Part shown: positions 1 through 64,000 of the stretch, piece after piece
Layout: the number at the start of each line of letters is the position of its first letter
Numbering within the stretch: position 1 is the stretch's first letter
Assembly: GCF_021390495.1 (NCBI RefSeq)
Contig: NZ_JAJEJP010000001.1
Coordinates: 2,976,001-3,040,000 of the forward strand
Reading direction: 5' to 3'
Source of the DNA: Paraburkholderia sp. ZP32-5
GTDB lineage: Bacteria > Pseudomonadota > Gammaproteobacteria > Burkholderiales > Burkholderiaceae
Length of the DNA: 64,000 nt
The notes under the pieces: generated by a model
Databases searched by the model: none
What the model saw: the letters and a program-made list of their open reading frames with translations, nothing else
Told to the model about the DNA's origin: nothing
Made by a program: the position numbers and the translations under genes

Positions 1-49
1 GGTGCATGCCTCGCTTCGACGGCGACTTCTTGTTTTGTTGAACTGCCAT
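1..49 (-). CDS. rpmF: 50S ribosomal protein L32, N-terminal fragment
   Basis: Only the first 16 codons are in the window; the gene runs off the left edge. The translation begins MAVQQNKKSPSKRGMH, which matches the conserved lysine/serine-rich amino terminus of bacterial L32, a small zinc-ribbon protein of the large ribosomal subunit. A purine-rich AGGAG lies just upstream of the ATG at 49. It follows yceD on the same strand after about 100 bp, the usual yceD-rpmF order that leads into the plsX/fab fatty-acid genes, which would lie outside the window. Confidence 0.93.
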   Translation of the reverse strand, partial: MAVQQNKKSPSKRGMH

Positions 50-150
50 GACTAACTCCTAAAAATTTTCCGAATTCTAACACAGCCCGATATGGTCTCC
101 GCCACTGGCCGATTGGCCAATGCGCCCGCATCGCGCTCCTCTGCAACTGT

Positions 151-795
151 TTAGTGCTTCTTGCCGCCGGGCTCCTCGCGCTTGAGACTTTCGAGCGCCG
201 CGAACGGATTACGCTTCTCGGACTCGCCGCCTTCAGCAGCCTCGCCCTGCACTGCTTCATCGCTCTCGCCTTCGTTGCCGTCCGCGCCCGAAACAAGGCT
301 CTCGTGCACTTCGGGACAGACTTCGTGCTTGGGCACAAGCGGCAAAGAAAGCAGCAACTCTTCTTCGATCAAGTCGATGAGATCGAACTGGCGCGAGCCC
401 ACGATCACCTCGACTTCATCCTCGTCGAGCGGAAACTCTTCGGCTTCCGCCTCCGTGTTGACGACCCGGTAAGTTGCATCGACGTTGAACGCCTGCGAAT
501 ACGGCGTCAGGCACCGCTGACATTCAAGCCACGCTGCACCGTGAATCGCCAGCCTCAGATAAGGCTGCGGACCTTCGGTGCCGTCGTCCTGCAATTCCGG
601 CTGCGTCGCTCCTTCGGCTTGCCACGTGAACGTGGTATCGCGATCTGGCGCTTCCGCAGGGACTTCGTTTAACATGCGCGGCAGTTGCGAGACGCGCACG
701 ACACCCGCGGCCTGACGCCCGCTCCGCGCAAATTCGAACAGATCGAGTTCATGCGGGTCGGACAGACCTGCAGGTTTGCCAGGATGTTGAGTCAT
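151..795 (-). CDS. yceD: YceD family (DUF177) rRNA accumulation protein
   Basis: A 214-residue acidic cytoplasmic protein of the DUF177/YceD family, which is linked to 23S rRNA accumulation and is almost always encoded beside rpmF, as here. The family CxxC motif is visible in LECQRCLTPY, followed by a downstream cysteine in HEVCPE and an acidic stretch typical of the family. The C-terminus is low-complexity Glu/Gly/Ser and ends in a Lys/Arg cluster. The start MTQHPGKPAG is chosen because AGGAG sits 6 nt upstream of 795. An in-frame ATG at 819 would add only eight residues. Probably co-transcribed with rpmF. Confidence 0.9.
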   Translation of the reverse strand: MTQHPGKPAGLSDPHELDLFEFARSGRQAAGVVRVSQLPRMLNEVPAEAPDRDTTFTWQAEGATQPELQDDGTEGPQPYLRLAIHGAAWLECQRCLTPYSQAFNVDATYRVVNTEAEAEEFPLDEDEVEVIVGSRQFDLIDLIEEELLLSLPLVPKHEVCPEVHESLVSGADGNEGESDEAVQGEAAEGGESEKRNPFAALESLKREEPGGKKH

Positions 796-1080
796 GCGCG
801 CTCCTGCGTCGGCAAGCATGTTGCCGGGGTGGTCCGCGACGGCAAGCCAGCGCGGAGATAAACCGGTTTGCGAGACAGCCGGCGGGATTCGCGGCCACTG
901 CGTTCTTCAATCCTGTTCGGCCTTTCAGGCCACCGCAAGCCGCTGAACGCGCCTGAATCCTGAAGCGCAAGCATACCGTGAAAAGCCCAAAATCATATCC
1001 GTTTTGTCTTTTCGAGTCAAACACTTAAGCCCGTACGCGCACGACCCCGTACGACCCGCCTCCCTAGCTTTCGCCTAACC
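796..1080. promoter_or_regulatory. Divergent intergenic region, yceD / maf
   Basis: 285 bp separate the divergent starts of yceD and maf, so promoters for both must lie here. I see no convincing -35/-10 pair. The part next to maf (about 980-1030) is the most AT-rich and is the likeliest promoter position. No gene is evident. Confidence 0.35.
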
Positions 1081-1698
1081 ATGCCTGATTCCCTCAAACG
1101 CCCGCCACGCCTGATTCTGGCGTCGAGTTCACGGTATCGCCGTGAACTTCTCGAACGCCTGCGCGTGCCATTCGACGTCGTCGTACCTGCAATCGACGAA
1201 ACACCGCTCGCCGGCGAAATGCCCGAGGTCACCGCGCTGCGGCTATCCGAAGCCAAGGCCCGCACGGTGGCCAAAGGGCTTGGGGCGGACGAAGCCGCGC
1301 TCGTGATCGGCTCCGACCAGGTCGCCACCTATGACGGCCTGCAGATCGGCAAGCCCGGCACGCACGATAAGGCACTCGCGCAACTGCAGGCGATGCGCGG
1401 CCGCGAAGTGCTGTTCCATAGCGCGCTGTGCCTGTTCGACAGCGCGACGGACACCGCGCAAACCGTCGACGTGATCACCCGCGTGCGTTTTCGCAATCTG
1501 CCGGACGCAGCGCTCGACGCCTATCTGCGCGCCGAAACGCCGTATGACGTGGCTGGCAGCGCCAAATCCGAAGGACTCGGCATCGCGCTGCTGGAGGCCA
1601 TCCATTCCGACGACCCGACCGCGCTGGTCGGTCTGCCGCTGATCGCGCTGTCGCGCATGTTGCTCGCGGCCGGTTACCCACTACTGGAGGCGCTATGA
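1081..1698 (+). CDS. maf: Maf family nucleoside triphosphate pyrophosphatase (YceF type)
   Basis: A 205-residue Maf protein. The family hydrolyses non-canonical or modified nucleoside triphosphates to monophosphates, and the YceF subgroup prefers 7-methyl-GTP. The N-terminal signature LILASSSRYRRELLERL and the downstream acidic residues in PAIDETPLAGE and GSDQVA are in the expected positions. Length is normal. The subgroup assignment rests on the typical yceF position beside yceD-rpmF. Its stop overlaps the start of the next gene as ATGA, so the two are translationally coupled. Confidence 0.93.
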   Translation: MPDSLKRPPRLILASSSRYRRELLERLRVPFDVVVPAIDETPLAGEMPEVTALRLSEAKARTVAKGLGADEAALVIGSDQVATYDGLQIGKPGTHDKALAQLQAMRGREVLFHSALCLFDSATDTAQTVDVITRVRFRNLPDAALDAYLRAETPYDVAGSAKSEGLGIALLEAIHSDDPTALVGLPLIALSRMLLAAGYPLLEAL

Positions 1699-2414
1699 AC
1701 GGTACGCTGTACCTGATTCCGAACACGCTCGGAGAAGGCGGCGCGAGCGCGCTCGAGTTCGTGCTGCCCGCGCCGGTCCGCGCCCGCGCGGCGTCGCTGC
1801 ACTATTACATCGGCGAAAACGCGAAAACCACGCGCGCATTCCTGAAGAAAGTCGGCACCGAGCGGCCAATCCAGGAAATCGAGATTCGCGAACTGAACGT
1901 CAATACACCGGCTGGCGAAATCGACAGGCTGCTCGCGCCGCTGCTTGCAGGCACCGACGCGGGGCTCGTCTCCGAGGCTGGCTGCCCGGCGGTCGCGGAC
2001 CCCGGCGCGTTGCTGGTACGCCGCGCTCACGAGCGTGGCGTGAAAGTCGTGCCGCTGGTCGGCCCGAGTTCGATCCTGCTCGCGCTGATGGCGTCGGGGC
2101 TGAACGGCCAGAGCTTTGCATTCCACGGCTACCTGCCCGTCGACGCCGCCGAGCGCGCCAAACGCCTGCGCGATCTGGAACAACAGTCACGCAAAGGCAA
2201 GCAGACGCAGATTTTTATTGAAACGCCTTACCGCAACCGCGCGCTGCTCGATACGCTGCTTGCGACTTGCGCACCATCGACACTGGTATGCGTGGCTGTC
2301 GACCTCACGCTGCCGACGGAAACCATCGCGAGCCGAACCGTAGCCGACTGGAAGAAAAAGCCGGAGATGGACCTGCACAAACGGCCGGCCATCTTTCTGA
2401 TTCTGGCGGCCTGA
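1695..2414 (+). CDS. SAM-dependent methyltransferase, tetrapyrrole methylase fold (RsmI-like)
   Basis: A 239-residue protein of the tetrapyrrole (corrin/porphyrin) methylase superfamily, which includes the 16S rRNA 2'-O-methyltransferase RsmI. Visible motifs are LVSEAGCPAVADPGALLV, the SAM-binding-type loop VVPLVGPSSILLALMASG, and the later FIETPYRN segment. It is shorter than RsmI (about 280 residues) and lacks the usual N-terminal YVVATPIGN motif, so it is probably a paralogue rather than RsmI itself; the substrate is not established. It overlaps maf by 4 bp and is followed by a strong hairpin terminator. Confidence 0.85.
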   Translation: MNGTLYLIPNTLGEGGASALEFVLPAPVRARAASLHYYIGENAKTTRAFLKKVGTERPIQEIEIRELNVNTPAGEIDRLLAPLLAGTDAGLVSEAGCPAVADPGALLVRRAHERGVKVVPLVGPSSILLALMASGLNGQSFAFHGYLPVDAAERAKRLRDLEQQSRKGKQTQIFIETPYRNRALLDTLLATCAPSTLVCVAVDLTLPTETIASRTVADWKKKPEMDLHKRPAIFLILAA

Positions 2415-2474
2415 GCGACATCCGCTATCGGCACACGCAGACCGGTTACGCGAAAACCGTGCAACTATATGACG

Positions 2475-2515
2475 AAGCCCGCGCAAATCGAGAAGGACGA
2501 TTGCGCGGGCTTTTT
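2475..2515. terminator. Bidirectional intrinsic terminator
   Basis: A perfect 12-bp stem, AAGCCCGCGCAA with TTGCGCGGGCTT, around a 14-nt loop, flanked by a T run on the plus strand and A-rich sequence on the other side. It lies between the convergent methyltransferase gene and sppA and can serve both. Confidence 0.9.
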
Positions 2516-2527
2516 ATATTAGCCAGA

Positions 2528-3529
2528 TCAATGCAGGCTGAGTTTCGCACCAAGCGCCATCGCCCGCATCGCGCCAGCACCAACCGCGGCGCCGAACTTG
2601 CGTGCAACGCGGTCCGTAATGCTTTCTTTGACTGTGTAATCGACGATATCCGGCGCCTTGAAGATTTCGCGCGCAACGTAGTCCTGGTCGCCGAAGCCGT
2701 CGGCGAGACCGAGTTCGACGCTCTTCTGACCGGTCCAGAACAGGCCCGAGAACATATCCGGCGTCTCGTGCAGGCGTTTGCCCCGGCCCTGGCGAACCGC
2801 GTCGATGAACTGCGCGTGGATCTGATCGAGCATGGCCTGCGCATGTTCGTCCATCTTCGGCGTTTCCGGCGAGAACGGATCGAAAAATCCCTTGTTCTCG
2901 CCCGACGTGTGCAGCCGGCGCTGGATTCCGAGCTTATCCATCAGGCCAGTAAACCCAAAGCCATCCATCAGCACGCCGATCGAGCCGACGATACTCGCCT
3001 TGTCGACATAGATCTTGTCCGCCGCTGCCGCCGCGTAATAGCCGCCTGACGCACACATGTCGCCAACCACCGCATACAGCGGAATCGACGGATATTTGCC
3101 GCGCAACCGGCGAATTTCGCTATTGATGATGCCGGCCTGCACCGGGCTGCCACCCGGGCTGTTGCAATACAGGATGACGCCGGCAGTGCCGGAATCCTCG
3201 AACGCGGTATCGAGCGCGGTGTTGATATCTTCGGCGTTTGCATTCGTATCCGCCGCGATTTCACCGTCTAGCGTCACCATCGCCGTGTGCCGCCCGGTGG
3301 TCGCGACGCGCTCGCCTGAAACATTTAGCGCGCCCCATACGATCACCGCGAGAACCGCGAGGAACACAAAACGGAAGAAAATCCGCCAGCGCCGCGCCGC
3401 GCGCTGCTCAGTGATTGCCGCCAGCGCGATGCGCTCGAGCGCGGCCCGCTCCCAGCCCGGCTCGGTATTGGGCAGGCGGGAACGGCCGCCCGGTGCAGGA
3501 TCCTTCTCGGGGGTCAGATTGTCGGACAT
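2528..3529 (-). CDS. sppA: S49 family signal peptide peptidase SppA
   Basis: A 333-residue inner-membrane serine protease of the S49 (short SppA) class, which degrades cleaved signal peptides. One N-terminal membrane segment lies around residues 47-67 (IFFRFVFLAVLAVIVWGAL). The nucleophile motif DMCASGGYYAAAAADKIY and the following VGSIGVLMDGFGF are intact, and an NSPGGSP loop precedes them. Length fits the single-domain form. It is the last gene of the minus-strand group rluC / HAD phosphatase / Rieske protein / sppA, starting 30 bp after the Rieske gene. Confidence 0.95.
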   Translation of the reverse strand: MSDNLTPEKDPAPGGRSRLPNTEPGWERAALERIALAAITEQRAARRWRIFFRFVFLAVLAVIVWGALNVSGERVATTGRHTAMVTLDGEIAADTNANAEDINTALDTAFEDSGTAGVILYCNSPGGSPVQAGIINSEIRRLRGKYPSIPLYAVVGDMCASGGYYAAAAADKIYVDKASIVGSIGVLMDGFGFTGLMDKLGIQRRLHTSGENKGFFDPFSPETPKMDEHAQAMLDQIHAQFIDAVRQGRGKRLHETPDMFSGLFWTGQKSVELGLADGFGDQDYVAREIFKAPDIVDYTVKESITDRVARKFGAAVGAGAMRAMALGAKLSLH

Positions 3530-3559
3530 GCGGGCAGTGGATAGATGGAAAGAGAAAAA

Positions 3560-3976
3560 TCAGGGGATGATCGGCAGCAACTCGCCGTCAGGCAGCCAGA
3601 AAACCGCCCGGCCTTCGGGCGTCTCGCGCTCCTCGACCTGCACGGGGCGCAATCGGCCGCCGCGGCACGGGCCGCCCACGCATTTGCCGGTATCTGGCGC
3701 GTAAATCGCGCCATGTGTCGCGCACATCAAGTATAAGCCGGACGATTCGAAGAACTGTCCCTCCGACCAGTCGAGTTCCATTGGCACGTGGGCGCAACGG
3801 TTCAGGTAGCCGTAGACGCGGCCATCGTAGCGGATAAAGAACACGACGACGTCCTGCTCGCCGATCCGCGCGTCGCGGCGGATGCCGATACCCCCGTCCG
3901 CCAGTTCGCCAGCCGCACAGATGCGCACGGCGTCCGCGGCGGCCGAGGCTACGGGACTCCCAGCGTCGGCGCTCAT
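3560..3976 (-). CDS. Rieske [2Fe-2S] domain protein
   Basis: A 138-residue soluble single-domain Rieske protein. Both cluster-binding boxes are present: C-x-H in RCAHVPMELD and C-x2-H in LMCATHGAIYAPDTGKC. No membrane anchor or catalytic oxygenase domain is present, so it probably acts as a small electron-transfer ferredoxin; the partner is unknown. Start chosen at MSADAGSP (3976), which gives an ATGA overlap with the upstream phosphatase stop; an in-frame ATG at 3994 would lie inside that gene. The strict overlap and conserved operon suggest co-translation. Confidence 0.9.
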   Translation of the reverse strand: MSADAGSPVASAAADAVRICAAGELADGGIGIRRDARIGEQDVVVFFIRYDGRVYGYLNRCAHVPMELDWSEGQFFESSGLYLMCATHGAIYAPDTGKCVGGPCRGGRLRPVQVEERETPEGRAVFWLPDGELLPIIP

Positions 3977-4632
3977 GCGTTCTCCCGCAGCCACCCGGAC
4001 AGGTCGCTGATGCTCGATGCGACGAATTTCGGCTCCATCGCGCTCAGCGAATTGGCTGGATGCGCGCCATAAGTGACGCCAATCCCCGCCACGCCGGCGT
4101 TGATCGCCATCTGCAGGTCATGTGTCGTGTCGCCGATCATCACTGTGCGCGCCGTATCCTGCCCCAATTCGCGGGTAAGTTCATGCAGCATAGCGGGATG
4201 GGGTTTCGAGAATGTTTCGTCCGCGCAGCGCGTACCGTCGAACAGGCTCGTCAAGCGCGCCTGGTCGAGCGCGCGGTTCAAGCCGACGCGGCTCTTGCCG
4301 GTCGCGACAGCCAGCAGATAGCCGAGATCGCGCAATTCCTGCAGCATCTCCCGCACGCCGGGGAACAGCTCAGTGGTCTGATCCTTCACCAGATAATGGA
4401 AGCGGTAGCGCTCCGAAAGCCGCGGATAGTCGGCCGGATCGAGCGTCGGCGCAGCCAGCTGCAGCGCGTCGCGCAGGCCGAGGCCGATCACGTAGCTTGC
4501 GGCTTCGTCGGCGGGAACCGGCAAGCCGAGGTCGCGGCATGCCGCCTGGATGCTGCGCGTGATGTGCGCGGTCGAGTCCATCAGCGTGCCGTCCCAGTCA
4601 AACACGATCAGGTCAAATTGCTCTCTAGCCAT
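3973..4632 (-). CDS. HAD-IA family phosphatase (phosphoglycolate phosphatase-like)
   Basis: A 219-residue HAD hydrolase of subfamily IA. Motif I is VFDWDGTLMDST with the nucleophile and acid/base aspartates. Motif II is the serine/threonine of AVATGKS, the lysine is in FSKPHP, and motif IV is MIGDTTHD. The cap-domain length matches phosphoglycolate phosphatase-like enzymes, but the substrate cannot be told from sequence. It is translationally linked at both ends: the start overlaps the rluC stop by a few bases and the stop overlaps the Rieske gene. Confidence 0.9.
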   Translation of the reverse strand: MAREQFDLIVFDWDGTLMDSTAHITRSIQAACRDLGLPVPADEAASYVIGLGLRDALQLAAPTLDPADYPRLSERYRFHYLVKDQTTELFPGVREMLQELRDLGYLLAVATGKSRVGLNRALDQARLTSLFDGTRCADETFSKPHPAMLHELTRELGQDTARTVMIGDTTHDLQMAINAGVAGIGVTYGAHPANSLSAMEPKFVASSISDLSGWLRENA

Positions 4633-5662
4633 GCAGTGTGGTCTCCGGGTTAGACCCAGTCCGTAGTTCGTTGAGTTGTTCGATGAAGCCGCGGCAGTCG
4701 GCCGGCAGCGGCGCTTCCAGCTGCAGCGGCGCGCCCGTGGCCGGATGCGTGAGCTTCAACCGGTAAGCGTGCAGAAACATGCGCTTGATGCCCGGCATCG
4801 CGTTGGCGCGTGCAAGCGCCTTGTTCAGTGCGAAATCGCCGTACTTAGCGTCGCCGACGATCGGCAGCTCCAGATGTTGCAGGTGAACGCGGATCTGGTG
4901 CGTGCGCCCCGTCTTCAGTTCGGCCTCCAGCAACGCGTAGCCCGGCCAGCGATCGACCAGATTGAAGACCGTATGCGATGCGAGTCCGTCCGCCTGCACG
5001 CGCACACGGCGCTCGCCATCCGCGGTCAGGTATTTGTGCAGCGGCTCTTTCACGGCGCGACGGCGCCCCCAGTCGGCCGCCCATTCGCCGTGCACGCACG
5101 CGTAGTAACGCTTGTCGATCCGGTTATCGCGGATCTGTTCGTGCAGATTGACGAGCGCGGCCCGCTTTTTCGCGAGCATCAACACGCCGGAGGTTTCACG
5201 ATCGAGCCGATGCACGAGTTCGAGGAATTTCGCCTGCGGGCGCGCGCCGCGCAACTGTTCGATCACCCCGAATGCGACGCCGCTGCCGCCGTGGACCGCG
5301 ACGCCGGCCGGCTTGTCGATCACGAGCAGATGTTCGTCTTCGAAAAGAATCGGAAAACCGCCGGCGGGAACGGGCGGTGGCGCGACGGTTTCATTAGGTT
5401 GTGCGACGCGGATCGGCGGCACGCGCACCAGATCGCCGACTTCGAGGCGGTACTGCGCATCGATCCGGCCCTTGTTCACGCGCACTTCGCCGCTGCGCAA
5501 AATGCGATAAATATGGCTTTTCGGCACGCCCTTGCACACGCGCAGCAAGAAATTGTCGATGCGCTGTCCGGCCGAGCTGTCGTCGATTTCAATCAGCGAG
5601 ACCTGGTCGCTCGCGACCACGCTTGCAACCGATCTCTGGGATGTTTTGCCTAACTCTTTCAT
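4625..5662 (-). CDS. rluC: 23S rRNA pseudouridine synthase RluC
   Basis: A 345-residue RluA-family pseudouridine synthase that modifies 23S rRNA. An N-terminal S4 RNA-binding domain (GQRIDNFLLRVCKGVPKSHIYRIL) is followed by the catalytic domain with the signature LVHRLDRETSGVLMLAKK, whose HRLDRETSG aspartate is the nucleophile, and the later KTGRTHQIRVHLQ motif. Start taken at MKELGKTSQRS (5662); the frame stays open to 5713. It lies divergent to rne, an arrangement also seen in enterobacteria, and heads the operon with the HAD phosphatase, Rieske protein and sppA. Confidence 0.95.
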   Translation of the reverse strand: MKELGKTSQRSVASVVASDQVSLIEIDDSSAGQRIDNFLLRVCKGVPKSHIYRILRSGEVRVNKGRIDAQYRLEVGDLVRVPPIRVAQPNETVAPPPVPAGGFPILFEDEHLLVIDKPAGVAVHGGSGVAFGVIEQLRGARPQAKFLELVHRLDRETSGVLMLAKKRAALVNLHEQIRDNRIDKRYYACVHGEWAADWGRRRAVKEPLHKYLTADGERRVRVQADGLASHTVFNLVDRWPGYALLEAELKTGRTHQIRVHLQHLELPIVGDAKYGDFALNKALARANAMPGIKRMFLHAYRLKLTHPATGAPLQLEAPLPADCRGFIEQLNELRTGSNPETTLHG

Positions 5663-5674
5663 TCTGAATATAAT
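5646..5674 (+). promoter_or_regulatory. Predicted sigma-70 promoter reading toward rne
   Basis: TTGCCT (5646-5651) and TATAAT (5669-5674) are separated by exactly 17 bp on the plus strand. The promoter overlaps the first codons of the divergent rluC gene. A start near 5681 would give rne an untranslated leader of roughly 720 nt. Confidence 0.55.
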
Positions 5675-6404
5675 TTGCCCAGCAGTCCGCGGCGGCCGGT
5701 GCAGTGTCCGCACAGCGTCCGGAATGCGGATGGATTGCGAAGGCGCAAGCGATTAAACCGTTATTTTACTTGCGCCGGGGTCTGGTTGCTCACCCTCAAA
5801 ATGAGATGCAACGAGTTGCACGCACGAAGTCAGTGCCCGGCAGGGACGGCGCCCACAGGCGCGTTCGGTCAAGGTCGGCTTCGCGGTAGCGGAATTTTGG
5901 TAAAAAAGAATTTAGCTTTCAGCTTTGCGGTCCGGGTGGTATGACGCCCTGCCGGACGAAGCTGCAAGTTGCGAAAATACGGCGTGCGCCCGAGGCGTCT
6001 TGTAGAAAGTGCAAGACATGGCGACGTCAAAAAATGAAACGAGACACCCCTCAGCAGGAAAAGACGCGCCGCCTGCGCGAACTTCCCGTTGCGGCATGAC
6101 CCGGCTTTCGTCGTTCGCTCGTGCGCCCAGTTGGCGCGCCGGCACGACAGGACGAACGCTTGTGAAGGTCTGCCGGCAAACCGGGGCGTGTCAGGTCATG
6201 ATTTGAAGCCGTGTTCGCTGTGCCCTGCGGCACCGTGTCCGTTTTTGACGGGCCCGGGCCCTCTCAGGCAATTCTCCCGCCATCTTTCCCGCTCCAGCGT
6301 GCTTGTGAAATCACAATAAGACGCGGCACGCCGCCGCCCGTCCCAGCTTTCGCGACTGACAACCGCGCGAGCCCGGGCCGGCGAGGCCGCTCTGGAGCCG
6401 TTCA
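5675..6404 (+). promoter_or_regulatory. rne: Long untranslated leader upstream of rne
   Basis: About 730 bp without a supportable gene lie between the rluC start and the rne start. In enterobacteria the rne 5' leader is long and is the target through which RNase E destabilises its own message. The same role is inferred here from position and length, not from a recognised structure. A short perfect inverted repeat, TTGTGAAATCACAA, lies at 6303-6316, and a GGAG ribosome-binding site sits about 9 nt before the rne ATG. Confidence 0.45.
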
Positions 6405-9400
6405 ATGAAACGAATGTTGTTCAACGCGACGCAGCAGGAAGAACTGCGCGTCGCCATCGTCGATGGGCAAAAACTCATCGATATCGACATCGAAACCGCC
6501 GGGCGCGAACAGCGCAAAGGCAATATTTACAAGGGCATCATCACCCGCATCGAGCCTTCGCTCGAAGCCTGCTTCGTCAACTACGGCGAAGACCGCCACG
6601 GCTTCCTGCCGTTCAAGGAAGTCGCCCGCCAATACTTCCGCGATGGCGTCGATATGCGTTCCGCACGCATTCAGGACGCGCTCAAGGAAGGTCAGGAACT
6701 GATCGTCCAGGTCGAAAAAGAAGAACGTGGCAACAAGGGTGCGGCCCTGACCACCTTCATCTCGCTCGCCGGCCGCTATCTGGTGCTGATGCCGAACAAC
6801 CCGCGCGGCGGCGGCGTGTCGCGCCGGATCGAAGGCGACGACCGTCAGGAACTGCGCGAAACCATGGCGCAGCTGCAACTTCCGGAAGGCATGAGCATCA
6901 TCGCGCGCACGGCCGGCATCGGTCGTAGCGCCGAAGAACTGCAGTGGGACCTGAACTACCTGATGCAGCTGTGGCGCGCGATCGAAGCCGCGTCGCAAAG
7001 CGGAACGAGCGGTCAGCCGATGCTGATTTATCTCGAATCGAGCCTCGTGATTCGCGCGATTCGCGACTACTTCCAGCCCGACATCGGCGAAATCCTGATC
7101 GACACCACCGAAATCCATGACCAGGCACGCGCCTTCATGGATATCGTGATGCCGGACAATGTCAGCAAGGTGAAGCGGTATCACGACGACGTGCCGCTGT
7201 TCTCGCGCTTCCAGATCGAGCACCAGATCGAAACCGCATACTCGCGCACGGTACCGCTGCCGTCGGGCGGCGCGATCGTGATCGACCACACCGAGGCGCT
7301 CGTCGCGATCGACGTGAACTCGGCACGCGCGACCAAGGGCGCGGACATCGAGGAAACGGCCGCGCGCACGAACCTCGAAGCCGCCGACGAAGTCGCCCGC
7401 CAGTTGCGTCTGCGCGACCTGGGCGGCCTGATCGTGATCGACTTCATCGACATGGAATCGGCCAAGAGCCAGCGCGAAGTCGAGCAGCGTCTGAAAGACG
7501 CGCTCAAGCACGACCGCGCGCGCGTCCAGATGGGCAAGATCTCGCGCTTCGGCCTGATGGAGCTGTCGCGCCAGCGTCTGCGCCCGGCGCTGTCGGAAGG
7601 CAGCCACGTGACCTGCCCGCGCTGCAACGGCACGGGCCACATCCGCGATACCGAATCGTCCGCGCTGCAAGTGCTGCGGATCATTCAGGAAGAAGCGATG
7701 AAGGAAAACACCGCGGCGATCCATTGCCAGGTGCCGGTCGAAGTGACCGCCTTCCTGTTGAACGAGAAGCGCGCCGAAATCAACAAGATCGAATCGCGTT
7801 TCAAGGTCAATGTCGTACTGATCCCGAACAAGCACCTCGATACGCCGCATTACAAGCTCGAGCGCCTGCGTCACGACGACGCGCGTCTCGACGACCCGCG
7901 CGCGTCGTGGAAGATGGCCGAGGAAGCAGCCCGCGAGCTCGAATCGGAAACCGGCTACAGCAAGCGCAGCGAGGAAGTGAAGCCGAAGCAGGAAGCGGCG
8001 GTCAAGGGCATCACGCCCGAGAAGCCGGCGCCGAGCGCGCCGGTTCGCCCGGCGGCCACACCGGCTCCGGTCGCGGTCACGCCGGCAAGCGGCGGCTTCA
8101 TCGGCTGGCTGAAGAATCTGTTCGGCATGCAGCCGGCCGCGCCGGCACCCGCCGCGCCGGCCGCGACCGAGAAGCCTGCCCGTCCGGCGCGCGGTGAGCG
8201 CACGGAGCGGGGTGAGCGCACCGGCGAGCGTGGCGGCGATCGCAACCGCAACCGCCGTGGCACCGCGGGCAGCCGTGACACGGCAGCACGCGGCGAAGGC
8301 GTCGCGGGTGGCCGTCAGGCACAAGGCCAGCAGCCGTCGCAGCGTCGCGAGGAGCGCGAAGGCCGGGAGGCGCGTGAAGGCCGCGAGCCGCGCGGCAATC
8401 GTGAACCGCGTGAGGCCCGTGAAGGCCGTGAACCGCGCGAAGCTCGCGAGCCGCGTGAGGCACGCGAAGGCCGCGAACGCGACGGCCGTGGCGCCGAGCG
8501 TACGGAAGCCGTCGAAGGCGCGGCACGCGCCGAGCGTCAGGAACGTGGCGAACGCCGTGAACGTGGTGAGCGCGCAGAACGTGGCGAGCGCGGTGAGCGT
8601 CGCAAGCCGCAGGTGGAAACCGCCGCAGCGTTGACGCAAACCGACGCGCAAGCCGCGGACGAACTGGCACGCAACCAGGCAGCCATTGGCGAAAACGGCG
8701 CACCGATCGATCAGGAAGCGGTCGCGCGTGACGGCGAAGAGCGTCGTCGTCGCCGGCGCGGTCGTCGCGGCGGCCGTCGCGAGCGTGAAGAGGACGTCAA
8801 CGGCAACCTCGCGGCGGATGTCGCGGAAGCCGAAGGCGATCACGCCGGTGCGAACGACGACGCCCCGCTGCGCGCCGCGCAGCCGGTCGAACGCCAGGTC
8901 GAGCGAAGCGAAGCGACGGACGTGACACCGGTCGAAGTGGTGGTCGCCGCCGTTGCAACGGAAACCGTGGTCGTGACCGAGCTGCATGCGGCAGCCGAAA
9001 CCCCGGCACTAGCCGCGGAAAGCGCTGCGAAGACCGAAAAGGTCGTGCCTGTCGAACAGGCTCCGGCAGCCCCCGCTGCCGTGGAACCGCCCGCTGTAGA
9101 GCCGGCCGCGCAAGCGCCGGCTGAGGCACCTGTCGCGGCCGAGGCCGCGCCGGCCGCCAGCGAGACGGTTTCGCTGGTCGAACCAGTCGCAGGCGCCGAA
9201 GCTCCGGTGGTTACACCGGCCATCGAAGCGCCGCCGGCAATCCACGCTGAAGCGCAAGCCGCGCCGGCTCCGCTCGAAACCGCGGCTCCGGCCACGGTCG
9301 TCGCGGCACCGGCAGTCGAGCCCGCGCCGCAAGCCGAGATCGCCGAGCCGCACCCGGCCGTCACGGCGGAACCGGTGACGGTCGAGCCTGCTTCGATCAC

Positions 9401-9683
9401 AGTCGCGGCTCCGGTCGCGGTCCAGGTCGAGCCGGCCCCGCAAGCCCCGCAGCAGGCACCGCAAGCTCCCGCGCGCGGCACGGCATCGGCCGAAGCACTG
9501 CAGCCGATCCTCGAACAGGCCGGCCTGATCTGGGTGAACACCGACGCCGACAAGCTTCGCGCCGCGCAGGAAGCGGCGGCGCAAACGGTCAAGCCGCCGC
9601 GCGTCATCCGTGAACGCAAGTCGCTGCCGCCGGCCGACAACGCGCCGATGCAGCAGATCGAAACGATCAAGCATCCGCAGTAA
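6405..9683 (+). CDS. rne: Ribonuclease E
   Basis: A 1092-residue RNase E, the essential endonuclease of mRNA decay and rRNA/tRNA processing and the scaffold of the degradosome. The N-terminal S1 domain begins around residue 38. The catalytic DNase-I-like region carries D303 ([13 protein letters not shown]) and D346 (IVIDFIDM), with the same numbering as E. coli, and the Zn-link CPRCNGTGH starts at C404. From about residue 530 the protein is non-globular: an Arg/Glu/Gly-rich RNA-binding stretch (about 605-735), a second Arg-rich patch near 785, then a long Ala/Pro/Val/Glu-rich tail. It is monocistronic and followed by a strong terminator. Confidence 0.97.
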
Positions 9684-9700
9684 CGCGCGTCGTTGCCAGT

Positions 9701-9730
9701 AAAAAGCCCGCCCTCCCCGGCGGGCTTTTT
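9701..9730 (+). terminator. Intrinsic terminator of rne
   Basis: A perfect 12-bp stem, AAAAAGCCCGCC with GGCGGGCTTTTT, around the loop CTCCCC, 17 bp after the rne stop codon. Confidence 0.92.
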
Positions 9731-9888
9731 CATTTCCGCGCGTGCCGGCCGAAGCAGTCTCCGGCAGCGGCGGCGTCATGCGGCCCCCCCGTATACCCCG
9801 ACAGCGCCCGCGGCGTGCCTGCCGTCGCGGCCATTTCCGATAAAATGGATATTCCGCTGTCTGTTTTACGCATCCGACGAAGCATTTC

Positions 9889-10998
9889 ATGTCCCGACGC
9901 ATCATCCCTGTTGCCGACCTCAGTGCGGCGCCGGTTATCACCGGCCCGACGCAGACGCCTAGCGGCGTGCTGCACGATACGCTCGCGCGGCCACTGCGCG
10001 ATCTGCGCATCTCGGTGACGGATCGCTGCAATTTCCGCTGCGTCTACTGCATGCCGCGTGCGGTGTTCGACAAAGACTATGCGTTCCTGCCGCACAGCGC
10101 GCTGCTGAGCTTCGAGGAGATCGAACGGCTCGCGCAGCACTTCGTCGCGCATGGCGTCGAGAAAATCCGTCTGACCGGCGGCGAACCGCTGCTGCGCAAG
10201 AATCTCGAATTCCTGATCGAACGTCTGTCCCGTCTGACCACGCCGGCGGGCCGCCCGCTCGATCTCACACTGACCACCAACGGTTCGCTGCTCGCGCGCA
10301 AGGCGCAAAGCCTCAAGGACGCCGGGCTCACCCGCGTAACCGTCAGCCTCGACGCGCTCGACGACGCCCTCTTTCGCCGCATGAACGACGCAGACTTCGC
10401 GGTCGCCGACGTGCTCGACGGCATCGCCGCCGCGCATGCAGTCGGCCTCGCGCCGGTCAAGGTGAACATGGTCGTCAAACGCGGCACCAACGACAGCGAA
10501 ATCGTGCCGATGGCGCGTCATTTCAAAGGCTCGGGTGCGGTGCTGCGCTTCATCGAATACATGGACGTCGGCACGTCGAACGGCTGGAACATGACCGAAG
10601 TGCTGCCGTCCGCCGATGTCGTCACGCGCATCGCCGCGCACTTCCCGCTGGCCCCGCTCGAAGCGCACAGCGCCGCCGAGACCGCGCAGCGCTGGGGCTA
10701 CGTCGATGGCGGCGGCGAAATCGGCGTGATTTCGAGCGTCACGCGCGCGTTTTGCGGTGATTGCACGCGCGCGCGTCTGTCGACGGAAGGCAAGCTGTAT
10801 CTGTGCCTGTTCGCATCGACTGGCCACGATCTGCGCGCGTTGCTGCGCGGCGGCGCCAGCGAGGCCGAAATCGCCACGGCCATCGCCGAAATCTGGCAAG
10901 GCCGCAGCGACCGCTATTCGCAGTTGCGCGGCAGCCAGCCGGCCGATCCAGGCGAACCGGCCGGACGTCGTGTCGAAATGTCCTACATCGGCGGTTGA
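9889..10998 (+). CDS. moaA: GTP 3',8-cyclase MoaA
   Basis: A 369-residue radical-SAM enzyme for the first step of molybdenum-cofactor synthesis, conversion of GTP to 3',8-cyclo-7,8-dihydro-GTP. The N-terminal cluster motif CNFRCVYC supplies C47, C51 and C54. A second C-terminal cluster is indicated by [11 protein letters not shown] and LYLCLFA. The protein ends in the Gly-Gly tail (SYIGG) that MoaA requires. Length is slightly above the E. coli protein because of a short N-terminal extension. It heads a plus-strand run with mobA and moeA, the stop being 11 bp before mobA. Confidence 0.96.
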
Positions 10999-11009
10999 GC
11001 GGCCGGCCC

Positions 11010-11636
11010 ATGCAAACCACTCGCGAACAGATCACCGGCCTCGTGCTCGCGGGCGGCCGCGGCAGACGCATGGGCGGCGTCGACAAGGGCCTGCAACCGC
11101 TGCACGGCGAGCCGCTCGCCGCCCACGTGATGAAGCGCCTCGCGCCGCAAACCGGCGCGCTGCTGATCAGCGCGAACCGCCATCCCGATATCTACGCCAC
11201 GCTCGGCGCGCCGTACCACGCGAAGGTCCTCGCCGACACGCTGCCCGACTTTCCCGGGCCGCTCGCGGGCATACTCGCCGGCCTGCGCTCGGCGAGCACC
11301 GCCTGTCTGCTCAGCGCGCCTTGCGACTCGCCATGGCTGCCCGCCGACCTCGCCACGCGACTCGCGCAGGCGCTGGACGCGAACCAGGCCGACCTCGCGA
11401 CGGTGACCACCATCGACGCCCACGGCGACACGTCGCTGCACCCGGTGTTCGCGCTGATGCGCACCACGCTGGCAGACGACCTCGCGGCGTTTCTGGCCGC
11501 CGGCGAACGCAAGGTCCGCGCGTGGTACGCGCGCCACAAGACGGTCGAAGTCGTCTTTACCGATGAGCGCCCGTTCTACAATGCCAACTCGTTACAAGAA
11601 CTCGCCGACCTCGAACGTAATCGAGGCCCCGGCTGA
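11010..11636 (+). CDS. mobA: Molybdenum cofactor guanylyltransferase MobA
   Basis: A 208-residue GT-A-fold nucleotidyltransferase that attaches GMP to molybdopterin to give the guanine dinucleotide cofactor. The N-terminal nucleotide-binding signature is LVLAGGRGRRMGGVDKGLQ, and SAPCDSPWLP holds the metal-binding aspartate. Start assigned at MQTTREQ (11010), since the frame upstream overlaps moaA. The C-terminus has the NANSLQELADLE segment usual for MobA. It sits between moaA and moeA. Confidence 0.95.
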   Translation: MQTTREQITGLVLAGGRGRRMGGVDKGLQPLHGEPLAAHVMKRLAPQTGALLISANRHPDIYATLGAPYHAKVLADTLPDFPGPLAGILAGLRSASTACLLSAPCDSPWLPADLATRLAQALDANQADLATVTTIDAHGDTSLHPVFALMRTTLADDLAAFLAAGERKVRAWYARHKTVEVVFTDERPFYNANSLQELADLERNRGPG

Positions 11637-11697
11637 CATCCGCCTTGGCCGCGCGGCGATAGCCGCGCCCGTCTCCGGTCGCGACGCCCAGCCCTTC

Positions 11698-13011
11698 ATG
11701 ACCACGCTCAACGACTTTTCCCGCTGCGTCGCGCAGTACGATCCTCACGCGCTTCCCGTTTCGGCCGCTCAGGCGATTGTCCGGCAGTGGGCGACGCCGG
11801 TCGCGGCCGTTGAGCGCGTGGCGTTGCGCGATGCGCTCGACCGGGTGCTTGCCGTCGACATCGTGTCGCCGATCGACGTCCCCGCGCACGACAACTCCGC
11901 GATGGACGGCTACGCGTTCAATCGCGCGGCGCTCGCCGGCAACGCGCAAAATGGCATGAGAAACATCGAGCTGGCGGTCGCCGGCAAGGCGCTTGCCGGT
12001 CATCCGTTCGCGGGCCGCGTCGCGGCGAACCAGTGCGTACGCGTGATGACGGGTGCCTGTATGCCCAATGATTGCGACACCGTGGTGCCGCAGGAGCGGG
12101 TGGAACGAAACGCCGGCACCGCCTCGATCCGCTTTGCCGCCAACGCGGCGGTCGCGGGCGCGAACCGCCGCCGCGCCGGCGAAGACCTCGCCCAAGGCCA
12201 GATCGCGCTACGCGCCGGGCGCATCGTGCGCGCGTCGGACCTCGGTCTACTTGCATCGCTCGGCATCGGCGAAGTCAGCGTGCGCCGGCGCTTGCGGGTC
12301 GCGTTTTTTTCGACCGGCGACGAGTTGCGCTCGCTCGGCGAGCCTCTCGACGCCGGCTCGGTGTACGACAGCAACCGCTACACGTTATTCGCGATGCTGC
12401 GCCGACTGAACGTCGATGCGCTCGATCTCGGCGTCGTGCGCGACGAACCAGCCGCGCTCGAAGCGGCGCTGCGCAGTGCCGCTTCGAGCGCCGACGTGGT
12501 GCTGACGTCGGGCGGCGTATCGGTCGGCGAGGCCGATTTCACGAAACAGCTGCTGCAGACATTCGGCGATGTCGCGTTCTGGAGCCTCGCGATGCGCCCC
12601 GGCCGGCCGCTCGCGTTCGGCCGCGTGTGGTCCGGCGCGCAGCCCGGCGTAGGCCAACCCGCGCTATTCTTCGGCTTGCCGGGCAACCCGGTCGCCGTGA
12701 TGGTGACGTTCTACCAGATCGTGCGCGACGCGCTGCTGCTGATGGCCGGCGCGACGCCGCGCCCCCTACCGGTGATTCATGCGACGAGCCGCGAGGCGCT
12801 GCGCAAACGCGCGGGCCGCACCGAATTCCTGCGCGGCGTCGCCGAACAGGATGCACGTGGACACTGGCACGTCACGCCGACCGGCTCGCAAAGCTCGGGC
12901 GTGCTGAGTTCGATGAGCGAAGCGAACTGCTTTATCGCGCTCGGCCACGACGAAGGCGACATTGCGGCTGGAGAGTCAGTTTCGATCATGCTGTTCGACG
13001 GTCTGATCTGA
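11698..13011 (+). CDS. moeA: Molybdopterin molybdenumtransferase MoeA
   Basis: A 437-residue MoeA, which inserts molybdate into adenylylated molybdopterin. Characteristic segments are VPAHDNSAMDGYA near the N-terminus, VMTGACMPNDCDTVVPQE, FFSTGDEL, and TSGGVSVGEADF in the MPT-binding domain, with FGLPGNPVAV near the C-terminal third. The ATG at 11698 gives a normal N-terminus and lies 61 bp after mobA. An in-frame ATG at 11581 is possible but would overlap mobA and add 39 residues with no family counterpart that I recognise. Confidence 0.93.
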   Translation: MTTLNDFSRCVAQYDPHALPVSAAQAIVRQWATPVAAVERVALRDALDRVLAVDIVSPIDVPAHDNSAMDGYAFNRAALAGNAQNGMRNIELAVAGKALAGHPFAGRVAANQCVRVMTGACMPNDCDTVVPQERVERNAGTASIRFAANAAVAGANRRRAGEDLAQGQIALRAGRIVRASDLGLLASLGIGEVSVRRRLRVAFFSTGDELRSLGEPLDAGSVYDSNRYTLFAMLRRLNVDALDLGVVRDEPAALEAALRSAASSADVVLTSGGVSVGEADFTKQLLQTFGDVAFWSLAMRPGRPLAFGRVWSGAQPGVGQPALFFGLPGNPVAVMVTFYQIVRDALLLMAGATPRPLPVIHATSREALRKRAGRTEFLRGVAEQDARGHWHVTPTGSQSSGVLSSMSEANCFIALGHDEGDIAAGESVSIMLFDGLI

Positions 13012-13105
13012 CGCACGCGCGACGCATCGCCAGCCATCACGCGCTCACCACTCGCCCATCACCGGTATTCACCCACAACCATTACGACACACGGGTTTGA
13101 CTTAC

Positions 13106-13381
13106 ATGAAAAAACAGATCTCGTTCATCGCACCCGGACAGACGGCCAAAGCACTGATCCTCGTCTACCTGACGTTCTCGGTGCCGATCGTGCTGCTCGG
13201 CGTGGTGGTCGCATTCGTGCGTTACGGCTCGGTGGAACTGAGCACCGTGTTCAGCGCACTGCTGCTCAACGCGATTCTCGGTTTCGTGCTGCTGTGGATT
13301 GCCTGCCATGCGTACAACTGGGTTGCGTCGCGCTTCGGCGGCATCGAAATCCATCTGACCGACGCGCCGGAAGAAGCGTAA
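13106..13381 (+). CDS. Small inner-membrane protein of unknown function
   Basis: A 91-residue protein with two hydrophobic segments, roughly residues 14-38 (ALILVYLTFSVPIVLLGVVV) and 49-70 (FSALLLNAILGFVLLWIAC). A soluble C-terminal tail of about 20 residues ends in DAPEEA. I do not recognise a family. The ATG at 13106 is preceded in frame by a TTG at 13097. It follows moeA by 94 bp on the same strand and is convergent with rmuC. Confidence 0.75.
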   Translation: MKKQISFIAPGQTAKALILVYLTFSVPIVLLGVVVAFVRYGSVELSTVFSALLLNAILGFVLLWIACHAYNWVASRFGGIEIHLTDAPEEA

Positions 13382-13428
13382 TACGCGCGGCAACCGGCTC
13401 GGCCGCGCCGCTGCCAACGCGCCATTGC

Positions 13429-14877
13429 TCACTTCTCGTCGGGCTCCACGCCCGAAAGCGCGTCGCCGAGCAAGCCGCTCGCCTCGTCGCCCGGCAACGC
13501 TTCGACGTCGCGCAACTTGCGATTCATCATGCGCGTGCGTGTTTCCGCGGCTTCGATCGAGCGCGTGACGGTTTCGAGTTGCGCTTTCGTCTTCGCGAGC
13601 ACGTCGCCGAATTTGCCGAACTCCGTTTTCACCGCGCCAAGCACCTGCCACACCTCGCTCGAACGCCGCTCGATCGCGAGAGTGCGGAAACCCATCTGCA
13701 GACTGTTGAGCAGCGCGGTCAGCGTGGTGGGCCCGGCGATCGTCACGCGATAGTCGCGCTGTAGCAGATCCGTGAGTCCCGGCCGACGCAGCACCTCCGC
13801 GTACAAACCTTCGGTCGGCAGGAATAGCAGCGCGAAGTCGGTCGTGTGCGGCGGCGCCACGTACTTTTCCGCGATCGTGCGCGCCTCCGCACGAATCCGC
13901 GCTTCGAGCGCGCGCGACGCTTCTTCGACCGCGGCAGGATCGGCCCGCTCCTGCGCTTCGATCAGCCGCTCGTAGTCCTCGCGCGGAAATTTGGCGTCGA
14001 TCGGCAGCCATACGGGCGTGCTCGCTCCGCCCGGTTCCGGGCGTCCCGGCAGACGAATTGCGAACTCGACGCGATCGGCACTCTTCGGCACGGTCGCGAC
14101 GTTCTTCGCATATTGGTCGGCGGTCAGCAGCTGTTCGAGCAAGGCTTCGAGCTGCACTTCGCCCCACGTGCCACGGGTCTTCACATTGGTGAGCACGCGC
14201 TTCAGATCGCCGACGCCGGCCGCCAGCGTCTGCATTTCGCCCAGCCCACGATGCACCTGCTCGAGGCGATCGGAGACGAGCTTGAACGACTCACCGAGAC
14301 GCTGTTCGAGCGTCGCGTGCAGCTTTTCATCGACGGTACGGCGCATTTCCTCGAGCCGCGCCGCGTTGTTCGCCTCGATGTCCTTCAGACGCTGTTCGAT
14401 CGTCGCGCGTACCTCGGCAAAGCGCCGATCGTTCGCCTCGGTGAGCTGCCCGAGTTGCAGGCTCAGCGTGTCGCCGAACTGTTTCAGCGAGCGACCCTGC
14501 TCGTCTCGCGCCTGCTGGGCCTGCACTTGCAGGCTCTGACGCACCGCGTCGAGTTGCTGCGCGAAGCCGTCGATCTTGCCGCTCTGAACCGTCGTCATGC
14601 TGCCGAGTTGCGCGGCGAGCGTCTGCTGAAAATGCGCGAAGCCGCTGCTTTGCTCGGTGCGCGACACCCGCGCCGTCTCACCGATGTCGTTGCGCAACTG
14701 GCGCTCGAGCCGTTCGTACGCATGCGCCTGCGCGTCCGTCGCGACATCGAGACGTTCGTTGAGCGACTCGAACTGCTCGTCCTGTTCCGCGCGATGGTTG
14801 CCGCGCATCAGCAGCGCGAGTGCAATCACCAATGCAACCGCCAGTACCGCGACGGCCGCCACCAGAATCATCGTCAT
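13429..14877 (-). CDS. rmuC: DNA recombination protein RmuC
   Basis: A 482-residue RmuC family protein, a putative nuclease-fold protein that limits inversion at short inverted repeats. An N-terminal membrane anchor (about residues 4-24) is followed by a long coiled coil (about 33-215), then the conserved RmuC core with GTWGEVQLEALLEQLLT, VWLPIDAKFPREDYERL and FLPTEGLYAEVLRRPGL. Its start overlaps the stop of the upstream dehydrogenase as ATGA, so the two are probably co-translated. Confidence 0.95.
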   Translation of the reverse strand: MTMILVAAVAVLAVALVIALALLMRGNHRAEQDEQFESLNERLDVATDAQAHAYERLERQLRNDIGETARVSRTEQSSGFAHFQQTLAAQLGSMTTVQSGKIDGFAQQLDAVRQSLQVQAQQARDEQGRSLKQFGDTLSLQLGQLTEANDRRFAEVRATIEQRLKDIEANNAARLEEMRRTVDEKLHATLEQRLGESFKLVSDRLEQVHRGLGEMQTLAAGVGDLKRVLTNVKTRGTWGEVQLEALLEQLLTADQYAKNVATVPKSADRVEFAIRLPGRPEPGGASTPVWLPIDAKFPREDYERLIEAQERADPAAVEEASRALEARIRAEARTIAEKYVAPPHTTDFALLFLPTEGLYAEVLRRPGLTDLLQRDYRVTIAGPTTLTALLNSLQMGFRTLAIERRSSEVWQVLGAVKTEFGKFGDVLAKTKAQLETVTRSIEAAETRTRMMNRKLRDVEALPGDEASGLLGDALSGVEPDEK

Positions 14878-15863
14878 GAACGCGCCTTGCCGAGCACGTC
14901 GGGATTGATCGGGTTCGGCGGCTGACCGGCGCGCGGCCCTTCGCCGAGCGCCGCGATCAGGTTGTCCGCGGCGAGATTCGCCATCGCGCGACGAGTAGTT
15001 TCGGTTGCACTCGCGATATGCGGCGTCAGCACGATATTCGGCACGGTGAGCAGTGCCGGATTCAGCTGGGGCTCGCCCTCGAACACGTCGAGACCGGCCG
15101 CCGCGATGCGCTTGTCACGCAATGCCTCGGCGAGCGCCGCATCGTCGACGATACCGCCGCGCGCGATATTGGTGAGCGTCGCGGTCGGCTTCATCAGCGC
15201 GAGTTCGGCCGCGCCGATCGTGTGATGACTTTCCCGCGAGTACGGCAGCACCAGCACGACGTGATCGGCGTGCCGCAACAGGTCCTCTTTCGACGCATAC
15301 TCGGCGTTCAGTTCGGCCTCGATCTGCGGCGCGACGCGCGAACGGTTGTGATAGATGACCCGCATATTGAAGCCTTGTGCGCGCCGCGCGAGCGCCTGGC
15401 CGATGCGGCCCATGCCGATCACGCCGAGAGTCGAGCCATACAGATCGCTACCGAGAAAGCTGTCGTAGCTCCACTTCTGCCAATGCCCGGCGCGCAACCA
15501 GTGCTCCGATTCGGCGATGCGGCGCGCGGTGGCCATCATCAGCGCCCAACCGAAATCGGCGGTCGATTCGTTCAGGACGTCCGGCGTATTGGTGCCGAGC
15601 ACGTTGGCCGCGTTCAACGCGGCCATGTCGAAGTTGTTGTAGCCGACCGCCATGTTCGACACGACGCGCAGGCGGGGCGCCGCGGCAAGCACGCCCGCGT
15701 CGATCATCTCGCCGGCGGTCAGCGCGCCATCTTTGTCAGCGAGACGGCGCTTCAGTTCGTCGGCGGACAACACGTCGCCGGGGTTCCAGTCGACGTCGAA
15801 ATACTGTTTGAGCCGGTCGATCACATCCGGAAAGATCGAACGGGCAACGAGGATCTTCTGCAT
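14874..15863 (-). CDS. D-isomer-specific 2-hydroxyacid dehydrogenase (glyoxylate reductase type)
   Basis: A 329-residue NAD(P)-dependent D-2-hydroxyacid dehydrogenase, close to glyoxylate/hydroxypyruvate or 2-ketogluconate reductases of the GhrB type. The Rossmann motif is LGVIGMGRIGQALARR. The catalytic triad is visible as Arg in NIARGGIVDD, Glu in DVFEGEPQLNP and His in LTPHIASATETT. Substrate cannot be fixed from sequence. Start taken at MQKILVARS (15863); the upstream open frame is Arg-rich and implausible. It overlaps rmuC by 4 bp. Confidence 0.9.
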   Translation of the reverse strand: MQKILVARSIFPDVIDRLKQYFDVDWNPGDVLSADELKRRLADKDGALTAGEMIDAGVLAAAPRLRVVSNMAVGYNNFDMAALNAANVLGTNTPDVLNESTADFGWALMMATARRIAESEHWLRAGHWQKWSYDSFLGSDLYGSTLGVIGMGRIGQALARRAQGFNMRVIYHNRSRVAPQIEAELNAEYASKEDLLRHADHVVLVLPYSRESHHTIGAAELALMKPTATLTNIARGGIVDDAALAEALRDKRIAAAGLDVFEGEPQLNPALLTVPNIVLTPHIASATETTRRAMANLAADNLIAALGEGPRAGQPPNPINPDVLGKARS

Positions 15864-15911
15864 CGCAATTCTCCGTATGGCGCGTCGAGCGGGGCCGCGT
15901 CGGCGTCGCAA

Positions 15912-17486
15912 TCAATGTCGAAAAAAGAGCCAGCCGGTCAGCGCGAAAAGCGGCAACAGCACCGCGCCGGACCAGCCCATATACGCAAAAAAACTCGGCA
16001 TGCGCACGCCGCGCGACTGCGCGATCGCCTTCACCATGAAGTTCGGCGCATTGCCGATATACGTGTTCGCGCCCATGAACACCGCGCCGGCCGAAATCGC
16101 CGCGAGCGTGGTCGCGCCGGTCGTCATCAAGGTCTGCGCATCGCCGCCGGCCAGGTTGAAGAACACGAGATAAGTCGGCGCGTTGTCGAGAAACGAAGAT
16201 AGCAGGCCGGTCGCCCAGAAGTACATGATGTCGCGCGGCTCGCCTGACGGCGCGTTGACCAGATGGACCACGCCCGCGAATGCGCCAGCCTCGCTCGCAC
16301 GCAGCATCATGATGACCGGCACGATCGTCACGAAGATACCGGCGAACAGTTTGGCGACTTCCTCGATCGGCGCCCAATCGAAATCGTTGCCCGCGCGGGC
16401 GGCGCGCGGCGTCAACGCAAGCGACAGCAACGTGACACCAATCAGCGCGACATCGCGCACGATGTTCTGCAACGCGACGTGCGTGCCCAATACGTCGAAC
16501 GCTACCTGCGGCCGCCACAGCCCGCTCATCAGCACGAGCCCGATCACCGCGGCGAGAAGCACGAAATTGATCTTGCCATCGATGCCGAGCGGCCCGCTGT
16601 CCGGCGTTGGATCGAGAAATGACGAGTGCGCTTCCTCACGCCGATGGAAGTAAAACGAATCGAGCGCGTAGAAGATCGCGAGCAGCACGCCGCTGACGAA
16701 CAGCATCGGCGCGGCCAGATGCACGGTGGTCCAGAAAAAACTCACGCCCTCGAGGAAGCCGAGGAACAGCGGCGGGTCGCCGAGCGGCGACAGCGCGCCG
16801 CCGACGTTCGCGACGAGAAAGATGAAGAACACGGCGACGTGCGTCACGTGGCGGCGATTGTCGTTCGCGCGCAGCAATGGGCGGATCAGCAGCATGGCCG
16901 CGCCGGTGGTGCCCATCACGCTCGCGAGCAGCGTGCCGAGCGCGAGCAGCGCGGTGTTCAGGCGCGGAGTACCGTGCAGATTACCGCGCACGCAGATGCC
17001 ACCCGCGACGGTGTAGAGCGCGGTCAGCAGAATGATGAACGGGATGTACTCGTCGAACAGCGCATGCGCGAGCGCGCTGAGCGCCCCGGCGGCCTCGAAC
17101 TGAAATGCGAATGGGACGAGGAACGCGAGCGCCCATCCCGCCGCGATCTTGCCGAAATGGTGATGCCAGAGAGCGGGCGCAATCAGCGGAAACAGTGCGA
17201 TCGACAGCAGCATGCCCGCGAACGGCATGCCCCATAGCGCCGAAAGCGTGGCACCGTTGGGCATCGCAGCCCATGTCGGCGGCGCCCAGAACGCGAGCAT
17301 CGATGCAACGGTCAGCCACAGGCTCGCGCGTCCGCCGCTGCGCCTTTTCGTTCCGCCTTGGCAAGTGCGATAGCGGGGCGCCGCCTGCGCTTCCTGTCCC
17401 GCATCTACCGCCTCTAGCGCATGAGCCGTAAGTGCGTTGCGTCGCCGCCGCGCGCGCGCCTCAGGCACCCTGAACGACGATTGCAT
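15912..17486 (-). CDS. NhaD-type sodium:proton antiporter (ArsB/NhaD, ion transporter superfamily)
   Basis: A multi-spanning inner-membrane transporter of the ArsB/NhaD superfamily. Many hydrophobic segments are visible, with conserved loops GAAMLLIRPLLRANDNRRHVTH and NVGGALSPLGDPPLFLGFLEG that are typical of NhaD proteins. The duplicated half contains SSFLDNAPTYLVFFNLAGG. The first roughly 55 codons are charged and overlap the LUD gene by 26 bp, so the real start may be internal, for example the ATG at 17300. It lies 48 bp before the dehydrogenase gene on the same strand. Confidence 0.88.
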   Translation of the reverse strand: MQSSFRVPEARARRRRNALTAHALEAVDAGQEAQAAPRYRTCQGGTKRRSGGRASLWLTVASMLAFWAPPTWAAMPNGATLSALWGMPFAGMLLSIALFPLIAPALWHHHFGKIAAGWALAFLVPFAFQFEAAGALSALAHALFDEYIPFIILLTALYTVAGGICVRGNLHGTPRLNTALLALGTLLASVMGTTGAAMLLIRPLLRANDNRRHVTHVAVFFIFLVANVGGALSPLGDPPLFLGFLEGVSFFWTTVHLAAPMLFVSGVLLAIFYALDSFYFHRREEAHSSFLDPTPDSGPLGIDGKINFVLLAAVIGLVLMSGLWRPQVAFDVLGTHVALQNIVRDVALIGVTLLSLALTPRAARAGNDFDWAPIEEVAKLFAGIFVTIVPVIMMLRASEAGAFAGVVHLVNAPSGEPRDIMYFWATGLLSSFLDNAPTYLVFFNLAGGDAQTLMTTGATTLAAISAGAVFMGANTYIGNAPNFMVKAIAQSRGVRMPSFFAYMGWSGAVLLPLFALTGWLFFRH

Positions 17487-18123
17487 GCACTCGGTAAGGG
17501 CCGTGCGCGCCCAGTACGATGGTCTGTTCGATATCGCCGGTGCGCGACGGGCCGGAGACGAAATTGACCGCGCGCGGCAACTCGCCGCGTTCCTTGCGAA
17601 TCAGGCAGAACGCCTCTTCGTGACCCGCGACGATGCGCGACGCCGGCACGATCGCGATATGCGTCTCCGGCAGCAGCCCGGCCGACGCATATGTTTCCGG
17701 TCCGGACAGCAGCACCAGCGTGCCGGTCTCCGCCGTCGCGCAGAAGCAGCCGGTGAGACCTACCGCGTCGTTGTCTTGAGGTTTTCGAAATTCGACGGCG
17801 AGGCCCGCGTCGGCCCAGCGCAGCTCGCGCAGCGTTTGCCATGCGATGGCCTGCAGCGGCAAGCCTTGCTCGGTCAGATAGCGATGCGCGGCGGCGGGTA
17901 CGTCGGCGAGAGATTGAACGGTGTCGACGGTGGTCGCCATTTTCCGCGCTTCTTCGATGAAGCGCGTGCAGAGATCGGTAGGCATGTCCGGACGCGGACC
18001 GGCGGGATGACGCGCGAGGTAGTCCGCCGCGGCTTCGCGTTCGGACGCGGATGGCTCGGGTTCACGCCCTTGCGCGGCGCGGATACGCGCCAGGATGTTG
18101 CGGCGGGCAATCGATGTGTCCAT
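17461..18123 (-). CDS. LUD domain protein (LutC/YkgG family)
   Basis: A 220-residue protein of the LUD (lactate utilisation) domain family. LutC belongs to a three-protein complex that oxidises L-lactate in other bacteria. The segment GLTGCFCATAETGTLVLLSGP and the later FVSGPSRTGDIEQTIVLGAHGP are characteristic. No lutA or lutB lies beside it, so its role in lactate use here is unproven. Start taken at MDTSIARRN (18123). It is the first gene of the minus-strand run leading to the NhaD-type transporter. Confidence 0.88.
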   Translation of the reverse strand: MDTSIARRNILARIRAAQGREPEPSASEREAAADYLARHPAGPRPDMPTDLCTRFIEEARKMATTVDTVQSLADVPAAAHRYLTEQGLPLQAIAWQTLRELRWADAGLAVEFRKPQDNDAVGLTGCFCATAETGTLVLLSGPETYASAGLLPETHIAIVPASRIVAGHEEAFCLIRKERGELPRAVNFVSGPSRTGDIEQTIVLGAHGPYRVHAIVVQGA

Positions 18124-18321
18124 GTGCGAAATCCTCGTGTCGACAGCCGTGCCAAATGGCGACGAGATGGCGAGGATTATACCGGCCGCCCCCGCCGTCC
18201 ACACCCTGGCCGAATGGCATATTGCCGCGCGTCCCGAGCGCGGCGACACTAGTTACCGCGCCAAACCCACATCAACCGCGAGGTGAACAACCGATGCACG
18301 AACCATGACCCGACAAGCGCG

Positions 18322-19518
18322 CTACTTCACTGCCTCTTCATCAGGCTGCGCGATGCCGAACACCTGGCGCAGATACGCGAGATAGGCCTTGTCCTCGCAC
18401 ATGTTCTTGCCCGGCGAGTCCGACAGCTTCGCAACCGGCTGACCATTGCAGCGAACCATCTTGATGACGATCTGCAGCGGGTTGTAGCCGAGGTCGTTGG
18501 TCAGATTGGTGCCCACGCCGAACGCGAGCTTGCAGCGGCCACGAAAGCGTTCGTAAAGTTGCAGCACCTTGGGAATGTCAAGCGCGTCGGAAAAAACGAG
18601 AATCTTCGTACGCGGGTCGCAGCGGTTGTCCTCGTAGTGCTTGAGCAGGCGCTCGCCCCAATCGAACGGATCGCCGGAATCGTGGCGCGCGCCGTCGAAC
18701 AGCTTGCAGAAGTACATGTCGAAATCGCGCAGAAACGCCTGCATTCCGTAGACATCGGAGAGCGCGATCCCGAGGTCGCCGCGATACTCCTTCGCCCACA
18801 TCTCGAAGCCGAATATCTGCGAGTCCCGCAGCCGCGGGCCGAGCGCCTGGCAAGCCTGCAGGTACTCATGCGCCATCGTGCCGAGCGGCGTGAGGCTGTG
18901 TTTCATCGCATAAAAGACGTTGCTCGTGCCGGCAAACTGTTCGCCGAGGCCGTCCTTCAGCGTGAGGATCACTTCCTCGTGCCATTGCTTCGAGAAGCGC
19001 CGGCGCGTGCCGTAATCGGCGATCTTGCAATCGGCGAATTCCGGCCGCGCGCCGAGCAGTTGGATCTTCTCGACCAGACGGCCGCGCCCTTCGCTGTAAT
19101 CCGGCGTTTGCTGCGTGTTGCGGAAATAGACTTCGTTGACGATCGCGAGCACCGGAATCTCGAAGAGGATCGTATGCAGCCACGGCCCCTTGATGTCGAT
19201 GTCGATCTCGCCGTTGCCCTTCGGCGAAGGCGTAATCGAAATGTACTTCTCGTTCAGGTGGAAGAGCGCGAGGAACTCGATGAAGTCGCCCTTGATGAAG
19301 CGCATGCGCCGCAGGTAGTCGAGCTCGCCGTCACTAAAACGCAATTCGCACAGCTTGCGCACTTCATCGCGAATCTCGCCGATGTACGGCACCAGATCGA
19401 CATTCGGCGTGCGGCAACGGAAGCGGTACTCCACGTTCGCGGCGGGGAAGTGATGCAACACCACCTGCATCATCGTGAACTTGTACAGATCGGTATCGAG
19501 CAGCGAAGTAATAATCAT
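18322..19518 (-). CDS. pncB: Nicotinate phosphoribosyltransferase
   Basis: A 398-residue PncB, which converts nicotinate and PRPP to nicotinate mononucleotide for NAD salvage. The N-terminus [20 protein letters not shown] is the family hallmark. Further matches are [19 protein letters not shown]-equivalent loop [22 protein letters not shown] with the catalytic histidine, and [16 protein letters not shown] in the phosphate-binding region. Length is typical. It is monocistronic and divergent from fdxA across 274 bp. Confidence 0.97.
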
Positions 19519-19792
19519 GATGGTACGAACTGGACCGCCGGAAAACGGGAGGGCTCGCGGGCCCCTTCAACGGATGCGCGTACGGCAGCCGTACGCGCCA
19601 ATCTGACGCATGTTACCCGAATGTGCCCGCATCCAGCGTGCCGTCGGCGCGCTTGCGCGACGCCCCATAAACTAATCACTAAAACGTATATAAGACGCAC
19701 TGCGCGGCGCTTCATACACCTCTTGACGTTACGTTACAATAGCGTTTTTGGCGTTCGCGCCTTCCCTGATTCCGCATGCAGGAGCTGCCTGA
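19519..19792. promoter_or_regulatory. Divergent promoter region, pncB / fdxA
   Basis: 274 bp between the divergent starts. An AT-rich core lies at about 19670-19760, with TATATA near 19687 and TACAAT at 19735-19740, about 60 bp before fdxA. No -35 at good spacing is evident. No gene is seen. Confidence 0.4.
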
Positions 19793-20116
19793 ATGACTCA
19801 CGTTGTGACCGAAAGCTGCATCAAGTGCCGCTATACCGACTGCGTCGATGTGTGCCCGGTGGACTGCTTTCGCGAAGGTCCCAACTTCCTCGCGATCGAC
19901 CCCGATGAATGTATCGACTGCGCCGTGTGCGTGGCCGAATGCCCGGTGAACGCCATTTACGCCGAAGAAGACGTGCCGGGCGATCAGCAGGACTTCATCG
20001 CGCTGAACGCCGATCTGGCGAAGAACTGGCCGAGCATCACGAAGACCAAGGCGCCGCTGCCGGAAGCCGACGAATTCAAGGACGTGAAGGAAAAGCTCGC
20101 ACTGCTCGCGCGCTAA
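19793..20116 (+). CDS. fdxA: 7Fe ferredoxin FdxA
   Basis: A 107-residue bacterial ferredoxin binding one [3Fe-4S] and one [4Fe-4S] cluster. The first motif, [17 protein letters not shown], has the spaced cysteines of a 7Fe ferredoxin. The second, [17 protein letters not shown], is a complete CxxCxxCxxxCP. The C-terminal extension of about 45 residues with [16 protein letters not shown] is the standard FdxA tail. It acts as a soluble one-electron carrier; the physiological partner is not shown by context. It lies directly upstream of the tRNA-Asn pair but with a separate promoter between. Confidence 0.96.
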
Positions 20117-20175
20117 GCGCCAGGCTGCCATGTACCCTGCCTGATGTCGAATCAAATCAGGCTCAGCGCGGGGTA

Positions 20176-20204
20176 TTGACAGGTGCTGAATTTGCTCCTA
20201 CAAT
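20176..20204 (+). promoter_or_regulatory. Consensus sigma-70 promoter for the tRNA-Asn genes
   Basis: TTGACA (20176-20181) and TACAAT (20199-20204) are separated by exactly 17 bp. The pair sits 28 bp before the first tRNA, as expected for a strong stable-RNA promoter. Confidence 0.85.
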
Positions 20205-20231
20205 TCCGCTTCTCTGCTGTTGTTGTTCTGT

Positions 20232-20307
20232 TCCTCGATAGCTCAGTCGGTAGAGCGCCGGACTGTTAATCCGTAGGTCCCTGGTTCGAGCCCAGGTCGA
20301 GGAGCCA
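20232..20307 (+). tRNA. tRNA-Asn (GTT), copy 1
   Basis: A 76-nt cloverleaf with the acceptor stem TCCTCGA pairing with TCGAGGA and an encoded CCA end. The D-arm region is GCTCAGTCGGTAGAGC. The anticodon loop is CTGTTAA with anticodon GTT, and the T-arm is CTGGTTCGAGCCCAG. Identical to copy 2. Confidence 0.98.
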
Positions 20308-20315
20308 AGAATTTC

Positions 20316-20346
20316 AAAAGCCCGTTAACCAAGACGGGTTTTTTTA
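20316..20346 (+). terminator. Weak intrinsic terminator after tRNA-Asn copy 1
   Basis: The inverted repeat CCCGT / ACGGG is flanked by AAAAG on the left and a run of T on the right (GGGTTTTTTT), immediately after the first tRNA. The stem is short, so read-through into copy 2 is likely. Confidence 0.6.
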
Positions 20347-20369
20347 TGTAGATCAAGTTGTACTGCTGT

Positions 20370-20445
20370 TCCTCGATAGCTCAGTCGGTAGAGCGCCGGA
20401 CTGTTAATCCGTAGGTCCCTGGTTCGAGCCCAGGTCGAGGAGCCA
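20370..20445 (+). tRNA. tRNA-Asn (GTT), copy 2
   Basis: An exact 76-nt repeat of the first tRNA-Asn, including the encoded CCA, starting 62 bp after copy 1. Anticodon GTT. Confidence 0.98.
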
Positions 20446-20453
20446 AGATTTTG

Positions 20454-20481
20454 AAAGGCCCGCATCCGTGCGGGCCTTTTT
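20454..20481 (+). terminator. Intrinsic terminator after tRNA-Asn copy 2
   Basis: A perfect 11-bp stem, AAAGGCCCGCA with TGCGGGCCTTT, around the loop TCCG, followed by a T run. Confidence 0.92.
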
Positions 20482-20723
20482 GTTTTCGCGCTCGGCTTTT
20501 GCATATCCGGCCTTTGCGCGACCCGCGCTTGCCGCATGCGGCGCATTCGATACACGTTGCACGCATGCGGTAAATCGTCGACTCCGGTTCCCGTTCGTCA
20601 CACTGGGTATGCAGGTTTGCGTGACGTTGTCCGCGCCGGTATACGATGGCAACGTCGTTGCAAACACACCTCGCGCATTCCGTGCTCCCCCACCTGATTC
20701 CACGCACTCAACCGGGCAAGCTC

Positions 20724-21200
20724 ATGAAATCCACCTCGCTACGCATCGCGCTCGCCGCGTCCGGCGCGCTGCTGCTGTCTTCGGCGCAAGGCGAAGAAGT
20801 CGCCAGCGTCAATACGAATTTCCACGTCACCGGTTCCGATCGCGTGGTCGTCGAGGCTTATGACGACCCCGTCGTGCAGGGCGTCACCTGCTATGTGTCG
20901 CGGGCGCGAACCGGTGGCGTCAAAGGTACGCTCGGCATCGCCGAGGATCCGACCGAGGCGTCGATCGCGTGCCGTCAGATCGCGCCGCTGCATTTCACCG
21001 GGCCCGTCAAACAGAAGGACGACGTGTTTTCGGTGAGCATGTCGCTGATCTTCAAGTCGCTGCACGTCGTGCGCGTGGTCGACACGAAGCGCAACGCGCT
21101 CGTCTATCTGACCTACAGCGATCGCGTCGTCAGCGGCAGTGCGAAAAACAGCGTCAGCGCCGTGCCGATGCCGCCGGGCACGACGATCCCCGTCAAATGA
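20724..21200 (+). CDS. creA: CreA family periplasmic protein
   Basis: A 158-residue exported protein of the CreA family (function unknown). A signal peptide spans about residues 1-23 (MKSTSLRIALAASGALLLSS). The mature part carries the family-typical NFHVTGSDRVVVEAYDDP and VQGVTCYVSRARTGG, followed by ASIACRQIAP. Start taken at 20724, which gives a proper signal peptide; an upstream ATG at 20646 would bury it. It ends 92 bp before the AraC-type regulator. Confidence 0.9.
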   Translation: MKSTSLRIALAASGALLLSSAQGEEVASVNTNFHVTGSDRVVVEAYDDPVVQGVTCYVSRARTGGVKGTLGIAEDPTEASIACRQIAPLHFTGPVKQKDDVFSVSMSLIFKSLHVVRVVDTKRNALVYLTYSDRVVSGSAKNSVSAVPMPPGTTIPVK

Positions 21201-21292
21201 GAAAAGGGCGCGTCGCGCGGCGACGGTCGACCGCACCGTCGCCGCGCGCGTCCACGACGCGCTACACTGACCGGTCCAGCCGGATTTTTGTC

Positions 21293-22129
21293 ATGACCGC
21301 CACCCGTCGTTTCCGCGATTCCGCCCGCTACTGGCGCACGCCGCTTCTGCCCGGCGCGGATCTGCTCACCGCTGAATACCGCGACCACGAGTTCGCGCCG
21401 CATTGGCACGACGCGTACACGATTCCGGTGATCGTCGCGGGCGCGGAGTGCTATCGGTATCGCGGCGAGCACTACGTCGCGGAAGCGGGCAGCGTGCCGA
21501 TCATCAATCCTGGCGAGTTGCATACAGGATCGAAGGCGGTCGACGACGGCTGGCAGTATCGCGTGATGTATGCGCCGGTCGACTTCCTACGCGAGCTTGC
21601 CGACGAAATCGCCGGCAAGCCGCAAGCCTTGCCGTGGTTCGAGCCCGGGGTGATCCGCGACCCCGATCTCGCGGCACGTCTCGCTCACGCGCACCGTCTG
21701 CTCGAAGCGGGCAACGACGCCCTCGCCGCCGAAGCCGCGATGCTCGATGCACTGTCCACGCTGCTGGTGCGCTATTCGCAGACGTCTCCCGCGTCCAAGC
21801 GCCTCGCCACCGACGACACGCGTGTCGCGTTGATGCAGGAACGCCTGACCGGGGATCTCATCGAGCCCGTCACGCTCGCGGAAGTCGCGCAGGCGGCGGG
21901 TCTGTCGCCGTTTCACGCGGCGCGTCTGTTCACGCAATCGACCGGTCTTCCGCCGCACGCGTGGCGCAACCAGGTGCGCTTGCAGCGCGCTCTCGCGCCG
22001 CTGCGCGCCGGCATCTCCGTCACCGATGTCGCCGCCGCGAGCGGCTTTACCGATCAGAGTCATTTCACGCGGCATTTCCGGCGTATGTTCGGCGTGCCGC
22101 CCGGGCAATGGCAAGGAACCCATCGCTAA
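21293..22129 (+). CDS. AraC family transcriptional regulator
   Basis: A 278-residue regulator. An N-terminal cupin-like sensing domain (about residues 20-100) contains FAPHWHDAYTIPVI and INPGELHTG. The C-terminal double helix-turn-helix (about 180-275) carries LAEVAQAAGLSPFHAARLF and the AraC signature end SGFTDQSHFTRHFRRMFG. The ligand is unknown. Its stop lies 145 bp before azlC on the same strand, an arrangement that suggests control of that branched-chain amino-acid exporter. Confidence 0.93.
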   Translation: MTATRRFRDSARYWRTPLLPGADLLTAEYRDHEFAPHWHDAYTIPVIVAGAECYRYRGEHYVAEAGSVPIINPGELHTGSKAVDDGWQYRVMYAPVDFLRELADEIAGKPQALPWFEPGVIRDPDLAARLAHAHRLLEAGNDALAAEAAMLDALSTLLVRYSQTSPASKRLATDDTRVALMQERLTGDLIEPVTLAEVAQAAGLSPFHAARLFTQSTGLPPHAWRNQVRLQRALAPLRAGISVTDVAAASGFTDQSHFTRHFRRMFGVPPGQWQGTHR

Positions 22130-22274
22130 AGACTAGCTTGCACCACCCCGCACAACCCCACGAACCCAACCGCCAGCCGCCGCCCTCAAACACACCCCAA
22201 CCTCCCGCACCGCAAGAACGTACAAGCCCGCCCCACCCCCGCGCCGCTATGCTTCCACAATCAAGGAGGCTAGT
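22130..22274 (+). terminator. C-rich, G-poor stretch, possible Rho-utilisation region
   Basis: The 120 bases after the AraC stop are strongly C- and A-rich on the plus strand, with very few T or G (runs such as CACCCCGCACAACCCCACG). No hairpin terminator is present. Such unstructured C-over-G RNA is the known substrate of Rho loading; the function is inferred. Confidence 0.35.
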
Positions 22275-23036
22275 TTGATCGATTCCACCCACGGCCGGCC
22301 AACCCGCTCAGGCCATCTCAAAGAATTCACCGCCGGCGCGCGCGACATCATCCCAATGATGGTTGGCGCCGCGCCGTTCGGCGTCATTTTCGGCACGCTC
22401 GTCGCGTCCGGGCCGCTGCATCTGTGGCACGGCCAGTTGATGTCGCTGATCGTCTTCGCCGGCTCCGCGCAGTTCATCGCTCTCGGCCTGATCGCCGGAC
22501 ACGCGAGTTTCGCGGTGATCTGGGCGACCACGCTCGTCGTCAATCTGCGTCACGTGCTGTACAGCGCGACGCTCGCGCCGCACGTCGCGCATCTGCCGGC
22601 ACGCTGGCGCTGGGCACTCGGCGCGCTGCTCACCGACGAGGTTTTCGCGGTCGCATGGGAGCACTACCGGCACCGCGAGCCGGGCACCGTCGGTCCGTAC
22701 TACTTCTTCGGCGCCGGGCTCGCGATGTATCTGAACTGGCAGTTGTGGACTGTCGCCGGCCTGCTGTTCGGCGCGGCGTTCCCGGGCTTGCGGTCGCTCG
22801 GTCTCGACTTCGCGATGGTCGCAACCTTTATCGCGATCGTCGTGCCGCAGCTGGTCGCGCTGCGCTATATCGCGGCGGCCGCGACCGCGGGCACGCTGGC
22901 GTTTTTCTGGCAGGCGTGGCCGTACAAGCTCGGCCTGCTCGGCGCGGTGTTCGCGGGCGTCGCCGTCGGCGTGCTGCTGTCGAGTTCGCGTCTGAACCTG
23001 CGCGGCGCACGCCGTACCGCGGAGGCCACGCGATGA
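22275..23036 (+). CDS. azlC: AzlC family branched-chain amino acid exporter, large subunit
   Basis: A 253-residue membrane protein of the AzlC family, the large subunit of a two-part exporter for branched-chain or related amino acids. Family segments include ARDIIPMMVGAAPFGVIFGTL, FAGSAQFIALGLI and VVNLRHVLYSATLAPH. The start is a TTG at 22275 with a full AAGGAGG ribosome-binding site 5 nt upstream. Its stop overlaps the azlD start as ATGA, so the two are coupled. Confidence 0.93.
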   Translation: MIDSTHGRPTRSGHLKEFTAGARDIIPMMVGAAPFGVIFGTLVASGPLHLWHGQLMSLIVFAGSAQFIALGLIAGHASFAVIWATTLVVNLRHVLYSATLAPHVAHLPARWRWALGALLTDEVFAVAWEHYRHREPGTVGPYYFFGAGLAMYLNWQLWTVAGLLFGAAFPGLRSLGLDFAMVATFIAIVVPQLVALRYIAAAATAGTLAFFWQAWPYKLGLLGAVFAGVAVGVLLSSSRLNLRGARRTAEATR

Positions 23037-23356
23037 GCTATGTCGTTCTGATCGTCGGGATGGCGGCCATTACCTGGCTGATACGCGCGGCCGTATTCGT
23101 GCTCGGCGACCGGCTGGTATTTCCGCCGCTCGTACGCACTGCGCTCGGCTTCGTGCCGGTCACCGTGCTGACCGCGATCATCGTGCCGATGGCGGTTTCG
23201 CCGCACGGCGCCAATGCCGAACTGAACTGGCGCAATCCGCAGCTGGTCGGCGCGCTCGCCGCCGTCGCCGTTAGTGCGCTGACGCGCCGGCCGCTGCTGA
23301 CGATCGCGGTCGGACTGAGCGTGTTCTTCGTCTGGCAATGCGTGGTGCTGAAGTAA
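23033..23356 (+). CDS. azlD: AzlD family branched-chain amino acid exporter, small subunit
   Basis: A 107-residue protein with about four hydrophobic segments and the AzlD signature TWLIRAAVFVLGDRL near the N-terminus and LVFPPLVRTALGFVPVTVL after it. Size and tight ATGA coupling to azlC are standard for the family. Together they form the AzlCD inner-membrane exporter. Confidence 0.93.
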   Translation: MSYVVLIVGMAAITWLIRAAVFVLGDRLVFPPLVRTALGFVPVTVLTAIIVPMAVSPHGANAELNWRNPQLVGALAAVAVSALTRRPLLTIAVGLSVFFVWQCVVLK

Positions 23357-23602
23357 GCGAGCGCGCCGCGACCCGAGCGTTCCCTCCAAAGCACCCGTCC
23401 ACCGCGTGGCACACCCTCAAGTTTCCCCCTATTCCGCCGATATGCAGTCGAGGTCCGCCCATCGGGATTCGTCCCGCAGCTCAGGCGGCAACAGGCTGGC
23501 ATCAACCGCGCCGGTAGCGGGCGCCGCGTCGCCCCGGTCCGTGTGCGACGGGGCAGTAACGCGACGGCTCGCGCCGCACGGCTGGATCAAATGGGATAAC
23601 AC

Positions 23603-24370
23603 ATGGGTCAAATCACCCTCAAGCTCAAGGACGAGACCGTCGCGTCGCTGCGCAAGGATTTCGAGGCTTTTCTGCGCGTATCGCTGAAGCTCGATCCGCA
23701 GTTCGCGACGCCGTCGTTTGAGGATTTTTTGCGTGCGAAACTGCTCGACAACATGGTGCCGCTGACCGAGCACGCGGTTCAGCGAATGCTGCAGGGCGGC
23801 CAGTACGCGTGGGCCAAGCGCACGCTCGACAAGGAGTTTCCGGACGTCGTCGCGATCCTGATGCGGCAGGCGACCGAGTTCGGCTTCGGCTTCGCCGCGC
23901 GTTCGGAATGGACCCCGGAGGAGCTGGCCAAGCAATGCCGCGACTGGGCCGCGGCGATCGTCAAGGAAGCCGAAGGCGATACGACACTGGTCGATCCGCT
24001 CTCGGCGCAGATCAAGAGCGCGGTGCAGGACATCCAGGCGCTCGAGGAAGCGATGCAGACGCCGGCATGGCGGCTCGTCGAATCGCTGCGTCAGCGCGTC
24101 TATGAGGCGAAGGTCGCGTGCGAGACGAGCGTAGGCAGTACCGCGCGCGAAAAGCTCGGCGAGCTGCGCGGCCTGCTGCGTCTCGGCATTTCGCACGGCA
24201 CGTTCCAGAAGCAGGAAGCGCAGCAGATCATGGAGTATCTGCGGTTGCTGAAGCCGGAGATTTTCGTCGAGGAACCGAACGACGTGTTCTCGCGGCTCGC
24301 GTCGTGGCTGCGCAATTTCTTCGTACCCCCGAGTCCGGTCGCGCAGCAACAACAGCAGCAACAGCGATAG
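23603..24370 (+). CDS. Hypothetical helical protein with polyglutamine tail
   Basis: A 255-residue soluble protein that I do not recognise. It begins MGQITLKLKDETVASLRKDF, an amphipathic strand-helix opening that resembles small DNA-binding or antitoxin-type N-termini, but nothing else supports that. The body is rich in predicted helix with charged heptad-like stretches (about residues 95-175). The C-terminus ends in a glutamine run (QQQQQQQR) after a Pro-rich hinge. No membrane segment or signal peptide is visible. It stands alone between azlD and the convergent helicase gene. Confidence 0.75.
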   Translation: MGQITLKLKDETVASLRKDFEAFLRVSLKLDPQFATPSFEDFLRAKLLDNMVPLTEHAVQRMLQGGQYAWAKRTLDKEFPDVVAILMRQATEFGFGFAARSEWTPEELAKQCRDWAAAIVKEAEGDTTLVDPLSAQIKSAVQDIQALEEAMQTPAWRLVESLRQRVYEAKVACETSVGSTAREKLGELRGLLRLGISHGTFQKQEAQQIMEYLRLLKPEIFVEEPNDVFSRLASWLRNFFVPPSPVAQQQQQQQR

Positions 24371-24379
24371 TCGCGCAGC

Positions 24380-24403
24380 GCCTGGCGGTGCGCGCCGCCA
24401 GGC
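24380..24403 (+). other. Perfect hairpin after the hypothetical gene
   Basis: A 9-bp stem, GCCTGGCGG with CCGCCAGGC, around a 6-nt loop, 9 bp downstream of the stop codon. There is no following T run, so it may stabilise the transcript end rather than terminate by itself. Confidence 0.45.
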
Positions 24404-24545
24404 CGGAGGCCGGCAACCCGACGGTCGGGCGGCTTCGTCTGCCGCCGCGTCTGAACACAGAACAGCGAACCGCTGCTGAATCTACCCGACCAACCAATGC
24501 ATCAAGGGCGCGCCCCAACCTTCGACCCGCGCCACCCCCGCGCAC

Positions 24546-26693
24546 TCAATCCCACATCTTCCTGAGCTTCGCCGCGATCTCGATCTTCGCCTGCGCGGCG
24601 GCGGCGAGCCCCGCCGCGCTCGGCGCGCTCGCCACCGGCACTCGCGGCCACGCATAGGCATCGAATAACGGCAGCATCGGCGTCGTGATGAAGCGCGTAC
24701 GCGACGCCCACACGTGACGGTCGCCCAGATGGGTCTGGTTGTGCACGTAAAAGCGCTGCGGCACGACGATGTGCAGGTCTTCCTTCGCGCGCGTCATCGC
24801 CACATAGAGCAGGCGCCGCTCCTCGTCGATTTCCTCGTCGCTGCCGGTGCCGAGATCGGATGGGATGCAGCCGTCGACGCCATTCAGCACGAACACGTTG
24901 CGCCACTCCTGCCCCTTCGCCGAATGGATCGTCGACAGAATCAGATAGTCCTCGTCGATCAGCGGCACGCCGGATTCGTCGCTGGTTGCATCGGGCGGAT
25001 CGAGCGTCAGCTCGGTCAGAAAACGCTCGCGCGACGGATAGGTACCCGCGATGCTCTCCATCTGCAGCACGTCCGCGTGACGGATCGCGGCATCCTCGTG
25101 ATTGCGCTCCAGATGCGGCTCGTACCAGCGCCGCACCATTTCGAACTCGGCGGGCCACGGCGTCTGGCGCCCGTACACGCTCGACATCAGCTTGACGAAC
25201 GGATGCCAGTCTTCCTGCGCCCGCGCGGGCGCGGCAAACGCGGCCAGCGCGCCGCCGGCGGTCGCGACCGGATCACCGCTCCCCGCGCGCGCGACGATTT
25301 CGTCGAGCAGCTTCGCGGCGGTGGCCGGCCCGACGCCCGGCAGCAACTGCACGACGCGAAAGCCGGCGACGCGGTCGCGCGGATTCTCGGCCCAGCGCAG
25401 CACCGCGAGCACGTCCTTCACGTGCACCGAATCGAGAAACTTGAGGCCGCCGAATTTGACGAACGGGATGTTGCGGCGGGTCAGCTCGATCTCGAGCGCG
25501 GCGCTGTGATGCGCGGCGCGAAACAGCACCGCCTGCGACTTCAGCTTCATCCCCTGTTCGCGCGCTTCGAGCACCTGTTCGACCACGTAGCGGGCCTGCG
25601 CGGCTTCATCGGCGACCGTCACCAGACGCGGGCGCTGCGCCGACGCTTTATCGGTCCACAGATTCTTCGTATAGCGCTCGCTCGCGAGCTCGATCACCGC
25701 GTTCGATGCGGCGAGAATCGGCGCACTTGACCGATAGTTGCGTTCGAGCGTGACCTGGCGCGCAGGCGGATCGAACTGCGCGGGGAAATCGAGGATATTG
25801 CGCACGGTCGCGCCGCGAAACGAATAGATGGACTGCGCGTCGTCACCGACCACGGTCAGGCCGCGGCCATCGGGTTTCAGCGCGAGCAGGATCGACGCCT
25901 GCAGACGGTTCGTATCCTGGTATTCGTCGACGAGCACGTGATCGAAACGCGCCGACATATCGGCGGCAATCGTCGGCTCCGCGGCCATATGCGACCAGTA
26001 GAGCAGCAGGTCGTCGTAGTCGAGCACGCTCTGTTTCTGCTTCGCGTCGACATACGCGGCGAACAGCCGGCGCAGATCGTCCTCCCACTCGCGGCACCAC
26101 GGAAACGCGGTATCGAGTACCTGGCCGAGCGACGCGCCCGTATTGACGACACGCGAGTAGATCGCAAAGCAGGTGCCCTTGGCTGGGAAGCGTCGCTCTT
26201 TCGCCGACAGCCCCAGCTCGTGGCGCACGAGATTCATCAGATCGGCGGAATCTTCGCGGTCGTTGATCGTGAACGCCGGTGCGAGACCGATCAGATCGGC
26301 GTATTCGCGCAGCAGCCGCGCACCGACGCTATGGAAGGTGCCCGACCACATGAGCCCTTGCGCGAGTGCGGCACCCACGCCGGGCGCGCCTGCCGTGGCG
26401 GTTGCCGCGGCCGTGATGCGCGTGACGCGGCGGATCATTTCGAGCGCGGCGCGACGGGAGAAGGTCAGCAGCAGGATGCGATGCGGGTCGACACCCTTCA
26501 CCACCAGATTGGCGACGCGATGCGCGAGCGTATTGGTCTTGCCGGAGCCGGCGCCCGCGATCACCAGCAACGCGCCGGGCGGCGCGTCAGGCGTTTCGGT
26601 GCCATATTCGACGGCTTCGCGTTGCGCGTCGTTGAGCTTCGCGAGCCAGGCGGCGGTATCGAACGGCGGAGCGGATTCGGCGACGGTGGACAC
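24546..26693 (-). CDS. UvrD/PcrA-like ATP-dependent DNA helicase
   Basis: A 715-residue superfamily-1A helicase. Walker A is VIAGAGSGKTNTLAHRV (about residues 44-60), Walker B region HVLVDEYQDTNRLQ, motif III VVGDDAQSIYSFRGA, motif IV LERNYRSSAPILAASN, motif V STIHSAKGQEWRNVFVLNG and motif VI YVAMTRAKEDLHI. All motifs are intact, so it should be active in DNA unwinding or repair. It resembles the UvrD-like helicases of Burkholderiales, which differ from the main UvrD. Monocistronic. Confidence 0.92.
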   Translation of the reverse strand: MSTVAESAPPFDTAAWLAKLNDAQREAVEYGTETPDAPPGALLVIAGAGSGKTNTLAHRVANLVVKGVDPHRILLLTFSRRAALEMIRRVTRITAAATATAGAPGVGAALAQGLMWSGTFHSVGARLLREYADLIGLAPAFTINDREDSADLMNLVRHELGLSAKERRFPAKGTCFAIYSRVVNTGASLGQVLDTAFPWCREWEDDLRRLFAAYVDAKQKQSVLDYDDLLLYWSHMAAEPTIAADMSARFDHVLVDEYQDTNRLQASILLALKPDGRGLTVVGDDAQSIYSFRGATVRNILDFPAQFDPPARQVTLERNYRSSAPILAASNAVIELASERYTKNLWTDKASAQRPRLVTVADEAAQARYVVEQVLEAREQGMKLKSQAVLFRAAHHSAALEIELTRRNIPFVKFGGLKFLDSVHVKDVLAVLRWAENPRDRVAGFRVVQLLPGVGPATAAKLLDEIVARAGSGDPVATAGGALAAFAAPARAQEDWHPFVKLMSSVYGRQTPWPAEFEMVRRWYEPHLERNHEDAAIRHADVLQMESIAGTYPSRERFLTELTLDPPDATSDESGVPLIDEDYLILSTIHSAKGQEWRNVFVLNGVDGCIPSDLGTGSDEEIDEERRLLYVAMTRAKEDLHIVVPQRFYVHNQTHLGDRHVWASRTRFITTPMLPLFDAYAWPRVPVASAPSAAGLAAAAQAKIEIAAKLRKMWD

Positions 26694-26892
26694 GGATCGG
26701 TTTGCGCGTGGATGGATTCAGGATGCGACGCATACTGTATATCCATACAACTCACGGCGACAAGCGCCCTTTTTTGCGGCGGGGTGATGCGTGGATGATT
26801 CGGGAAAGAAGGGCTACCAGATGCGCCGTGACACGCGCCGACGGACATCCGGATGGCGAGCGGCAGCGCGCCGGTCGCCGGTCCCGCACACG

Positions 26893-27156
26893 CTACTGCT
26901 TCTTCGCGTCCTTCAGATTGGCATCGGCATTAGCCTTGTCGGCGTCAGCCTGCGCATCGGTCTTCGACTTGTCGGCCTTGGCTTGCGCGACCGCCGCCTT
27001 TTTATCGGCCTTGGCCTGCGCCTTGGCGGCCTTCTTGTCCGCATGCGTGGCGGGCGTCGCGGCCGGTTCGCTCGTCTGCGCGAAGACGGCCGACGACAGA
27101 CACGCCGTGATCAGCGCCGCGTAAAGCCGCTTTTTCGTAATGTTATTAGTGTTCAT
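26893..27156 (-). CDS. Small Lys/Ala-rich secreted protein
   Basis: An 87-residue protein with a clear signal peptide (about residues 1-27, KKRLYAALITACLSSAVFAQ). The mature part is almost entirely Ala, Lys, Asp and Gln in a heptad-like pattern (DKKAAKAQAKADKKAAVAQ), so a single long helix or coiled coil is expected. Start at 27156 is supported by an AGGAGG ribosome-binding site. No family is recognised. It resembles the neighbouring 168-residue protein in composition and may be its paralogue. Confidence 0.75.
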   Translation of the reverse strand: MNTNNITKKRLYAALITACLSSAVFAQTSEPAATPATHADKKAAKAQAKADKKAAVAQAKADKSKTDAQADADKANADANLKDAKKQ

Positions 27157-27355
27157 CCGATTCCTCCCTGATGTGAAACACGCACGTTGCACGTGCGTAA
27201 TGCGCGACGCGGCGCCCGACAATCGCCAGACACGCAAGCCTCCAGCGCCCCGTCGGGGCTGCTTTTACTGCGCCCTGATAGTCGAGTAGCCCGAGTGGCC
27301 CTCCAGCCACGGCGCCGGAGCCTCATCGAGACCCCCGGCGCCGAACCAGCAAGGC

Positions 27356-27862
27356 TTAATGCTTGACGTCAGCGCCATCGGCCTGAGCCGCCTGCCCTTC
27401 CATCTCCATCTTCATTGAGTTATTGGCGGTCTGCTTGTCGGCCTTCTGGTTCAGTTTCGCGCCGCGCACCTGCGCCTTGTACTGATCCTTCGCAGCCTTT
27501 TGCTGTGCCTTCATTTCGGCCTTCGACGCCTGCTTCGACGCGCGATACTCGGCATTGGCCTTCGCATCGGCATCGCGCTTCTGTACCAGCGGATCGGGCG
27601 AGCCCGACGCCGTCAGACGGCTCGGCGGCGGGGGCGGCTGCACCCCTTGGGCGGCGGGCGCCACATCCGGCTGCATCGTCGGCGCGGACGGCGGCGGGAC
27701 CTGCAGACCCTGCGTGGCAGGCGCGACGCCGGCAGCGCCTTGCGCCTGGAGTTGCGCCTGCGCGCCGGGACCCGCGGGCGGCTGTGCGGTCTGGGCAACG
27801 GCGGCCGTCGCGGCAAAAGCACTGAGAGCGGTACCGATCAGGAGCGAACGGATCTGGGTCAT
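27356..27862 (-). CDS. Secreted Pro/Gln/Ala-rich protein with Lys-rich helical tail
   Basis: A 168-residue protein with a signal peptide (about 1-23, MTQIRSLLIGTALSAFAATA). A Pro/Gln/Ala/Gly-rich linker (about 24-85) contains two similar PPPSAPTMQPDVAP-like units. The C-terminal charged helix (about 95-160) is rich in Lys and Ala, with KQASKAEMKAQQKAAKDQYK. No enzymatic motif is visible. It shares composition and orientation with the 87-residue neighbour. An upstream frame extends to 28015 but would hide the signal peptide. Confidence 0.72.
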   Translation of the reverse strand: MTQIRSLLIGTALSAFAATAAVAQTAQPPAGPGAQAQLQAQGAAGVAPATQGLQVPPPSAPTMQPDVAPAAQGVQPPPPPSRLTASGSPDPLVQKRDADAKANAEYRASKQASKAEMKAQQKAAKDQYKAQVRGAKLNQKADKQTANNSMKMEMEGQAAQADGADVKH

Positions 27863-28266
27863 GGCTATCCTCTCTAAAGGTTGTGGTGACGCGGGCGAAC
27901 AGTCCGGCATCGCGATAACGGGATGTCCCGCGCGCCTCGCCCGGTCTACGCATCGCTGGCGGTTCGGCCGGGGATCGATCCCGGATATCCAGCGAGCTTT
28001 GCTTGCAGACTGCACTTTAGGAGTGAAATTCGTTCTCGACGATCGCTGTTACGGAGCGTTTCACTTTCCGACATGTGCATAACATCTGCTTTCAATTGCT
28101 TGCGGGCGCCGGTGTCCGCGTCGCTGACAGGCGACGCGGCACCGCAGCGCCGCTTCCAGGCTGGACTTGCTCGCGGCTTGGCTTATGATGCCGAACCCCT
28201 GCCGCAAACCCGGCTGCAACCCGGCCGAGAATCTCGACCGCGCCCTTGCCTGAAGGTGCAAACACC
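27863..28266. other. 404-bp intergenic region, no gene seen
   Basis: The region between the divergent Lys-rich secreted protein gene and the S4-domain gene must hold promoters for both. It contains an AT-richer stretch around 28010-28090. I see no convincing promoter pair, RNA gene or repeat. Confidence 0.3.
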
Positions 28267-28485
28267 ATGCCCAACCTGAATTTCACACTCACCGGCGACT
28301 ACGTCGAACTGCACAACCTTCTGAAGATAACGGGCCTCGCCGACAGCGGCGGCTCCGCGAAAATGATGGTCGCCGACGGCGCGGTCATGGTCGATGGCCG
28401 TGTCGAAACGCGTAAAACGTGCAAGATCCGCGCGGGCCAGGTGGTGCTGCTCGGCGATACGCGAATCGCGGTACATGAGGGCTAA
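28267..28485 (+). CDS. Small S4-domain RNA-binding protein (YbcJ-like)
   Basis: A 72-residue protein consisting of one S4 RNA-binding domain: VELHNLLKITGLADSGGSAKMMVADGAVMVDGRVETRKTCKI, written here in two parts at residues 12-31 and 32-53, followed by a short strand. Stand-alone S4 proteins of this size (YbcJ type) bind structured RNA; the precise role is not settled. Start at MPNLNFTLTG (28267), seven codons inside a longer frame. Confidence 0.88.
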   Translation: MPNLNFTLTGDYVELHNLLKITGLADSGGSAKMMVADGAVMVDGRVETRKTCKIRAGQVVLLGDTRIAVHEG

Positions 28486-28848
28486 CGCGCGGTGAAAGCG
28501 GCTGAATTCCGTTCGTCAACGCTGACGGCATCGCGAAGTCATCCGCCGCGCCGGGCATCCCGGCGCAACCCAACGATTGGCGACATCGCCGCGCACCATC
28601 ATCGTGCGTTCGCCATCGACATCGGTCAGGCCAGGCAATAAGCTGTCGGTTTCGACAGCTAAACGACGGATTACGCCATCGGCCAGCAGAGTCGGCCGCA
28701 CGCGGCCCGTCGACGCGCGACGGCTTCCCCGGCGCTCACTGCCCGCCAGACGCGTGAAACCAACGAGCGCGCAAAGGTTCAACTGCGCACCGCCGCTTTC
28801 GCCATCTGCGCTTCGCTGTCACCACCTTCCGCCGCCAAAGCGTTTTTC
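28486..28848. other. 363-bp intergenic region, no supported gene
   Basis: Between the S4-domain gene and the MATE gene. An 88-codon open frame on the minus strand (28516-28782) has no ribosome-binding site, no recognisable similarity and skewed composition, so I do not call it. No repeat or RNA gene is seen. Confidence 0.3.
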
Positions 28849-30261
28849 ATGACCCAATCCGGCTTTGTCCGGGCGGCCAGCCGGCCGCCGACCTTCTCCC
28901 GCCACGCGGCCGATACCGCGCGGCTCGCCGCGCCGCTCGCGATCGCGCAGCTGTCGCAGATGGCGATGAGCGTCACCGACACGATCCTGCTCGGCTCGCT
29001 CGGCCCCGACGCGCTCGCCGCCGGCGGCCTCGGCGCCAACCTCTTTTTCGTTGTCGTCACGCTGCTGCAAGGCGTGCTGACCTCGGTCAGCGTCAGCGTC
29101 GCGCACGCGCGCGGCGCGCAGGAAGACGGCCGCGTGCCGCATATCTACTGGACCGGTTTCCTGTTGTCGGTGTTGCTGGCGGTGCCGGCGTTCATCCTGC
29201 TGTCGTTCGCGTCGCAGATCCTGCTCGCGTTCGGCGAGCCCGGCCTGCTCGCGCACAACGTCGGCAAATACGCGGCGGTGCTGCGCTGGGGCGCGCCCGC
29301 GAGCCTGATCGGCGTCGGCCTGATGCGCTCGTTTCTGCCGGCGATCGGCGCCGCGCGCCGGCTGCTGTGGGTCTCGATCATCAGCGTCGGCGTGAACGGC
29401 TTTCTGAATTACGGGCTGATCCACGGCGCGTACGGCTTGCCGCGGCTCGGTTTTCTCGGCTCGGCGGCGGCGACCACGATTACCGTGTGGCTAACCGCGC
29501 TCGTGCTGATGGCGCTGCTGCATCTGCGGCCGCGTTTCAAACATTTCGTCGTCGCGACACGGCCGAAGCTGCCGCTGATGGGCGAACTGTTCGGCATCGG
29601 CTGGCCGGTCGCGATTACCTACGGGGTCGAGTCGACGCTGTTTCTCGCGACCGGCCTGATGGTCGGCCTGCTCGGCGAATCGCAACTGGCCGCGCACCAG
29701 ATCGCGCTGAATGTCGCATCGGTCGCGTTCATGGTGCCGCTCGCGATCGGCCAGGCGGCCAACGTGCGGGTCGGCTATTGGGCCGGCGCCGGCCAGCCGC
29801 TCGCCGCGCGCCATGCGGGCTTCGTCGCGCTTGCGCTCGGCGTCGGCTTCATGACGATGTCGGGGATCGTGCTGATCACCGCGCCGCACTGGATCGTGGG
29901 TCTGTATCTGCACCTCGACGACCCGGCCAACGCGCCGACCGTCGCGCTCGCCAGCTCGCTGCTCGGCGTGGCCGCGATTTTCCAGATCGTCGACGGCATG
30001 CAGACGGTCGGTTCAGGGTGCCTGCGCGGCCTGAAGGACACGCGCGTGCCGATGATCGCCGCGTCGTTCGGCTACTGGGTGGTCGGCTTTCCGACCGGCT
30101 ATACGCTCGCGTTTCACTTCGGGCTCGGCGCGCGCGGTCTGTGGTGGGGTCTCGCGGCCGGGCTCGCGAGCGTCGCGGTGCTGATGACCTTGCGATTCCA
30201 CAAGCTGAGCTTGCGGCAGGTGCCGGCCGCTCCGGTTACGCCGCCGGCCACGTCGGTTTGA
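28849..30261 (+). CDS. MATE family efflux transporter
   Basis: A 470-residue integral membrane protein of the MATE (NorM-like) family, which exports cationic drugs or metabolites with Na+ or H+. About twelve hydrophobic segments are visible in two similar halves. Family landmarks are ARLAAPLAIAQLSQMAMSVTD at the start of the first half and GWPVAITYGVESTLFLATGLM at the start of the second. Length is normal. The IS30 element inserted 25 bp after the stop does not touch the coding region. Confidence 0.93.
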   Translation: MTQSGFVRAASRPPTFSRHAADTARLAAPLAIAQLSQMAMSVTDTILLGSLGPDALAAGGLGANLFFVVVTLLQGVLTSVSVSVAHARGAQEDGRVPHIYWTGFLLSVLLAVPAFILLSFASQILLAFGEPGLLAHNVGKYAAVLRWGAPASLIGVGLMRSFLPAIGAARRLLWVSIISVGVNGFLNYGLIHGAYGLPRLGFLGSAAATTITVWLTALVLMALLHLRPRFKHFVVATRPKLPLMGELFGIGWPVAITYGVESTLFLATGLMVGLLGESQLAAHQIALNVASVAFMVPLAIGQAANVRVGYWAGAGQPLAARHAGFVALALGVGFMTMSGIVLITAPHWIVGLYLHLDDPANAPTVALASSLLGVAAIFQIVDGMQTVGSGCLRGLKDTRVPMIAASFGYWVVGFPTGYTLAFHFGLGARGLWWGLAAGLASVAVLMTLRFHKLSLRQVPAAPVTPPATSV

Positions 30262-30270
30262 ACGCACGAT

Positions 30271-30286
30271 AGCGGCCGATAACGCC
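30271..30286 (+). repeat. Left half of palindromic IS30 target, with 2-bp duplication
   Basis: AGCGGCCGATAACG followed by CC abuts the left end of the IS30-family element. The mirror-image arm follows the right end at 31515-31530. The CC dinucleotide (30285-30286 and 31515-31516) is the probable target duplication. Confidence 0.6.
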
Positions 30287-30288
30287 GA

Positions 30289-30311
30289 CGGATTCAACCG
30301 GTCGATGCAAC
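30289..30311 (+). repeat. IS30 element left inverted repeat
   Basis: A 23-bp repeat beginning CGGATTCAACC and ending GATGCAAC. It is a perfect inverted match to 31490-31512. Confidence 0.9.
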
Positions 30312-30346
30312 ACCTAGAATCTGCGTGAGCAGCGGAGGAGTTGCAA

Positions 30347-31507
30347 ATGAAACAGCGACCGAGAATTTATTACTCCGAGACCCAGAAAGCGCTGATGTGG
30401 GACCGATGGCGCAAGGGCGATACGATTCATCAGATTGCCAAACTGTTTGATCGGGGCCATTCTTCGATTCAGCGAATACTATCGGAGAACGGTGGCATCC
30501 AGCCGCCGCAAAGGCACCGTGCGCCACAGGCATTGACGCTCGCGGAGCGCGAGGAGATTTCCCGTTCACTGGTGTCCGGATTGTCGATCCGGTCAATAGC
30601 AGCCAGGCTGGGACGCGCCCCTTCCACTATAAGTCGTGAGTTGCAGCGCAACGGGGGCAGCCAGGGCTATCGGGCAAGCCAGGCGGATGCGATCGCGTGG
30701 CAGCGGGCACGACGGCCGAAGGTTTGCAAACTTATGCGAAACCAGACGCTGGCGCGAGTTGTCGCTGCAAAGCTGAAGTTGCAGTGGTCCCCTGAGCAGA
30801 TTGCCGGTTGGCTCAGGCATGCTTATGCGGTCAACAAGGACTATCTGGTGTCGCACGAGACAATCTACCGGAGCCTCTATATTCAAGCTCGTGGTGCCCT
30901 GAAAAAAGAACTGCTTGAGCACTTGCGACGCTTTCGAACCATGCGCCGATCCCGTCATCACACACTGAAAACTGAGGGTCGCACGAACATTCGCGACGCC
31001 GTGTCGATCAGTGAACGCCCCGCGACGGCGGAGGATCGCGCAATACCTGGGCACTGGGAAGGTGACTTGCTGTATGGCAACGCGACGAGCCAGATTGCAA
31101 CTCTCGTCGAACGTCAAAGTCGATTCGTGATGCTGGTAAAAGTGCCCAGCAAGGATTCTGCGGCTGTGGTCGACGCGCTGATACGACACGCCAGCAAACT
31201 CCCGAGAGAACTCTATAGATCGCTGACGTGGGACAGGGGATCGGAAATGGCGGAGCACCACCGCTTTAGCGTTGCAACCGACATTGAGGTCTATTTCTGC
31301 GACCCACATCATCCCTGGCAACGCGGTTCGAACGAAAATACGAATGGGCTTCTGAGGCAATACTTCCCCAAGGGTACTGATCTGTCTGCTTACTCACAGG
31401 CCGGACTGGATGCCGTCGCCAGGCGGCTCAACGAACGTCCCCGAAAAACACTAGACTTCGATACGCCGGCTGAGCGATTTAACCAAATCGTTGCATCGAC
31501 CGGTTGA
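30347..31507 (+). CDS. IS30 family transposase
   Basis: A 386-residue DDE transposase. Two N-terminal helix-turn-helix regions are visible: DRWRKGDTIHQIAKLFDRGH and LSIRSIAARLGRAPSTISREL, the latter being the IS30 signature. Catalytic residues are D in GHWEGDLLYG, D in LTWDRGSEMAEH and E in NENTNGLLRQYFPKGTDLS. Start at ATG 30347 with GGAGG upstream; a TTG lies 6 nt earlier. The gene ends inside the right inverted repeat. Codon and base composition are less GC-rich than the neighbours, as expected for mobile DNA. Confidence 0.95.
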   Translation: MKQRPRIYYSETQKALMWDRWRKGDTIHQIAKLFDRGHSSIQRILSENGGIQPPQRHRAPQALTLAEREEISRSLVSGLSIRSIAARLGRAPSTISRELQRNGGSQGYRASQADAIAWQRARRPKVCKLMRNQTLARVVAAKLKLQWSPEQIAGWLRHAYAVNKDYLVSHETIYRSLYIQARGALKKELLEHLRRFRTMRRSRHHTLKTEGRTNIRDAVSISERPATAEDRAIPGHWEGDLLYGNATSQIATLVERQSRFVMLVKVPSKDSAAVVDALIRHASKLPRELYRSLTWDRGSEMAEHHRFSVATDIEVYFCDPHHPWQRGSNENTNGLLRQYFPKGTDLSAYSQAGLDAVARRLNERPRKTLDFDTPAERFNQIVASTG

Positions 31508-31512
31508 ATCCG
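31490..31512 (-). repeat. IS30 element right inverted repeat
   Basis: A 23-bp perfect inverted copy of the left repeat. It overlaps the last codons of the transposase gene. Confidence 0.9.
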
Positions 31513-31735
31513 CCCCCGATAACGGCCGCTCGCATCGACCAGACCTCGAAGCTCCACAGCCGCACGCCCCGGCGACGCGCGCGCCCTTCCTGAAGCACTT
31601 CCTGCAAACGGTAAAATGCCGGCCGCGGCACGCCGGCGTTCGCCCACCTGGTGCCACGCACCGGCCGGCCACGGCGCAAGCGCGCGCCGCGGCCCCGCTT
31701 TCTCGCGATAAAACATAACCAAGGACCTCCGCGCC

Positions 31736-32698
31736 ATGCTTGCCCGCGTCACCCGCCTGTTCCCGCTCTGGGCCGTGCTCGTCTCGATCGCCGCCTACTT
31801 CTCGCCCGCGTCGTTCTCCGGCGTCGCGCCGCACGTCACGACGCTGCTGACGATCATCATGCTGGCGATGGGCGTCACGCTGTCCGCTTCCGACTTCCTG
31901 CGCGTGTTCACGCGTCCCGCGCCGGTGATCGCCGGCATCGTGCTGCACTACCTCGTGATGCCGCTCGCCGCGTGGGGCATCGCCAAGGCGCTGCGCATGC
32001 CGCCCGACCTGACCGCCGGCATGGTGCTGGTCGGCAGCGTCGCGAGCGGCACCGCGTCGAACGTGATGATCTATCTGGCGCGCGGCGATGTCGCGTTGTC
32101 GGTGACGATCAGCGCGCTGTCGACGCTTGTCGGCGTATTCGCGACGCCGCTGCTCACGCGGCTTTACGTCGACGCGTCGATCGTCGTCGACGTGCACGGC
32201 ATGCTGATGAGCATCCTGCAGATCGTCGCGCTACCGATCGTCGTCGGTCTCGTCGTCAACCATCTGTTCCGCAAGCTCGTGCGCGCGATCGAACCGATCC
32301 TGCCGCTGATATCGATGGTCGCGATCGTGCTGATCATCGGCGCGGTGGTCGGCGGCACGCAGAAGAGCATTGCGTCGGTCGGCCTCGTCGTGATGCTCGG
32401 CGTGGTGCTGCACAACGGCATCGGCCTGCTCGGCGGTTACTGGGGCGGGCGCCTGCTCGGCTTCGACGAAGCGATCTGCCGTACGCTCGCGATCGAAGTC
32501 GGCATGCAGAACTCCGGCCTCGCCGCGACGCTCGGCAAGCTGTACTTCACGCCGCTCGCGGCGTTGCCGGGCGCGCTGTTCTCGGTGTGGCACAACCTGT
32601 CGGGCTCGTTGCTCGCGGGCGTCTGGGCGGGGCGCCCGGCCAAGGGCTCGACGCATGCCGATGGTGAGCGCGCGCAGGGCGTCGCGCAGCGCGGCTAA
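31736..32698 (+). CDS. Bile acid:sodium symporter (BASS) family transporter
   Basis: A 320-residue membrane protein with about ten hydrophobic segments. BASS family landmarks are [19 protein letters not shown] near the N-terminus, [19 protein letters not shown] in the core crossover region, and the later [20 protein letters not shown]. Members import organic anions such as keto acids or bile-acid-like compounds with sodium; the substrate here is unknown. It starts about 220 bp after the IS30 element. Confidence 0.92.
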
Positions 32699-32951
32699 TC
32701 ACAGCACGGCACTGTGCACTGCGCGCTTCATGCGCCGCGATGGTGGTTTCCACGATCGCGGCGGCATGACACGACACGCCGGCCGCCGCGCGGCCACTCG
32801 TCGCCAGCCCGCCAAAGCCTGACCATCCTGCCCATGCCGGCGAACCGGAACCACCAGCCGATTCCCCCTTAGAATGCATTTCTCGACAGCGCGCGCCAGG
32901 CGCACGCGCTAGCCGTCACGAGACGCTTGCGATCAAAAGGGAGAACACCAC

Positions 32952-34598
32952 GTGCAGGGGCATCTCGAACAGAACCAGAACACACTGAGCCGCCAGCGGG
33001 CATTCGGCACCACGAGACTTTTTTTCCTGCTGTGCTGTACGGCGGCATTTCTGACCGCCTGCGCGACCCGCCCACCCGCCACCGCATTCGATCGCGAACT
33101 CACGCACGCGCTGCCCGCAAGCGCCGACACCCCATTGCGTCACGCGCTCGCGCCGCTCGAAGCGAAACATCCACAGCAATCGGGCTTTCGCGTGCTGTCG
33201 AGCGGCACCGACGCGCTGCAGATGCGCATCGCGCTTGCGCGCGCGGCGACGAAGACCCTCGACATGCAGTACTACATCGCCAACGAGGACACCACCGGCA
33301 AGCTGCTGCTCGGCGCCGCGCTGTATGCGGCCGATCACGGCGTGCGCGTGCGCATGCTCGTCGACGATCTGAACTTCAAGGACATCGACCGCGTGATGGC
33401 GGGGCTGAACACGCACGAGAACATCGAGATTCGCGTGTTCAATCCGTTCGGCAGCGCGCAGGAAGGCATGTTCGAGCGCACCACCAATCTGTTCACGCAG
33501 ATCGGTCACTTCACGCGCCGCATGCACAACAAGGCGATGATCGCGGACAACCAGTTGGCGATCGTCGGCGGGCGCAATCTCGGCGACGAATACTTCAGCG
33601 CGAGCGACACGCTGCAGTTCCGCGACCTCGACGTGCTCGCGGCGGGCCCGATCGTCGCGGATGTGTCGGCGAGTTTCGACGACTACTGGAACAGCAGCCT
33701 CGCCTATCCGCTGCGCGTGCTGAACAAGCAGAAGTTCGATGCGAAGGAACTCGACCAGACGCGCGACGACCTGCGCCAGCACTGGCGCACCAATGCCGAT
33801 CCGTACAACGCCAAGCCGCTGAACGCGACGCCGCTCGCCGCGCAGATCACGAGCGAGCAGTTGGGCCTGACCTGGGCGCCGGCCGAATTCAAGGCGGATC
33901 TGCCGGAGAAGATCGAGCACCCGTCACCGGATTACGTGAGCCCGCCGATGCAGCGGCTGCGCGAACTGATGAGCGACGCGCGGCACGACTTCCTCGTCGT
34001 GTCGCCGTACTTCGTGCCGCACGACGCGGGCGTGAAGGCGGCCAGCGAACTGACCCAGCGCGGCATCCACATCGCGGTGCTGACCAATTCGCTTGCCGCG
34101 ACCGATGCGGTCGCCGTGCAGGCCGGCTACAGCCCGTATCGCGTGCCGCTGCTGAAGGCCGGCGTCGATCTGTATGAATTCAAGCCGGATGCGCAGGCGC
34201 CGATGAGCTTCGCGGGCTCGCGCTCGCGCGCGAGTCTGCACGCGAAGACCTACGTGATCGACCACCAGATTCTCGTGATCGGCTCGATGAATCTCGACCC
34301 GCGTTCGGCGAATCTGAACACCGAACTCGCGCTCGTGATCCATAGCCCGGAGCTCGCGAATCAGGTCGCGCAAATCTTCGCGCGCGCGATCCAGCCGAGC
34401 GAAAGCTATCACGTGACGCTCGCCGATCAGGCGCAGCTCGCGTATCTGCGCTCGATCGGCGCGCCGCTGTCGCCGCTCGTGTGGACCGACGTCGAAAACG
34501 GCGAGAAGCGCACCTACATTTTCGATCCGCAAGCAGGTTTTTACCGCAACGCGCTAACGGGTCTATTCTCGTTATTGCCCGTCAACTCTGAACTTTGA
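32952..34598 (+). CDS. Phospholipase D family lipoprotein (cardiolipin synthase-like)
   Basis: A 548-residue protein with a lipoprotein signal (RLFFLLCCTAAFLTAC, lipobox LTAC at about residues 33-36), so probably membrane-anchored. Two HKD motifs are intact: RMHNKAMIADNQLAIVGGRN and LHAKTYVIDHQILVIGSMN. This layout matches ClsC-type cardiolipin synthases or related phospholipase D enzymes; the reaction is inferred. The start is GTG at 32952 behind GGGAG. It lies 16 bp upstream of fumC, so the two may be co-transcribed. Confidence 0.9.
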   Translation: MQGHLEQNQNTLSRQRAFGTTRLFFLLCCTAAFLTACATRPPATAFDRELTHALPASADTPLRHALAPLEAKHPQQSGFRVLSSGTDALQMRIALARAATKTLDMQYYIANEDTTGKLLLGAALYAADHGVRVRMLVDDLNFKDIDRVMAGLNTHENIEIRVFNPFGSAQEGMFERTTNLFTQIGHFTRRMHNKAMIADNQLAIVGGRNLGDEYFSASDTLQFRDLDVLAAGPIVADVSASFDDYWNSSLAYPLRVLNKQKFDAKELDQTRDDLRQHWRTNADPYNAKPLNATPLAAQITSEQLGLTWAPAEFKADLPEKIEHPSPDYVSPPMQRLRELMSDARHDFLVVSPYFVPHDAGVKAASELTQRGIHIAVLTNSLAATDAVAVQAGYSPYRVPLLKAGVDLYEFKPDAQAPMSFAGSRSRASLHAKTYVIDHQILVIGSMNLDPRSANLNTELALVIHSPELANQVAQIFARAIQPSESYHVTLADQAQLAYLRSIGAPLSPLVWTDVENGEKRTYIFDPQAGFYRNALTGLFSLLPVNSEL

Positions 34599-34613
34599 AC
34601 ACCGGAGTGAAAC

Positions 34614-36014
34614 ATGACTGAAGACGTACGCATGGAACGCGACACGTTCGGCGAAATCGCCGTGCCGAACGCTCGCCTGTGGGGCGCGCAAACGCAGCGC
34701 TCGCTGCAGAACTTCAAGATTTCGACCGAGAAGCAATCGCCCGAACTGATCACCGCGCTGGCCGTGATCAAGCGCTCGGCGGCCGAGGTCAATCTCGGTC
34801 TCGGCGTGCTCGACGAACAGAAGGCCCGCGCGATCATGCAGGCGGCCGACGAGATCATCGACGGCAAGCATGCGGGCGAATTTCCGCTGGCCGTGTGGCA
34901 GACGGGTTCCGGTACGCAGACCAACATGAACCTGAACGAAGTGATCGCGAATCGCGCGAGCGAGCTGCTCGGCGGCGAGCGCGGCGAAGCGCGCAAGGTG
35001 CATCCGAACGACGACGTCAATCGCGGTCAATCGTCGAACGACGTGTTTCCGACCGCGATGCACGTGGCCGCCGCGTACGCGATCGTCAAGCATCTACAGC
35101 CGGCGCTGAAGACGCTGCGCAATACGCTCGACGGCAAGGCGAAGGCGTTCGACGGCATCGTCAAGATCGGCCGCACGCACCTGCAGGACGCGACGCCGCT
35201 GACGCTCGGCCAGGAGTTTTCGGGCTATGTCGCGCAGCTCGACCACGGCATCCGTCACGTCGAGTCGGCGCTGCCGCATCTGTACGAACTGGCGCAGGGC
35301 GGCACCGCGGTCGGCACCGGGCTGAACGCGCATCCGAAGTTCGCGGACAACGTCGCCGCGGCGATCGGCAAGCTGACCGGCCTGCCGTTCGTGTCGGCGC
35401 CGAACAAGTTCGAGGTGATGGCCGGCGCCGATGCGCTGGTGTTCGCGCACGGCGCGCTGAAGACAGTCGCGGCGAGCCTGAACAAGATCGCCAACGACAT
35501 CCGCTGGCTCGCCAGCGGCCCGCGCTGCGGTCTCGGCGAGCTGTCGATTCCGGAAAACGAGCCGGGCAGCTCGATCATGCCGGGCAAGGTCAACCCGACC
35601 CAGTCCGAAGCGCTGACGATGCTGTGCGCGCAGGTGTTCGGCAACGACGTCGCGGTGAATATCGGCGGTGCGAGCGGCAACTTCGAGCTGAACGTGTTCC
35701 GCCCGATGATCGCGCACAACGTGCTGCAGTCGGTGCGCCTGCTCGCCGACGGCGCGCAGAGCTTCAACGACAACTGCGCGGTCGGCATCGAGCCGAATCG
35801 CGAGCGCATCGATACGTTGCTCAACGAATCGCTGATGCTGGTGACAGCGCTCAATCCGCACATCGGCTACGACAAGGCCGCGCAGATCGCGAAGAAGGCG
35901 CACAAGGAAGGCACGACGCTGAAGGCGTCGGCGCTGGCGCTCGGCTATGTCAGCGAGCAGCAGTTCGATGAGTGGGTGCGGCCGAACGATATGGTGGGGC
36001 GTACGGCGGGGTGA
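34614..36014 (+). CDS. fumC: Fumarate hydratase class II
   Basis: A 466-residue FumC, the iron-independent fumarase of the TCA cycle. Key segments are [57 protein letters not shown] and the lyase signature [15 protein letters not shown] with the catalytic serine loop. Length is standard and all motifs are intact. It begins 16 bp after the phospholipase-D-type gene. Confidence 0.97.
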
Positions 36015-36270
36015 GTGGCGAGTTGAGTATCTGAAGCTCGCGCGGATGATCTGATGGAGGTTCCGCCGTGCTTGCAGCAGTCGGCTCGGCGGCACTCGTC
36101 GGATTGCGCGGCCTGAATGGCGGGCTTGCGCCTTGGGTATATCGCATCGCGCGAGTTAGGTGGCAATTGCTCCCCGCCTCGCGACCGCCGCTTACGCGGC
36201 TGCTTATCTAGCGGCGGCTGCTGCGAATCACGTGCGGGCCGCGACACGGCGAGCTGCCAGCCGCTGCCTG

Positions 36271-36302
36271 CACTACCGCACTACCGCACTACCGCACTAC
36301 CG
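36271..36302 (+). repeat. Short tandem repeat (CACTACCG)x4
   Basis: Four perfect copies of the 8-mer CACTACCG abut the stop codon of the thioesterase gene (minus strand). The rest of the 36015-36270 intergenic region holds nothing I can assign. Confidence 0.95.
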
Positions 36303-36809
36303 TCAGATTTTCCCCTGCGCGACGCCTTCCGGCTTCAGCTCGACGATCGCGTCGAGCGCTTCCTTTACATCCATCGCGTACTTGGCAAGGCGATGGTGCT
36401 CGTCGGTCTGCGGCACGAATGACGGCACCGGCACCGGACTGCCGTTCTCATTGACCGCGACCATCACGACGAGACAGTCGGTGGTCTGCAGCAGCTCTCC
36501 GCCCTTCGGATCGCCCGCCTGCACCGACACGTGGATATGCATGCTGGTGCGGCCCGTCGCGACGACACGCGCGCGCAATTCGACGAGATTGCCAACGAGG
36601 ATCGGCCGGCGAAAACGGATGTTGCCGACGCTGACCGTCACGCAATAGCGCCCCGACCATACCGCCGCGCACGCGTAGGCGGTCTCGTCGATCCACTTCA
36701 TCAGCGCGCCGCCGTGCACCTTGCCACCGAAGTTGACGGAGGTCGGCTCGGCGAGAAAGCGGAAAGTGGTTTCCGAACGGTCCATCGGTGCTGCGGGAAG
36801 AGTGCTCAT
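36303..36809 (-). CDS. Acyl-CoA thioesterase (YciA/BFIT hotdog family)
   Basis: A 168-residue single hotdog-fold thioesterase. The motif NFGGKVHGGALMKWIDETAY carries the glycine-rich turn and catalytic acidic residue of the YciA/acyl-CoA thioester hydrolase group. VGNIRFRRPILVGNLVELRA follows, as expected. It hydrolyses acyl-CoA esters; chain-length preference is unknown. Start taken at MSTLPAAPM (36809); an ATG at 36824 is also in frame. Confidence 0.92.
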   Translation of the reverse strand: MSTLPAAPMDRSETTFRFLAEPTSVNFGGKVHGGALMKWIDETAYACAAVWSGRYCVTVSVGNIRFRRPILVGNLVELRARVVATGRTSMHIHVSVQAGDPKGGELLQTTDCLVVMVAVNENGSPVPVPSFVPQTDEHHRLAKYAMDVKEALDAIVELKPEGVAQGKI

Positions 36810-37112
36810 CTTGACTCCGGTCAATCGGATGCATTGAAAGGGGGCGATTATACGAGCGCAATATTGCGTGCGGCGCAGTGTCGCGGGAAAGGGCAGCGCG
36901 ATTGGTGGCTGCGGAGAGCGGCGGCGCCGGGGTTTTTTGAAATGCTTTGACGAGTTGCGGATGTCAGTTCATGGCGCCGGACCGAGCGCGTTCGCGGCTC
37001 GCGCATGACCAAAACGCCCCCGAGCCGCGCCGTGCCAGGCCGAGCAGCGACGCGAAGTTCATACGTCCGATGTTCAGGCGCGCGCCCGAACGTGAACTGG
37101 CCGTGCGTCGCG

Positions 37113-37253
37113 CTAGTTACGGACGCTGATGCCTTCGTCGATTGTTCCGTACATGGTGATGCTGCCGCTGCCCGCCGAACCGGGGCCGGCACCACCCTGA
37201 GCGCACGCGCTGAACAGCAGAACCGTCGCGGCAACGGCCAAAAGAATTTTCAT
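37113..37253 (-). CDS. 46-residue lipoprotein with a porin-like strand
   Basis: A small gene with a good AGGAA ribosome-binding site before ATG 37253. The product has a lipoprotein signal (MKILLAVAATVLLFSAC, lipobox FSAC at residues 14-17), a Gly/Ala/Ser linker, and the ending SITMYGTIDEGISVRN. That ending resembles the first beta-strand of Burkholderiales porins (consensus like SVTLYGxIDxGI). It is far too short to form a barrel. I know no function. It is easily missed because of its size; signal peptide, ribosome-binding site and motif together support it as real. Confidence 0.7.
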   Translation of the reverse strand: MKILLAVAATVLLFSACAQGGAGPGSAGSGSITMYGTIDEGISVRN

Positions 37254-37495
37254 CACGAGCTATTCCTGCGAAGACAGATCTCAATTTTAGCCTGCCGGCA
37301 GGATACGACGTGGGAACGCGGAGTGCGGGGCGGCTTGTGGGGGAATCGCGGCGGATTGGGGACTCGCGCCGACCTCAACCCGCCCCGCCCTCTCCGCATT
37401 CCATCGTTCACCCCAACCTGAAACATCGAATCCCACGACCCGATACAGTGGAGACCATGACGGCACGCTTCGCCGCCGCACCAGGAGGCCCCACG

Positions 37496-38209
37496 ATGAC
37501 GTCCCCCATCACCGACGACCACAACCATTTCCCCGGCTTGAGCCGTATCGGCGCGCTGCTTGCCGATCCCGGCCGCGCCGCGATGCTATGGGCGCTGATG
37601 GACGGCAGCGCCCGCCCCGCCGGCGAATTGACGATGATCGCCGGGCTGTCGCCGTCGGCGGCCAGCGCCCACCTGGCGCGCCTCACCGACGGCGGGCTGC
37701 TCGCGGCCGAGGTGCGCGGGCGGCATCGCTATTTCCGGATCGCGTCGCCGGAGATTGCCGCGTCGATCGAAGCGCTCGCCAACGTCGCGCAGGTCAGCGC
37801 GCCGCAGCGGGCCGCGCCGCGCCCCGCACGCACGGTGCCGGTCGAGATGCGCTATGCGCGCACCTGCTACGACCATATGGCCGGCGAACTGTCGGTGCGG
37901 ATGTTCGAAAGGATGCTCGAGCGCGGTCTACTGACGCAGCACGGCGCATCGCTGGAGGCGACCGCGCAGGGCGCCGCCCGCTTCGCCGACTGGGGTATCG
38001 ATCTGTCCGCGCAACAGAGCCGCCGCCGACGCTTCGCGTGCACCTGCCCGGACTGGAGCGTGCGCCGCCCGCACCTGGGCGGCGCGCTCGGCGCGGCGCT
38101 GCTCGATACGTGGTCCGCGCACGGCTGGGTCGAACGGACCGAGCGCCCACGCGTGCTGCGGATCACGCCGGCCGGCCATCGCTACTTCGATGCGTTCCTC
38201 GCCGAATGA
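37496..38209 (+). CDS. ArsR-type winged-helix transcriptional regulator
   Basis: A 237-residue regulator with an N-terminal winged helix (about residues 10-80). LLADPGRAAMLWALMDG and TMIAGLSPSAASAHLARLTD show the ArsR-like helix-turn-helix. The C-terminal half has a conserved FACTCPDWSVRRPHLGGALG segment whose cysteines could bind metal or sense redox, though this is unproven. The start at 37496 is preferred because AGGAGG lies 7 nt upstream; an ATG at 37457 gives 13 more residues. No obvious target gene is adjacent except the FecR-type gene downstream. Confidence 0.88.
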   Translation: MTSPITDDHNHFPGLSRIGALLADPGRAAMLWALMDGSARPAGELTMIAGLSPSAASAHLARLTDGGLLAAEVRGRHRYFRIASPEIAASIEALANVAQVSAPQRAAPRPARTVPVEMRYARTCYDHMAGELSVRMFERMLERGLLTQHGASLEATAQGAARFADWGIDLSAQQSRRRRFACTCPDWSVRRPHLGGALGAALLDTWSAHGWVERTERPRVLRITPAGHRYFDAFLAE

Positions 38210-38495
38210 ACCGTTTGATCGTACTAAAGGGGCCGTTTCATCGGAGAAATACCGGCGAACGATGCGCTCGTGGCGCAGCCAGCGGCCCCCGAAGCGCATG
38301 CGGCATCCCCGGACCGCACGCTGATTTTGTCCCGATCGCGCCCGGGTGAAGCGACGCCCCGCCTCGCTGGCCCCACGAGACCTTTTGTTACATGCCAGCG
38401 AATCCACCTTACAAATGTGGAGGTCTTGAAACATGCGCGGCAGGTACAGTGACTGAACGGATCCGGCCGATTGCCGCGTCCGCCGGAGACCAGTC

Positions 38496-41060
38496 ATGAC
38501 ACACGCTACGCACCCTACGCACGCTACCCAGCCCACGCGGCAACCCACGCCCCAACGCCGGATTGCCGGCTATACGCTGATCGCGGCCGCTGTCCTCGCG
38601 CTGGCCGCGCAAGCCGGATTCGCCCAGCAGATCGAATCCGCGCCGCCCACGGCGGCCACCGCCGCCACCGCGCCGGACGGCGATCCGCCGGGACGCATCG
38701 CGCGTCTGAACTACACGGCCGGCGCCGTGACCACCGAGCCCGCCGGCGCGACCGACTGGTCGTACGCTCAGATCAACCGCCCGCTCACCACCGGCGACCA
38801 GTTGTGGAACGACCAGAACGCGCGTTCCGAGCTTCACATCGGCTCGACCGCGATCCGCCTCGGCCAGAACACCAACCTCGACGTGCTCAATCTCGACGAC
38901 ACCAGCGCTCAACTGAAAGTCGCGCAAGGCACGCTGTCGACGCACGTGCGCGAAGTCGCGCCCGGCTCGTCGTATGAAATCGACACGCCGAACCTGGCGC
39001 TCGGCGTGAACGGCCCCGGCGACTATCGCGTCGACGTCGCGCCGGACGGCAGCAGCACCACGGTCACCGTGCGCGACGGCAGCGCGATCGCATACGGCGA
39101 CGGCGGCCAGGTGCCGCTTGCGGCGGGCCAGCAGATCCGCTTCGCCGGCACCAACCTGCAACAGCTCGCCGACGCGCGCGCGCCGGCGCCCGACGAACTC
39201 GATCAGTGGGCCGCCAGCCGCGACGCCACCGAAGACCGCTCGGTATCGGCGCGCTACGTATCGCGCGATATCCCCGGCTATGAAGACCTCGATGCCAACG
39301 GCACGTGGCGCGACACCCCGCAGTACGGCGAGGTGTGGACGCCGCGCGCGACGCCGGCCGGCTGGGCGCCGTATCACGACGGTCACTGGGTGTGGCAGGC
39401 GCCGTGGGGCTGGACCTGGGTCGACGATCAGCCGTGGGGCTTCGCGCCCTACCACTACGGCCGCTGGGTGCAGTTCGACGACAGTTGGGCATGGGTGCCG
39501 GGCCCGCTCGAAGCCGAAGCACCGCCGCCGGTCTATGCGCCCGCGCTGGTGGCGTTCGTCGGCGACGATGATGGCGGCGTCGACTGGGGTGTGAATCTGG
39601 CGATCGGCGGGGCGATCGCGGCCGGCGTCGCCTGGTTCCCGCTCGGCCCGGGCGAACCGTGGCATCCGCATTGGGGCGGCCACGACCGTTGGAGCCCCGG
39701 CTACTACAACCGCGTGAACCGCGCGACCATCGTCAATGACTATCACCGTGACGTGAATATTCACAACACGTACGTGAACTATCACGCGCGCGGCGGCCTG
39801 ACGGCGGTGCCGGCGACGGCCTTCGTGCATGGCCAGCCGGTCGGACGCTTCGCGCAGAAGGTCGATCCACGGCAGTGGCACAACGCGCGGATCAACCCCG
39901 GCGCACCGGGGATTGCGCCGGTGCGCGAGAGCTTCGGCTCCGATTTGCGGCGCGCGAACTATCGGCCGCCGGTGAGCGTTGCCGCGCGGCCGGTCGTCGC
40001 GACGCGCAATCCGGCGATGCCGGCCGCGTACCGCGACGACCTCGCGCAGCGCTTCGCGCAAAGCGGCGGACGCGTGCCGGGGGGCGGTCAGCCGGTCGTG
40101 CGGACTTCGGTGCCCGCGCATATGACTGGGGCGCCCGGCGCGGCACCGATCGCGAGAGTGCGGGTCGTGCAGTCTCATGTGCCGGGTCGGCCGCCGGGAA
40201 TGGCCGCGGGGACGCCGGGTACGCCTGGCGCGCCGCATGGTATCGAGCAGGCTGGGCAGCGGCCCGCCGACGGGCTGGCACCGGGCTCGCACGGCGACGC
40301 GCCGCAAGCGCGGCCGGGTATGCCGCCGTCGATGGCCGGCAATGGGCGTCCGCCGCAGCCGGGTCAGGTGGAACAAAGGGAGCCGGGGGGAAGAACGGGA
40401 CAGGCAGGACAAGCGGCACAAGCCGGACCCGCCGACGGACATCCGTCCAACGGCGTGCCGCGGCCACCGCAGCCGGGCGGCGGGAATCCGCTTGCCGCGG
40501 CGCAAGCCGGCGCGCAGCAGCACGGCGCCCCCCAGCAATGGGGCGCAGTCGGACGATCCGAGCCGGCCTGGACGCGGCCGCATCCGCCGATGGCCCAGCA
40601 GACGCCGCGTGCGGATCAGCCGGGTAATCAGCCGCAGCTTGGCGTCGCGCATCCGCCTGAGAATGCAGCCGCGCAGCAGCAGGCGCGTCAGCCGGAGGGC
40701 CGTGCGCAGCCAATGCAACCGATGCAGGCGCCGCCGCATGCCGAGCCGCAACAGCAGGCCCAGCAGCCGCGTTTCGACGCGCGTCCGCAGCCGATGCGGC
40801 ACCCGCCCCGCGAGCAACCAGCACGGCCCGAACCGCAGTTCCAGCAAGCGCAGCAGCCGCGTCCTCAGCCGATGCAGCAGCCGCGCCCCGAACCGCAGCA
40901 GCAGCAGGTCCAGCAGCCGCATATCGAGCAACGGCCGCAGATGCAGCAGCCCCGCGCTGAACCGCGTCCGCAGCAGGTTCAGCAGCAGCGCGCGCAACCG
41001 CAGCCGCAGCATGCCGAGCAGCACGGCGGCGGCAATCACGACGAGCATCACAAGGGCTGA
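38496..41060 (+). CDS. FecR domain / DUF6600 protein with Pro/Gln-rich tail
   Basis: An 854-residue exported protein. A signal peptide occupies about residues 20-44. A FecR-like domain (about 70-185) contains NARSELHIGSTAIRLGQNTN. Then come tandem Trp-rich DUF6600-type units (about 265-345), for example GWAPYHDGHWVWQAPWGWTW and GFAPYHYGRWVQFDDSWAWV, and a hydrophobic patch near 365-385. The last 330 residues are low-complexity Pro/Gln/Ala/Arg. Such proteins are envelope-located; the function is unknown and no sigma factor is adjacent, unlike classical FecR. A terminator follows. Confidence 0.85.
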   Translation: MTHATHPTHATQPTRQPTPQRRIAGYTLIAAAVLALAAQAGFAQQIESAPPTAATAATAPDGDPPGRIARLNYTAGAVTTEPAGATDWSYAQINRPLTTGDQLWNDQNARSELHIGSTAIRLGQNTNLDVLNLDDTSAQLKVAQGTLSTHVREVAPGSSYEIDTPNLALGVNGPGDYRVDVAPDGSSTTVTVRDGSAIAYGDGGQVPLAAGQQIRFAGTNLQQLADARAPAPDELDQWAASRDATEDRSVSARYVSRDIPGYEDLDANGTWRDTPQYGEVWTPRATPAGWAPYHDGHWVWQAPWGWTWVDDQPWGFAPYHYGRWVQFDDSWAWVPGPLEAEAPPPVYAPALVAFVGDDDGGVDWGVNLAIGGAIAAGVAWFPLGPGEPWHPHWGGHDRWSPGYYNRVNRATIVNDYHRDVNIHNTYVNYHARGGLTAVPATAFVHGQPVGRFAQKVDPRQWHNARINPGAPGIAPVRESFGSDLRRANYRPPVSVAARPVVATRNPAMPAAYRDDLAQRFAQSGGRVPGGGQPVVRTSVPAHMTGAPGAAPIARVRVVQSHVPGRPPGMAAGTPGTPGAPHGIEQAGQRPADGLAPGSHGDAPQARPGMPPSMAGNGRPPQPGQVEQREPGGRTGQAGQAAQAGPADGHPSNGVPRPPQPGGGNPLAAAQAGAQQHGAPQQWGAVGRSEPAWTRPHPPMAQQTPRADQPGNQPQLGVAHPPENAAAQQQARQPEGRAQPMQPMQAPPHAEPQQQAQQPRFDARPQPMRHPPREQPARPEPQFQQAQQPRPQPMQQPRPEPQQQQVQQPHIEQRPQMQQPRAEPRPQQVQQQRAQPQPQHAEQHGGGNHDEHHKG

Positions 41061-41126
41061 GCGATCTGAGTGGCGCCGCCGTCGCCGGCACAGCAGCACG
41101 CGTGAAGCGATACAAGCAGCGGCAAT

Positions 41127-41165
41127 AAAAAAACCCCGCAATCCAAACGGATCGCGGGGTTTTTT
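41127..41165. terminator. Bidirectional intrinsic terminator
   Basis: AAAAAACCCCGC pairs with GCGGGGTTTTTT, with an inner extension ATCC / GGAT. It lies between the convergent FecR-type gene and thyA and serves both. Confidence 0.92.
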
Positions 41166-41205
41166 AACATGGGACGCAGGCGCTACAGCCCGTCGTCACA
41201 CCGCA

Positions 41206-42177
41206 TCAGATCGCCATCGGCGCCGTCAGCGGCTCGTGGTGCCGATAGCCGACCAGCGAGAAATCCGCCGGCTCGATCTTCTCGAGCCATTCCGGCTCGT
41301 ACACGCCGGTTTTCGCATACTCGGGCACACGCTCCGAAATCGCGAGCTGGGGACTCTCGTACGGTTCGCGCGTCAGCTGCTGCTGCAGCATGTCGAGCTG
41401 ATTCTCGTAGATGTGCGCGTCGCCGATGAAGTAGCTGAACCAGCGCGGCGTATAACCGGTCAGGCGTCCGACCAGATGCAACAGCGCCGCGCCCTCGGTC
41501 AGATTGAACGGCGTGCCGAGCCCGACGTCGTTGCTGCGGATGTACAGACACAGCGAAATTTCGCGGCGCGCGACGTTCGGCAGGAACTGGTAAAGCAGAT
41601 GGCAGGCCGGCAGCGCGATCTGGTCGAGTGCCGCCGGATTCCACGCGTGAAACAGAATGCGTCGATCGGCGGGATTGCGCATGATCGTATCGAGGCACTG
41701 ACGCAACTGATCGATCGCCTTGTACAGCAGCACTTTCGAGCGGCCATCTTCGTCGAACTGCGTGATCACGCGAAAACCGCGCGCCTGCGCATCGGCGAGC
41801 TGCGCGCTCGCGCCGGCGTCGAGCACCTTGTACGCGGGCCATTGGCGCCATTGCACGCCATACACGTCGCCGAGATCGTCAGGGCCTTCGCGATACGGAT
41901 TAGCGAGCCACTGCTCGTTCTGGTTCGCGTTGCCGTCCCACACCTTGCAGCCGAGCGCGCGGAAATCCGCGGCACTGCGCGATGCGCGCAGAAACCCGAT
42001 CAGTTCGCCGATCGCCGACTTGAACGCGAGCTTCTTCGTGGTGACCGCGGGGAAGCCTTGCTGCAGATCGAAACGCAGCATCGCACCCGGCATGCTGATG
42101 GTGCGGATGCCGGTGCGGTTCTCCTGCCACGAGCCGGTATCGAGAATCGTGCGAACGAGCTCCAGGTATTGTTTCAT
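41206..42177 (-). CDS. thyA: Thymidylate synthase
   Basis: A 323-residue ThyA, which methylates dUMP to dTMP with methylenetetrahydrofolate. The catalytic cysteine lies in [30 protein letters not shown] near the start, [13 protein letters not shown] and [10 protein letters not shown] are typical. It is longer than E. coli ThyA (264 residues) through internal segments (about residues 85-155), a known variant class. Start at [10 protein letters not shown] (42177). Its functional partner folA lies 10.5 kb away beyond the amyloid-like block. Confidence 0.96.
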
Positions 42178-42556
42178 GCGGTTTCCTTCGACGAGGCACG
42201 GCCACGCGCCACGAAATTGGGCAAAACTCGATTCTAACAAGCGCGACCGGACGACGCCTCGCGATGGCGTATGGCATCGGTCAATCGAAGGGAGACGTTC
42301 AAGCGGAGAAGTCCGCGACGCGAAGAAGCTCTGCGAAGGGACATACACCGACCGACATGGACGCGCGCAACGGCGCGATAAGGTGAAAAGCGGCAATGAC
42401 ATGCTGTGCTGATGCGCGGCGAACATCTCGCCGCACCCAAGCTCAACCCGTCAACATAGCGGAACCATCCGGCAACGACCACGCGGCGCCTCAATGCCCT
42501 TCAGCCGCGCGGCAACGGATGCTCACGGCGCGGCCCCGCACCGCGCCTTCACACAC
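42178..42556. other. 379-bp intergenic region upstream of thyA
   Basis: Between the thyA start and the end of the sigma-54 activator gene, both on the minus strand. It must hold the thyA promoter and the end of the activator transcript. No clear -35/-10 pair, hairpin terminator or gene is seen. Confidence 0.3.
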
Positions 42557-43951
42557 TCAAAGATGCTGTACCGAAGCCGGCAAATCGCCATGCGGCGCCG
42601 ACATCGGCTCGCTTTCCATATGCCGCATCCCATGCGAGCACAGCAGCCGGTACAGCGTGACGCGCGAGATACCAAGCTCCTGCGCCGCGTCGCCAAGCCG
42701 CCCGCGATGACGCAGCAACGCAAGCTCGATCGCCTGCCGTTCGGCCGCTTCGCGCGCCTGCGCGAGCGACACCGGCACGATCTCCACATACTCGGCAAGT
42801 TCGAGATCGCGCGCGGTGATTGCGCGTCCTTCCGACATCACGATCGCGCGCCGTACCCGGTTGATCAGCTCACGCACGTTGCCCGGCCAGCCGTAGTTAT
42901 GCAGTGCCGCGATCGCATCGGGCGCGAAGCCGCGCAAGCGGCGGCTCGCATCTTTCTTGAAACGCTCGAGCATGTGGCGCGCGAGCAGTTCGATGTCCTT
43001 GCCGCGCGCGCGCAGCGGCGGCTCGTCGATCTGCAACACGCACAGACGGTGATAGAGGTCCGAGCGGAAACGCCCTTCGATCATCGCCGCGGTCATGTCC
43101 ACATGGGTGGCCGAGATGATCCGCACATCGACATCGATCGCCGTGTGTCCGCCGAGCCGTTCGACCTTGCGCTCTTGCAAAAAGCGCAGCAGGCTCGCCT
43201 GGCTCTCCAGCGGCAGATCGCCGATTTCATCGAGAAACAGCGTGCCGCCATTGGCCGCTTCAACGCGGCCGATCTTGCGTTGATTCGCGCCGGTGAACGC
43301 ACCACGCTCATAGCCAAACAGCTCGGATTGCAGCAGATGCGGCGGAATCGCACCGCAGTTGATCGGCACGAACGGCGCGTTTCGACGCGCCGAGCGCTCG
43401 TGAATCGCCACCGCCGTGAGTTCCTTGCCGGTGCCCGATTCGCCGGAGATGAACACCGGCGCGTCGGTCATCGCGACTTTGCGAATCGAACGGAACAACG
43501 CGAGCATCGCGTCGCACGAGCCGACCATCTCGCCTTCGGCACCCTGCGAGCCGTCATGCGCCGCGCTTTCGCTCAGCGAGATCATCCCGTACGCGTGGCC
43601 GACCGAATCGACGATGCGATCGCCCGAATACGGCACCGTGACGTAATCGAAACAGTAGTCGCGCACGAGCCGGCGCAACGCGGCGTCCTGCAATTGTCCC
43701 GGCGTGGTGGCCGCGACCCAGCCGACATTCGGCATGGTCAGGCAGGATTCGAAAGCAGCGATTTCGTGCGGCTGGAAATCGCTGGAAAGATCAAGCAGGC
43801 CGCCCGCGGCCATTCCGGCGCGAACCGCCCGGCGCGCATCGCGCGCGGATCCTACGACTTCGACATGCCAGCCACGCTGCAGAAAACGCGTATTCAGCTC
43901 CGCGCTAGGATCGCGCGAAACGTAAATCAGTTGCCGCGTTGCGGGTTCCAT
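42557..43951 (-). CDS. VpsR-type sigma-54-dependent activator (copy 1)
   Basis: A 464-residue bacterial enhancer-binding protein. The N-terminal domain (about 1-125) resembles a receiver but lacks the usual phosphorylation site, as in VpsR-type, often c-di-GMP-responsive, regulators. The AAA+ domain (about 140-370) has Walker A GESGTGKE, the sigma-54-contacting loop GAFTGA and Walker B GGTLFLDEIGDLP. A Fis-type helix-turn-helix lies at the C-terminus (LGDAAQELGISRVTLYRLL). GAGAGGA precedes the start. It is divergent from the Fap-like operon and paralogous to the activator at its end, so control of that operon is inferred. Confidence 0.92.
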   Translation of the reverse strand: MEPATRQLIYVSRDPSAELNTRFLQRGWHVEVVGSARDARRAVRAGMAAGGLLDLSSDFQPHEIAAFESCLTMPNVGWVAATTPGQLQDAALRRLVRDYCFDYVTVPYSGDRIVDSVGHAYGMISLSESAAHDGSQGAEGEMVGSCDAMLALFRSIRKVAMTDAPVFISGESGTGKELTAVAIHERSARRNAPFVPINCGAIPPHLLQSELFGYERGAFTGANQRKIGRVEAANGGTLFLDEIGDLPLESQASLLRFLQERKVERLGGHTAIDVDVRIISATHVDMTAAMIEGRFRSDLYHRLCVLQIDEPPLRARGKDIELLARHMLERFKKDASRRLRGFAPDAIAALHNYGWPGNVRELINRVRRAIVMSEGRAITARDLELAEYVEIVPVSLAQAREAAERQAIELALLRHRGRLGDAAQELGISRVTLYRLLCSHGMRHMESEPMSAPHGDLPASVQHL

Positions 43952-44358
43952 TATTCAGATCCTCTCGTCAACGAACGTTAAGGATGACGCATGCACCTGA
44001 AACTGCGGTTCAGACACGCTGACTCATTCGGAATTCGCAAATCGCAAAAACCGAACGGCCATTCCATTCCGTGCGGACAGCTGATCCCCAAGAAAGCGGC
44101 GTGTGTGTTTGAGACGACCTGTTATGGGCCTTTTTTAAAAATTCAAAGCCGTTTTCGAGAGCTTACTATACGTGCGCGAGTTCGAAAACAATTATGCGAA
44201 TTTAATCGGGGATCCTTTATCCATCAGGGTTTCAGCCACACCACAACGATTTATTCAGCCGACAAATAAAACATTACTGGAAGCGCTTTTACTGATGTTT
44301 CGCCGCAAGGTAGTTCGTACCTTTCGGTTTAACGAATTATAGGTATTTTCTGCTGCGC

Positions 44359-44376
44359 CGTTTCAGCGCTGAAACG
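44359..44376. promoter_or_regulatory. Perfect 18-bp palindrome, candidate activator-binding site
   Basis: CGTTTCAGCGCTGAAACG is an exact palindrome centred about 85 bp upstream of the -24 element, a usual distance for an enhancer-binding protein. A T run follows on the plus strand, so a terminator-like role is also conceivable, but no gene precedes it on that strand. Confidence 0.6.
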
Positions 44377-44450
44377 TTTTTTTCCGATTTCGCGCGCATT
44401 ACTCCCCGTTATGTCGGTCATGTCCAGACGCATCAAAGGATTGCGACCGA

Positions 44451-44466
44451 TGGCACATGTTTCGCT
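44451..44466 (+). promoter_or_regulatory. Predicted sigma-54 (-24/-12) promoter
   Basis: TGGCACATGTTTCGCT matches the sigma-54 consensus, with GG at 44452-44453 and GC at 44464-44465 separated by exactly 10 bp. It lies 30 bp before the first cluster gene and next to two sigma-54 activator genes. Confidence 0.75.
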
Positions 44467-44495
44467 AAATGGCGTGCACCAGGGGAGACAACATC

Positions 44496-44969
44496 ATGCG
44501 CCTCGTTTTCCGCATCGATCTGATTGGCCGGACCTCATATTTCGCGATCTGCGCGGCGCTCGCGTTAAGCGCGCTGGCGCCCGCCGCGAGTGCCCAGACC
44601 GCACAAGCCGCGCCGGCCGGATCCGCCACGCTGGCGGAATCCAGCGATGCGCCCGGCACCTCTTCAGCCAATGAGCAACCCGCCGCGCTCGCCACCACGG
44701 ATAGCAACAACCAGCTCGCCGCGAATCCGACCAGCACACCCGACGATGCTGCAGCGGTGAACGATATTTCGCTCGACGACCAGGTGCTGTCGCGGCAACG
44801 CGGCGGCGCGGTCGGCATGTTGATGGTCGCCGCAACGCCGCGGCTGATGCAAGGCGGCGGCAACCAGGTGACGTTGTGGGACGAGATCGCCCCGCCCTCG
44901 CCGCTGCCCGTGCCGGTCGACGCCGCGCGCGCCGCCCAGGGCAACGTCGCGACGTACCAGAGAAAGTAG
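44496..44969 (+). CDS. Secreted protein, first gene of Fap-like cluster
   Basis: A 157-residue exported protein with a signal peptide (about 10-33, YFAICAALALSALAPAASAQ), then a Ser/Ala/Asn-rich low-complexity stretch (34-88). A conserved-looking segment, ISLDDQVLSRQRGGAVGMLM, spans residues 91-110 and contains a double glycine at 103-104. The C-terminus is Pro/Ala-rich. It has no family I can name; position corresponds to FapA, the small first protein of Pseudomonas fap operons. Start at 44496 after AGGGGAG, 30 bp behind the sigma-54 promoter. Confidence 0.75.
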   Translation: MRLVFRIDLIGRTSYFAICAALALSALAPAASAQTAQAAPAGSATLAESSDAPGTSSANEQPAALATTDSNNQLAANPTSTPDDAAAVNDISLDDQVLSRQRGGAVGMLMVAATPRLMQGGGNQVTLWDEIAPPSPLPVPVDAARAAQGNVATYQRK

Positions 44970-45091
44970 CCAGCACCAGACAGAACCACAAGCAGTGCAG
45001 GACCGGCGCCGCGCCGCCTACGCAAGCATCAGACACGGCAGGCCGGCGGGAGTCAGGGCACCTCAGGGCACAACAGGGAAAGGACCGGAAC

Positions 45092-45640
45092 ATGACTACC
45101 AACCTTCAGACGCCGCGCGCCTTCTGGCCGCCGGCGGCGTCGCTGGACGGCGCGCGCGCCAACCGGGGTGCGCTGGTGGCCGGCGCCACGATTCTCGCCG
45201 CACTCTTCAGCGCGACCCTGGCCGGTCCCGCATGCGCCGAACAGGTCGCCAATCCGGGCGACATCATCGTCGAGCGCAACGTCACGCCGCGCGACGCATT
45301 CGTTCCCGTACCACGCGACCAGGACCCGGTCGGTGTGCGCGCCACCACGTTCCCGGCCAACTCGTTCAACCCGGCGATCGCCACGCTCGTCGGCGACTCC
45401 GATCTGACCAACGCGCACGGCTCCACTGGTGTCGCCCAGGGCGGCGTGTTGAACGGCACCGGCATGCAGGCGGTCGCGCAGATTCTCAGCGGCAAGGCGA
45501 CCGGCAGCAATGTCGCGCTGAACGCCGGCGGCATCGGCGCGCCGGCGCCGGGGATCGGCGGCACGATCAGCTCGTCGGTGACGGGCGCGCTCGCGCCGTT
45601 GTCGAACGTGCTCGGCGGCGCACTCGGAGGGATGAAATGA
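45092..45640 (+). CDS. Secreted protein, second gene of Fap-like cluster
   Basis: A 182-residue exported protein with a long signal region (about residues 20-50, ending AGPACAEQ). The mature part contains LVGDSDLTNAHGSTGVAQGG, which shares a D-x-x-L motif with three neighbours. It ends in a Gly/Ala/Ser/Leu-rich tail (SNVLGGALGGMK). No known domain is recognised. It starts at 45092 with AGGA upstream and overlaps the next gene as ATGA, which supports an operon. Confidence 0.75.
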   Translation: MTTNLQTPRAFWPPAASLDGARANRGALVAGATILAALFSATLAGPACAEQVANPGDIIVERNVTPRDAFVPVPRDQDPVGVRATTFPANSFNPAIATLVGDSDLTNAHGSTGVAQGGVLNGTGMQAVAQILSGKATGSNVALNAGGIGAPAPGIGGTISSSVTGALAPLSNVLGGALGGMK

Positions 45641-46320
45641 GCCCCTTCGCCACCCTGTGGTCCGGCGCACTGACGCAATCGCCGCGCCGCGCTTCGCTAT
45701 GCGCATGCATCGCGTGGGCAGCCTTCGCCGCAACTCAGGCACATGCGCAAGCACAGCCTCAAGCACAGTCGCAGAACGTGCCGGTGATCGGCGCGACCGC
45801 GACGATCGGCACCGGCGCGGGCGCCGGCGTCACCGGCGCGTTCACGGTCAATGAAACGGCCGGGCTCGACAACGCGCAGGCCAACCAGATCACGGTGACT
45901 AATGGCAACAACGGCACGGTCGCCGGCAACGCGAACGCGAGTGTGCAAAGCGCGTCGGTGGCCGCGAACGTCACGCGCGCACAGGCCTCGATCGAAGCCA
46001 ACGCCTTTTTGAATACTTCCGGCGCGGTGCTGGTGAACCAGTCGGCCGGAGCAGGAAATCTGCAGCGCAACAGCACCCAGGTGGGCACTGCGGCGCTCGG
46101 AGTCGAGACCGTCCCGGATAGTGAGCTATCCGCGACGGCCCCGAGAAACGGGAGTCTGGGGCAGTCCAGCTCGATTCGCGACGTCCGCGAGGCCAACATT
46201 TCCAGCAATGCCTTCAGGAATGCGACCGGAATCGTGCAGATCAACCAGGCAGCCGGCGCCGGTAATGCCACGGCAAACAGTTTTGTGCTCCGTCCCCCGG
46301 CGGGCACTTTTTTTAACTGA
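45637..46320 (+). CDS. Secreted repeat protein, FapB/FapE-like
   Basis: A 227-residue exported protein with a signal peptide (about 18-38). Three related short repeats lie at about residues 67-83 (GAFTVNETAGLDNAQAN), 129-146 (GAVLVNQSAGAGNLQRN) and 198-214 (GIVQINQAAGAGNATAN). Their G-x-x-x-x-N-x-x-A-G-x-x-N-x-x-x-N pattern resembles the amyloid repeats of Fap subunits. The protein is rich in Asn, Ala, Ser and Thr and has no Cys in its mature part. A minor amyloid or nucleator subunit is inferred. ATGA overlap with the preceding gene. Confidence 0.72.
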   Translation: MSPFATLWSGALTQSPRRASLCACIAWAAFAATQAHAQAQPQAQSQNVPVIGATATIGTGAGAGVTGAFTVNETAGLDNAQANQITVTNGNNGTVAGNANASVQSASVAANVTRAQASIEANAFLNTSGAVLVNQSAGAGNLQRNSTQVGTAALGVETVPDSELSATAPRNGSLGQSSSIRDVREANISSNAFRNATGIVQINQAAGAGNATANSFVLRPPAGTFFN

Positions 46321-46345
46321 CCACACTTAAGTATCGGAGCGAATC

Positions 46346-47737
46346 ATGAAGCGCACTCTTATTGCCGCAGCCGTTCTCGTCGTCGCATCCGGCAGCGCGT
46401 TGGCCGCGCCGCCCAAAGCCTTCCTGTTCAACACCACGGCCGTGGGCGAGATGGTCGGCGTGGAAGGGATGGTTGGACTGTATGGCTGCGTGCACGTATC
46501 GAGCACGGCCGGCGCGGTGATCAACAACAACCAGTCGGTCAACGTGAACGCGACGCTCGATCCGCAGGCGCAGAGCTATCGGACCGGCTCCATCACGACG
46601 AGCTACAACAACCACTCGAGTTCGGTCAAAGGCGCCGGCGCGGCGTTCGCGTTCACGACCCAGAGCCACTCGAGTTCGAGCTCCGGCTCGCAGGGCTTCC
46701 AGGCCTCGGCCGGCTATGCGTACGGCAATCAGAGCGCCAGCGTGACGGGCGGCGGCTATGAAACGAGCCAGCAGGCAGCGGGCATCGCGGGCGGCTTCTC
46801 GCACACGAGCCAGAATTCCGGCGCCCATATCGCGGCGGGCGGCTCGATCGGTGGCGGCTACAACTACAACGTCCACAACACGCCGTCGCACGGCAATGGT
46901 TCGTTCAGCGCGGGCGCGGGTCTGCACGCCGGCTACAACGAATCGAGCTATTCGAACGCGTCGGGTGTAGCCGGTGGCTTCGAAGCCAGCGAAGCATCCG
47001 GACAGGGCCGCGCCTGGGGCTATAGCGCCAACGAAGGCTCCGGCTTCGCGGCGGTCGGCGAACACTCGTCGGGCTACACGCGCAGCCGTTCGTCGTCGAG
47101 CGACGCATACGGCGCCGCATGGGGTGTCGACGCGACGATGGCCACCACCGACGTGACGACTCGCGGCTCGGTCACCGAGCACATCAACACCCAGGCAGCC
47201 GGCACGCTGACTGCGACGACCGGCACCAACGCGGCCACCAACGTGTCGGGCAACCTCGGCGTGAACATCGCGGAAGGCATCAGCAACGCGCAAAGCAACG
47301 ACGTGTCGCTCGCCTCGGTCGACATCGGCAACGTGTTCGGCAATGCGCAGGTCTTCAACAGCCAGTCCACCAGCGGCAGCGCCCGGATCAACAACTTCAA
47401 CCTCAACGCGTCGGTCGGCAACGGCTCGCTGGCGGGAGTAACGGGCAACGTCGGCGTGAACGTCGCATCCGGTATCGGCAACGTGCAGAACAACAGCCTT
47501 GCCGGCGCCGTGACGACGACCTCGCCGGGCAAGGCGATGACGACCGCGATGGACGCCACGGATGACAACTCGCAGACCGCCGCCATGACGGTCCACGGGC
47601 AATTCCAGGGCACCGCGATGCTCGGCAACGACACGCTGCACGGCGCGTCCGGCAACATCGGCGTGAACATCGCCGGCGGCGCGGGCAACCTGCAGCACAA
47701 CGGTCTGGCGATCGCGGCGCTGAACAGCGGCAAGTAA
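46346..47737 (+). CDS. FapC-like major amyloid subunit candidate
   Basis: A 463-residue exported protein with a signal peptide (1-20, MKRTLIAAAVLVVASGSALA). A Ser/Gly/Tyr/Asn-rich middle (about 80-265) resembles low-complexity fibre linkers. Three strong C-terminal repeats follow near residues 300-317 (GNLGVNIAEGISNAQSN), 366-382 (GNVGVNVASGIGNVQNN) and 436-452 (GNIGVNIAGGAGNLQHN), separated by variable linkers. This matches the repeat-linker design and GVN-A-G-N-Q-N motif of FapC as I know it. It is the largest secreted repeat protein of the operon, so it is the best candidate for the fibre subunit. Confidence 0.75.
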   Translation: MKRTLIAAAVLVVASGSALAAPPKAFLFNTTAVGEMVGVEGMVGLYGCVHVSSTAGAVINNNQSVNVNATLDPQAQSYRTGSITTSYNNHSSSVKGAGAAFAFTTQSHSSSSSGSQGFQASAGYAYGNQSASVTGGGYETSQQAAGIAGGFSHTSQNSGAHIAAGGSIGGGYNYNVHNTPSHGNGSFSAGAGLHAGYNESSYSNASGVAGGFEASEASGQGRAWGYSANEGSGFAAVGEHSSGYTRSRSSSSDAYGAAWGVDATMATTDVTTRGSVTEHINTQAAGTLTATTGTNAATNVSGNLGVNIAEGISNAQSNDVSLASVDIGNVFGNAQVFNSQSTSGSARINNFNLNASVGNGSLAGVTGNVGVNVASGIGNVQNNSLAGAVTTTSPGKAMTTAMDATDDNSQTAAMTVHGQFQGTAMLGNDTLHGASGNIGVNIAGGAGNLQHNGLAIAALNSGK

Positions 47738-47842
47738 GGCGCCGGCGCAGCACCGTCGACAGGCGGGCAGAAGCGGGACAGCAGTCGAAGGACGCGCCGG
47801 CGGCCGCAGAAGCCGCCGGCGCGAATCGGGCAGGAGACCAGC

Positions 47843-48556
47843 ATGACCGGGTTGAAGGTGTTCCCGGCGCTACGTTTCGTCGTGGCGCTGGCAGGCTGCG
47901 CGCTGTGCGCGGATTACGCCGCCGCACAGTCGAGCATCGACACGTCCACGTTGATGGGCGTGCCGCTGAAAAAACCGATCCGTTCGATGAAAGACCTGCG
48001 CTACAGCCATGTCGTCAGTCAGCAGTTCGACTACAGCTGCGGCGCGGCGGCGCTCGCCACCCTCCTCAAGTACGGCTACGGGATCGACATTCCGGAAACC
48101 GAACTGATCAGCCGGATGATGGTTTTCTCCACGCCGGAAGTCGTCGTCAAGAACGGCTTTTCGATGCTCGACATGAAGCACTTCGTCGAGACCATCGGTC
48201 TGCGCGGCCGCGGTTTTCGCGTCAACGTCGACGCGCTCCACCACCTTCAGATCCCCGTGATGGTCCTGATGAACATCGACGGGTACGAGCATTTCGTGAT
48301 CGTCAAGCATGCGCAGGACGGCCGCGTGTTCATCGCGGATCCGGCGCTCGGCAATCGCATCGTGCTCGAAGAGGACTTCGCGAAGACCTGGAACGGTCTC
48401 GTGTTCGCGGTCCTCGGCAAACCCTTCAGGGAGGATTCACCGCTGTTGCAGGACAACGAGTCGCTCGCGTTGAAGCTGCGCGCCAACGCGCTAGCAGCCG
48501 GCACCGCCGCGACGCCCTTTTTCGAGTACGGCTTGAACAAGGCAGACATGTTCTGA
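47843..48556 (+). CDS. C39 family cysteine peptidase, FapD-like
   Basis: A 237-residue exported peptidase with a signal peptide (about 1-28). C39-type catalytic residues are visible: Cys66 in FDYSCGAAALATLLKYGYG, His150 in GYEHFVIVKH and Asp166 in FIADPALGN. It stands alone without an ABC-transporter domain, as FapD does in Pseudomonas. It probably processes other proteins of the operon in the periplasm; the substrate is inferred. It lies between the fibre-subunit gene and another secreted protein gene, 7 bp from the latter. Confidence 0.9.
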   Translation: MTGLKVFPALRFVVALAGCALCADYAAAQSSIDTSTLMGVPLKKPIRSMKDLRYSHVVSQQFDYSCGAAALATLLKYGYGIDIPETELISRMMVFSTPEVVVKNGFSMLDMKHFVETIGLRGRGFRVNVDALHHLQIPVMVLMNIDGYEHFVIVKHAQDGRVFIADPALGNRIVLEEDFAKTWNGLVFAVLGKPFREDSPLLQDNESLALKLRANALAAGTAATPFFEYGLNKADMF

Positions 48557-48563
48557 ACCCATC

Positions 48564-49400
48564 ATGAAGTCACTCCTCAATCCGCTCGGGTTCGTCCTCT
48601 GCGCCGCCGCCTGCGGCGCAAGCGGCGTGGCCTATGCGTCGGACGGCGCCGCCTCGCCGCCGACGCTCGAGCTTTCCGCGCCGCGCGATCCCGCGGCCGC
48701 GCCGCTCAAGGTGCAGCTCGTCGGCGACGACGTGCTCGCGACCCAGACCGGCAAGTACGCCGGCGCGACGATGATCTCCGGCTTCGTGCTCAACGTCATT
48801 TCGCAATGGCACTTGCCCAACGGCGTCAACGCGCTCGCCGAGGGATCGCTCAGCGCCACGCGTAACCGCGCCGGCCAGATGACGAGTTCCGTCAGCACGT
48901 CGGCGAGCGTAACCGGCGGCTCGTACGGCCGCGGCGGCCACGGTGGCCATGCGGGCAACGGCGGCGATTGGGGCGCCAACCCCAATGCGTCCGTCAGCGG
49001 CGGCCAGAGCATCAGCGTGAACGGCGTGTCGCAGATCACCCAGGTGGCCGGCGACCGCAACAGCGGCACCAACTCAGCGTTGATCGATTTCAGCAACAGC
49101 GCGATGACACCCGCCGGCCCCGCCACCGCACCGTCGGCGATGGCCAGCAATTCGACCGGCTCGGTAAAAGCCGGCATTTCGTTCGGCAGCGGCGGCGTCA
49201 GCGTCGCGCTGCAGACACCCGCTGGGCTCGCCACCCAGACTATCGCGCCGGGCAGCGGACAGATCGCCCAGCTGCTGCAGATTGCAGGCAATAACCAGCA
49301 AGTCGCCAACGCCCTGCAACTGCATCTGCAAACCCAGCAGATGTCGGCCGCGATGCTTCGCCAGCTCGGCGTACTACAGGCACTGCAAAACAGGAGATGA
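48564..49400 (+). CDS. Secreted Gly/Ser-rich protein of Fap-like cluster
   Basis: A 278-residue exported protein with a signal peptide (about 1-25). Residues 51-70 (QLVGDDVLATQTGKYAGATM) carry the D-x-x-L cassette shared with other cluster proteins. A His/Gly stretch (YGRGGHGGHAGNGG) lies near residue 122. The C-terminal part (about 220-278) is a Gln-rich amphipathic helix, IAGNNQQVANALQLHLQTQQ. No known family is recognised. Its position between the FapD-like and FapF-like genes corresponds to FapE in Pseudomonas, but sequence similarity is not evident. Confidence 0.72.
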   Translation: MKSLLNPLGFVLCAAACGASGVAYASDGAASPPTLELSAPRDPAAAPLKVQLVGDDVLATQTGKYAGATMISGFVLNVISQWHLPNGVNALAEGSLSATRNRAGQMTSSVSTSASVTGGSYGRGGHGGHAGNGGDWGANPNASVSGGQSISVNGVSQITQVAGDRNSGTNSALIDFSNSAMTPAGPATAPSAMASNSTGSVKAGISFGSGGVSVALQTPAGLATQTIAPGSGQIAQLLQIAGNNQQVANALQLHLQTQQMSAAMLRQLGVLQALQNRR

Positions 49401-49499
49401 AGGCGGGCCGCCACCCGCCGCCGGCAGCACATGCAGGGAAGACACGGCCGCGCACTCGGCAGTCGGAGCGCGCGGCCGGACCACCGGGGGAGTAAGAAG

Positions 49500-50960
49500 A
49501 TGAAAAACGTGTTATCGACCAGGGCGCCGCGCATGGCGCTGGCGGCCATTCCGGCCGCCGTCATGCTATGCGCCCTTTCGCAGACGGCGAGCGCGCAGGC
49601 GCTCGCCGGTCAATCTCTGGAAGACAGACTGAATACTCTGATGCGGGTCGTCGACGAACAGCAGCGGCAAATCCATTCACTCGAGCGCCAGGTCACGCAG
49701 CTCGAGATGGCGCAGCGCGGCCGCGGCATGCCGGGCACCGGCGCGCCCGCGGGCAGCGAGGCGGTCGCCGAGCAGCCCGGCGCCGACGGTCTGCCGATGC
49801 CGTTGCCGCCGCTCGCGCAGGCAACGCCAGGCGCGCCCGCGCCGGGCGGTGCCACGGGCACCGCGACCGGCGTGCCGGTCAATCCGCCGTCGCCCGACGG
49901 CAGCAGTGCCGGCAACACCGCGAGCAGCGGCCCGGGCGGCCTGCCGCCGGCCACCGACGGCAGCGGCGCGGTCGGCCAGACCCAGCGCGCGGCCGAGCCG
50001 GTGCGCACCCAGGCCGAGCAGGCGGTCGTGCAGCGCGAGCACGCGCCGCTGTTCGACCACAAGCTGACGATGGACTTCGGTATCAGCGATACCTACTACG
50101 ATCGACGCCAACTGCAGTTGTCGGGCTTCCTCGCGCTCGATGCGATCTTTCTCGGCAACATCAATCTCGGCCAGACCAAGTCGCACCAGTTGATGGCGGA
50201 CCTCGACACGCGCTACGGCCTGACCGACCGGATCAGCGTCGACGTCGACGTGCCGTACATCTACCGGCGCAGCAACTTCATCGTCGGCGGCGCGGGCGGC
50301 GCGGCCAGCACGCTGTCGGACGCGACGGTGTCGAGCCACGACATCGGCGACGTGAACTTCGGCATCTACTACCAGTTCCTGAAGGAAACCAACAGCATGC
50401 CGGACGTGGTCGGCAGCCTGCGCTTCAAGGCGCCGACCGGCAGCTCGCCGTTCGGCCAGAAGGTCGTGCAGATCGACGCGAACAACACCAATCTGGTCGC
50501 GCCGACCGAGCTGCCGACCGGCACCGGCTTCTGGAACATCACGGCGGGCGTGTCGGTGCTGAAGACCTACGACCCGGTCGTACTGTTCGGTAGCGTTTCC
50601 TATACGTACAACATCGCGCGTTCGTTCGCGGACATCTCGTCGGTAGAGGGGCAGGTCGAACCGGCGACGGTCAAGCTCGGCGACATCGTGCAGTTCGGCG
50701 GCGGCGTCGCGCTGGCGTTCTCCGACAAGGATTCGGCCAGCATCTCGTTCACGATGGCGCTCGAACCCGAATCGAAGACCCGTGCGCCGGGCGGCTCCTA
50801 CACCGGCGTGCCGGGCAGCGAAACGACGGCCGCGGTAATGAATTTTGGCTTGAACCACGTGGTGAACAAGCACCTGACCATCAACGGCGCAGTATCGATC
50901 GGGCTCACGCCCGATGCGCCGAACTTCGTGGTCGGGCTGCGGTTTCCCTACACCTTCTAA
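49500..50960 (+). CDS. Outer-membrane barrel with coiled coil, FapF-like
   Basis: A 486-residue exported protein. A signal peptide (about 12-32) is followed by a coiled coil (about 40-70, LEDRLNTLMRVVDEQQRQIH) and a Gly/Pro/Ala/Ser linker (about 75-175). A long beta-rich domain from about 195 ends in the classic outer-membrane signature FVVGLRFPYTF with C-terminal Phe. This order matches FapF, the gated outer-membrane pore that secretes Fap fibre proteins. Start at 49500 after GGGGGAG. Confidence 0.82.
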   Translation: MKNVLSTRAPRMALAAIPAAVMLCALSQTASAQALAGQSLEDRLNTLMRVVDEQQRQIHSLERQVTQLEMAQRGRGMPGTGAPAGSEAVAEQPGADGLPMPLPPLAQATPGAPAPGGATGTATGVPVNPPSPDGSSAGNTASSGPGGLPPATDGSGAVGQTQRAAEPVRTQAEQAVVQREHAPLFDHKLTMDFGISDTYYDRRQLQLSGFLALDAIFLGNINLGQTKSHQLMADLDTRYGLTDRISVDVDVPYIYRRSNFIVGGAGGAASTLSDATVSSHDIGDVNFGIYYQFLKETNSMPDVVGSLRFKAPTGSSPFGQKVVQIDANNTNLVAPTELPTGTGFWNITAGVSVLKTYDPVVLFGSVSYTYNIARSFADISSVEGQVEPATVKLGDIVQFGGGVALAFSDKDSASISFTMALEPESKTRAPGGSYTGVPGSETTAAVMNFGLNHVVNKHLTINGAVSIGLTPDAPNFVVGLRFPYTF

Positions 50961-50985
50961 GCTGTCCAACGATGCGAGGTCGAAC

Positions 50986-52617
50986 GTGCGTGAATCACCT
51001 CATCTGACCAGTGTGGGCTCCGTGGCGGCAGCGGGATCGCATCTGTCGCTCGCGTCGCCGAAGGAGCGCGGCGGTGCGCTGCCCGCCGATGCATCTGCTT
51101 ATTTGCCGACCAGCTCACCCACCGATTCATCAGCCGACTCGGCCGCTCATTCGCTGGCGGACGGCGCGCCGGATCTGCCGATGGCGGCGGTGCGCCGCGT
51201 AGCCGCCTGCGCGGCCGCGCCCGCCGAACATGCGCAACTCGAGCGCCAGTTGCTGTACGTCGCGCGCACGCCGGACGAAACCCTCGTCGCGCATCTGAAA
51301 AGCCGCGGCTGGCGGGTCGTTGCCGCGCGCTCCGCGCACGAACTCGGCCGGCTCGTGAAGCCCGATATGGCCTGCGCGGGCATCGTCGATCTGGCGAGCT
51401 TCGCGCCGCGCGACATCGGCGGGCTCGAGACCAGCCTGCGTCAGCAGCAGGTCGGCTGGATCGCGCTCGCGAGCGCCGAGCGGCTCAACGATCCGCTGGT
51501 GCGGCGGCTGGTGCGCCACTACTGCTTCGACTTCGTCAAGCTGCCGGTCGCGCACGCGACGATCGATTACCTCGCCGCCCACGCGTTCGGCATGGTCACG
51601 CTGTGCGATCCGGAAGTCGCGCCGCCCGTCAGCGAATCCGGCGACGAGGAAATGGTCGGCACCTGCGAGGCGATGCAGCAGCTCTTTCGGACGATCCGCA
51701 AGGTCGCGAACACCGACGCGAGCGTGTTCATCTCCGGCGAATCGGGCACCGGCAAGGAGCTGACCGCGCTCGCGATCCACGAGCGCTCGCCGCGCCGCAA
51801 GGCGATGTTCACGGCGATCAACTGCGGCGCGATTCCGCATCATCTGCTGCAATCGGAGCTGTTCGGCTACGAGCGCGGCGCGTTTACCGGCGCGAATCAG
51901 CGCAAGATCGGCAGCGTCGAAGCCGCCGATGGCGGCACGCTGTTTCTCGACGAAATCGGCGATCTACCGCTGGAGAGCCAGGCGAGCCTGCTGCGCTTCC
52001 TGCAGGAAGGCAAGATCGAGCGGCTGGGCGGGCGCGAGTCGATTCCGGTCGACGTGCGGATCATCTCGGCGACTCACGTCGATCTCGACTGCGCGATGCG
52101 CGACGGCCAGTTCCGCGCCGACCTGTTTCATCGGCTGTGCGTGCTGCGCGTCGACGAGCCGCCGCTGCGCGCGCGCGGCAAGGACATCGAAATTCTCGCG
52201 CATCACATCCTGCACAAGTTCAAGACCGACAACGCGCGCAAGATTCGCGGCTTCACGCCGTCGGCAATCGAAGCGCTTTACAACTACAACTGGCCAGGCA
52301 ATGTGCGCGAGTTGATCAACCGCGTGCGCCGCGCGATCGTAATGGCCGAGAACAAGCTGATTTCCGCCGAGGATCTCGATCTGGCCGGCTTCACCGAGCA
52401 GGAAAGCATGACGCTCACGCAGGTGCGCGAGGCCGCGGAGAAACGCGCGATCGAGGCGGCATTGCTGCGCCATCGGCACCGCCTGAACGAGGCGGCGACG
52501 GACTTGAATATTTCGCGGGTCACGCTGTATCGGTTGATGGGCGTGCATGGCTTGCGCGAGCCGGGTGGCGCCGATGACAAGGGAGCACCGGCGGCGGACG
52601 AGCCGGCGCGGGGGTGA
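50986..52617 (+). CDS. VpsR-type sigma-54-dependent activator (copy 2)
   Basis: A 543-residue enhancer-binding protein, paralogous over its length to the activator at 42557-43951. The N-terminal receiver-like domain starts near residue 85 (LERQLLYVARTPDETLVAHL), preceded by an extra Ser/Ala-rich leader. Walker A GESGTGKE, the GAFTGA loop and GGTLFLDEIGDLP are intact, and a Fis-type helix-turn-helix (LNEAATDLNISRVTLYRLM) lies near the C-terminus. The GTG at 50986 behind GAGG is preferred; the ATG at 51181 would remove most of the leader. It begins 25 bp after the FapF-like gene and is probably in the operon. Confidence 0.9.
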   Translation: MRESPHLTSVGSVAAAGSHLSLASPKERGGALPADASAYLPTSSPTDSSADSAAHSLADGAPDLPMAAVRRVAACAAAPAEHAQLERQLLYVARTPDETLVAHLKSRGWRVVAARSAHELGRLVKPDMACAGIVDLASFAPRDIGGLETSLRQQQVGWIALASAERLNDPLVRRLVRHYCFDFVKLPVAHATIDYLAAHAFGMVTLCDPEVAPPVSESGDEEMVGTCEAMQQLFRTIRKVANTDASVFISGESGTGKELTALAIHERSPRRKAMFTAINCGAIPHHLLQSELFGYERGAFTGANQRKIGSVEAADGGTLFLDEIGDLPLESQASLLRFLQEGKIERLGGRESIPVDVRIISATHVDLDCAMRDGQFRADLFHRLCVLRVDEPPLRARGKDIEILAHHILHKFKTDNARKIRGFTPSAIEALYNYNWPGNVRELINRVRRAIVMAENKLISAEDLDLAGFTEQESMTLTQVREAAEKRAIEAALLRHRHRLNEAATDLNISRVTLYRLMGVHGLREPGGADDKGAPAADEPARG

Positions 52618-52701
52618 GAGCACGGATGAGAGCGCGGGTGAGCGGAGTGGGTAAGAGCGCGTCGGGTAGAATCGCCCGGTTACCCTCCCTTTTCCCATTC
52701 G

Positions 52702-53202
52702 ATGACGACGCTCACCCTGATCGTCGCTCGCGCCAGTAACGGCGTGATCGGCCGCGACAACGAGTTGCCCTGGCGACTGCCCGAAGACCTCAGGTTCTTC
52801 AAGCGCACGACGATGGGCGCGCCCATCATCATGGGGCGCAAGACGCATGAGTCGATCGGCCGGCCACTTCCGGGACGCCGCAATATCGTCGTGACGCGCG
52901 ATGCCTCACGGCGCTTTCAGGGTTGCGACACCGCCACCAATCTCGACGACGCGCTGCGGCTCGCCGCGCAGGATCAGGCGCCGCAAGCGTTTCTGATTGG
53001 CGGCGCGCAGTTGTACGAGGAAGGGCTGCGTCACGCGGACAAGCTGATCGTCACCGAGATTGCCGCCGACTTCGACGGCGACGCGACCTTCCCCGCGATC
53101 GACAAAAACCTGTGGGAAGAGATCGCGCGCGAAGCGCATCACTCGAACGCGCCGAACGATTTCGACTACGCGTTCGTCACGTATCAGCGCCGGGACGTCT
53201 GA
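52702..53202 (+). CDS. folA: Dihydrofolate reductase
   Basis: A 166-residue DHFR, which reduces dihydrofolate for thymidylate and one-carbon metabolism. The N-terminal [21 protein letters not shown] has the substrate-binding [11 protein letters not shown] following, then [20 protein letters not shown] and [13 protein letters not shown]. Length is standard and no key residue is missing. It is followed by a strong terminator and pairs functionally with thyA on the other side of the amyloid-like block. Confidence 0.97.
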
Positions 53203-53266
53203 GGGTCGCGGCAGCGGGTCTGATCGAGCGGCGCAACACGACGCGGCGCCACGCAACGTGCCAATG

Positions 53267-53305
53267 AAAAACGCCACGCAAGTTTCGTTGCGTGGCGTTT
53301 TTTTT
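53267..53305. terminator. Bidirectional intrinsic terminator
   Basis: A perfect 15-bp stem, AAAAACGCCACGCAA with TTGCGTGGCGTTTTT, around the loop GTTTCG, between the convergent folA and pmbA genes. Confidence 0.95.
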
Positions 53306-53363
53306 ATTACTGCCGGTAGCTGCCGGTCTCGCGGAGTCATGCACCCCGCGCAGTTCTCGCGGC

Positions 53364-54734
53364 TTACTGCCCCGCGATCGTCATCTTCTCGATCAGCACC
53401 GAGCCGATCTGCTTCGTGCCGCGCGTGATCGTGTCCGAGCCGATCGCGACGATATGGCGGAACATCTCCTGCAGCGTGCTCGCGACCGTGATTTCCTCGA
53501 CCGGATACTGGATCTTGCCGTTCTCGACCCAGAAGCCCGACGCACCGCGCGAGTAGTCGCCGGTCACGTAGTTGACGCCCTGCCCCATCAGTTCGGTCAG
53601 CAGCAGACCGGTGCCGAGTTTTTTCAGCATTTCCTCGAAGTCGTCTTCAGGACGCGTGTTGCTGCTGAGCAGCGACAGATTGTGCGAGCCGCCCGCGTTG
53701 CCGGTGGTCTGCATGCCGAGCTTGCGCGCCGAGTACGTGGACAGGAAGTAGCCCTCGACCACACCATCCTTGACGACCGAGCGCTGGCGCGTGCGCACGC
53801 CTTCTTCGTCGAACGGCGCGCTGCCCATCGCGCGCGCGACGTGCGGATCCTCGACTACCTGCACGTGCGGCGCGAACACCGGCTTGCCGAGACTGTCGAC
53901 CAGGAACGAAGTCTTGCGATACAGCGCACCGCCGCTCGTCGCCTGCACGAATGCGCCGAGCAGACCGGCCGCGAGCGGCGCCTCGAACAGCACCGGCACC
54001 TTGCGCGTATCGAGCCCGCGCGCGCCGATACGCGCGAGCGCGCGCTGCGCGGCATAGCGGCCGACCGCTTCGGGATTCGCGAGTTCGTCGGCGCTGCGCG
54101 TCGACGTGTACCAGTCGTCGCGCTGCATGTTGCGGCCGCTGCCGGCGATCGGCGCGCACGCGATGTAGTGGCGCGAATACGGATAGCCGGCGAGGAAGCC
54201 GCGCGAGGTCGCCAGCACGAACTGCGAGTGCTGCGCCGATACGCTCGCGCCTTCCGAGTTCTTGATTTGCGGATCGGTCGCGAACGCGGCGTCTTCGGCG
54301 CGGCGCGCGATTTCGACCGCTTCGTCGGCGGACAGATTCCACGGGTGATACAGATCGAGATCGCGCGGTGCGGTTTCGAGCAGTTCGGCTTCGGCGAGGC
54401 CCGCGCAATCGTCTTCGGCGGTGAAGCGCGCGATGTTGTAGGCCGCCGCGACCGTATCTTTCAATGCCTGCGGCGAGAAGTCCGACGTGCTCGCGTTGCC
54501 GCGCTTGTTGCCGATGAACACCGTCACGCCGACCATCTTGTCGCGGTTGTGCTCGATCGTCTCGACTTCGCCGCGGCGCACCGAGACCGACAGGCCGTCG
54601 CCCTCGGAGATTTCGGTTGCGGCGTCGGTGCCGCCGAGCGCCTTCGCGTGACGGAGGATGTCCGAGGCGATTTCCTTCAGTTCATCCTGGGTATGCGGAA
54701 AAAAGCGCTGCTTGACGTCCATGTCTGCTGCCAT
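53364..54734 (-). CDS. pmbA: Metalloprotease PmbA (TldE)
   Basis: A 456-residue PmbA/TldE protein, the partner of TldD in a heterodimeric protease that matures peptide antibiotics such as microcin B17 and degrades CcdA. TldE is the non-metal subunit. Family segments are [39 protein letters not shown] and the C-terminal [20 protein letters not shown]. Start at MAADMDVKQ (54734). An upstream open frame continues to 55829 but overlaps darP and has no coding support. Confidence 0.95.
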
Positions 54735-55052
54735 TGTCGTTGCCGTCCTGTTCGGGGCCGCGCGGCCCTGGGTATGCGCACCGTGTTCGCCCGATGCCAC
54801 GCGAAGGCGTGCGCATCGACGCATCAGTGCGGAAGAAATGCATCCCGCGATCATAGCAAGGTACGCGGCGCCGCACCTGGCATTCGCGGCACGATACGTG
54901 GGCTCGGCGCGGACTTTGTTCGGGGCCGCCGAAGGCTCGCTTGCGTGGCGCGAGGATGGACCACGATGGCCCGCCACGAGGCGGCGCAAATCGGCGCAAA
55001 CCGACGAGGAGCGGTTCAGGCCGGACGGGCGCGGCACGTTACAATACGCGCC
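54735..55052. promoter_or_regulatory. Divergent intergenic region, pmbA / darP
   Basis: 318 bp between divergent starts. TACAAT at 55040-55045 lies only 7 bp before the darP ATG, which would place transcription start at or next to the start codon. No clear -35 is present. Nothing else is seen. Confidence 0.4.
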
Positions 55053-55676
55053 ATGACACGCAAAACCCGCATTCAACCGATCGAATCCGTCGTGACGGAA
55101 GTCGACGAGAACGGTTACGACCGTCCGAGCAAATCCCAGGTCAAGCGCGAAATGCAGGCGCTGCAGGATCTGGGCTCGGAGCTGATCGCGCTGCCCAAGG
55201 ACGCGCTCAAGCGCATGCCGATGCCTGAAAAGCTCGACGATGCGGTGCGCGAGGCGCGCCGCATCACCGATCACGAGGGCAAGCGCCGCCAGGTGCAGTA
55301 CGTCGGCCGCGTGATGCGCTCGCTGCTGGACACGGAAACCGCCGCGCTGCGCACCGCGCTCGACACCTACAAGGGCGTCAACAAGGCGGAAACGGCGAAG
55401 CTGCACTGGATCGAACGCACTCGCGAGAAACTGCTCGCTGACGACGCCGCGCTGACCGAATTCATCCGCCGGCATCCGAACGCCGATCCGCAAGAGGGCC
55501 GCACGCTGATCCGCAACGCGCGCAAGGAAGCGCAGCAGAACAAGCCGCCGCGCTACTTCCGCGAACTGTTCCAGTGGATCAAGAGCGCGGCCGGCGCGGA
55601 CGATGAGGCCGATGCCGGCGACGCGCATCACGCAGACCTCCCTCCGGAAGACGACGATGACGACCGCGAAGCCTGA
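55053..55676 (+). CDS. darP: Ribosome biogenesis factor DarP (YjgA, DUF615)
   Basis: A 207-residue protein of the DUF615/YjgA family, now known as DarP, which assists late 50S subunit assembly. Key segments are [20 protein letters not shown] near the N-terminus and [11 protein letters not shown] in the middle. The C-terminus is an acidic tail of Asp/Glu. It is all-helical by composition. Its last 20 bases overlap the mog start. It is divergent from pmbA, as in many proteobacteria. Confidence 0.94.
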
Positions 55677-56307
55677 GCAACGCACGCAGCGCAACCATCC
55701 CGATGAAATCGTGATCGGCCTCGTGTCGATCAGCGATCGCGCGTCGACTGGCCAGTATGAGGACAAGGGCATCCCGGCGCTGCAGGACTGGCTCGGCGCG
55801 GCACTGAGCTCGCCATGGCAGGCGGTCACCCGGCTGATTCAGGACGACGCGCCGACGATCTCGGCAACACTCATCGAACTGGTCGACGAACTCGGCTGCG
55901 ATCTGGTGCTGACCACGGGCGGCACCGGCCCGGCGCGCCGCGACGTGACGCCGGAGGCAACGCTTGCGGTCGGGACGAAGGAAATGCCCGGCTTCGGCGA
56001 GCAGATGCGGCAGATCAGCCTGAATTTCGTGCCGACCGCGATCCTGTCGCGCCAGGCTGCGGTAATCCGCGAAACGGCCGGGCATGCCGCGCTGATCATC
56101 AATCTGCCGGGGCAGCCGAAGTCGATCAGGGAAACGCTCGAAGGCCTGCGCGATGCCAATGATGCCAACACGGTCAAGGTGCCGGGGATTTTCACCGCGG
56201 TGCCCTACTGCATCGACCTGATCGGCGGCCCGTATGTGGAAACCAACGCCGACGTGGTGAAGGCGTTCCGGCCGAAGAGCGCGGTGCGCGCTCCACGGCA
56301 GGGTTAG
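55657..56307 (+). CDS. mog: Molybdopterin adenylyltransferase Mog
   Basis: A 216-residue Mog/MogA-type enzyme that adenylylates molybdopterin before MoeA inserts molybdenum. The core motif [20 protein letters not shown] carries the signature TTGGTG and the following acidic site. [21 protein letters not shown] and [18 protein letters not shown] are standard. Start at [10 protein letters not shown] (55657), inside the darP 3' end. It is separated from the moaA-mobA-moeA cluster by over 40 kb. Confidence 0.94.
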
Positions 56308-56350
56308 GGCCGGCGCGGACCCTCGCGCTTATTTGCCGGCTATTTGACGA

Positions 56351-56968
56351 TTATTTGTCGCTCGCGGCGGCGTCCGGGGCCGGCTGCGACGGCACGAGGA
56401 AGTGCTCGCGGTAGTACTTCAGTTCGTCGATCGACTCGTGGATATCGGCCAGCGCCGTATGCATCGCGCGCTTCTGGAAACCCTTGTAAATAGCCGGCTG
56501 CCAGCGGCGGCACAATTCCTTCAGCGTGCTCACGTCGAGGTTGCGATAGTGGAAGAAACGCTCCAGATCCGGCATCCAGCGCGCCATGAAGCGGCGGTCC
56601 TGGCAGATCGAGTTGCCGCACATCGGCGATTTGCCCGGCGGCACGTACTGGCCGAGAAATTCGCGGATCTGCTCGGTGGCGTCGGCTTCGCTGACCGTCG
56701 ACGCCTTCACGCGGCCGATCAGTCCCGAGCGGCCATGCGTGTTCTGATTCCACTCATCCATTTTCGCCAGCGTCTCGTCGCTCTGATGAATCGCGAGCAC
56801 CGGCCCTTCGACCATCCTGTCGAGCGTCGAATTCGTTACCACGACCGCGATCTCGATGATGCGGTCAGTGTCGGGCTCGAGCCCGGTCATTTCCATGTCC
56901 AGCCAGACGAGATTCATGTCGCTGCGCACGAGCGGCGGCTGTTCGGTGAATGCGAGGATGTCAGTCAT
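56351..56968 (-). CDS. orn: Oligoribonuclease
   Basis: A 205-residue 3'-to-5' exonuclease of the DEDDh superfamily, which degrades very short RNAs and pGpG, the product of c-di-GMP breakdown. Exonuclease motif I is [20 protein letters not shown]. The later conserved [20 protein letters not shown] and [20 protein letters not shown] supply the remaining acidic residues and catalytic His. An N-terminal extension of about 15 residues precedes the core. It is convergent with mog. Confidence 0.96.
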
Positions 56969-57186
56969 GAAGGCAACCCTGAGGGCCGGGCGATGGGCTT
57001 CGCTAAAAGTCCGCGCGCCGCGGCGCGTGTTGGTTTGAAATGGATTCGCGGTTTGCTGGCGGCCCGGCCGCGCCGGGCGACTTGAAGCGTCCGCGTTCGA
57101 AGCGTCTTCGCTCGAAGCTCGAGCCTGAACCGCTGATCGAGCCGCTAATCAGGCCGTATCCTCCCGCCGCGAAGCGGGAAGAAACA

Positions 57187-57192
57187 TATAAT
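57187..57192 (+). promoter_or_regulatory. Possible -10 element upstream of the M48 protease
   Basis: TATAAT at 57187-57192, 28 bp before the M48 gene start. No good -35 lies at 17 bp, so the call rests on the -10 alone. Confidence 0.35.
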
Positions 57193-57220
57193 TCTCGCAT
57201 AGATACCACGGAATCCCCGG

Positions 57221-58480
57221 ATGCCTACCCTGTACTTCACCGTCCTGTTCGTCGTCGCCGTCGTAGCGATGGTCGGCACCAAACTCTGGCTCGCGTCGCG
57301 GCAGATCCGCTTCGTTGCCGCCCACCGCGAACAGGTGCCGAGCCAGTTCGCGACCACCATCGCGCTCACCGCGCATCAGCGCGCGGCCGATTACACCGTC
57401 GAGCGCACGCGGCTCGCGATGATCGAGATCGTCGTCGGCGCGGCCGTGCTGATCTGGCTCACGCTGCTCGGCGGCGTGCAGATGCTCGATTTCGCGATCT
57501 CCGACTGGCTCGGCCGCGACTACGTCGACCAGATCGCGCTCGTCGCCGCCGTGATCGCGATCACCAGCGCGATCGATCTGCCATTCGATTACTACCGGCA
57601 ATTCGTGGTCGAGCAACGCTTCGGCTTTAACCGCATGAGCAAGCGCCTGTTCGTGCTCGATCGCGTGAAGGGCACGCTGCTCGGCATCGCGTTCGGTCTG
57701 CCGCTGCTGTTTGTCGTGCTGTGGCTGATGAACCGCGCGGGCGATCTCTGGTGGCTGTGGGCGTGGGTCGTGTGGGTCGCGTTCCAGATGTTCGGCCTGT
57801 TGATTTTCCCGACCTTTATCGCGCCGCTGTTCAACAAGTTCGAGCCGCTGAAGGACGAAGCGCTCGTCAACCGCATCGAGGCATTGATGAAGCGCTGCGG
57901 CTTCGCCGCGAAGGGCCTGTTCGTGATGGACGGCAGCCGCCGCTCGGCGCATGGCAACGCGTACTTCACCGGCTTCGGCGCGAGCAAGCGCATCGTGTTC
58001 TTCGACACGCTGCTCGCGCGTCTGTCTGGCCGCGAAATCGAAGCGGTGCTCGCGCACGAACTCGGCCACTTCAAGCGCCGTCATGTGATGAAACGCATGC
58101 TCGTCACGTTCGCGATCAGCCTCGCGATGCTCGCGCTGCTCGGCTGGCTGTCGCGCTGCGTATGGTTCTACGAGGGGCTCGGCGTGCGGCCGTCGCTCGT
58201 CGGCGGCAATAGCGGGCTCGCACTGATACTGTTTTTCCTCGCGCTGCCGGTGTTCATGTTCTTCGTCACGCCGCTCGGCAGCCTCAGCTCGCGCAAGCAC
58301 GAGTTCGAAGCCGATGCGTTCGCCGCGACGCAGACCGACGCGCAGGATCTCGTCAACGCGCTCGTCAAGCTGTATGAGGACAACGCGTCGACGCTGACGC
58401 CCGATCCGCTCTATACCGCGTTCTACTATTCGCATCCGCCGGCCTCGCAGCGGATCGATCGACTGTTGCGGCACGCATGA
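57221..58480 (+). CDS. M48 family membrane metallopeptidase (Ste24-like)
   Basis: A 419-residue integral membrane zinc protease similar to Ste24/CAAX-type peptidases. The zinc motif HELGH is in [18 protein letters not shown]. The third ligand is the glutamate in [13 protein letters not shown]. Several hydrophobic segments occur before and after the active site. It probably takes part in membrane-protein quality control; bacteria lack CAAX prenylation. Its stop overlaps the rsgA start as ATGA. Confidence 0.93.
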
Positions 58481-59463
58481 GCGGCCGCGCCCCGAAGAAG
58501 ACGGCGCGCGCTTCAGCCGCCGCGGCCGGCGCGCACGGCGCGCGCATCGGCGGGCTCGTAGTCGCCGCGCATGGCCGCCACTATCTGGTCGCGCCCGAGC
58601 ACGGCGGCGCGCTGCTGCAATGCTTTCCGCGCGGCAAGCGCAGCGAGGTCGCGGTCGGTGATCGCGTGATCTACGAGCCGACTTCCGCGGACCAGGGCGT
58701 GATCGTCGAAATCGGCGAGCGGCGCAACCTGCTGTATCGCTCGGATCAGTACAAGTCGAAGCTGTTCGCCGCGAATCTCGATCAGTTGCTGATCGTGCTC
58801 GCGACCGAGCCGCATTTCAGCGAGGATCTGCTCGGCCGCGCACTCGTCGCCGCCGAGGCGAACGAGTTGAAGCCGCTGATCGTGCTGAACAAGATCGACG
58901 TCACCGACGCTCTGGACGGCGCGCGCAGGCGGCTCGAACCGTATCGCGCGCTCGGCTATCCGGTGCTCGAAGTGTCGATCCGGATGCAGCCCGACACCGC
59001 ACGCGCGGCACTGACCGAGCATTTGCACGGTCACGCGACGCTGCTGCTCGGCCAGTCGGGGATGGGCAAGTCGACGCTCGTGAACCTGTTGATTCCGGAT
59101 GCCGATGTCGCGACACGCGAGATTTCGACCGCGCTGAACAGCGGGCGTCATACCACGACGTTCACGCGGCTCTATCCGCTGCCGGCCAATGACGGCGCGG
59201 CGGCCGTCATCGGTTCGGCTGGAGCGCTGATCGATTCGCCGGGCTTCCAGGAGTTCGGCTTGCATCACCTGACCGAAGGGCGGCTCGAGCGCGCGTTCCC
59301 CGAGTTCCGGCCGCTGCTGCCAAACTGCCGCTTCTATAACTGCCATCATCTGCACGAACCCGGCTGCGCGATTCTCGAAGCGGTCGCCGACGGCCGCATC
59401 CGTCGCGAACGGCATGCGCTGTATGCGCAGCTCGTGCATGAGGCAAGCCAGATCGTCCGCTGA
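58477..59463 (+). CDS. rsgA: Ribosome small subunit-dependent GTPase A
   Basis: A 328-residue circularly permuted GTPase that helps 30S maturation. An N-terminal OB-like domain is followed by G4 [13 protein letters not shown], then G1 [18 protein letters not shown], and G3 [13 protein letters not shown]: the permuted order typical of RsgA. The C-terminal zinc-binding part is [19 protein letters not shown]. It begins with a basic leader of about 20 residues. It overlaps the M48 gene by 4 bp and the next gene starts 2 bp after its stop. Confidence 0.96.
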
Positions 59464-59464
59464 T

Positions 59465-59785
59465 ATGAAGCTGATGTGCGCGCCGAACCTGATTACCGGG
59501 CAGCATTGGGTCAACGTACTCGCGACCGCGGGCATCGCGTGCGAACTGCATAACCGCTATTTGAACGGCGCGCTGGGCGAGATTCCGGCCGATCAGTGCG
59601 CGCCGGAACTGTGGCTCGTCGACGAGCGCGATGAAGCAATCGCACGGCGTTTGATCGAAGCGGCATCGCGAGGACCCGCGGCGGACGCGCCGGGCTGGCA
59701 GTGTCAGCAATGCGGCGAGATGCTGGAGGCGCAGTTCACCGTGTGCTGGCAATGCGGGACGGAAAGAGATCCGTTGAAGGGGTGA
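59465..59785 (+). CDS. DUF2007 protein with C-terminal zinc ribbon
   Basis: A 106-residue small protein. The N-terminal half (about 1-65) has the DUF2007 fold pattern (HWVNVLATAGIACELHNRYL), related to PII-like signal-transducing domains. The C-terminal part has two CxxC knuckles, WQCQQCGEMLEA and VCWQCGTER, forming a zinc ribbon. Function is unknown. It starts 2 bp after the rsgA stop, so it is in the same operon. Confidence 0.85.
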   Translation: MKLMCAPNLITGQHWVNVLATAGIACELHNRYLNGALGEIPADQCAPELWLVDERDEAIARRLIEAASRGPAADAPGWQCQQCGEMLEAQFTVCWQCGTERDPLKG

Positions 59786-59968
59786 TGTTGCGGGGCGCGG
59801 CGGCTTTGTGGCGAGGGGTGCGTGAGGTGTCAGTCACGGTTATCGGAAACGCAACACTCAGGACGTGGCTGAAAAGAGAAATGCCGTTGAGTCAGTTGCC
59901 TGACCCAACGACATCGTCACAAAGCCTGTTTTTTCCAGATGCTGCCGCGCTCGGATTGCTAGATCACA

Positions 59969-60907
59969 TCAAGCGAGCCACACCGCGATGGTCAGCATCA
60001 GCAGCAGGATCATCCACAGGATGACCGCGCGCCACACGAGACCCACCGCCGATTGCAGCGTGCGTGGCGTGCAGTCGTCGCCGACCTGCATCGGGCCGCC
60101 GTCGCCAGTCGCCAGCGCGTCGAGACTCGACGGCTCCGCGAGCGGTCCGGCAAGGCGCGCGCCAAGCGCACCACTGCCGGCGGCGAGCAACACGCCGTCG
60201 TTCGCATTGGGCCACTGCCTCGCGTGGTTGCGCCACGCGTAAATCGCATCCTCGAAATTGCCGACGATCGCAAAACCCAGCGATGTCAGCCGCGCCGGCA
60301 CCCAGTCGATCACGAAGAACGCGCGCTGCGCAAAGCTCGAAAACGCCACGGTACGATCATCGGCCGGCCGCGCCCATGCGCGCGCCAGATATTCGGCGCA
60401 CCGGTACAGCACGGCGCCCGCGGGGCCGAACGGAATCAGGAACCAGAAGAACACGCCGAACACATGGCGGTGCGATGCGACCACCGCATGAATCAGCGTG
60501 TGACGCACGATCTCGCTGACCGGCATATCGACGGTATCGAGCCCGGTCCACTCGTTGAGAATTTCGCGCGCGCGCGGCACGTCGTCGTTGTTCAACGCGA
60601 GATGGATATCGGTGAAGTAATGGCTGAACTGCCTGAAACCAAGCGTCAAGTACAGCACGACGACGTTCCACGCGAACGCGAGCAGGAAGTGAATGTGATA
60701 CAGCACGTAGTAGACGAGCGCGACCACGAGCGTCCAGGGCACCACGACCACCAGCCACGCAAGCAGACCATGTCGTTGCTTGCCGGCATCGAATCCGTGC
60801 GCTGCCGACTCCGCATGGTATTGAAGCAACGCGGACACCGGATTGGTCGGTGACAGCGCGCGTATCTGTTCAATGATCAGAGCCAGCAATACGGAGAAAA
60901 AAGTCAT
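59969..60907 (-). CDS. CobD/CbiB-family membrane protein
   Basis: A 312-residue integral membrane protein related to CobD/CbiB, the cobinamide synthase of cobalamin synthesis. Family segments are LIIEQIRALSPTNPVSALLQ at the N-terminus, HLALNNDDVPRAREILNEWTG and VRHTLIHAVVASHRHVFGVFFW. Several hydrophobic segments are visible. No other cobalamin gene is nearby, and such stand-alone copies occur in Burkholderiales; the reaction is therefore uncertain. Confidence 0.85.
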   Translation of the reverse strand: MTFFSVLLALIIEQIRALSPTNPVSALLQYHAESAAHGFDAGKQRHGLLAWLVVVVPWTLVVALVYYVLYHIHFLLAFAWNVVVLYLTLGFRQFSHYFTDIHLALNNDDVPRAREILNEWTGLDTVDMPVSEIVRHTLIHAVVASHRHVFGVFFWFLIPFGPAGAVLYRCAEYLARAWARPADDRTVAFSSFAQRAFFVIDWVPARLTSLGFAIVGNFEDAIYAWRNHARQWPNANDGVLLAAGSGALGARLAGPLAEPSSLDALATGDGGPMQVGDDCTPRTLQSAVGLVWRAVILWMILLLMLTIAVWLA

Positions 60908-61048
60908 GCGATGCGCCGTGCTTTTTGAGTTTTTACGATTGTTTTATAACGATAGCACAGGGTCGGATGCGACTGAGCGCGGACGCGGACAAACCCGCGG
61001 CCACTGCGTCGTCCGCGCAACTTCGCAGGCGCAACGCGCGTAGTCGGC

Positions 61049-61819
61049 TTATGCGGCGAGAAAACGATAGAGGTTGCGCAGCATCGCCGCCGTCGCACCC
61101 CAGATGAAATGATGGCCTTGAACGGCTGTGGGAGCGTCTGTCTCCGCGCTTGCCTGCACCACCTGGGCGGTGTCGCGTTGCTGCGCGCGGTCCGCGACTT
61201 CCTCTGATTCGGCGCGCGGATATGGCATCGCGAAAAAGCGTCGCTCGCCGCCTTCGTAGCGAAACAGCCGCTCTTCGTGATTGGCCGGGTTCATCAGGAA
61301 CGCCAGCGGCACTTCGAAAACCTCGGCCACTTCGAACGTGTCGATCTTCAGCGCAAACGGCGGATGCACGAGGCCGATCACCGGCGACACGCAAAAGCCC
61401 GTACCGGTCAGATAGTCAGGTAACGCGCCGAGAATTTCCACATGCGACGCATCGAGACCGACTTCTTCCTGTGCTTCTCGCAGCGCCGTTGCGATCGCGT
61501 CCGCATCGAACGGTTCCTGGCGGCCGCCGGGAAAACTCACCTGACCGGCATGATCGTTCAGATGGTCCGCACGCTGCGTGAGAAGTACAGTCAGACCGTG
61601 CTCGCGGACCACGAGCGGCACCAGTACCGCGGCCACCCGCGGGTCGACATTGGTATTGCGCCACGGCGCGTCGGCGATTTTCTCCGGTGTCCAGGCAAAA
61701 CGGCGTTCGAAACGCGCTCGCAACGCATCGGGCGTAAGACGCTCGCCGGCCACCGGCGGCAGATCGGCGCCCGTCGCGACGACAGGCAAGGACTCGGGCT
61801 CAAAGACGGGGCGGATCAA
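61049..61819 (-). CDS. NUDIX CoA pyrophosphatase
   Basis: A 256-residue NUDIX hydrolase of the CoA pyrophosphatase group. The NUDIX box is FPGGRQEPFDADAIATALRE followed by AQEEVGLDASHVEI, with the metal-binding REAQEEVG intact. The preceding LTQRADHLNDHAGQVSFPGG is the CoA-specific upstream motif. It hydrolyses CoA or its derivatives to 3',5'-ADP and 4'-phosphopantetheine. Monocistronic. Confidence 0.93.
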   Translation of the reverse strand: MIRPVFEPESLPVVATGADLPPVAGERLTPDALRARFERRFAWTPEKIADAPWRNTNVDPRVAAVLVPLVVREHGLTVLLTQRADHLNDHAGQVSFPGGRQEPFDADAIATALREAQEEVGLDASHVEILGALPDYLTGTGFCVSPVIGLVHPPFALKIDTFEVAEVFEVPLAFLMNPANHEERLFRYEGGERRFFAMPYPRAESEEVADRAQQRDTAQVVQASAETDAPTAVQGHHFIWGATAAMLRNLYRFLAA

Positions 61820-61868
61820 CGGGTCTCTCTGATGAGCGGGGACATGCCGCTATTTTGACCTGGCAAAC

Positions 61869-61896
61869 AAAAAAGCACCCGCGAGGGGTGCTTTTT
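61869..61896. terminator. Intrinsic terminator after rplS
   Basis: AAAAAGCACCC pairs with GGGTGCTTTTT around a 5-nt loop. It lies 11 bp beyond the rplS stop and close to the start of the NUDIX gene on the same strand. Confidence 0.92.
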
Positions 61897-61906
61897 CTTA
61901 CAGCAT

Positions 61907-62293
61907 TTACGCTTGGGAAGCAGCGCGGTCTTTCGAGACCAGCTTTTCCTTGATTCGAGCCGACTTGCCCGAACGCTCGCGCAGGTAGTACAGCTTCGCA
62001 CGACGCACATCGCCACGACGCTTGACGACGATGCTCGCCAGCAGCGGCGAATACGTCTGGAACGTACGCTCGACGCCTTCGCCCGACGAAATCTTACGGA
62101 CGATGAACGACGAATTCAGACCACGGTTACGCTTGGCGATCACGACGCCTTCGTAAGCCTGCACACGCTTACGCGTGCCTTCAACCACGTTCACGCTAAC
62201 GATGACCGTATCACCCGGATTAAAATCGGGAATGGTCTTTTCGCCGAGAACGCGCGCGATTTCTTCCTGCTCGAGTTTTGCAATCAGATTCAT
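61907..62293 (-). CDS. rplS: 50S ribosomal protein L19
   Basis: A 128-residue L19, at the 30S-50S interface. The sequence [15 protein letters not shown] opens the family pattern. [20 protein letters not shown] and [20 protein letters not shown] are conserved, with [17 protein letters not shown] at the C-terminus. Start at 62293; a further ATG one codon upstream is possible. It is the last gene of the rimM-trmD-rplS run. Confidence 0.97.
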
Positions 62294-62460
62294 CACTGAC
62301 TCCTAGATCCATCTTGTCGGCGTTCGTACCTGCCTTACGCTGCTTTCCTGCGAGTTACCCCGCTGCGTTCGGCTACGGCCCCGATAGAGGATGGGTTCAC
62401 ATCTGGCGCCGCACACGCATGTACGACGCCGCCTCATGTCCGCTCGAAAGACCGAAGGCC

Positions 62461-63228
62461 TCAGGCCTTCGGCTCTTCCTTCGCGAGACTTGCGAGCCAT
62501 GCCTCATCGGCACGGCTCAACATCCTGTTCTTTCTGGCCTTCACGATCAGATCGGGCCGTTTGTTCAGCGTGTTACGCAGCGCTTCGCGCCGGCGCCACA
62601 CTTCGATTTCCGCATGATGGCCACCGAGCAATACATCGGGCACCCGCACGCCCTCATATTCTTCGGGACGCGTGTAATGCGGACAATCGAGCAACACGTC
62701 GACGAAACTGTCCTGCACCGCCGACTGCGAATCGTTCAGCACACCAGGCAGCTGACGTACGACCGCGTCCATCAACGCCATCGCCGGCAGTTCACCACCC
62801 GACAGTACGAAGTCGCCAAGACTGACTTCCTCATCAACAACGCGATCCAGCAGACGCTGGTCGATCGCTTCATAGCGCCCGCACAACAGGATCAAGCCGG
62901 GCTCGGCCGCGAACTTCATGACGCGCTCGTGATTCAACGTAGCGCCTTGCGGCGACATCATCACGACACGTGACTCGGCAATGCCCTGCTCCGCCTGGGC
63001 CGCTTTCGCGGCGCCGATCGCCGCTTCGAGCGGTTTGGCCAGCATCACCATGCCAGGGCCACCGCCGTACGGGCGATCGTCGATCGTGCGGTAGTTGTCG
63101 GTGGTGAAATCACGTGGATTCCACGTCCGCAACCCATAGCGCTCCTGCTTCGCTGCCCTGCTGGTAATACCCCAGTCGGTCAGCGCGCGGAACATCTCCG
63201 GAAAGAGCGTCACGACATCGAACTGCAT
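62461..63228 (-). CDS. trmD: tRNA (guanine37-N1)-methyltransferase
   Basis: A 255-residue SPOUT-class methyltransferase that makes m1G37 in tRNAs and prevents frameshifting. Knot-region motifs are [40 protein letters not shown] and [21 protein letters not shown]-terminal [10 protein letters not shown] is present. It is followed by rplS and preceded by rimM in the conserved order. Confidence 0.97.
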
Positions 63229-63253
63229 CGCTCTCTCCGTTCAATGAAAGATT

Positions 63254-63979
63254 TTAATAATCAGCTTCCCAGTCGACGACGATCTGCTTTGCCGCCTGGT
63301 CAACCGTTTTGACATAGACCCCAACAAACGGAATCAAACGTTCGCCGGCTACCGGCTTACCGCTTTTGTCCGTTGCAGGATATTCGACCCGCAGCACCGA
63401 CTGCACACTGTTGTCGATCATGCCAGCGACCTTGCCGAGATTAAGTCCAGCGAGGTTCACGACGTCCAGACCGATCAGATCGACCCAGTAGAATTCGTCG
63501 GCCCCGAGAGCCGGGAATTCGCTGCGGCTGATGTACACGCGACAACCACGCCACGCCAACGCTGCATCACGATCAGTAATGCCACCCAGACTGGCAACCA
63601 CGCTGTCGCCGTGCGTTTTGGCATGCAAAGACGGCGCCGATCGACGCTCCTGGCCTTTCAGCAGCCACCAGCGCTTTGCGCTCAGCAGGGCGTCGCCGCC
63701 TTGCCCGGCATCCGCATGGGCAGCCACCTTGACCCAGCCTTTGAGACCGTAAGCATCGACAATTGCGCCGACCTCGATGGCATCAGCCGGCCAGCTTGCC
63801 GCCGTTTCCGCGCGCATTTCTGCAGCTTCGGAAGCGGCGTTCGCTACAGAGGCTTTCGCCTTGTCGTCGGGTCGTTCGACCGGCTTGCGGACGAATGCAC
63901 CAAACGATGCCTGACCAGACGCCTTCCCGCGGGAACCTGCTCTGGCGCGATCAGAACTGCCGGAATCACGCTCAGACAT
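63254..63979 (-). CDS. rimM: Ribosome maturation factor RimM
   Basis: A 241-residue RimM, a 16S rRNA processing factor that binds S19. The N-terminal barrel starts at [20 protein letters not shown] (about residue 67) and the PRC-barrel domain contains [20 protein letters not shown]. The first 65 residues are a Ser/Arg/Lys/Ala-rich extension not present in E. coli RimM (182 residues). It is probably real, since the only good alternative starts lie within it. The gene rpsP, expected upstream, would lie beyond the window. Confidence 0.95.
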
Positions 63980-64000
63980 GGGATGACCTCGAAGACAACT

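Follow-up and report, generated by a model that had tools for sequence, protein, structure and literature searches.

A leader shared by FapE and an undescribed secreted protein of a Paraburkholderia Fap operon, and the probable substrates of FapD

In Pseudomonas, secretion of FapC needs the catalytic Cys of the C39-like protease FapD, and FapE alone among the Fap proteins showed a completely processed N-terminus in mass spectrometry, according to the accessible text of PMC5557850. The same text states that the target of FapD "remains unclear", and the accessible parts of PMC6173800 and PMC7764130 likewise call its role or substrate unclear. Which proteins does FapD cut? This question is raised anew by a locus of Paraburkholderia sp. 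ZP32-5, studied here within a window of 64,000 nucleotides, the whole stretch of DNA that was analysed.

A Fap operon with an additional first gene

The locus contains a plus-strand run of seven genes (44496-50960) and the following features.

41206..42426, minus strand: neighbour that we take to be thyA-like, conserved in relatives; the gene may begin further in
42557..43951, minus strand: ebp1, VpsR, sigma-54 AAA+ and Fis HTH domains; divergent from the operon and adjoining X in relatives
44360..44375, no strand: palindrome GTTTCAGCGCTGAAAC, candidate enhancer (UAS) for the enhancer-binding proteins (EBPs)
44451..44465, plus strand: -24/-12 (sigma-54) promoter-like site TGGCACATGTTTCGC; a similar site lies upstream of X in relatives
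44496..44969, plus strand: gene X, 157 aa, signal-bearing, no family; relatives aligned
44772..44807, plus strand: X leader LDDQVLSRQRGG, residues 93-104, C39 double-glycine type
44808..44966, plus strand: predicted 53-residue peptide AVGM...YQRK with VTLWDE tail
45092..45640, plus strand: fapA, by NCBIfam match; ATG at 45092 adopted as start, the searched frame beginning at 45086
45637..46320, plus strand: fapB, by NCBIfam match; three repeats, 4-base overlap with fapA
46346..47737, plus strand: fapC, by NCBIfam match; three C-terminal GNxGVN repeats after a long Ser/Gly-rich stretch
47843..48556, plus strand: fapD, C39 peptidase with signal-like N-terminus and Cys66/His150/Asp166
48564..49400, plus strand: fapE, by NCBIfam match and alignment
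48720..48755, plus strand: FapE leader VGDDVLATQTGK, residues 53-64, register as in the X leader
49500..50960, plus strand: fapF, pore of the outer membrane, N-terminal helix; 49500 adopted as start, frame opens at 49431
50914..52617, plus strand: ebp2, VpsR (from residue 106)/sigma-54 EBP; true start probably downstream of 50914
52702..53202, plus strand: neighbour, presumably folA-like, conserved in relatives

Profile-HMM searches assigned six of the seven genes to FapA-FapF, whose models were the best NCBIfam matches in the operon order A-F (FapA 3.2e-10, FapB 5e-20, FapC 2e-13, FapD 1e-61, FapE 8.9e-10, FapF 7e-105). The sequence-only reading of the locus as a Fap system of seven consecutive genes with signal peptides was thus borne out, the N-termini of all seven proteins being hydrophobic and signal-like as judged by eye; the first gene, X, is a non-Fap component that this reading had overlooked. 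None of the six Fap proteins reached the curated NCBIfam cut-offs, which is a matter of model calibration and not a biological trait, and the operon is still filed under Fap. FilABCDEF, a putative pilus by its NCBIfam names, also gave matches (FilB to FapD, 8e-33; FilC to FapF, 2e-19), but these were weaker than those of the Fap models. X and fapA-E were present in 70/70 close-relative loci and fapF in 67 (L010, L026 and L028 end before it), so that the cluster is more than a chance arrangement, and where the contigs extend far enough, the cluster mostly sits with thyA-ebp1 on one side and ebp2-folA on the other. On sequence grounds, the locus is assigned as a Fap functional-amyloid operon of Paraburkholderia. 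An intrinsic-terminator-like site at the fapB/fapC junction (46289-46304) was dropped, such sites numbering 12 versus 10.7 in shuffles.

The repeat proteins and the barrel noted earlier were identified as FapC, FapB and FapF. FapC (463 residues) carries three GNxGVNxxxGxxNxQxN repeats (47249-47299, 47444-47494, 47651-47701), and FapB (227 residues) three related ones (45832-45885, 46018-46071, 46225-46278); in both they are imperfect and N/Q-rich. By sequence, FapC matched the solved FapC fibre structures 9nqd (2.7e-11) and 9u4u (4e-11), and FapF (486 residues) the solved pore 5o65 (E 4.4e-81 over residues 186-486). The predicted FapF model, with a pLDDT of only 49, drew a helix at residues 40-74, in keeping with the N-terminal coiled coil of FapF pores, and its 18 best Foldseek matches were all FapF chains, which identifies the protein as FapF by fold as well. 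Its C-terminal Phe486 was invariant in 18 aligned relatives. By homology, FapC would be the main and FapB the minor amyloid subunit, FapA a chaperone and FapF the outer-membrane pore.

Pseudomonas fapABCDEF shares with this locus the order of the six genes, the FapF pore, the FapC repeats, the C39 FapD and an adjoining VpsR-type EBP, RpoN/BrfA control being known there. It differs in that here gene X stands in front, there are two EBPs, FapC is 463 aa long with a long Ser/Gly-rich part, and all six proteins score below the cut-offs. Fap in Burkholderia has already been published (Dueholm et al. 2013, PMC3792158), and those operons resemble ours in lineage and operon type; however, the accessible text of that paper makes no mention of a gene before fapA, a FapD target or a dedicated regulator.

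X is the first gene behind the promoter of the operon. Searches of Pfam, NCBIfam and PHROGs returned nothing useful for it. The protein consists of a Sec-like signal, a variable linker, the C39 double-glycine-type leader and a conserved 53-residue tail, and in an alignment of 18 sequences D95, L98, R102, G103 and VTLWDE were invariant. The tail and the promoter persist where fap has been lost, and the tail is there under protein-level conservation (pS 0.26, pN 0.011). X was found in none of the six assessable fap loci of other genera, and among 39 loci outside the clade an LWDE-type gene was found only in L124; X is therefore dispensable for Fap in general. A wider survey across the order matched X in 8 of 300 genomes, of which, outside the family, only the source genome of L124 (G317) looks real; three of the eight matches ran through frames of 641-1046 residues and were taken as unrelated. 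Neither a gene like X nor a FapD cleavage site was found in the accessible open-licence PMC literature. X is an undescribed component of an otherwise known system.

A leader common to X and FapE

X and FapE are otherwise unalike, and the leader that they share follows roughly the consensus [LV]xDxxLxxxxG[GKR]. A leader of like register is also present in the FapE of Pseudomonas-like loci. In the 70 clade loci, position -12 of X is L in 64 and I in 6, and G stands at -1 in 62; L-7 and G-2, two positions fixed in the search pattern, occur in all 70, every one of which matches that pattern. FapE has V-12 in 69/70, L-7 and G-2 in 70/70, and Lys or Arg at -1 in 70/70. The register agrees with that of C39 leaders (Leu-12, Leu-7, double glycine) as given in the accessible text of PMC6363468. 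X has the Leu-12, Leu-7, Gly-2 and Gly/Ala/Ser-1 that define such leaders; the Lys/Arg at -1 of FapE is odd for a C39 enzyme with a narrow pocket there. A FapE model, too weak to be given much weight (pLDDT 49), places a helix over the leader, at residues 55-62.

A leader matrix was trained on 29 distinct FapE-position leaders, all from outside the clade. Its best-scoring 12-mer was the leader in 70/70 X and 70/70 clade FapE proteins. Among the 559 ORFs of the window, X ranked first (19.9; runner-up 13.5), and the median X score was reached by none of 1,400 shuffled X sequences. Median scores in clade loci were 19.9 for X and 10.1 for FapE, against 1.5 for FapA, 2.5 for FapB, -2.1 for FapC, 2.1 for FapD and 2.5 for FapF. 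X ranged from 9.0 to 21.7, and FapE from 6.1 to 16.7, a range that overlaps the best FapA (8.8), FapB (8.7) and FapC (8.3); the FapE of the window itself scored 8.4 (rank 11 of 559). Outside the clade, 33 of 39 loci have the leader in the gene after fapD, with Arg or Lys at -1 in 19 of the 33 and a canonical RGG in 14/39. Leader-like motifs ending in GQ occur in L151-L153, and may belong to FilABCDEF-type systems.

The presence of the leader follows that of fapD. All 77 relatives having X and a Fap-type FapD carry it (50/50 and 23/27 in the first survey, the remaining 4 being recovered in a later check). Among 48 relatives with X and no Fap-type FapD, 43 keep the tail and have no leader, no tail was recovered in 2, and leader-like sequence remains in 3: G431, which retains remnants of fap, G592, which has lost fap and has an altered leader, and G623, where the contig ends. 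The ebp1 tree offered only five independent fapD+/- pairs on supported branches, of which three agreed, none disagreed and two showed no difference (sign test, p 0.25). In this test L009 (Glu at -11) was scored leaderless through a misreading of the pattern, no tail was found in L071, the altered leader of L281 was counted as absent, and two loci were entered as fapD-minus with a leader, L282, where the contig ends, and L280, which has remnants of fap.

Sigma-54 control

Both flanking regulators contain Sigma54_activat, VpsR and Fis-type HTH domains and a GAFTGA motif read in their translations, the combination of VpsR, AAA+ with GAFTGA and Fis HTH that characterizes VpsR/BrfA-type activators. 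Their earlier designation as sigma-54 activators is thereby confirmed, and a VpsR domain was present in 10/10 EBPs picked and scanned beside fap loci. The promoter-like site was identified by what we take to be the -24/-12 consensus. Over the window this pattern has 75 matches where 76 are expected, no better than chance, so that only the place and conservation of the site count. The palindrome lies 91 bp above it, and in 63/70 loci TTTCN6GAAA stands upstream of the -24/-12 site at a distance of 89-92 bp; the palindrome pair was missing in all six scanned loci of one genus (g7) despite the presence of X and fap. No sigma-70 promoters were found in 41500-53500. The conserved site and palindrome support the sigma-54 control proposed from sequence.

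The whole 9.09-Mb genome has two exact GTTTCANNNNTGAAAC sites, the other one preceding the regulator of an exopolysaccharide cluster, which points to a common switch for amyloid and exopolysaccharide. RpoN/enhancer-binding control of fap is already published: RpoN and BrfA drive fap in P. fluorescens (accessible text of PMC9207406). BrfA, a reverse neighbour of fap, and BerB of B. cenocepacia are, from the text accessible to us, c-di-GMP-responsive, RpoN-dependent EBPs driving biofilm matrix genes; BerB is described there without an input domain, whereas both EBPs here have VpsR domains. Sigma-54 RNA polymerase would transcribe the operon from the promoter-like site at 44451, with one or both EBPs activating at the palindrome 44360-44375. 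By analogy with BrfA, c-di-GMP is probably an input to the EBPs, and a response of the operon to it is probable.

FapD and its probable substrates

Cys66, His150 and Asp166 of FapD (237 residues) align with the Cys, His and Asp of PCAT1, in agreement with its earlier description as a C39 peptidase, and this catalytic triad is combined with a signal-like N-terminus, judged by eye. Because the leader is common to X and FapE, present with fapD and gone without it, FapD probably cuts both proteins. FapD would work in the periplasm following Sec export and recognise the C39-type leader in these two otherwise unlike proteins; a cut behind it would give mature FapE and free the 53-residue peptide from X. 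FapD is related to LahT and PCAT1, and the leaders resemble those of bacteriocin/RiPP exporters (LahT, PCAT1, ComA) in the Leu-12, Leu-7, Gly-2/Gly-1 register; unlike in those exporters, the leader here follows a Sec-like signal, the peptidase is secreted and stands alone, and the cluster has no ABC transporter. In Pseudomonas-like loci the leader ends near residue 40-50, whereas the gap in FapE peptides in the accessible text of PMC5557850 extends to about residue 70.

A rather unlikely alternative is that the leader is a docking tag: bound through it by FapD (or FapF), X and FapE would be passed on to the pore, much as C39-like domains without catalytic activity operate in type I secretion. 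Such docking domains exist (accessible text of PMC6363468 and PMC5557850), and the Lys/Arg that most FapE have at -1 departs from a classic double glycine; however, FapD keeps its triad, the Pseudomonas findings on the catalytic Cys and FapE processing (PMC5557850) speak for cleavage, and G-G in 62/70 X and RGG at 14/39 outside loci are as expected of a cut site. That FapF is the real target, with GG/GA sites beside its plug and secondary leaders in X and FapE, was weighed by its describers in the accessible text of PMC5557850, but we consider it very improbable: no leader-like 12-mer was found among 67 clade FapF proteins, whose best score was at most 4.8, below the ranges of FapE and X.

X might instead stand outside the Fap system, as an older sigma-54-driven secreted protein that fap came to adjoin and whose leader-like stretch is used otherwise. 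The survival of its tail and promoter after fap loss and its absence from other fap loci agree with this, but the loss of the leader with fapD while the tail stays, its retention in 77/77 with fapD, its match to FapE-position leaders of other families and the place of X behind the operon's promoter make it quite unlikely. It is scarcely credible that the operon is an ordinary diverged one, with X a decaying or irrelevant frame and the leader a chance likeness: X has no family and a variable linker, but it recurs in 70/70 loci with invariant residues, its tail has pS far above pN, and a matrix from other families picks its leader every time.

A sigma-54/EBP-driven Fap operon in which FapD matures FapE and X at a shared leader is the best explanation as a whole, and we hold it to be likely. 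Since its tail and promoter survive fap loss, the X peptide would most likely be small and secreted, a component of the matrix or an associate of the fibres, and subject to the same biofilm control. A broader proposal, to which we give slightly less than an even chance, is a two-step peptide-maturation branch of Fap systems (Sec, then periplasmic C39), in which FapD trims FapE across Fap systems at large and, in Burkholderiaceae, also the dedicated precursor X. From X it would release a secreted peptide of roughly 50 residues, with a matrix or signal function, that persists after fap loss and is co-controlled with the exopolysaccharide cluster.

This is a known system with a new component, X, and a testable answer to the open question of FapD. 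FapD is needed for Fap fibre export and its substrate has been called unclear; a precise predicted site in FapE, and a second, otherwise dissimilar protein that lacks the leader where fapD is missing, make that question directly testable. If the reading is true, C39 leader removal would take place in the periplasm with no ABC transporter involved, and Burkholderiaceae biofilms would gain a peptide that has no description in the accessible open-licence PMC literature searched.

Identity and setting of the operon

Profile searches of the seven proteins placed the six NCBIfam Fap models in order on fapA to fapF of the window, all below their curated cut-offs, and found no known family for the seventh gene, X. 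The sequence-only reading, in which the cluster was a diverged Fap system, is thus upheld, and the operon is almost certainly Fap. The predicted barrel protein is FapF: its barrel region matches the solved FapF by sequence comparison, and the 18 best PDB matches of a low-confidence AlphaFold model (pLDDT 49) were all FapF chains. The repeat protein proved to be FapC, its repeats matching two FapC fibre structures. The stand-alone C39 peptidase, FapD, was alignable with PCAT1 (E 5e-6) and LahT (E 4e-5), its previously noted Cys66, His150 and Asp166 falling on the Cys, His and Asp of PCAT1. The Fap system itself is not new, because Burkholderia Fap was reported in 2013 (PMC3792158).

Features of the window and of related loci
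Gene order: thyA-like, ebp1 (minus strand), X, fapA-F, ebp2, folA-like; ebp1 and ebp2 encode enhancer-binding proteins (EBPs)
38496-41060 (+): FecR/DUF6600 protein upstream of thyA, 854 residues, very long Pro/Gln-rich tail
44360-44375: palindrome, candidate enhancer
44451-44465: -24/-12 site
44496-44969 (+): X, 157 aa
46346-47200: N-terminal part of FapC
L166 6079-6501; L167 5139-5546; also L180, L181, L283-L289: second X-like gene of genus g7
L308 (own genome C1:692000-711500), 9057-9072: second GTTTCANNNNTGAAAC copy, upstream of an AraC-type regulator gene

The N-terminal part of FapC has a single Cys near its start; about 300 residues, many of them in Ser/Gly-rich sequence, precede the three GNxGVN repeats. 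The solved FapC chains have 226-250 residues in all.

The host genome comprises 9.09 Mb in 4 contigs, and among named FapD relatives the nearest come from Paraburkholderia species (identity up to 93%). A search for FapD relatives gave 99 encoding stretches, from which 79 distinct loci were retained. The window's gene arrangement is common to all 70 close relatives (L003-L072, 73-93%; the clade) within contig reach, except that no separate match was seen for ebp2 in L018 or for ebp1 in L071, and no close thyA in L067 or L069. The nine others (L073-L081) are distant, at 45% or less. A 1023-residue frame with one stretch 32% identical to FapD (G000:C2:400071-400478) is perhaps a C39-bearing ABC exporter.

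A predicted leader shared by X and FapE

The linker after the signal of X is poorly conserved (1.4-3.5 bits of entropy per column, -42 to -13). It is followed by a 12-residue block of the C39 double-glycine type, the leader, numbered back from the predicted cut: L/I-12, D-11 (68/70 loci), D-10, Q-9 (61/70), L-7, Q-4 (69/70), R-3 (68/70), G-2 and G-1 (62/70), and then by the conserved 53-residue tail with VTLWDE. The search pattern, satisfied by all 70, required D-10, L-7 and G-2; in a free alignment of 18 X sequences D-10, L-7, R-3 and G-2 were invariant. For LahT, leader residues -4, -7 and -12 are described as sitting in a groove, with a double glycine preceding the cut (PMC6363468), and the X leader agrees with these requirements save for Gln at -4.

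Clade FapE carries the leader as V.D..L..Q[TS]G[KR] in 70/70 loci, in the same register (one starts with L), and has no likeness to X beyond it. It was recognised by eye in all seven inspected fap loci of other genera (L290-L296). An outside set was formed from 40 regions around stand-alone FapD-model matches in 398 genomes drawn from the phylum, leaving out at least five weaker matches (G179, G067, G151, G195, G260); excluding L134, of the own genus, left 39 loci. In 33 of these the gene after fapD shows L/M-7, R/H-3, G-2, [GRK]-1, then F/Y, a rule set post hoc on sequences already viewed and met by 37/774 ORFs of at least 140 aa in these loci, fapE genes included. Nineteen of the 33 have G-R/K, including all eight loci with FapD above NCBI's cut-off, and 14 have canonical G-G. 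The rule fails in six loci, L148 and L150-L154, three of which (L151-L153) carry motifs such as MDDSSLSSVTGQ in a gene lying upstream. L135-L147 and L149, fapD/fapF-like loci without FapB/FapC matches, show a canonical RGG-F leader in the gene after the C39 peptidase and may be further export systems of this type.

By a weight matrix built from 29 distinct outside leaders, the leader is the top 12-mer in 70/70 X (9.0-21.7) and 70/70 clade FapE (6.1-16.7). The lowest X score was attained by 0.6% of 1,400 shuffled X sequences and the median by none; among 559 window ORFs X ranked first and FapE eleventh. Because FapE scores overlap the highest values of FapA (8.8), FapB (8.7) and FapC (8.3), the case for a predicted leader in X is strong and that in clade FapE moderate.

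The X model (E 1e-3) matched 125/299 genomes of the family, and 77 of the 125 have Fap-type FapD (at least 223 bits). All 77 possess the leader: 50/50 outside g7 and, as first fetched, 23/27 within g7. Three of the remaining four had yielded the second X-like gene and one no frame, and in all four the X adjoining fapA has the leader. This second gene has an LWDE tail and is encoded past fapF on the other strand; L167 and L180 have an intact copy of its leader, and the other loci seen a degenerate one. Among the 48 genomes without Fap-type FapD, some with weaker C39 relatives, 43 retain the tail and no leader (best score 1.9), and G632 and G564 gave no tail frame. Leader-like sequence occurs in three: G592 (fap gone, leader changed at -3), G431 (fapF, fapC, fapB, fapA fragments persist) and G623 (3.8-kb contig). 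With these exceptions the leader is retained only alongside FapD, the tail independently.

Tail uniformity is partly by choice, because the tail-finding pattern contained LW; even so, over seven tail codons in 30 fap-less genomes of genus g8 pS was 0.26 and pN 0.011, against 0.34 and 0.22 over the preceding 30 codons. The best ebp1 tree (97 rows) requires no fewer than 8 changes of fapD, 5 of them forced by supported branches. Of five strict fapD+/- pairs three agree, none disagrees and two show no difference (p 0.25), a consistent direction under a weak formal test. X was not found in 6/6 fap loci from other genera that could be assessed (L290, L291, L293-L296); the sequence of L292 stops immediately ahead of fapA and is not assessable, and four more genomes lie outside the count.

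Promoter and palindrome

The fap genes of P. fluorescens are driven by RpoN and a neighbouring EBP, BrfA (PMC9207406), by which c-di-GMP is sensed (PMC13101488). Two EBPs flank the window operon. A VpsR domain occurs in 10/10 hand-picked EBPs adjoining fap or fapD-like loci elsewhere.

The best TGGCA[CT]-type -24/-12 score in the 900 bases upstream of X is 9/10 for 60 loci and 8/10 for the other 10 (in L032 and L066 at a different site); among 1,400 length-matched random stretches, 71 gave 9 and 243 gave 8. A looser pattern finds a site in 70/70. The palindrome TTTCN6GAAA lies 89-92 bp above it in 63/70 upstream regions, out of just 68 occurrences in all 70 loci (1,368,419 bases). The palindrome and -24/-12 pair recurs in 2/2 fap-bearing g8 loci, 0/6 g7 loci and only 1/26 fap or fapD-like loci outside the clade. 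Fap-less loci retain it in 14/16 (not L173, L298), including L299, which has no X tail. L165, L168-L176, L178 and L297 have lost (nearly) all of fap and keep ebp1, a leaderless X near folA and, except L173, the pair; X there is seemingly a remaining neighbouring target of the sigma-54 activator.

GTTTCANNNNTGAAAC, the palindrome of the window, occurs exactly twice in the genome, the second copy about 520-550 bp ahead of an AraC-type regulator gene. This gene heads an exopolysaccharide-type cluster, with ManC-, sugar-transferase-, polysaccharide-export-, Wzc- and GDP-mannose-dehydratase-type domains in the frames after it. Of 39 genomes in the genus, the own genome among them, 35 contain between one and four palindrome sites. 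With one site retained per genome in 29 others, 12 are the X-fap promoter, 10 adjoin a related AraC-type gene (43-73% identical to that of the own genome; a raw count without chance baseline) and 7 neither. Palindrome-mediated control common to both clusters is a hypothesis, because inspection of the second location showed no convincing -24/-12 site.

A proposed role for FapD

In the simplest account of these sequence patterns, X would be a precursor that FapD cuts behind the leader, releasing the tail as product. FapE, because it has the same leader, would be the general FapD substrate, in agreement with reports that FapE is the only Fap protein with complete N-terminal processing and that the FapD Cys is essential (PMC5557850). 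Lys/Arg at -1 of FapE counts against cutting by FapD, which might instead dock on the leader; FapF is another possible, though less likely, FapD target. We consider it likely that FapD targets both X and FapE by way of this leader. The X peptide may, at a guess, be a secreted matrix or signal component.
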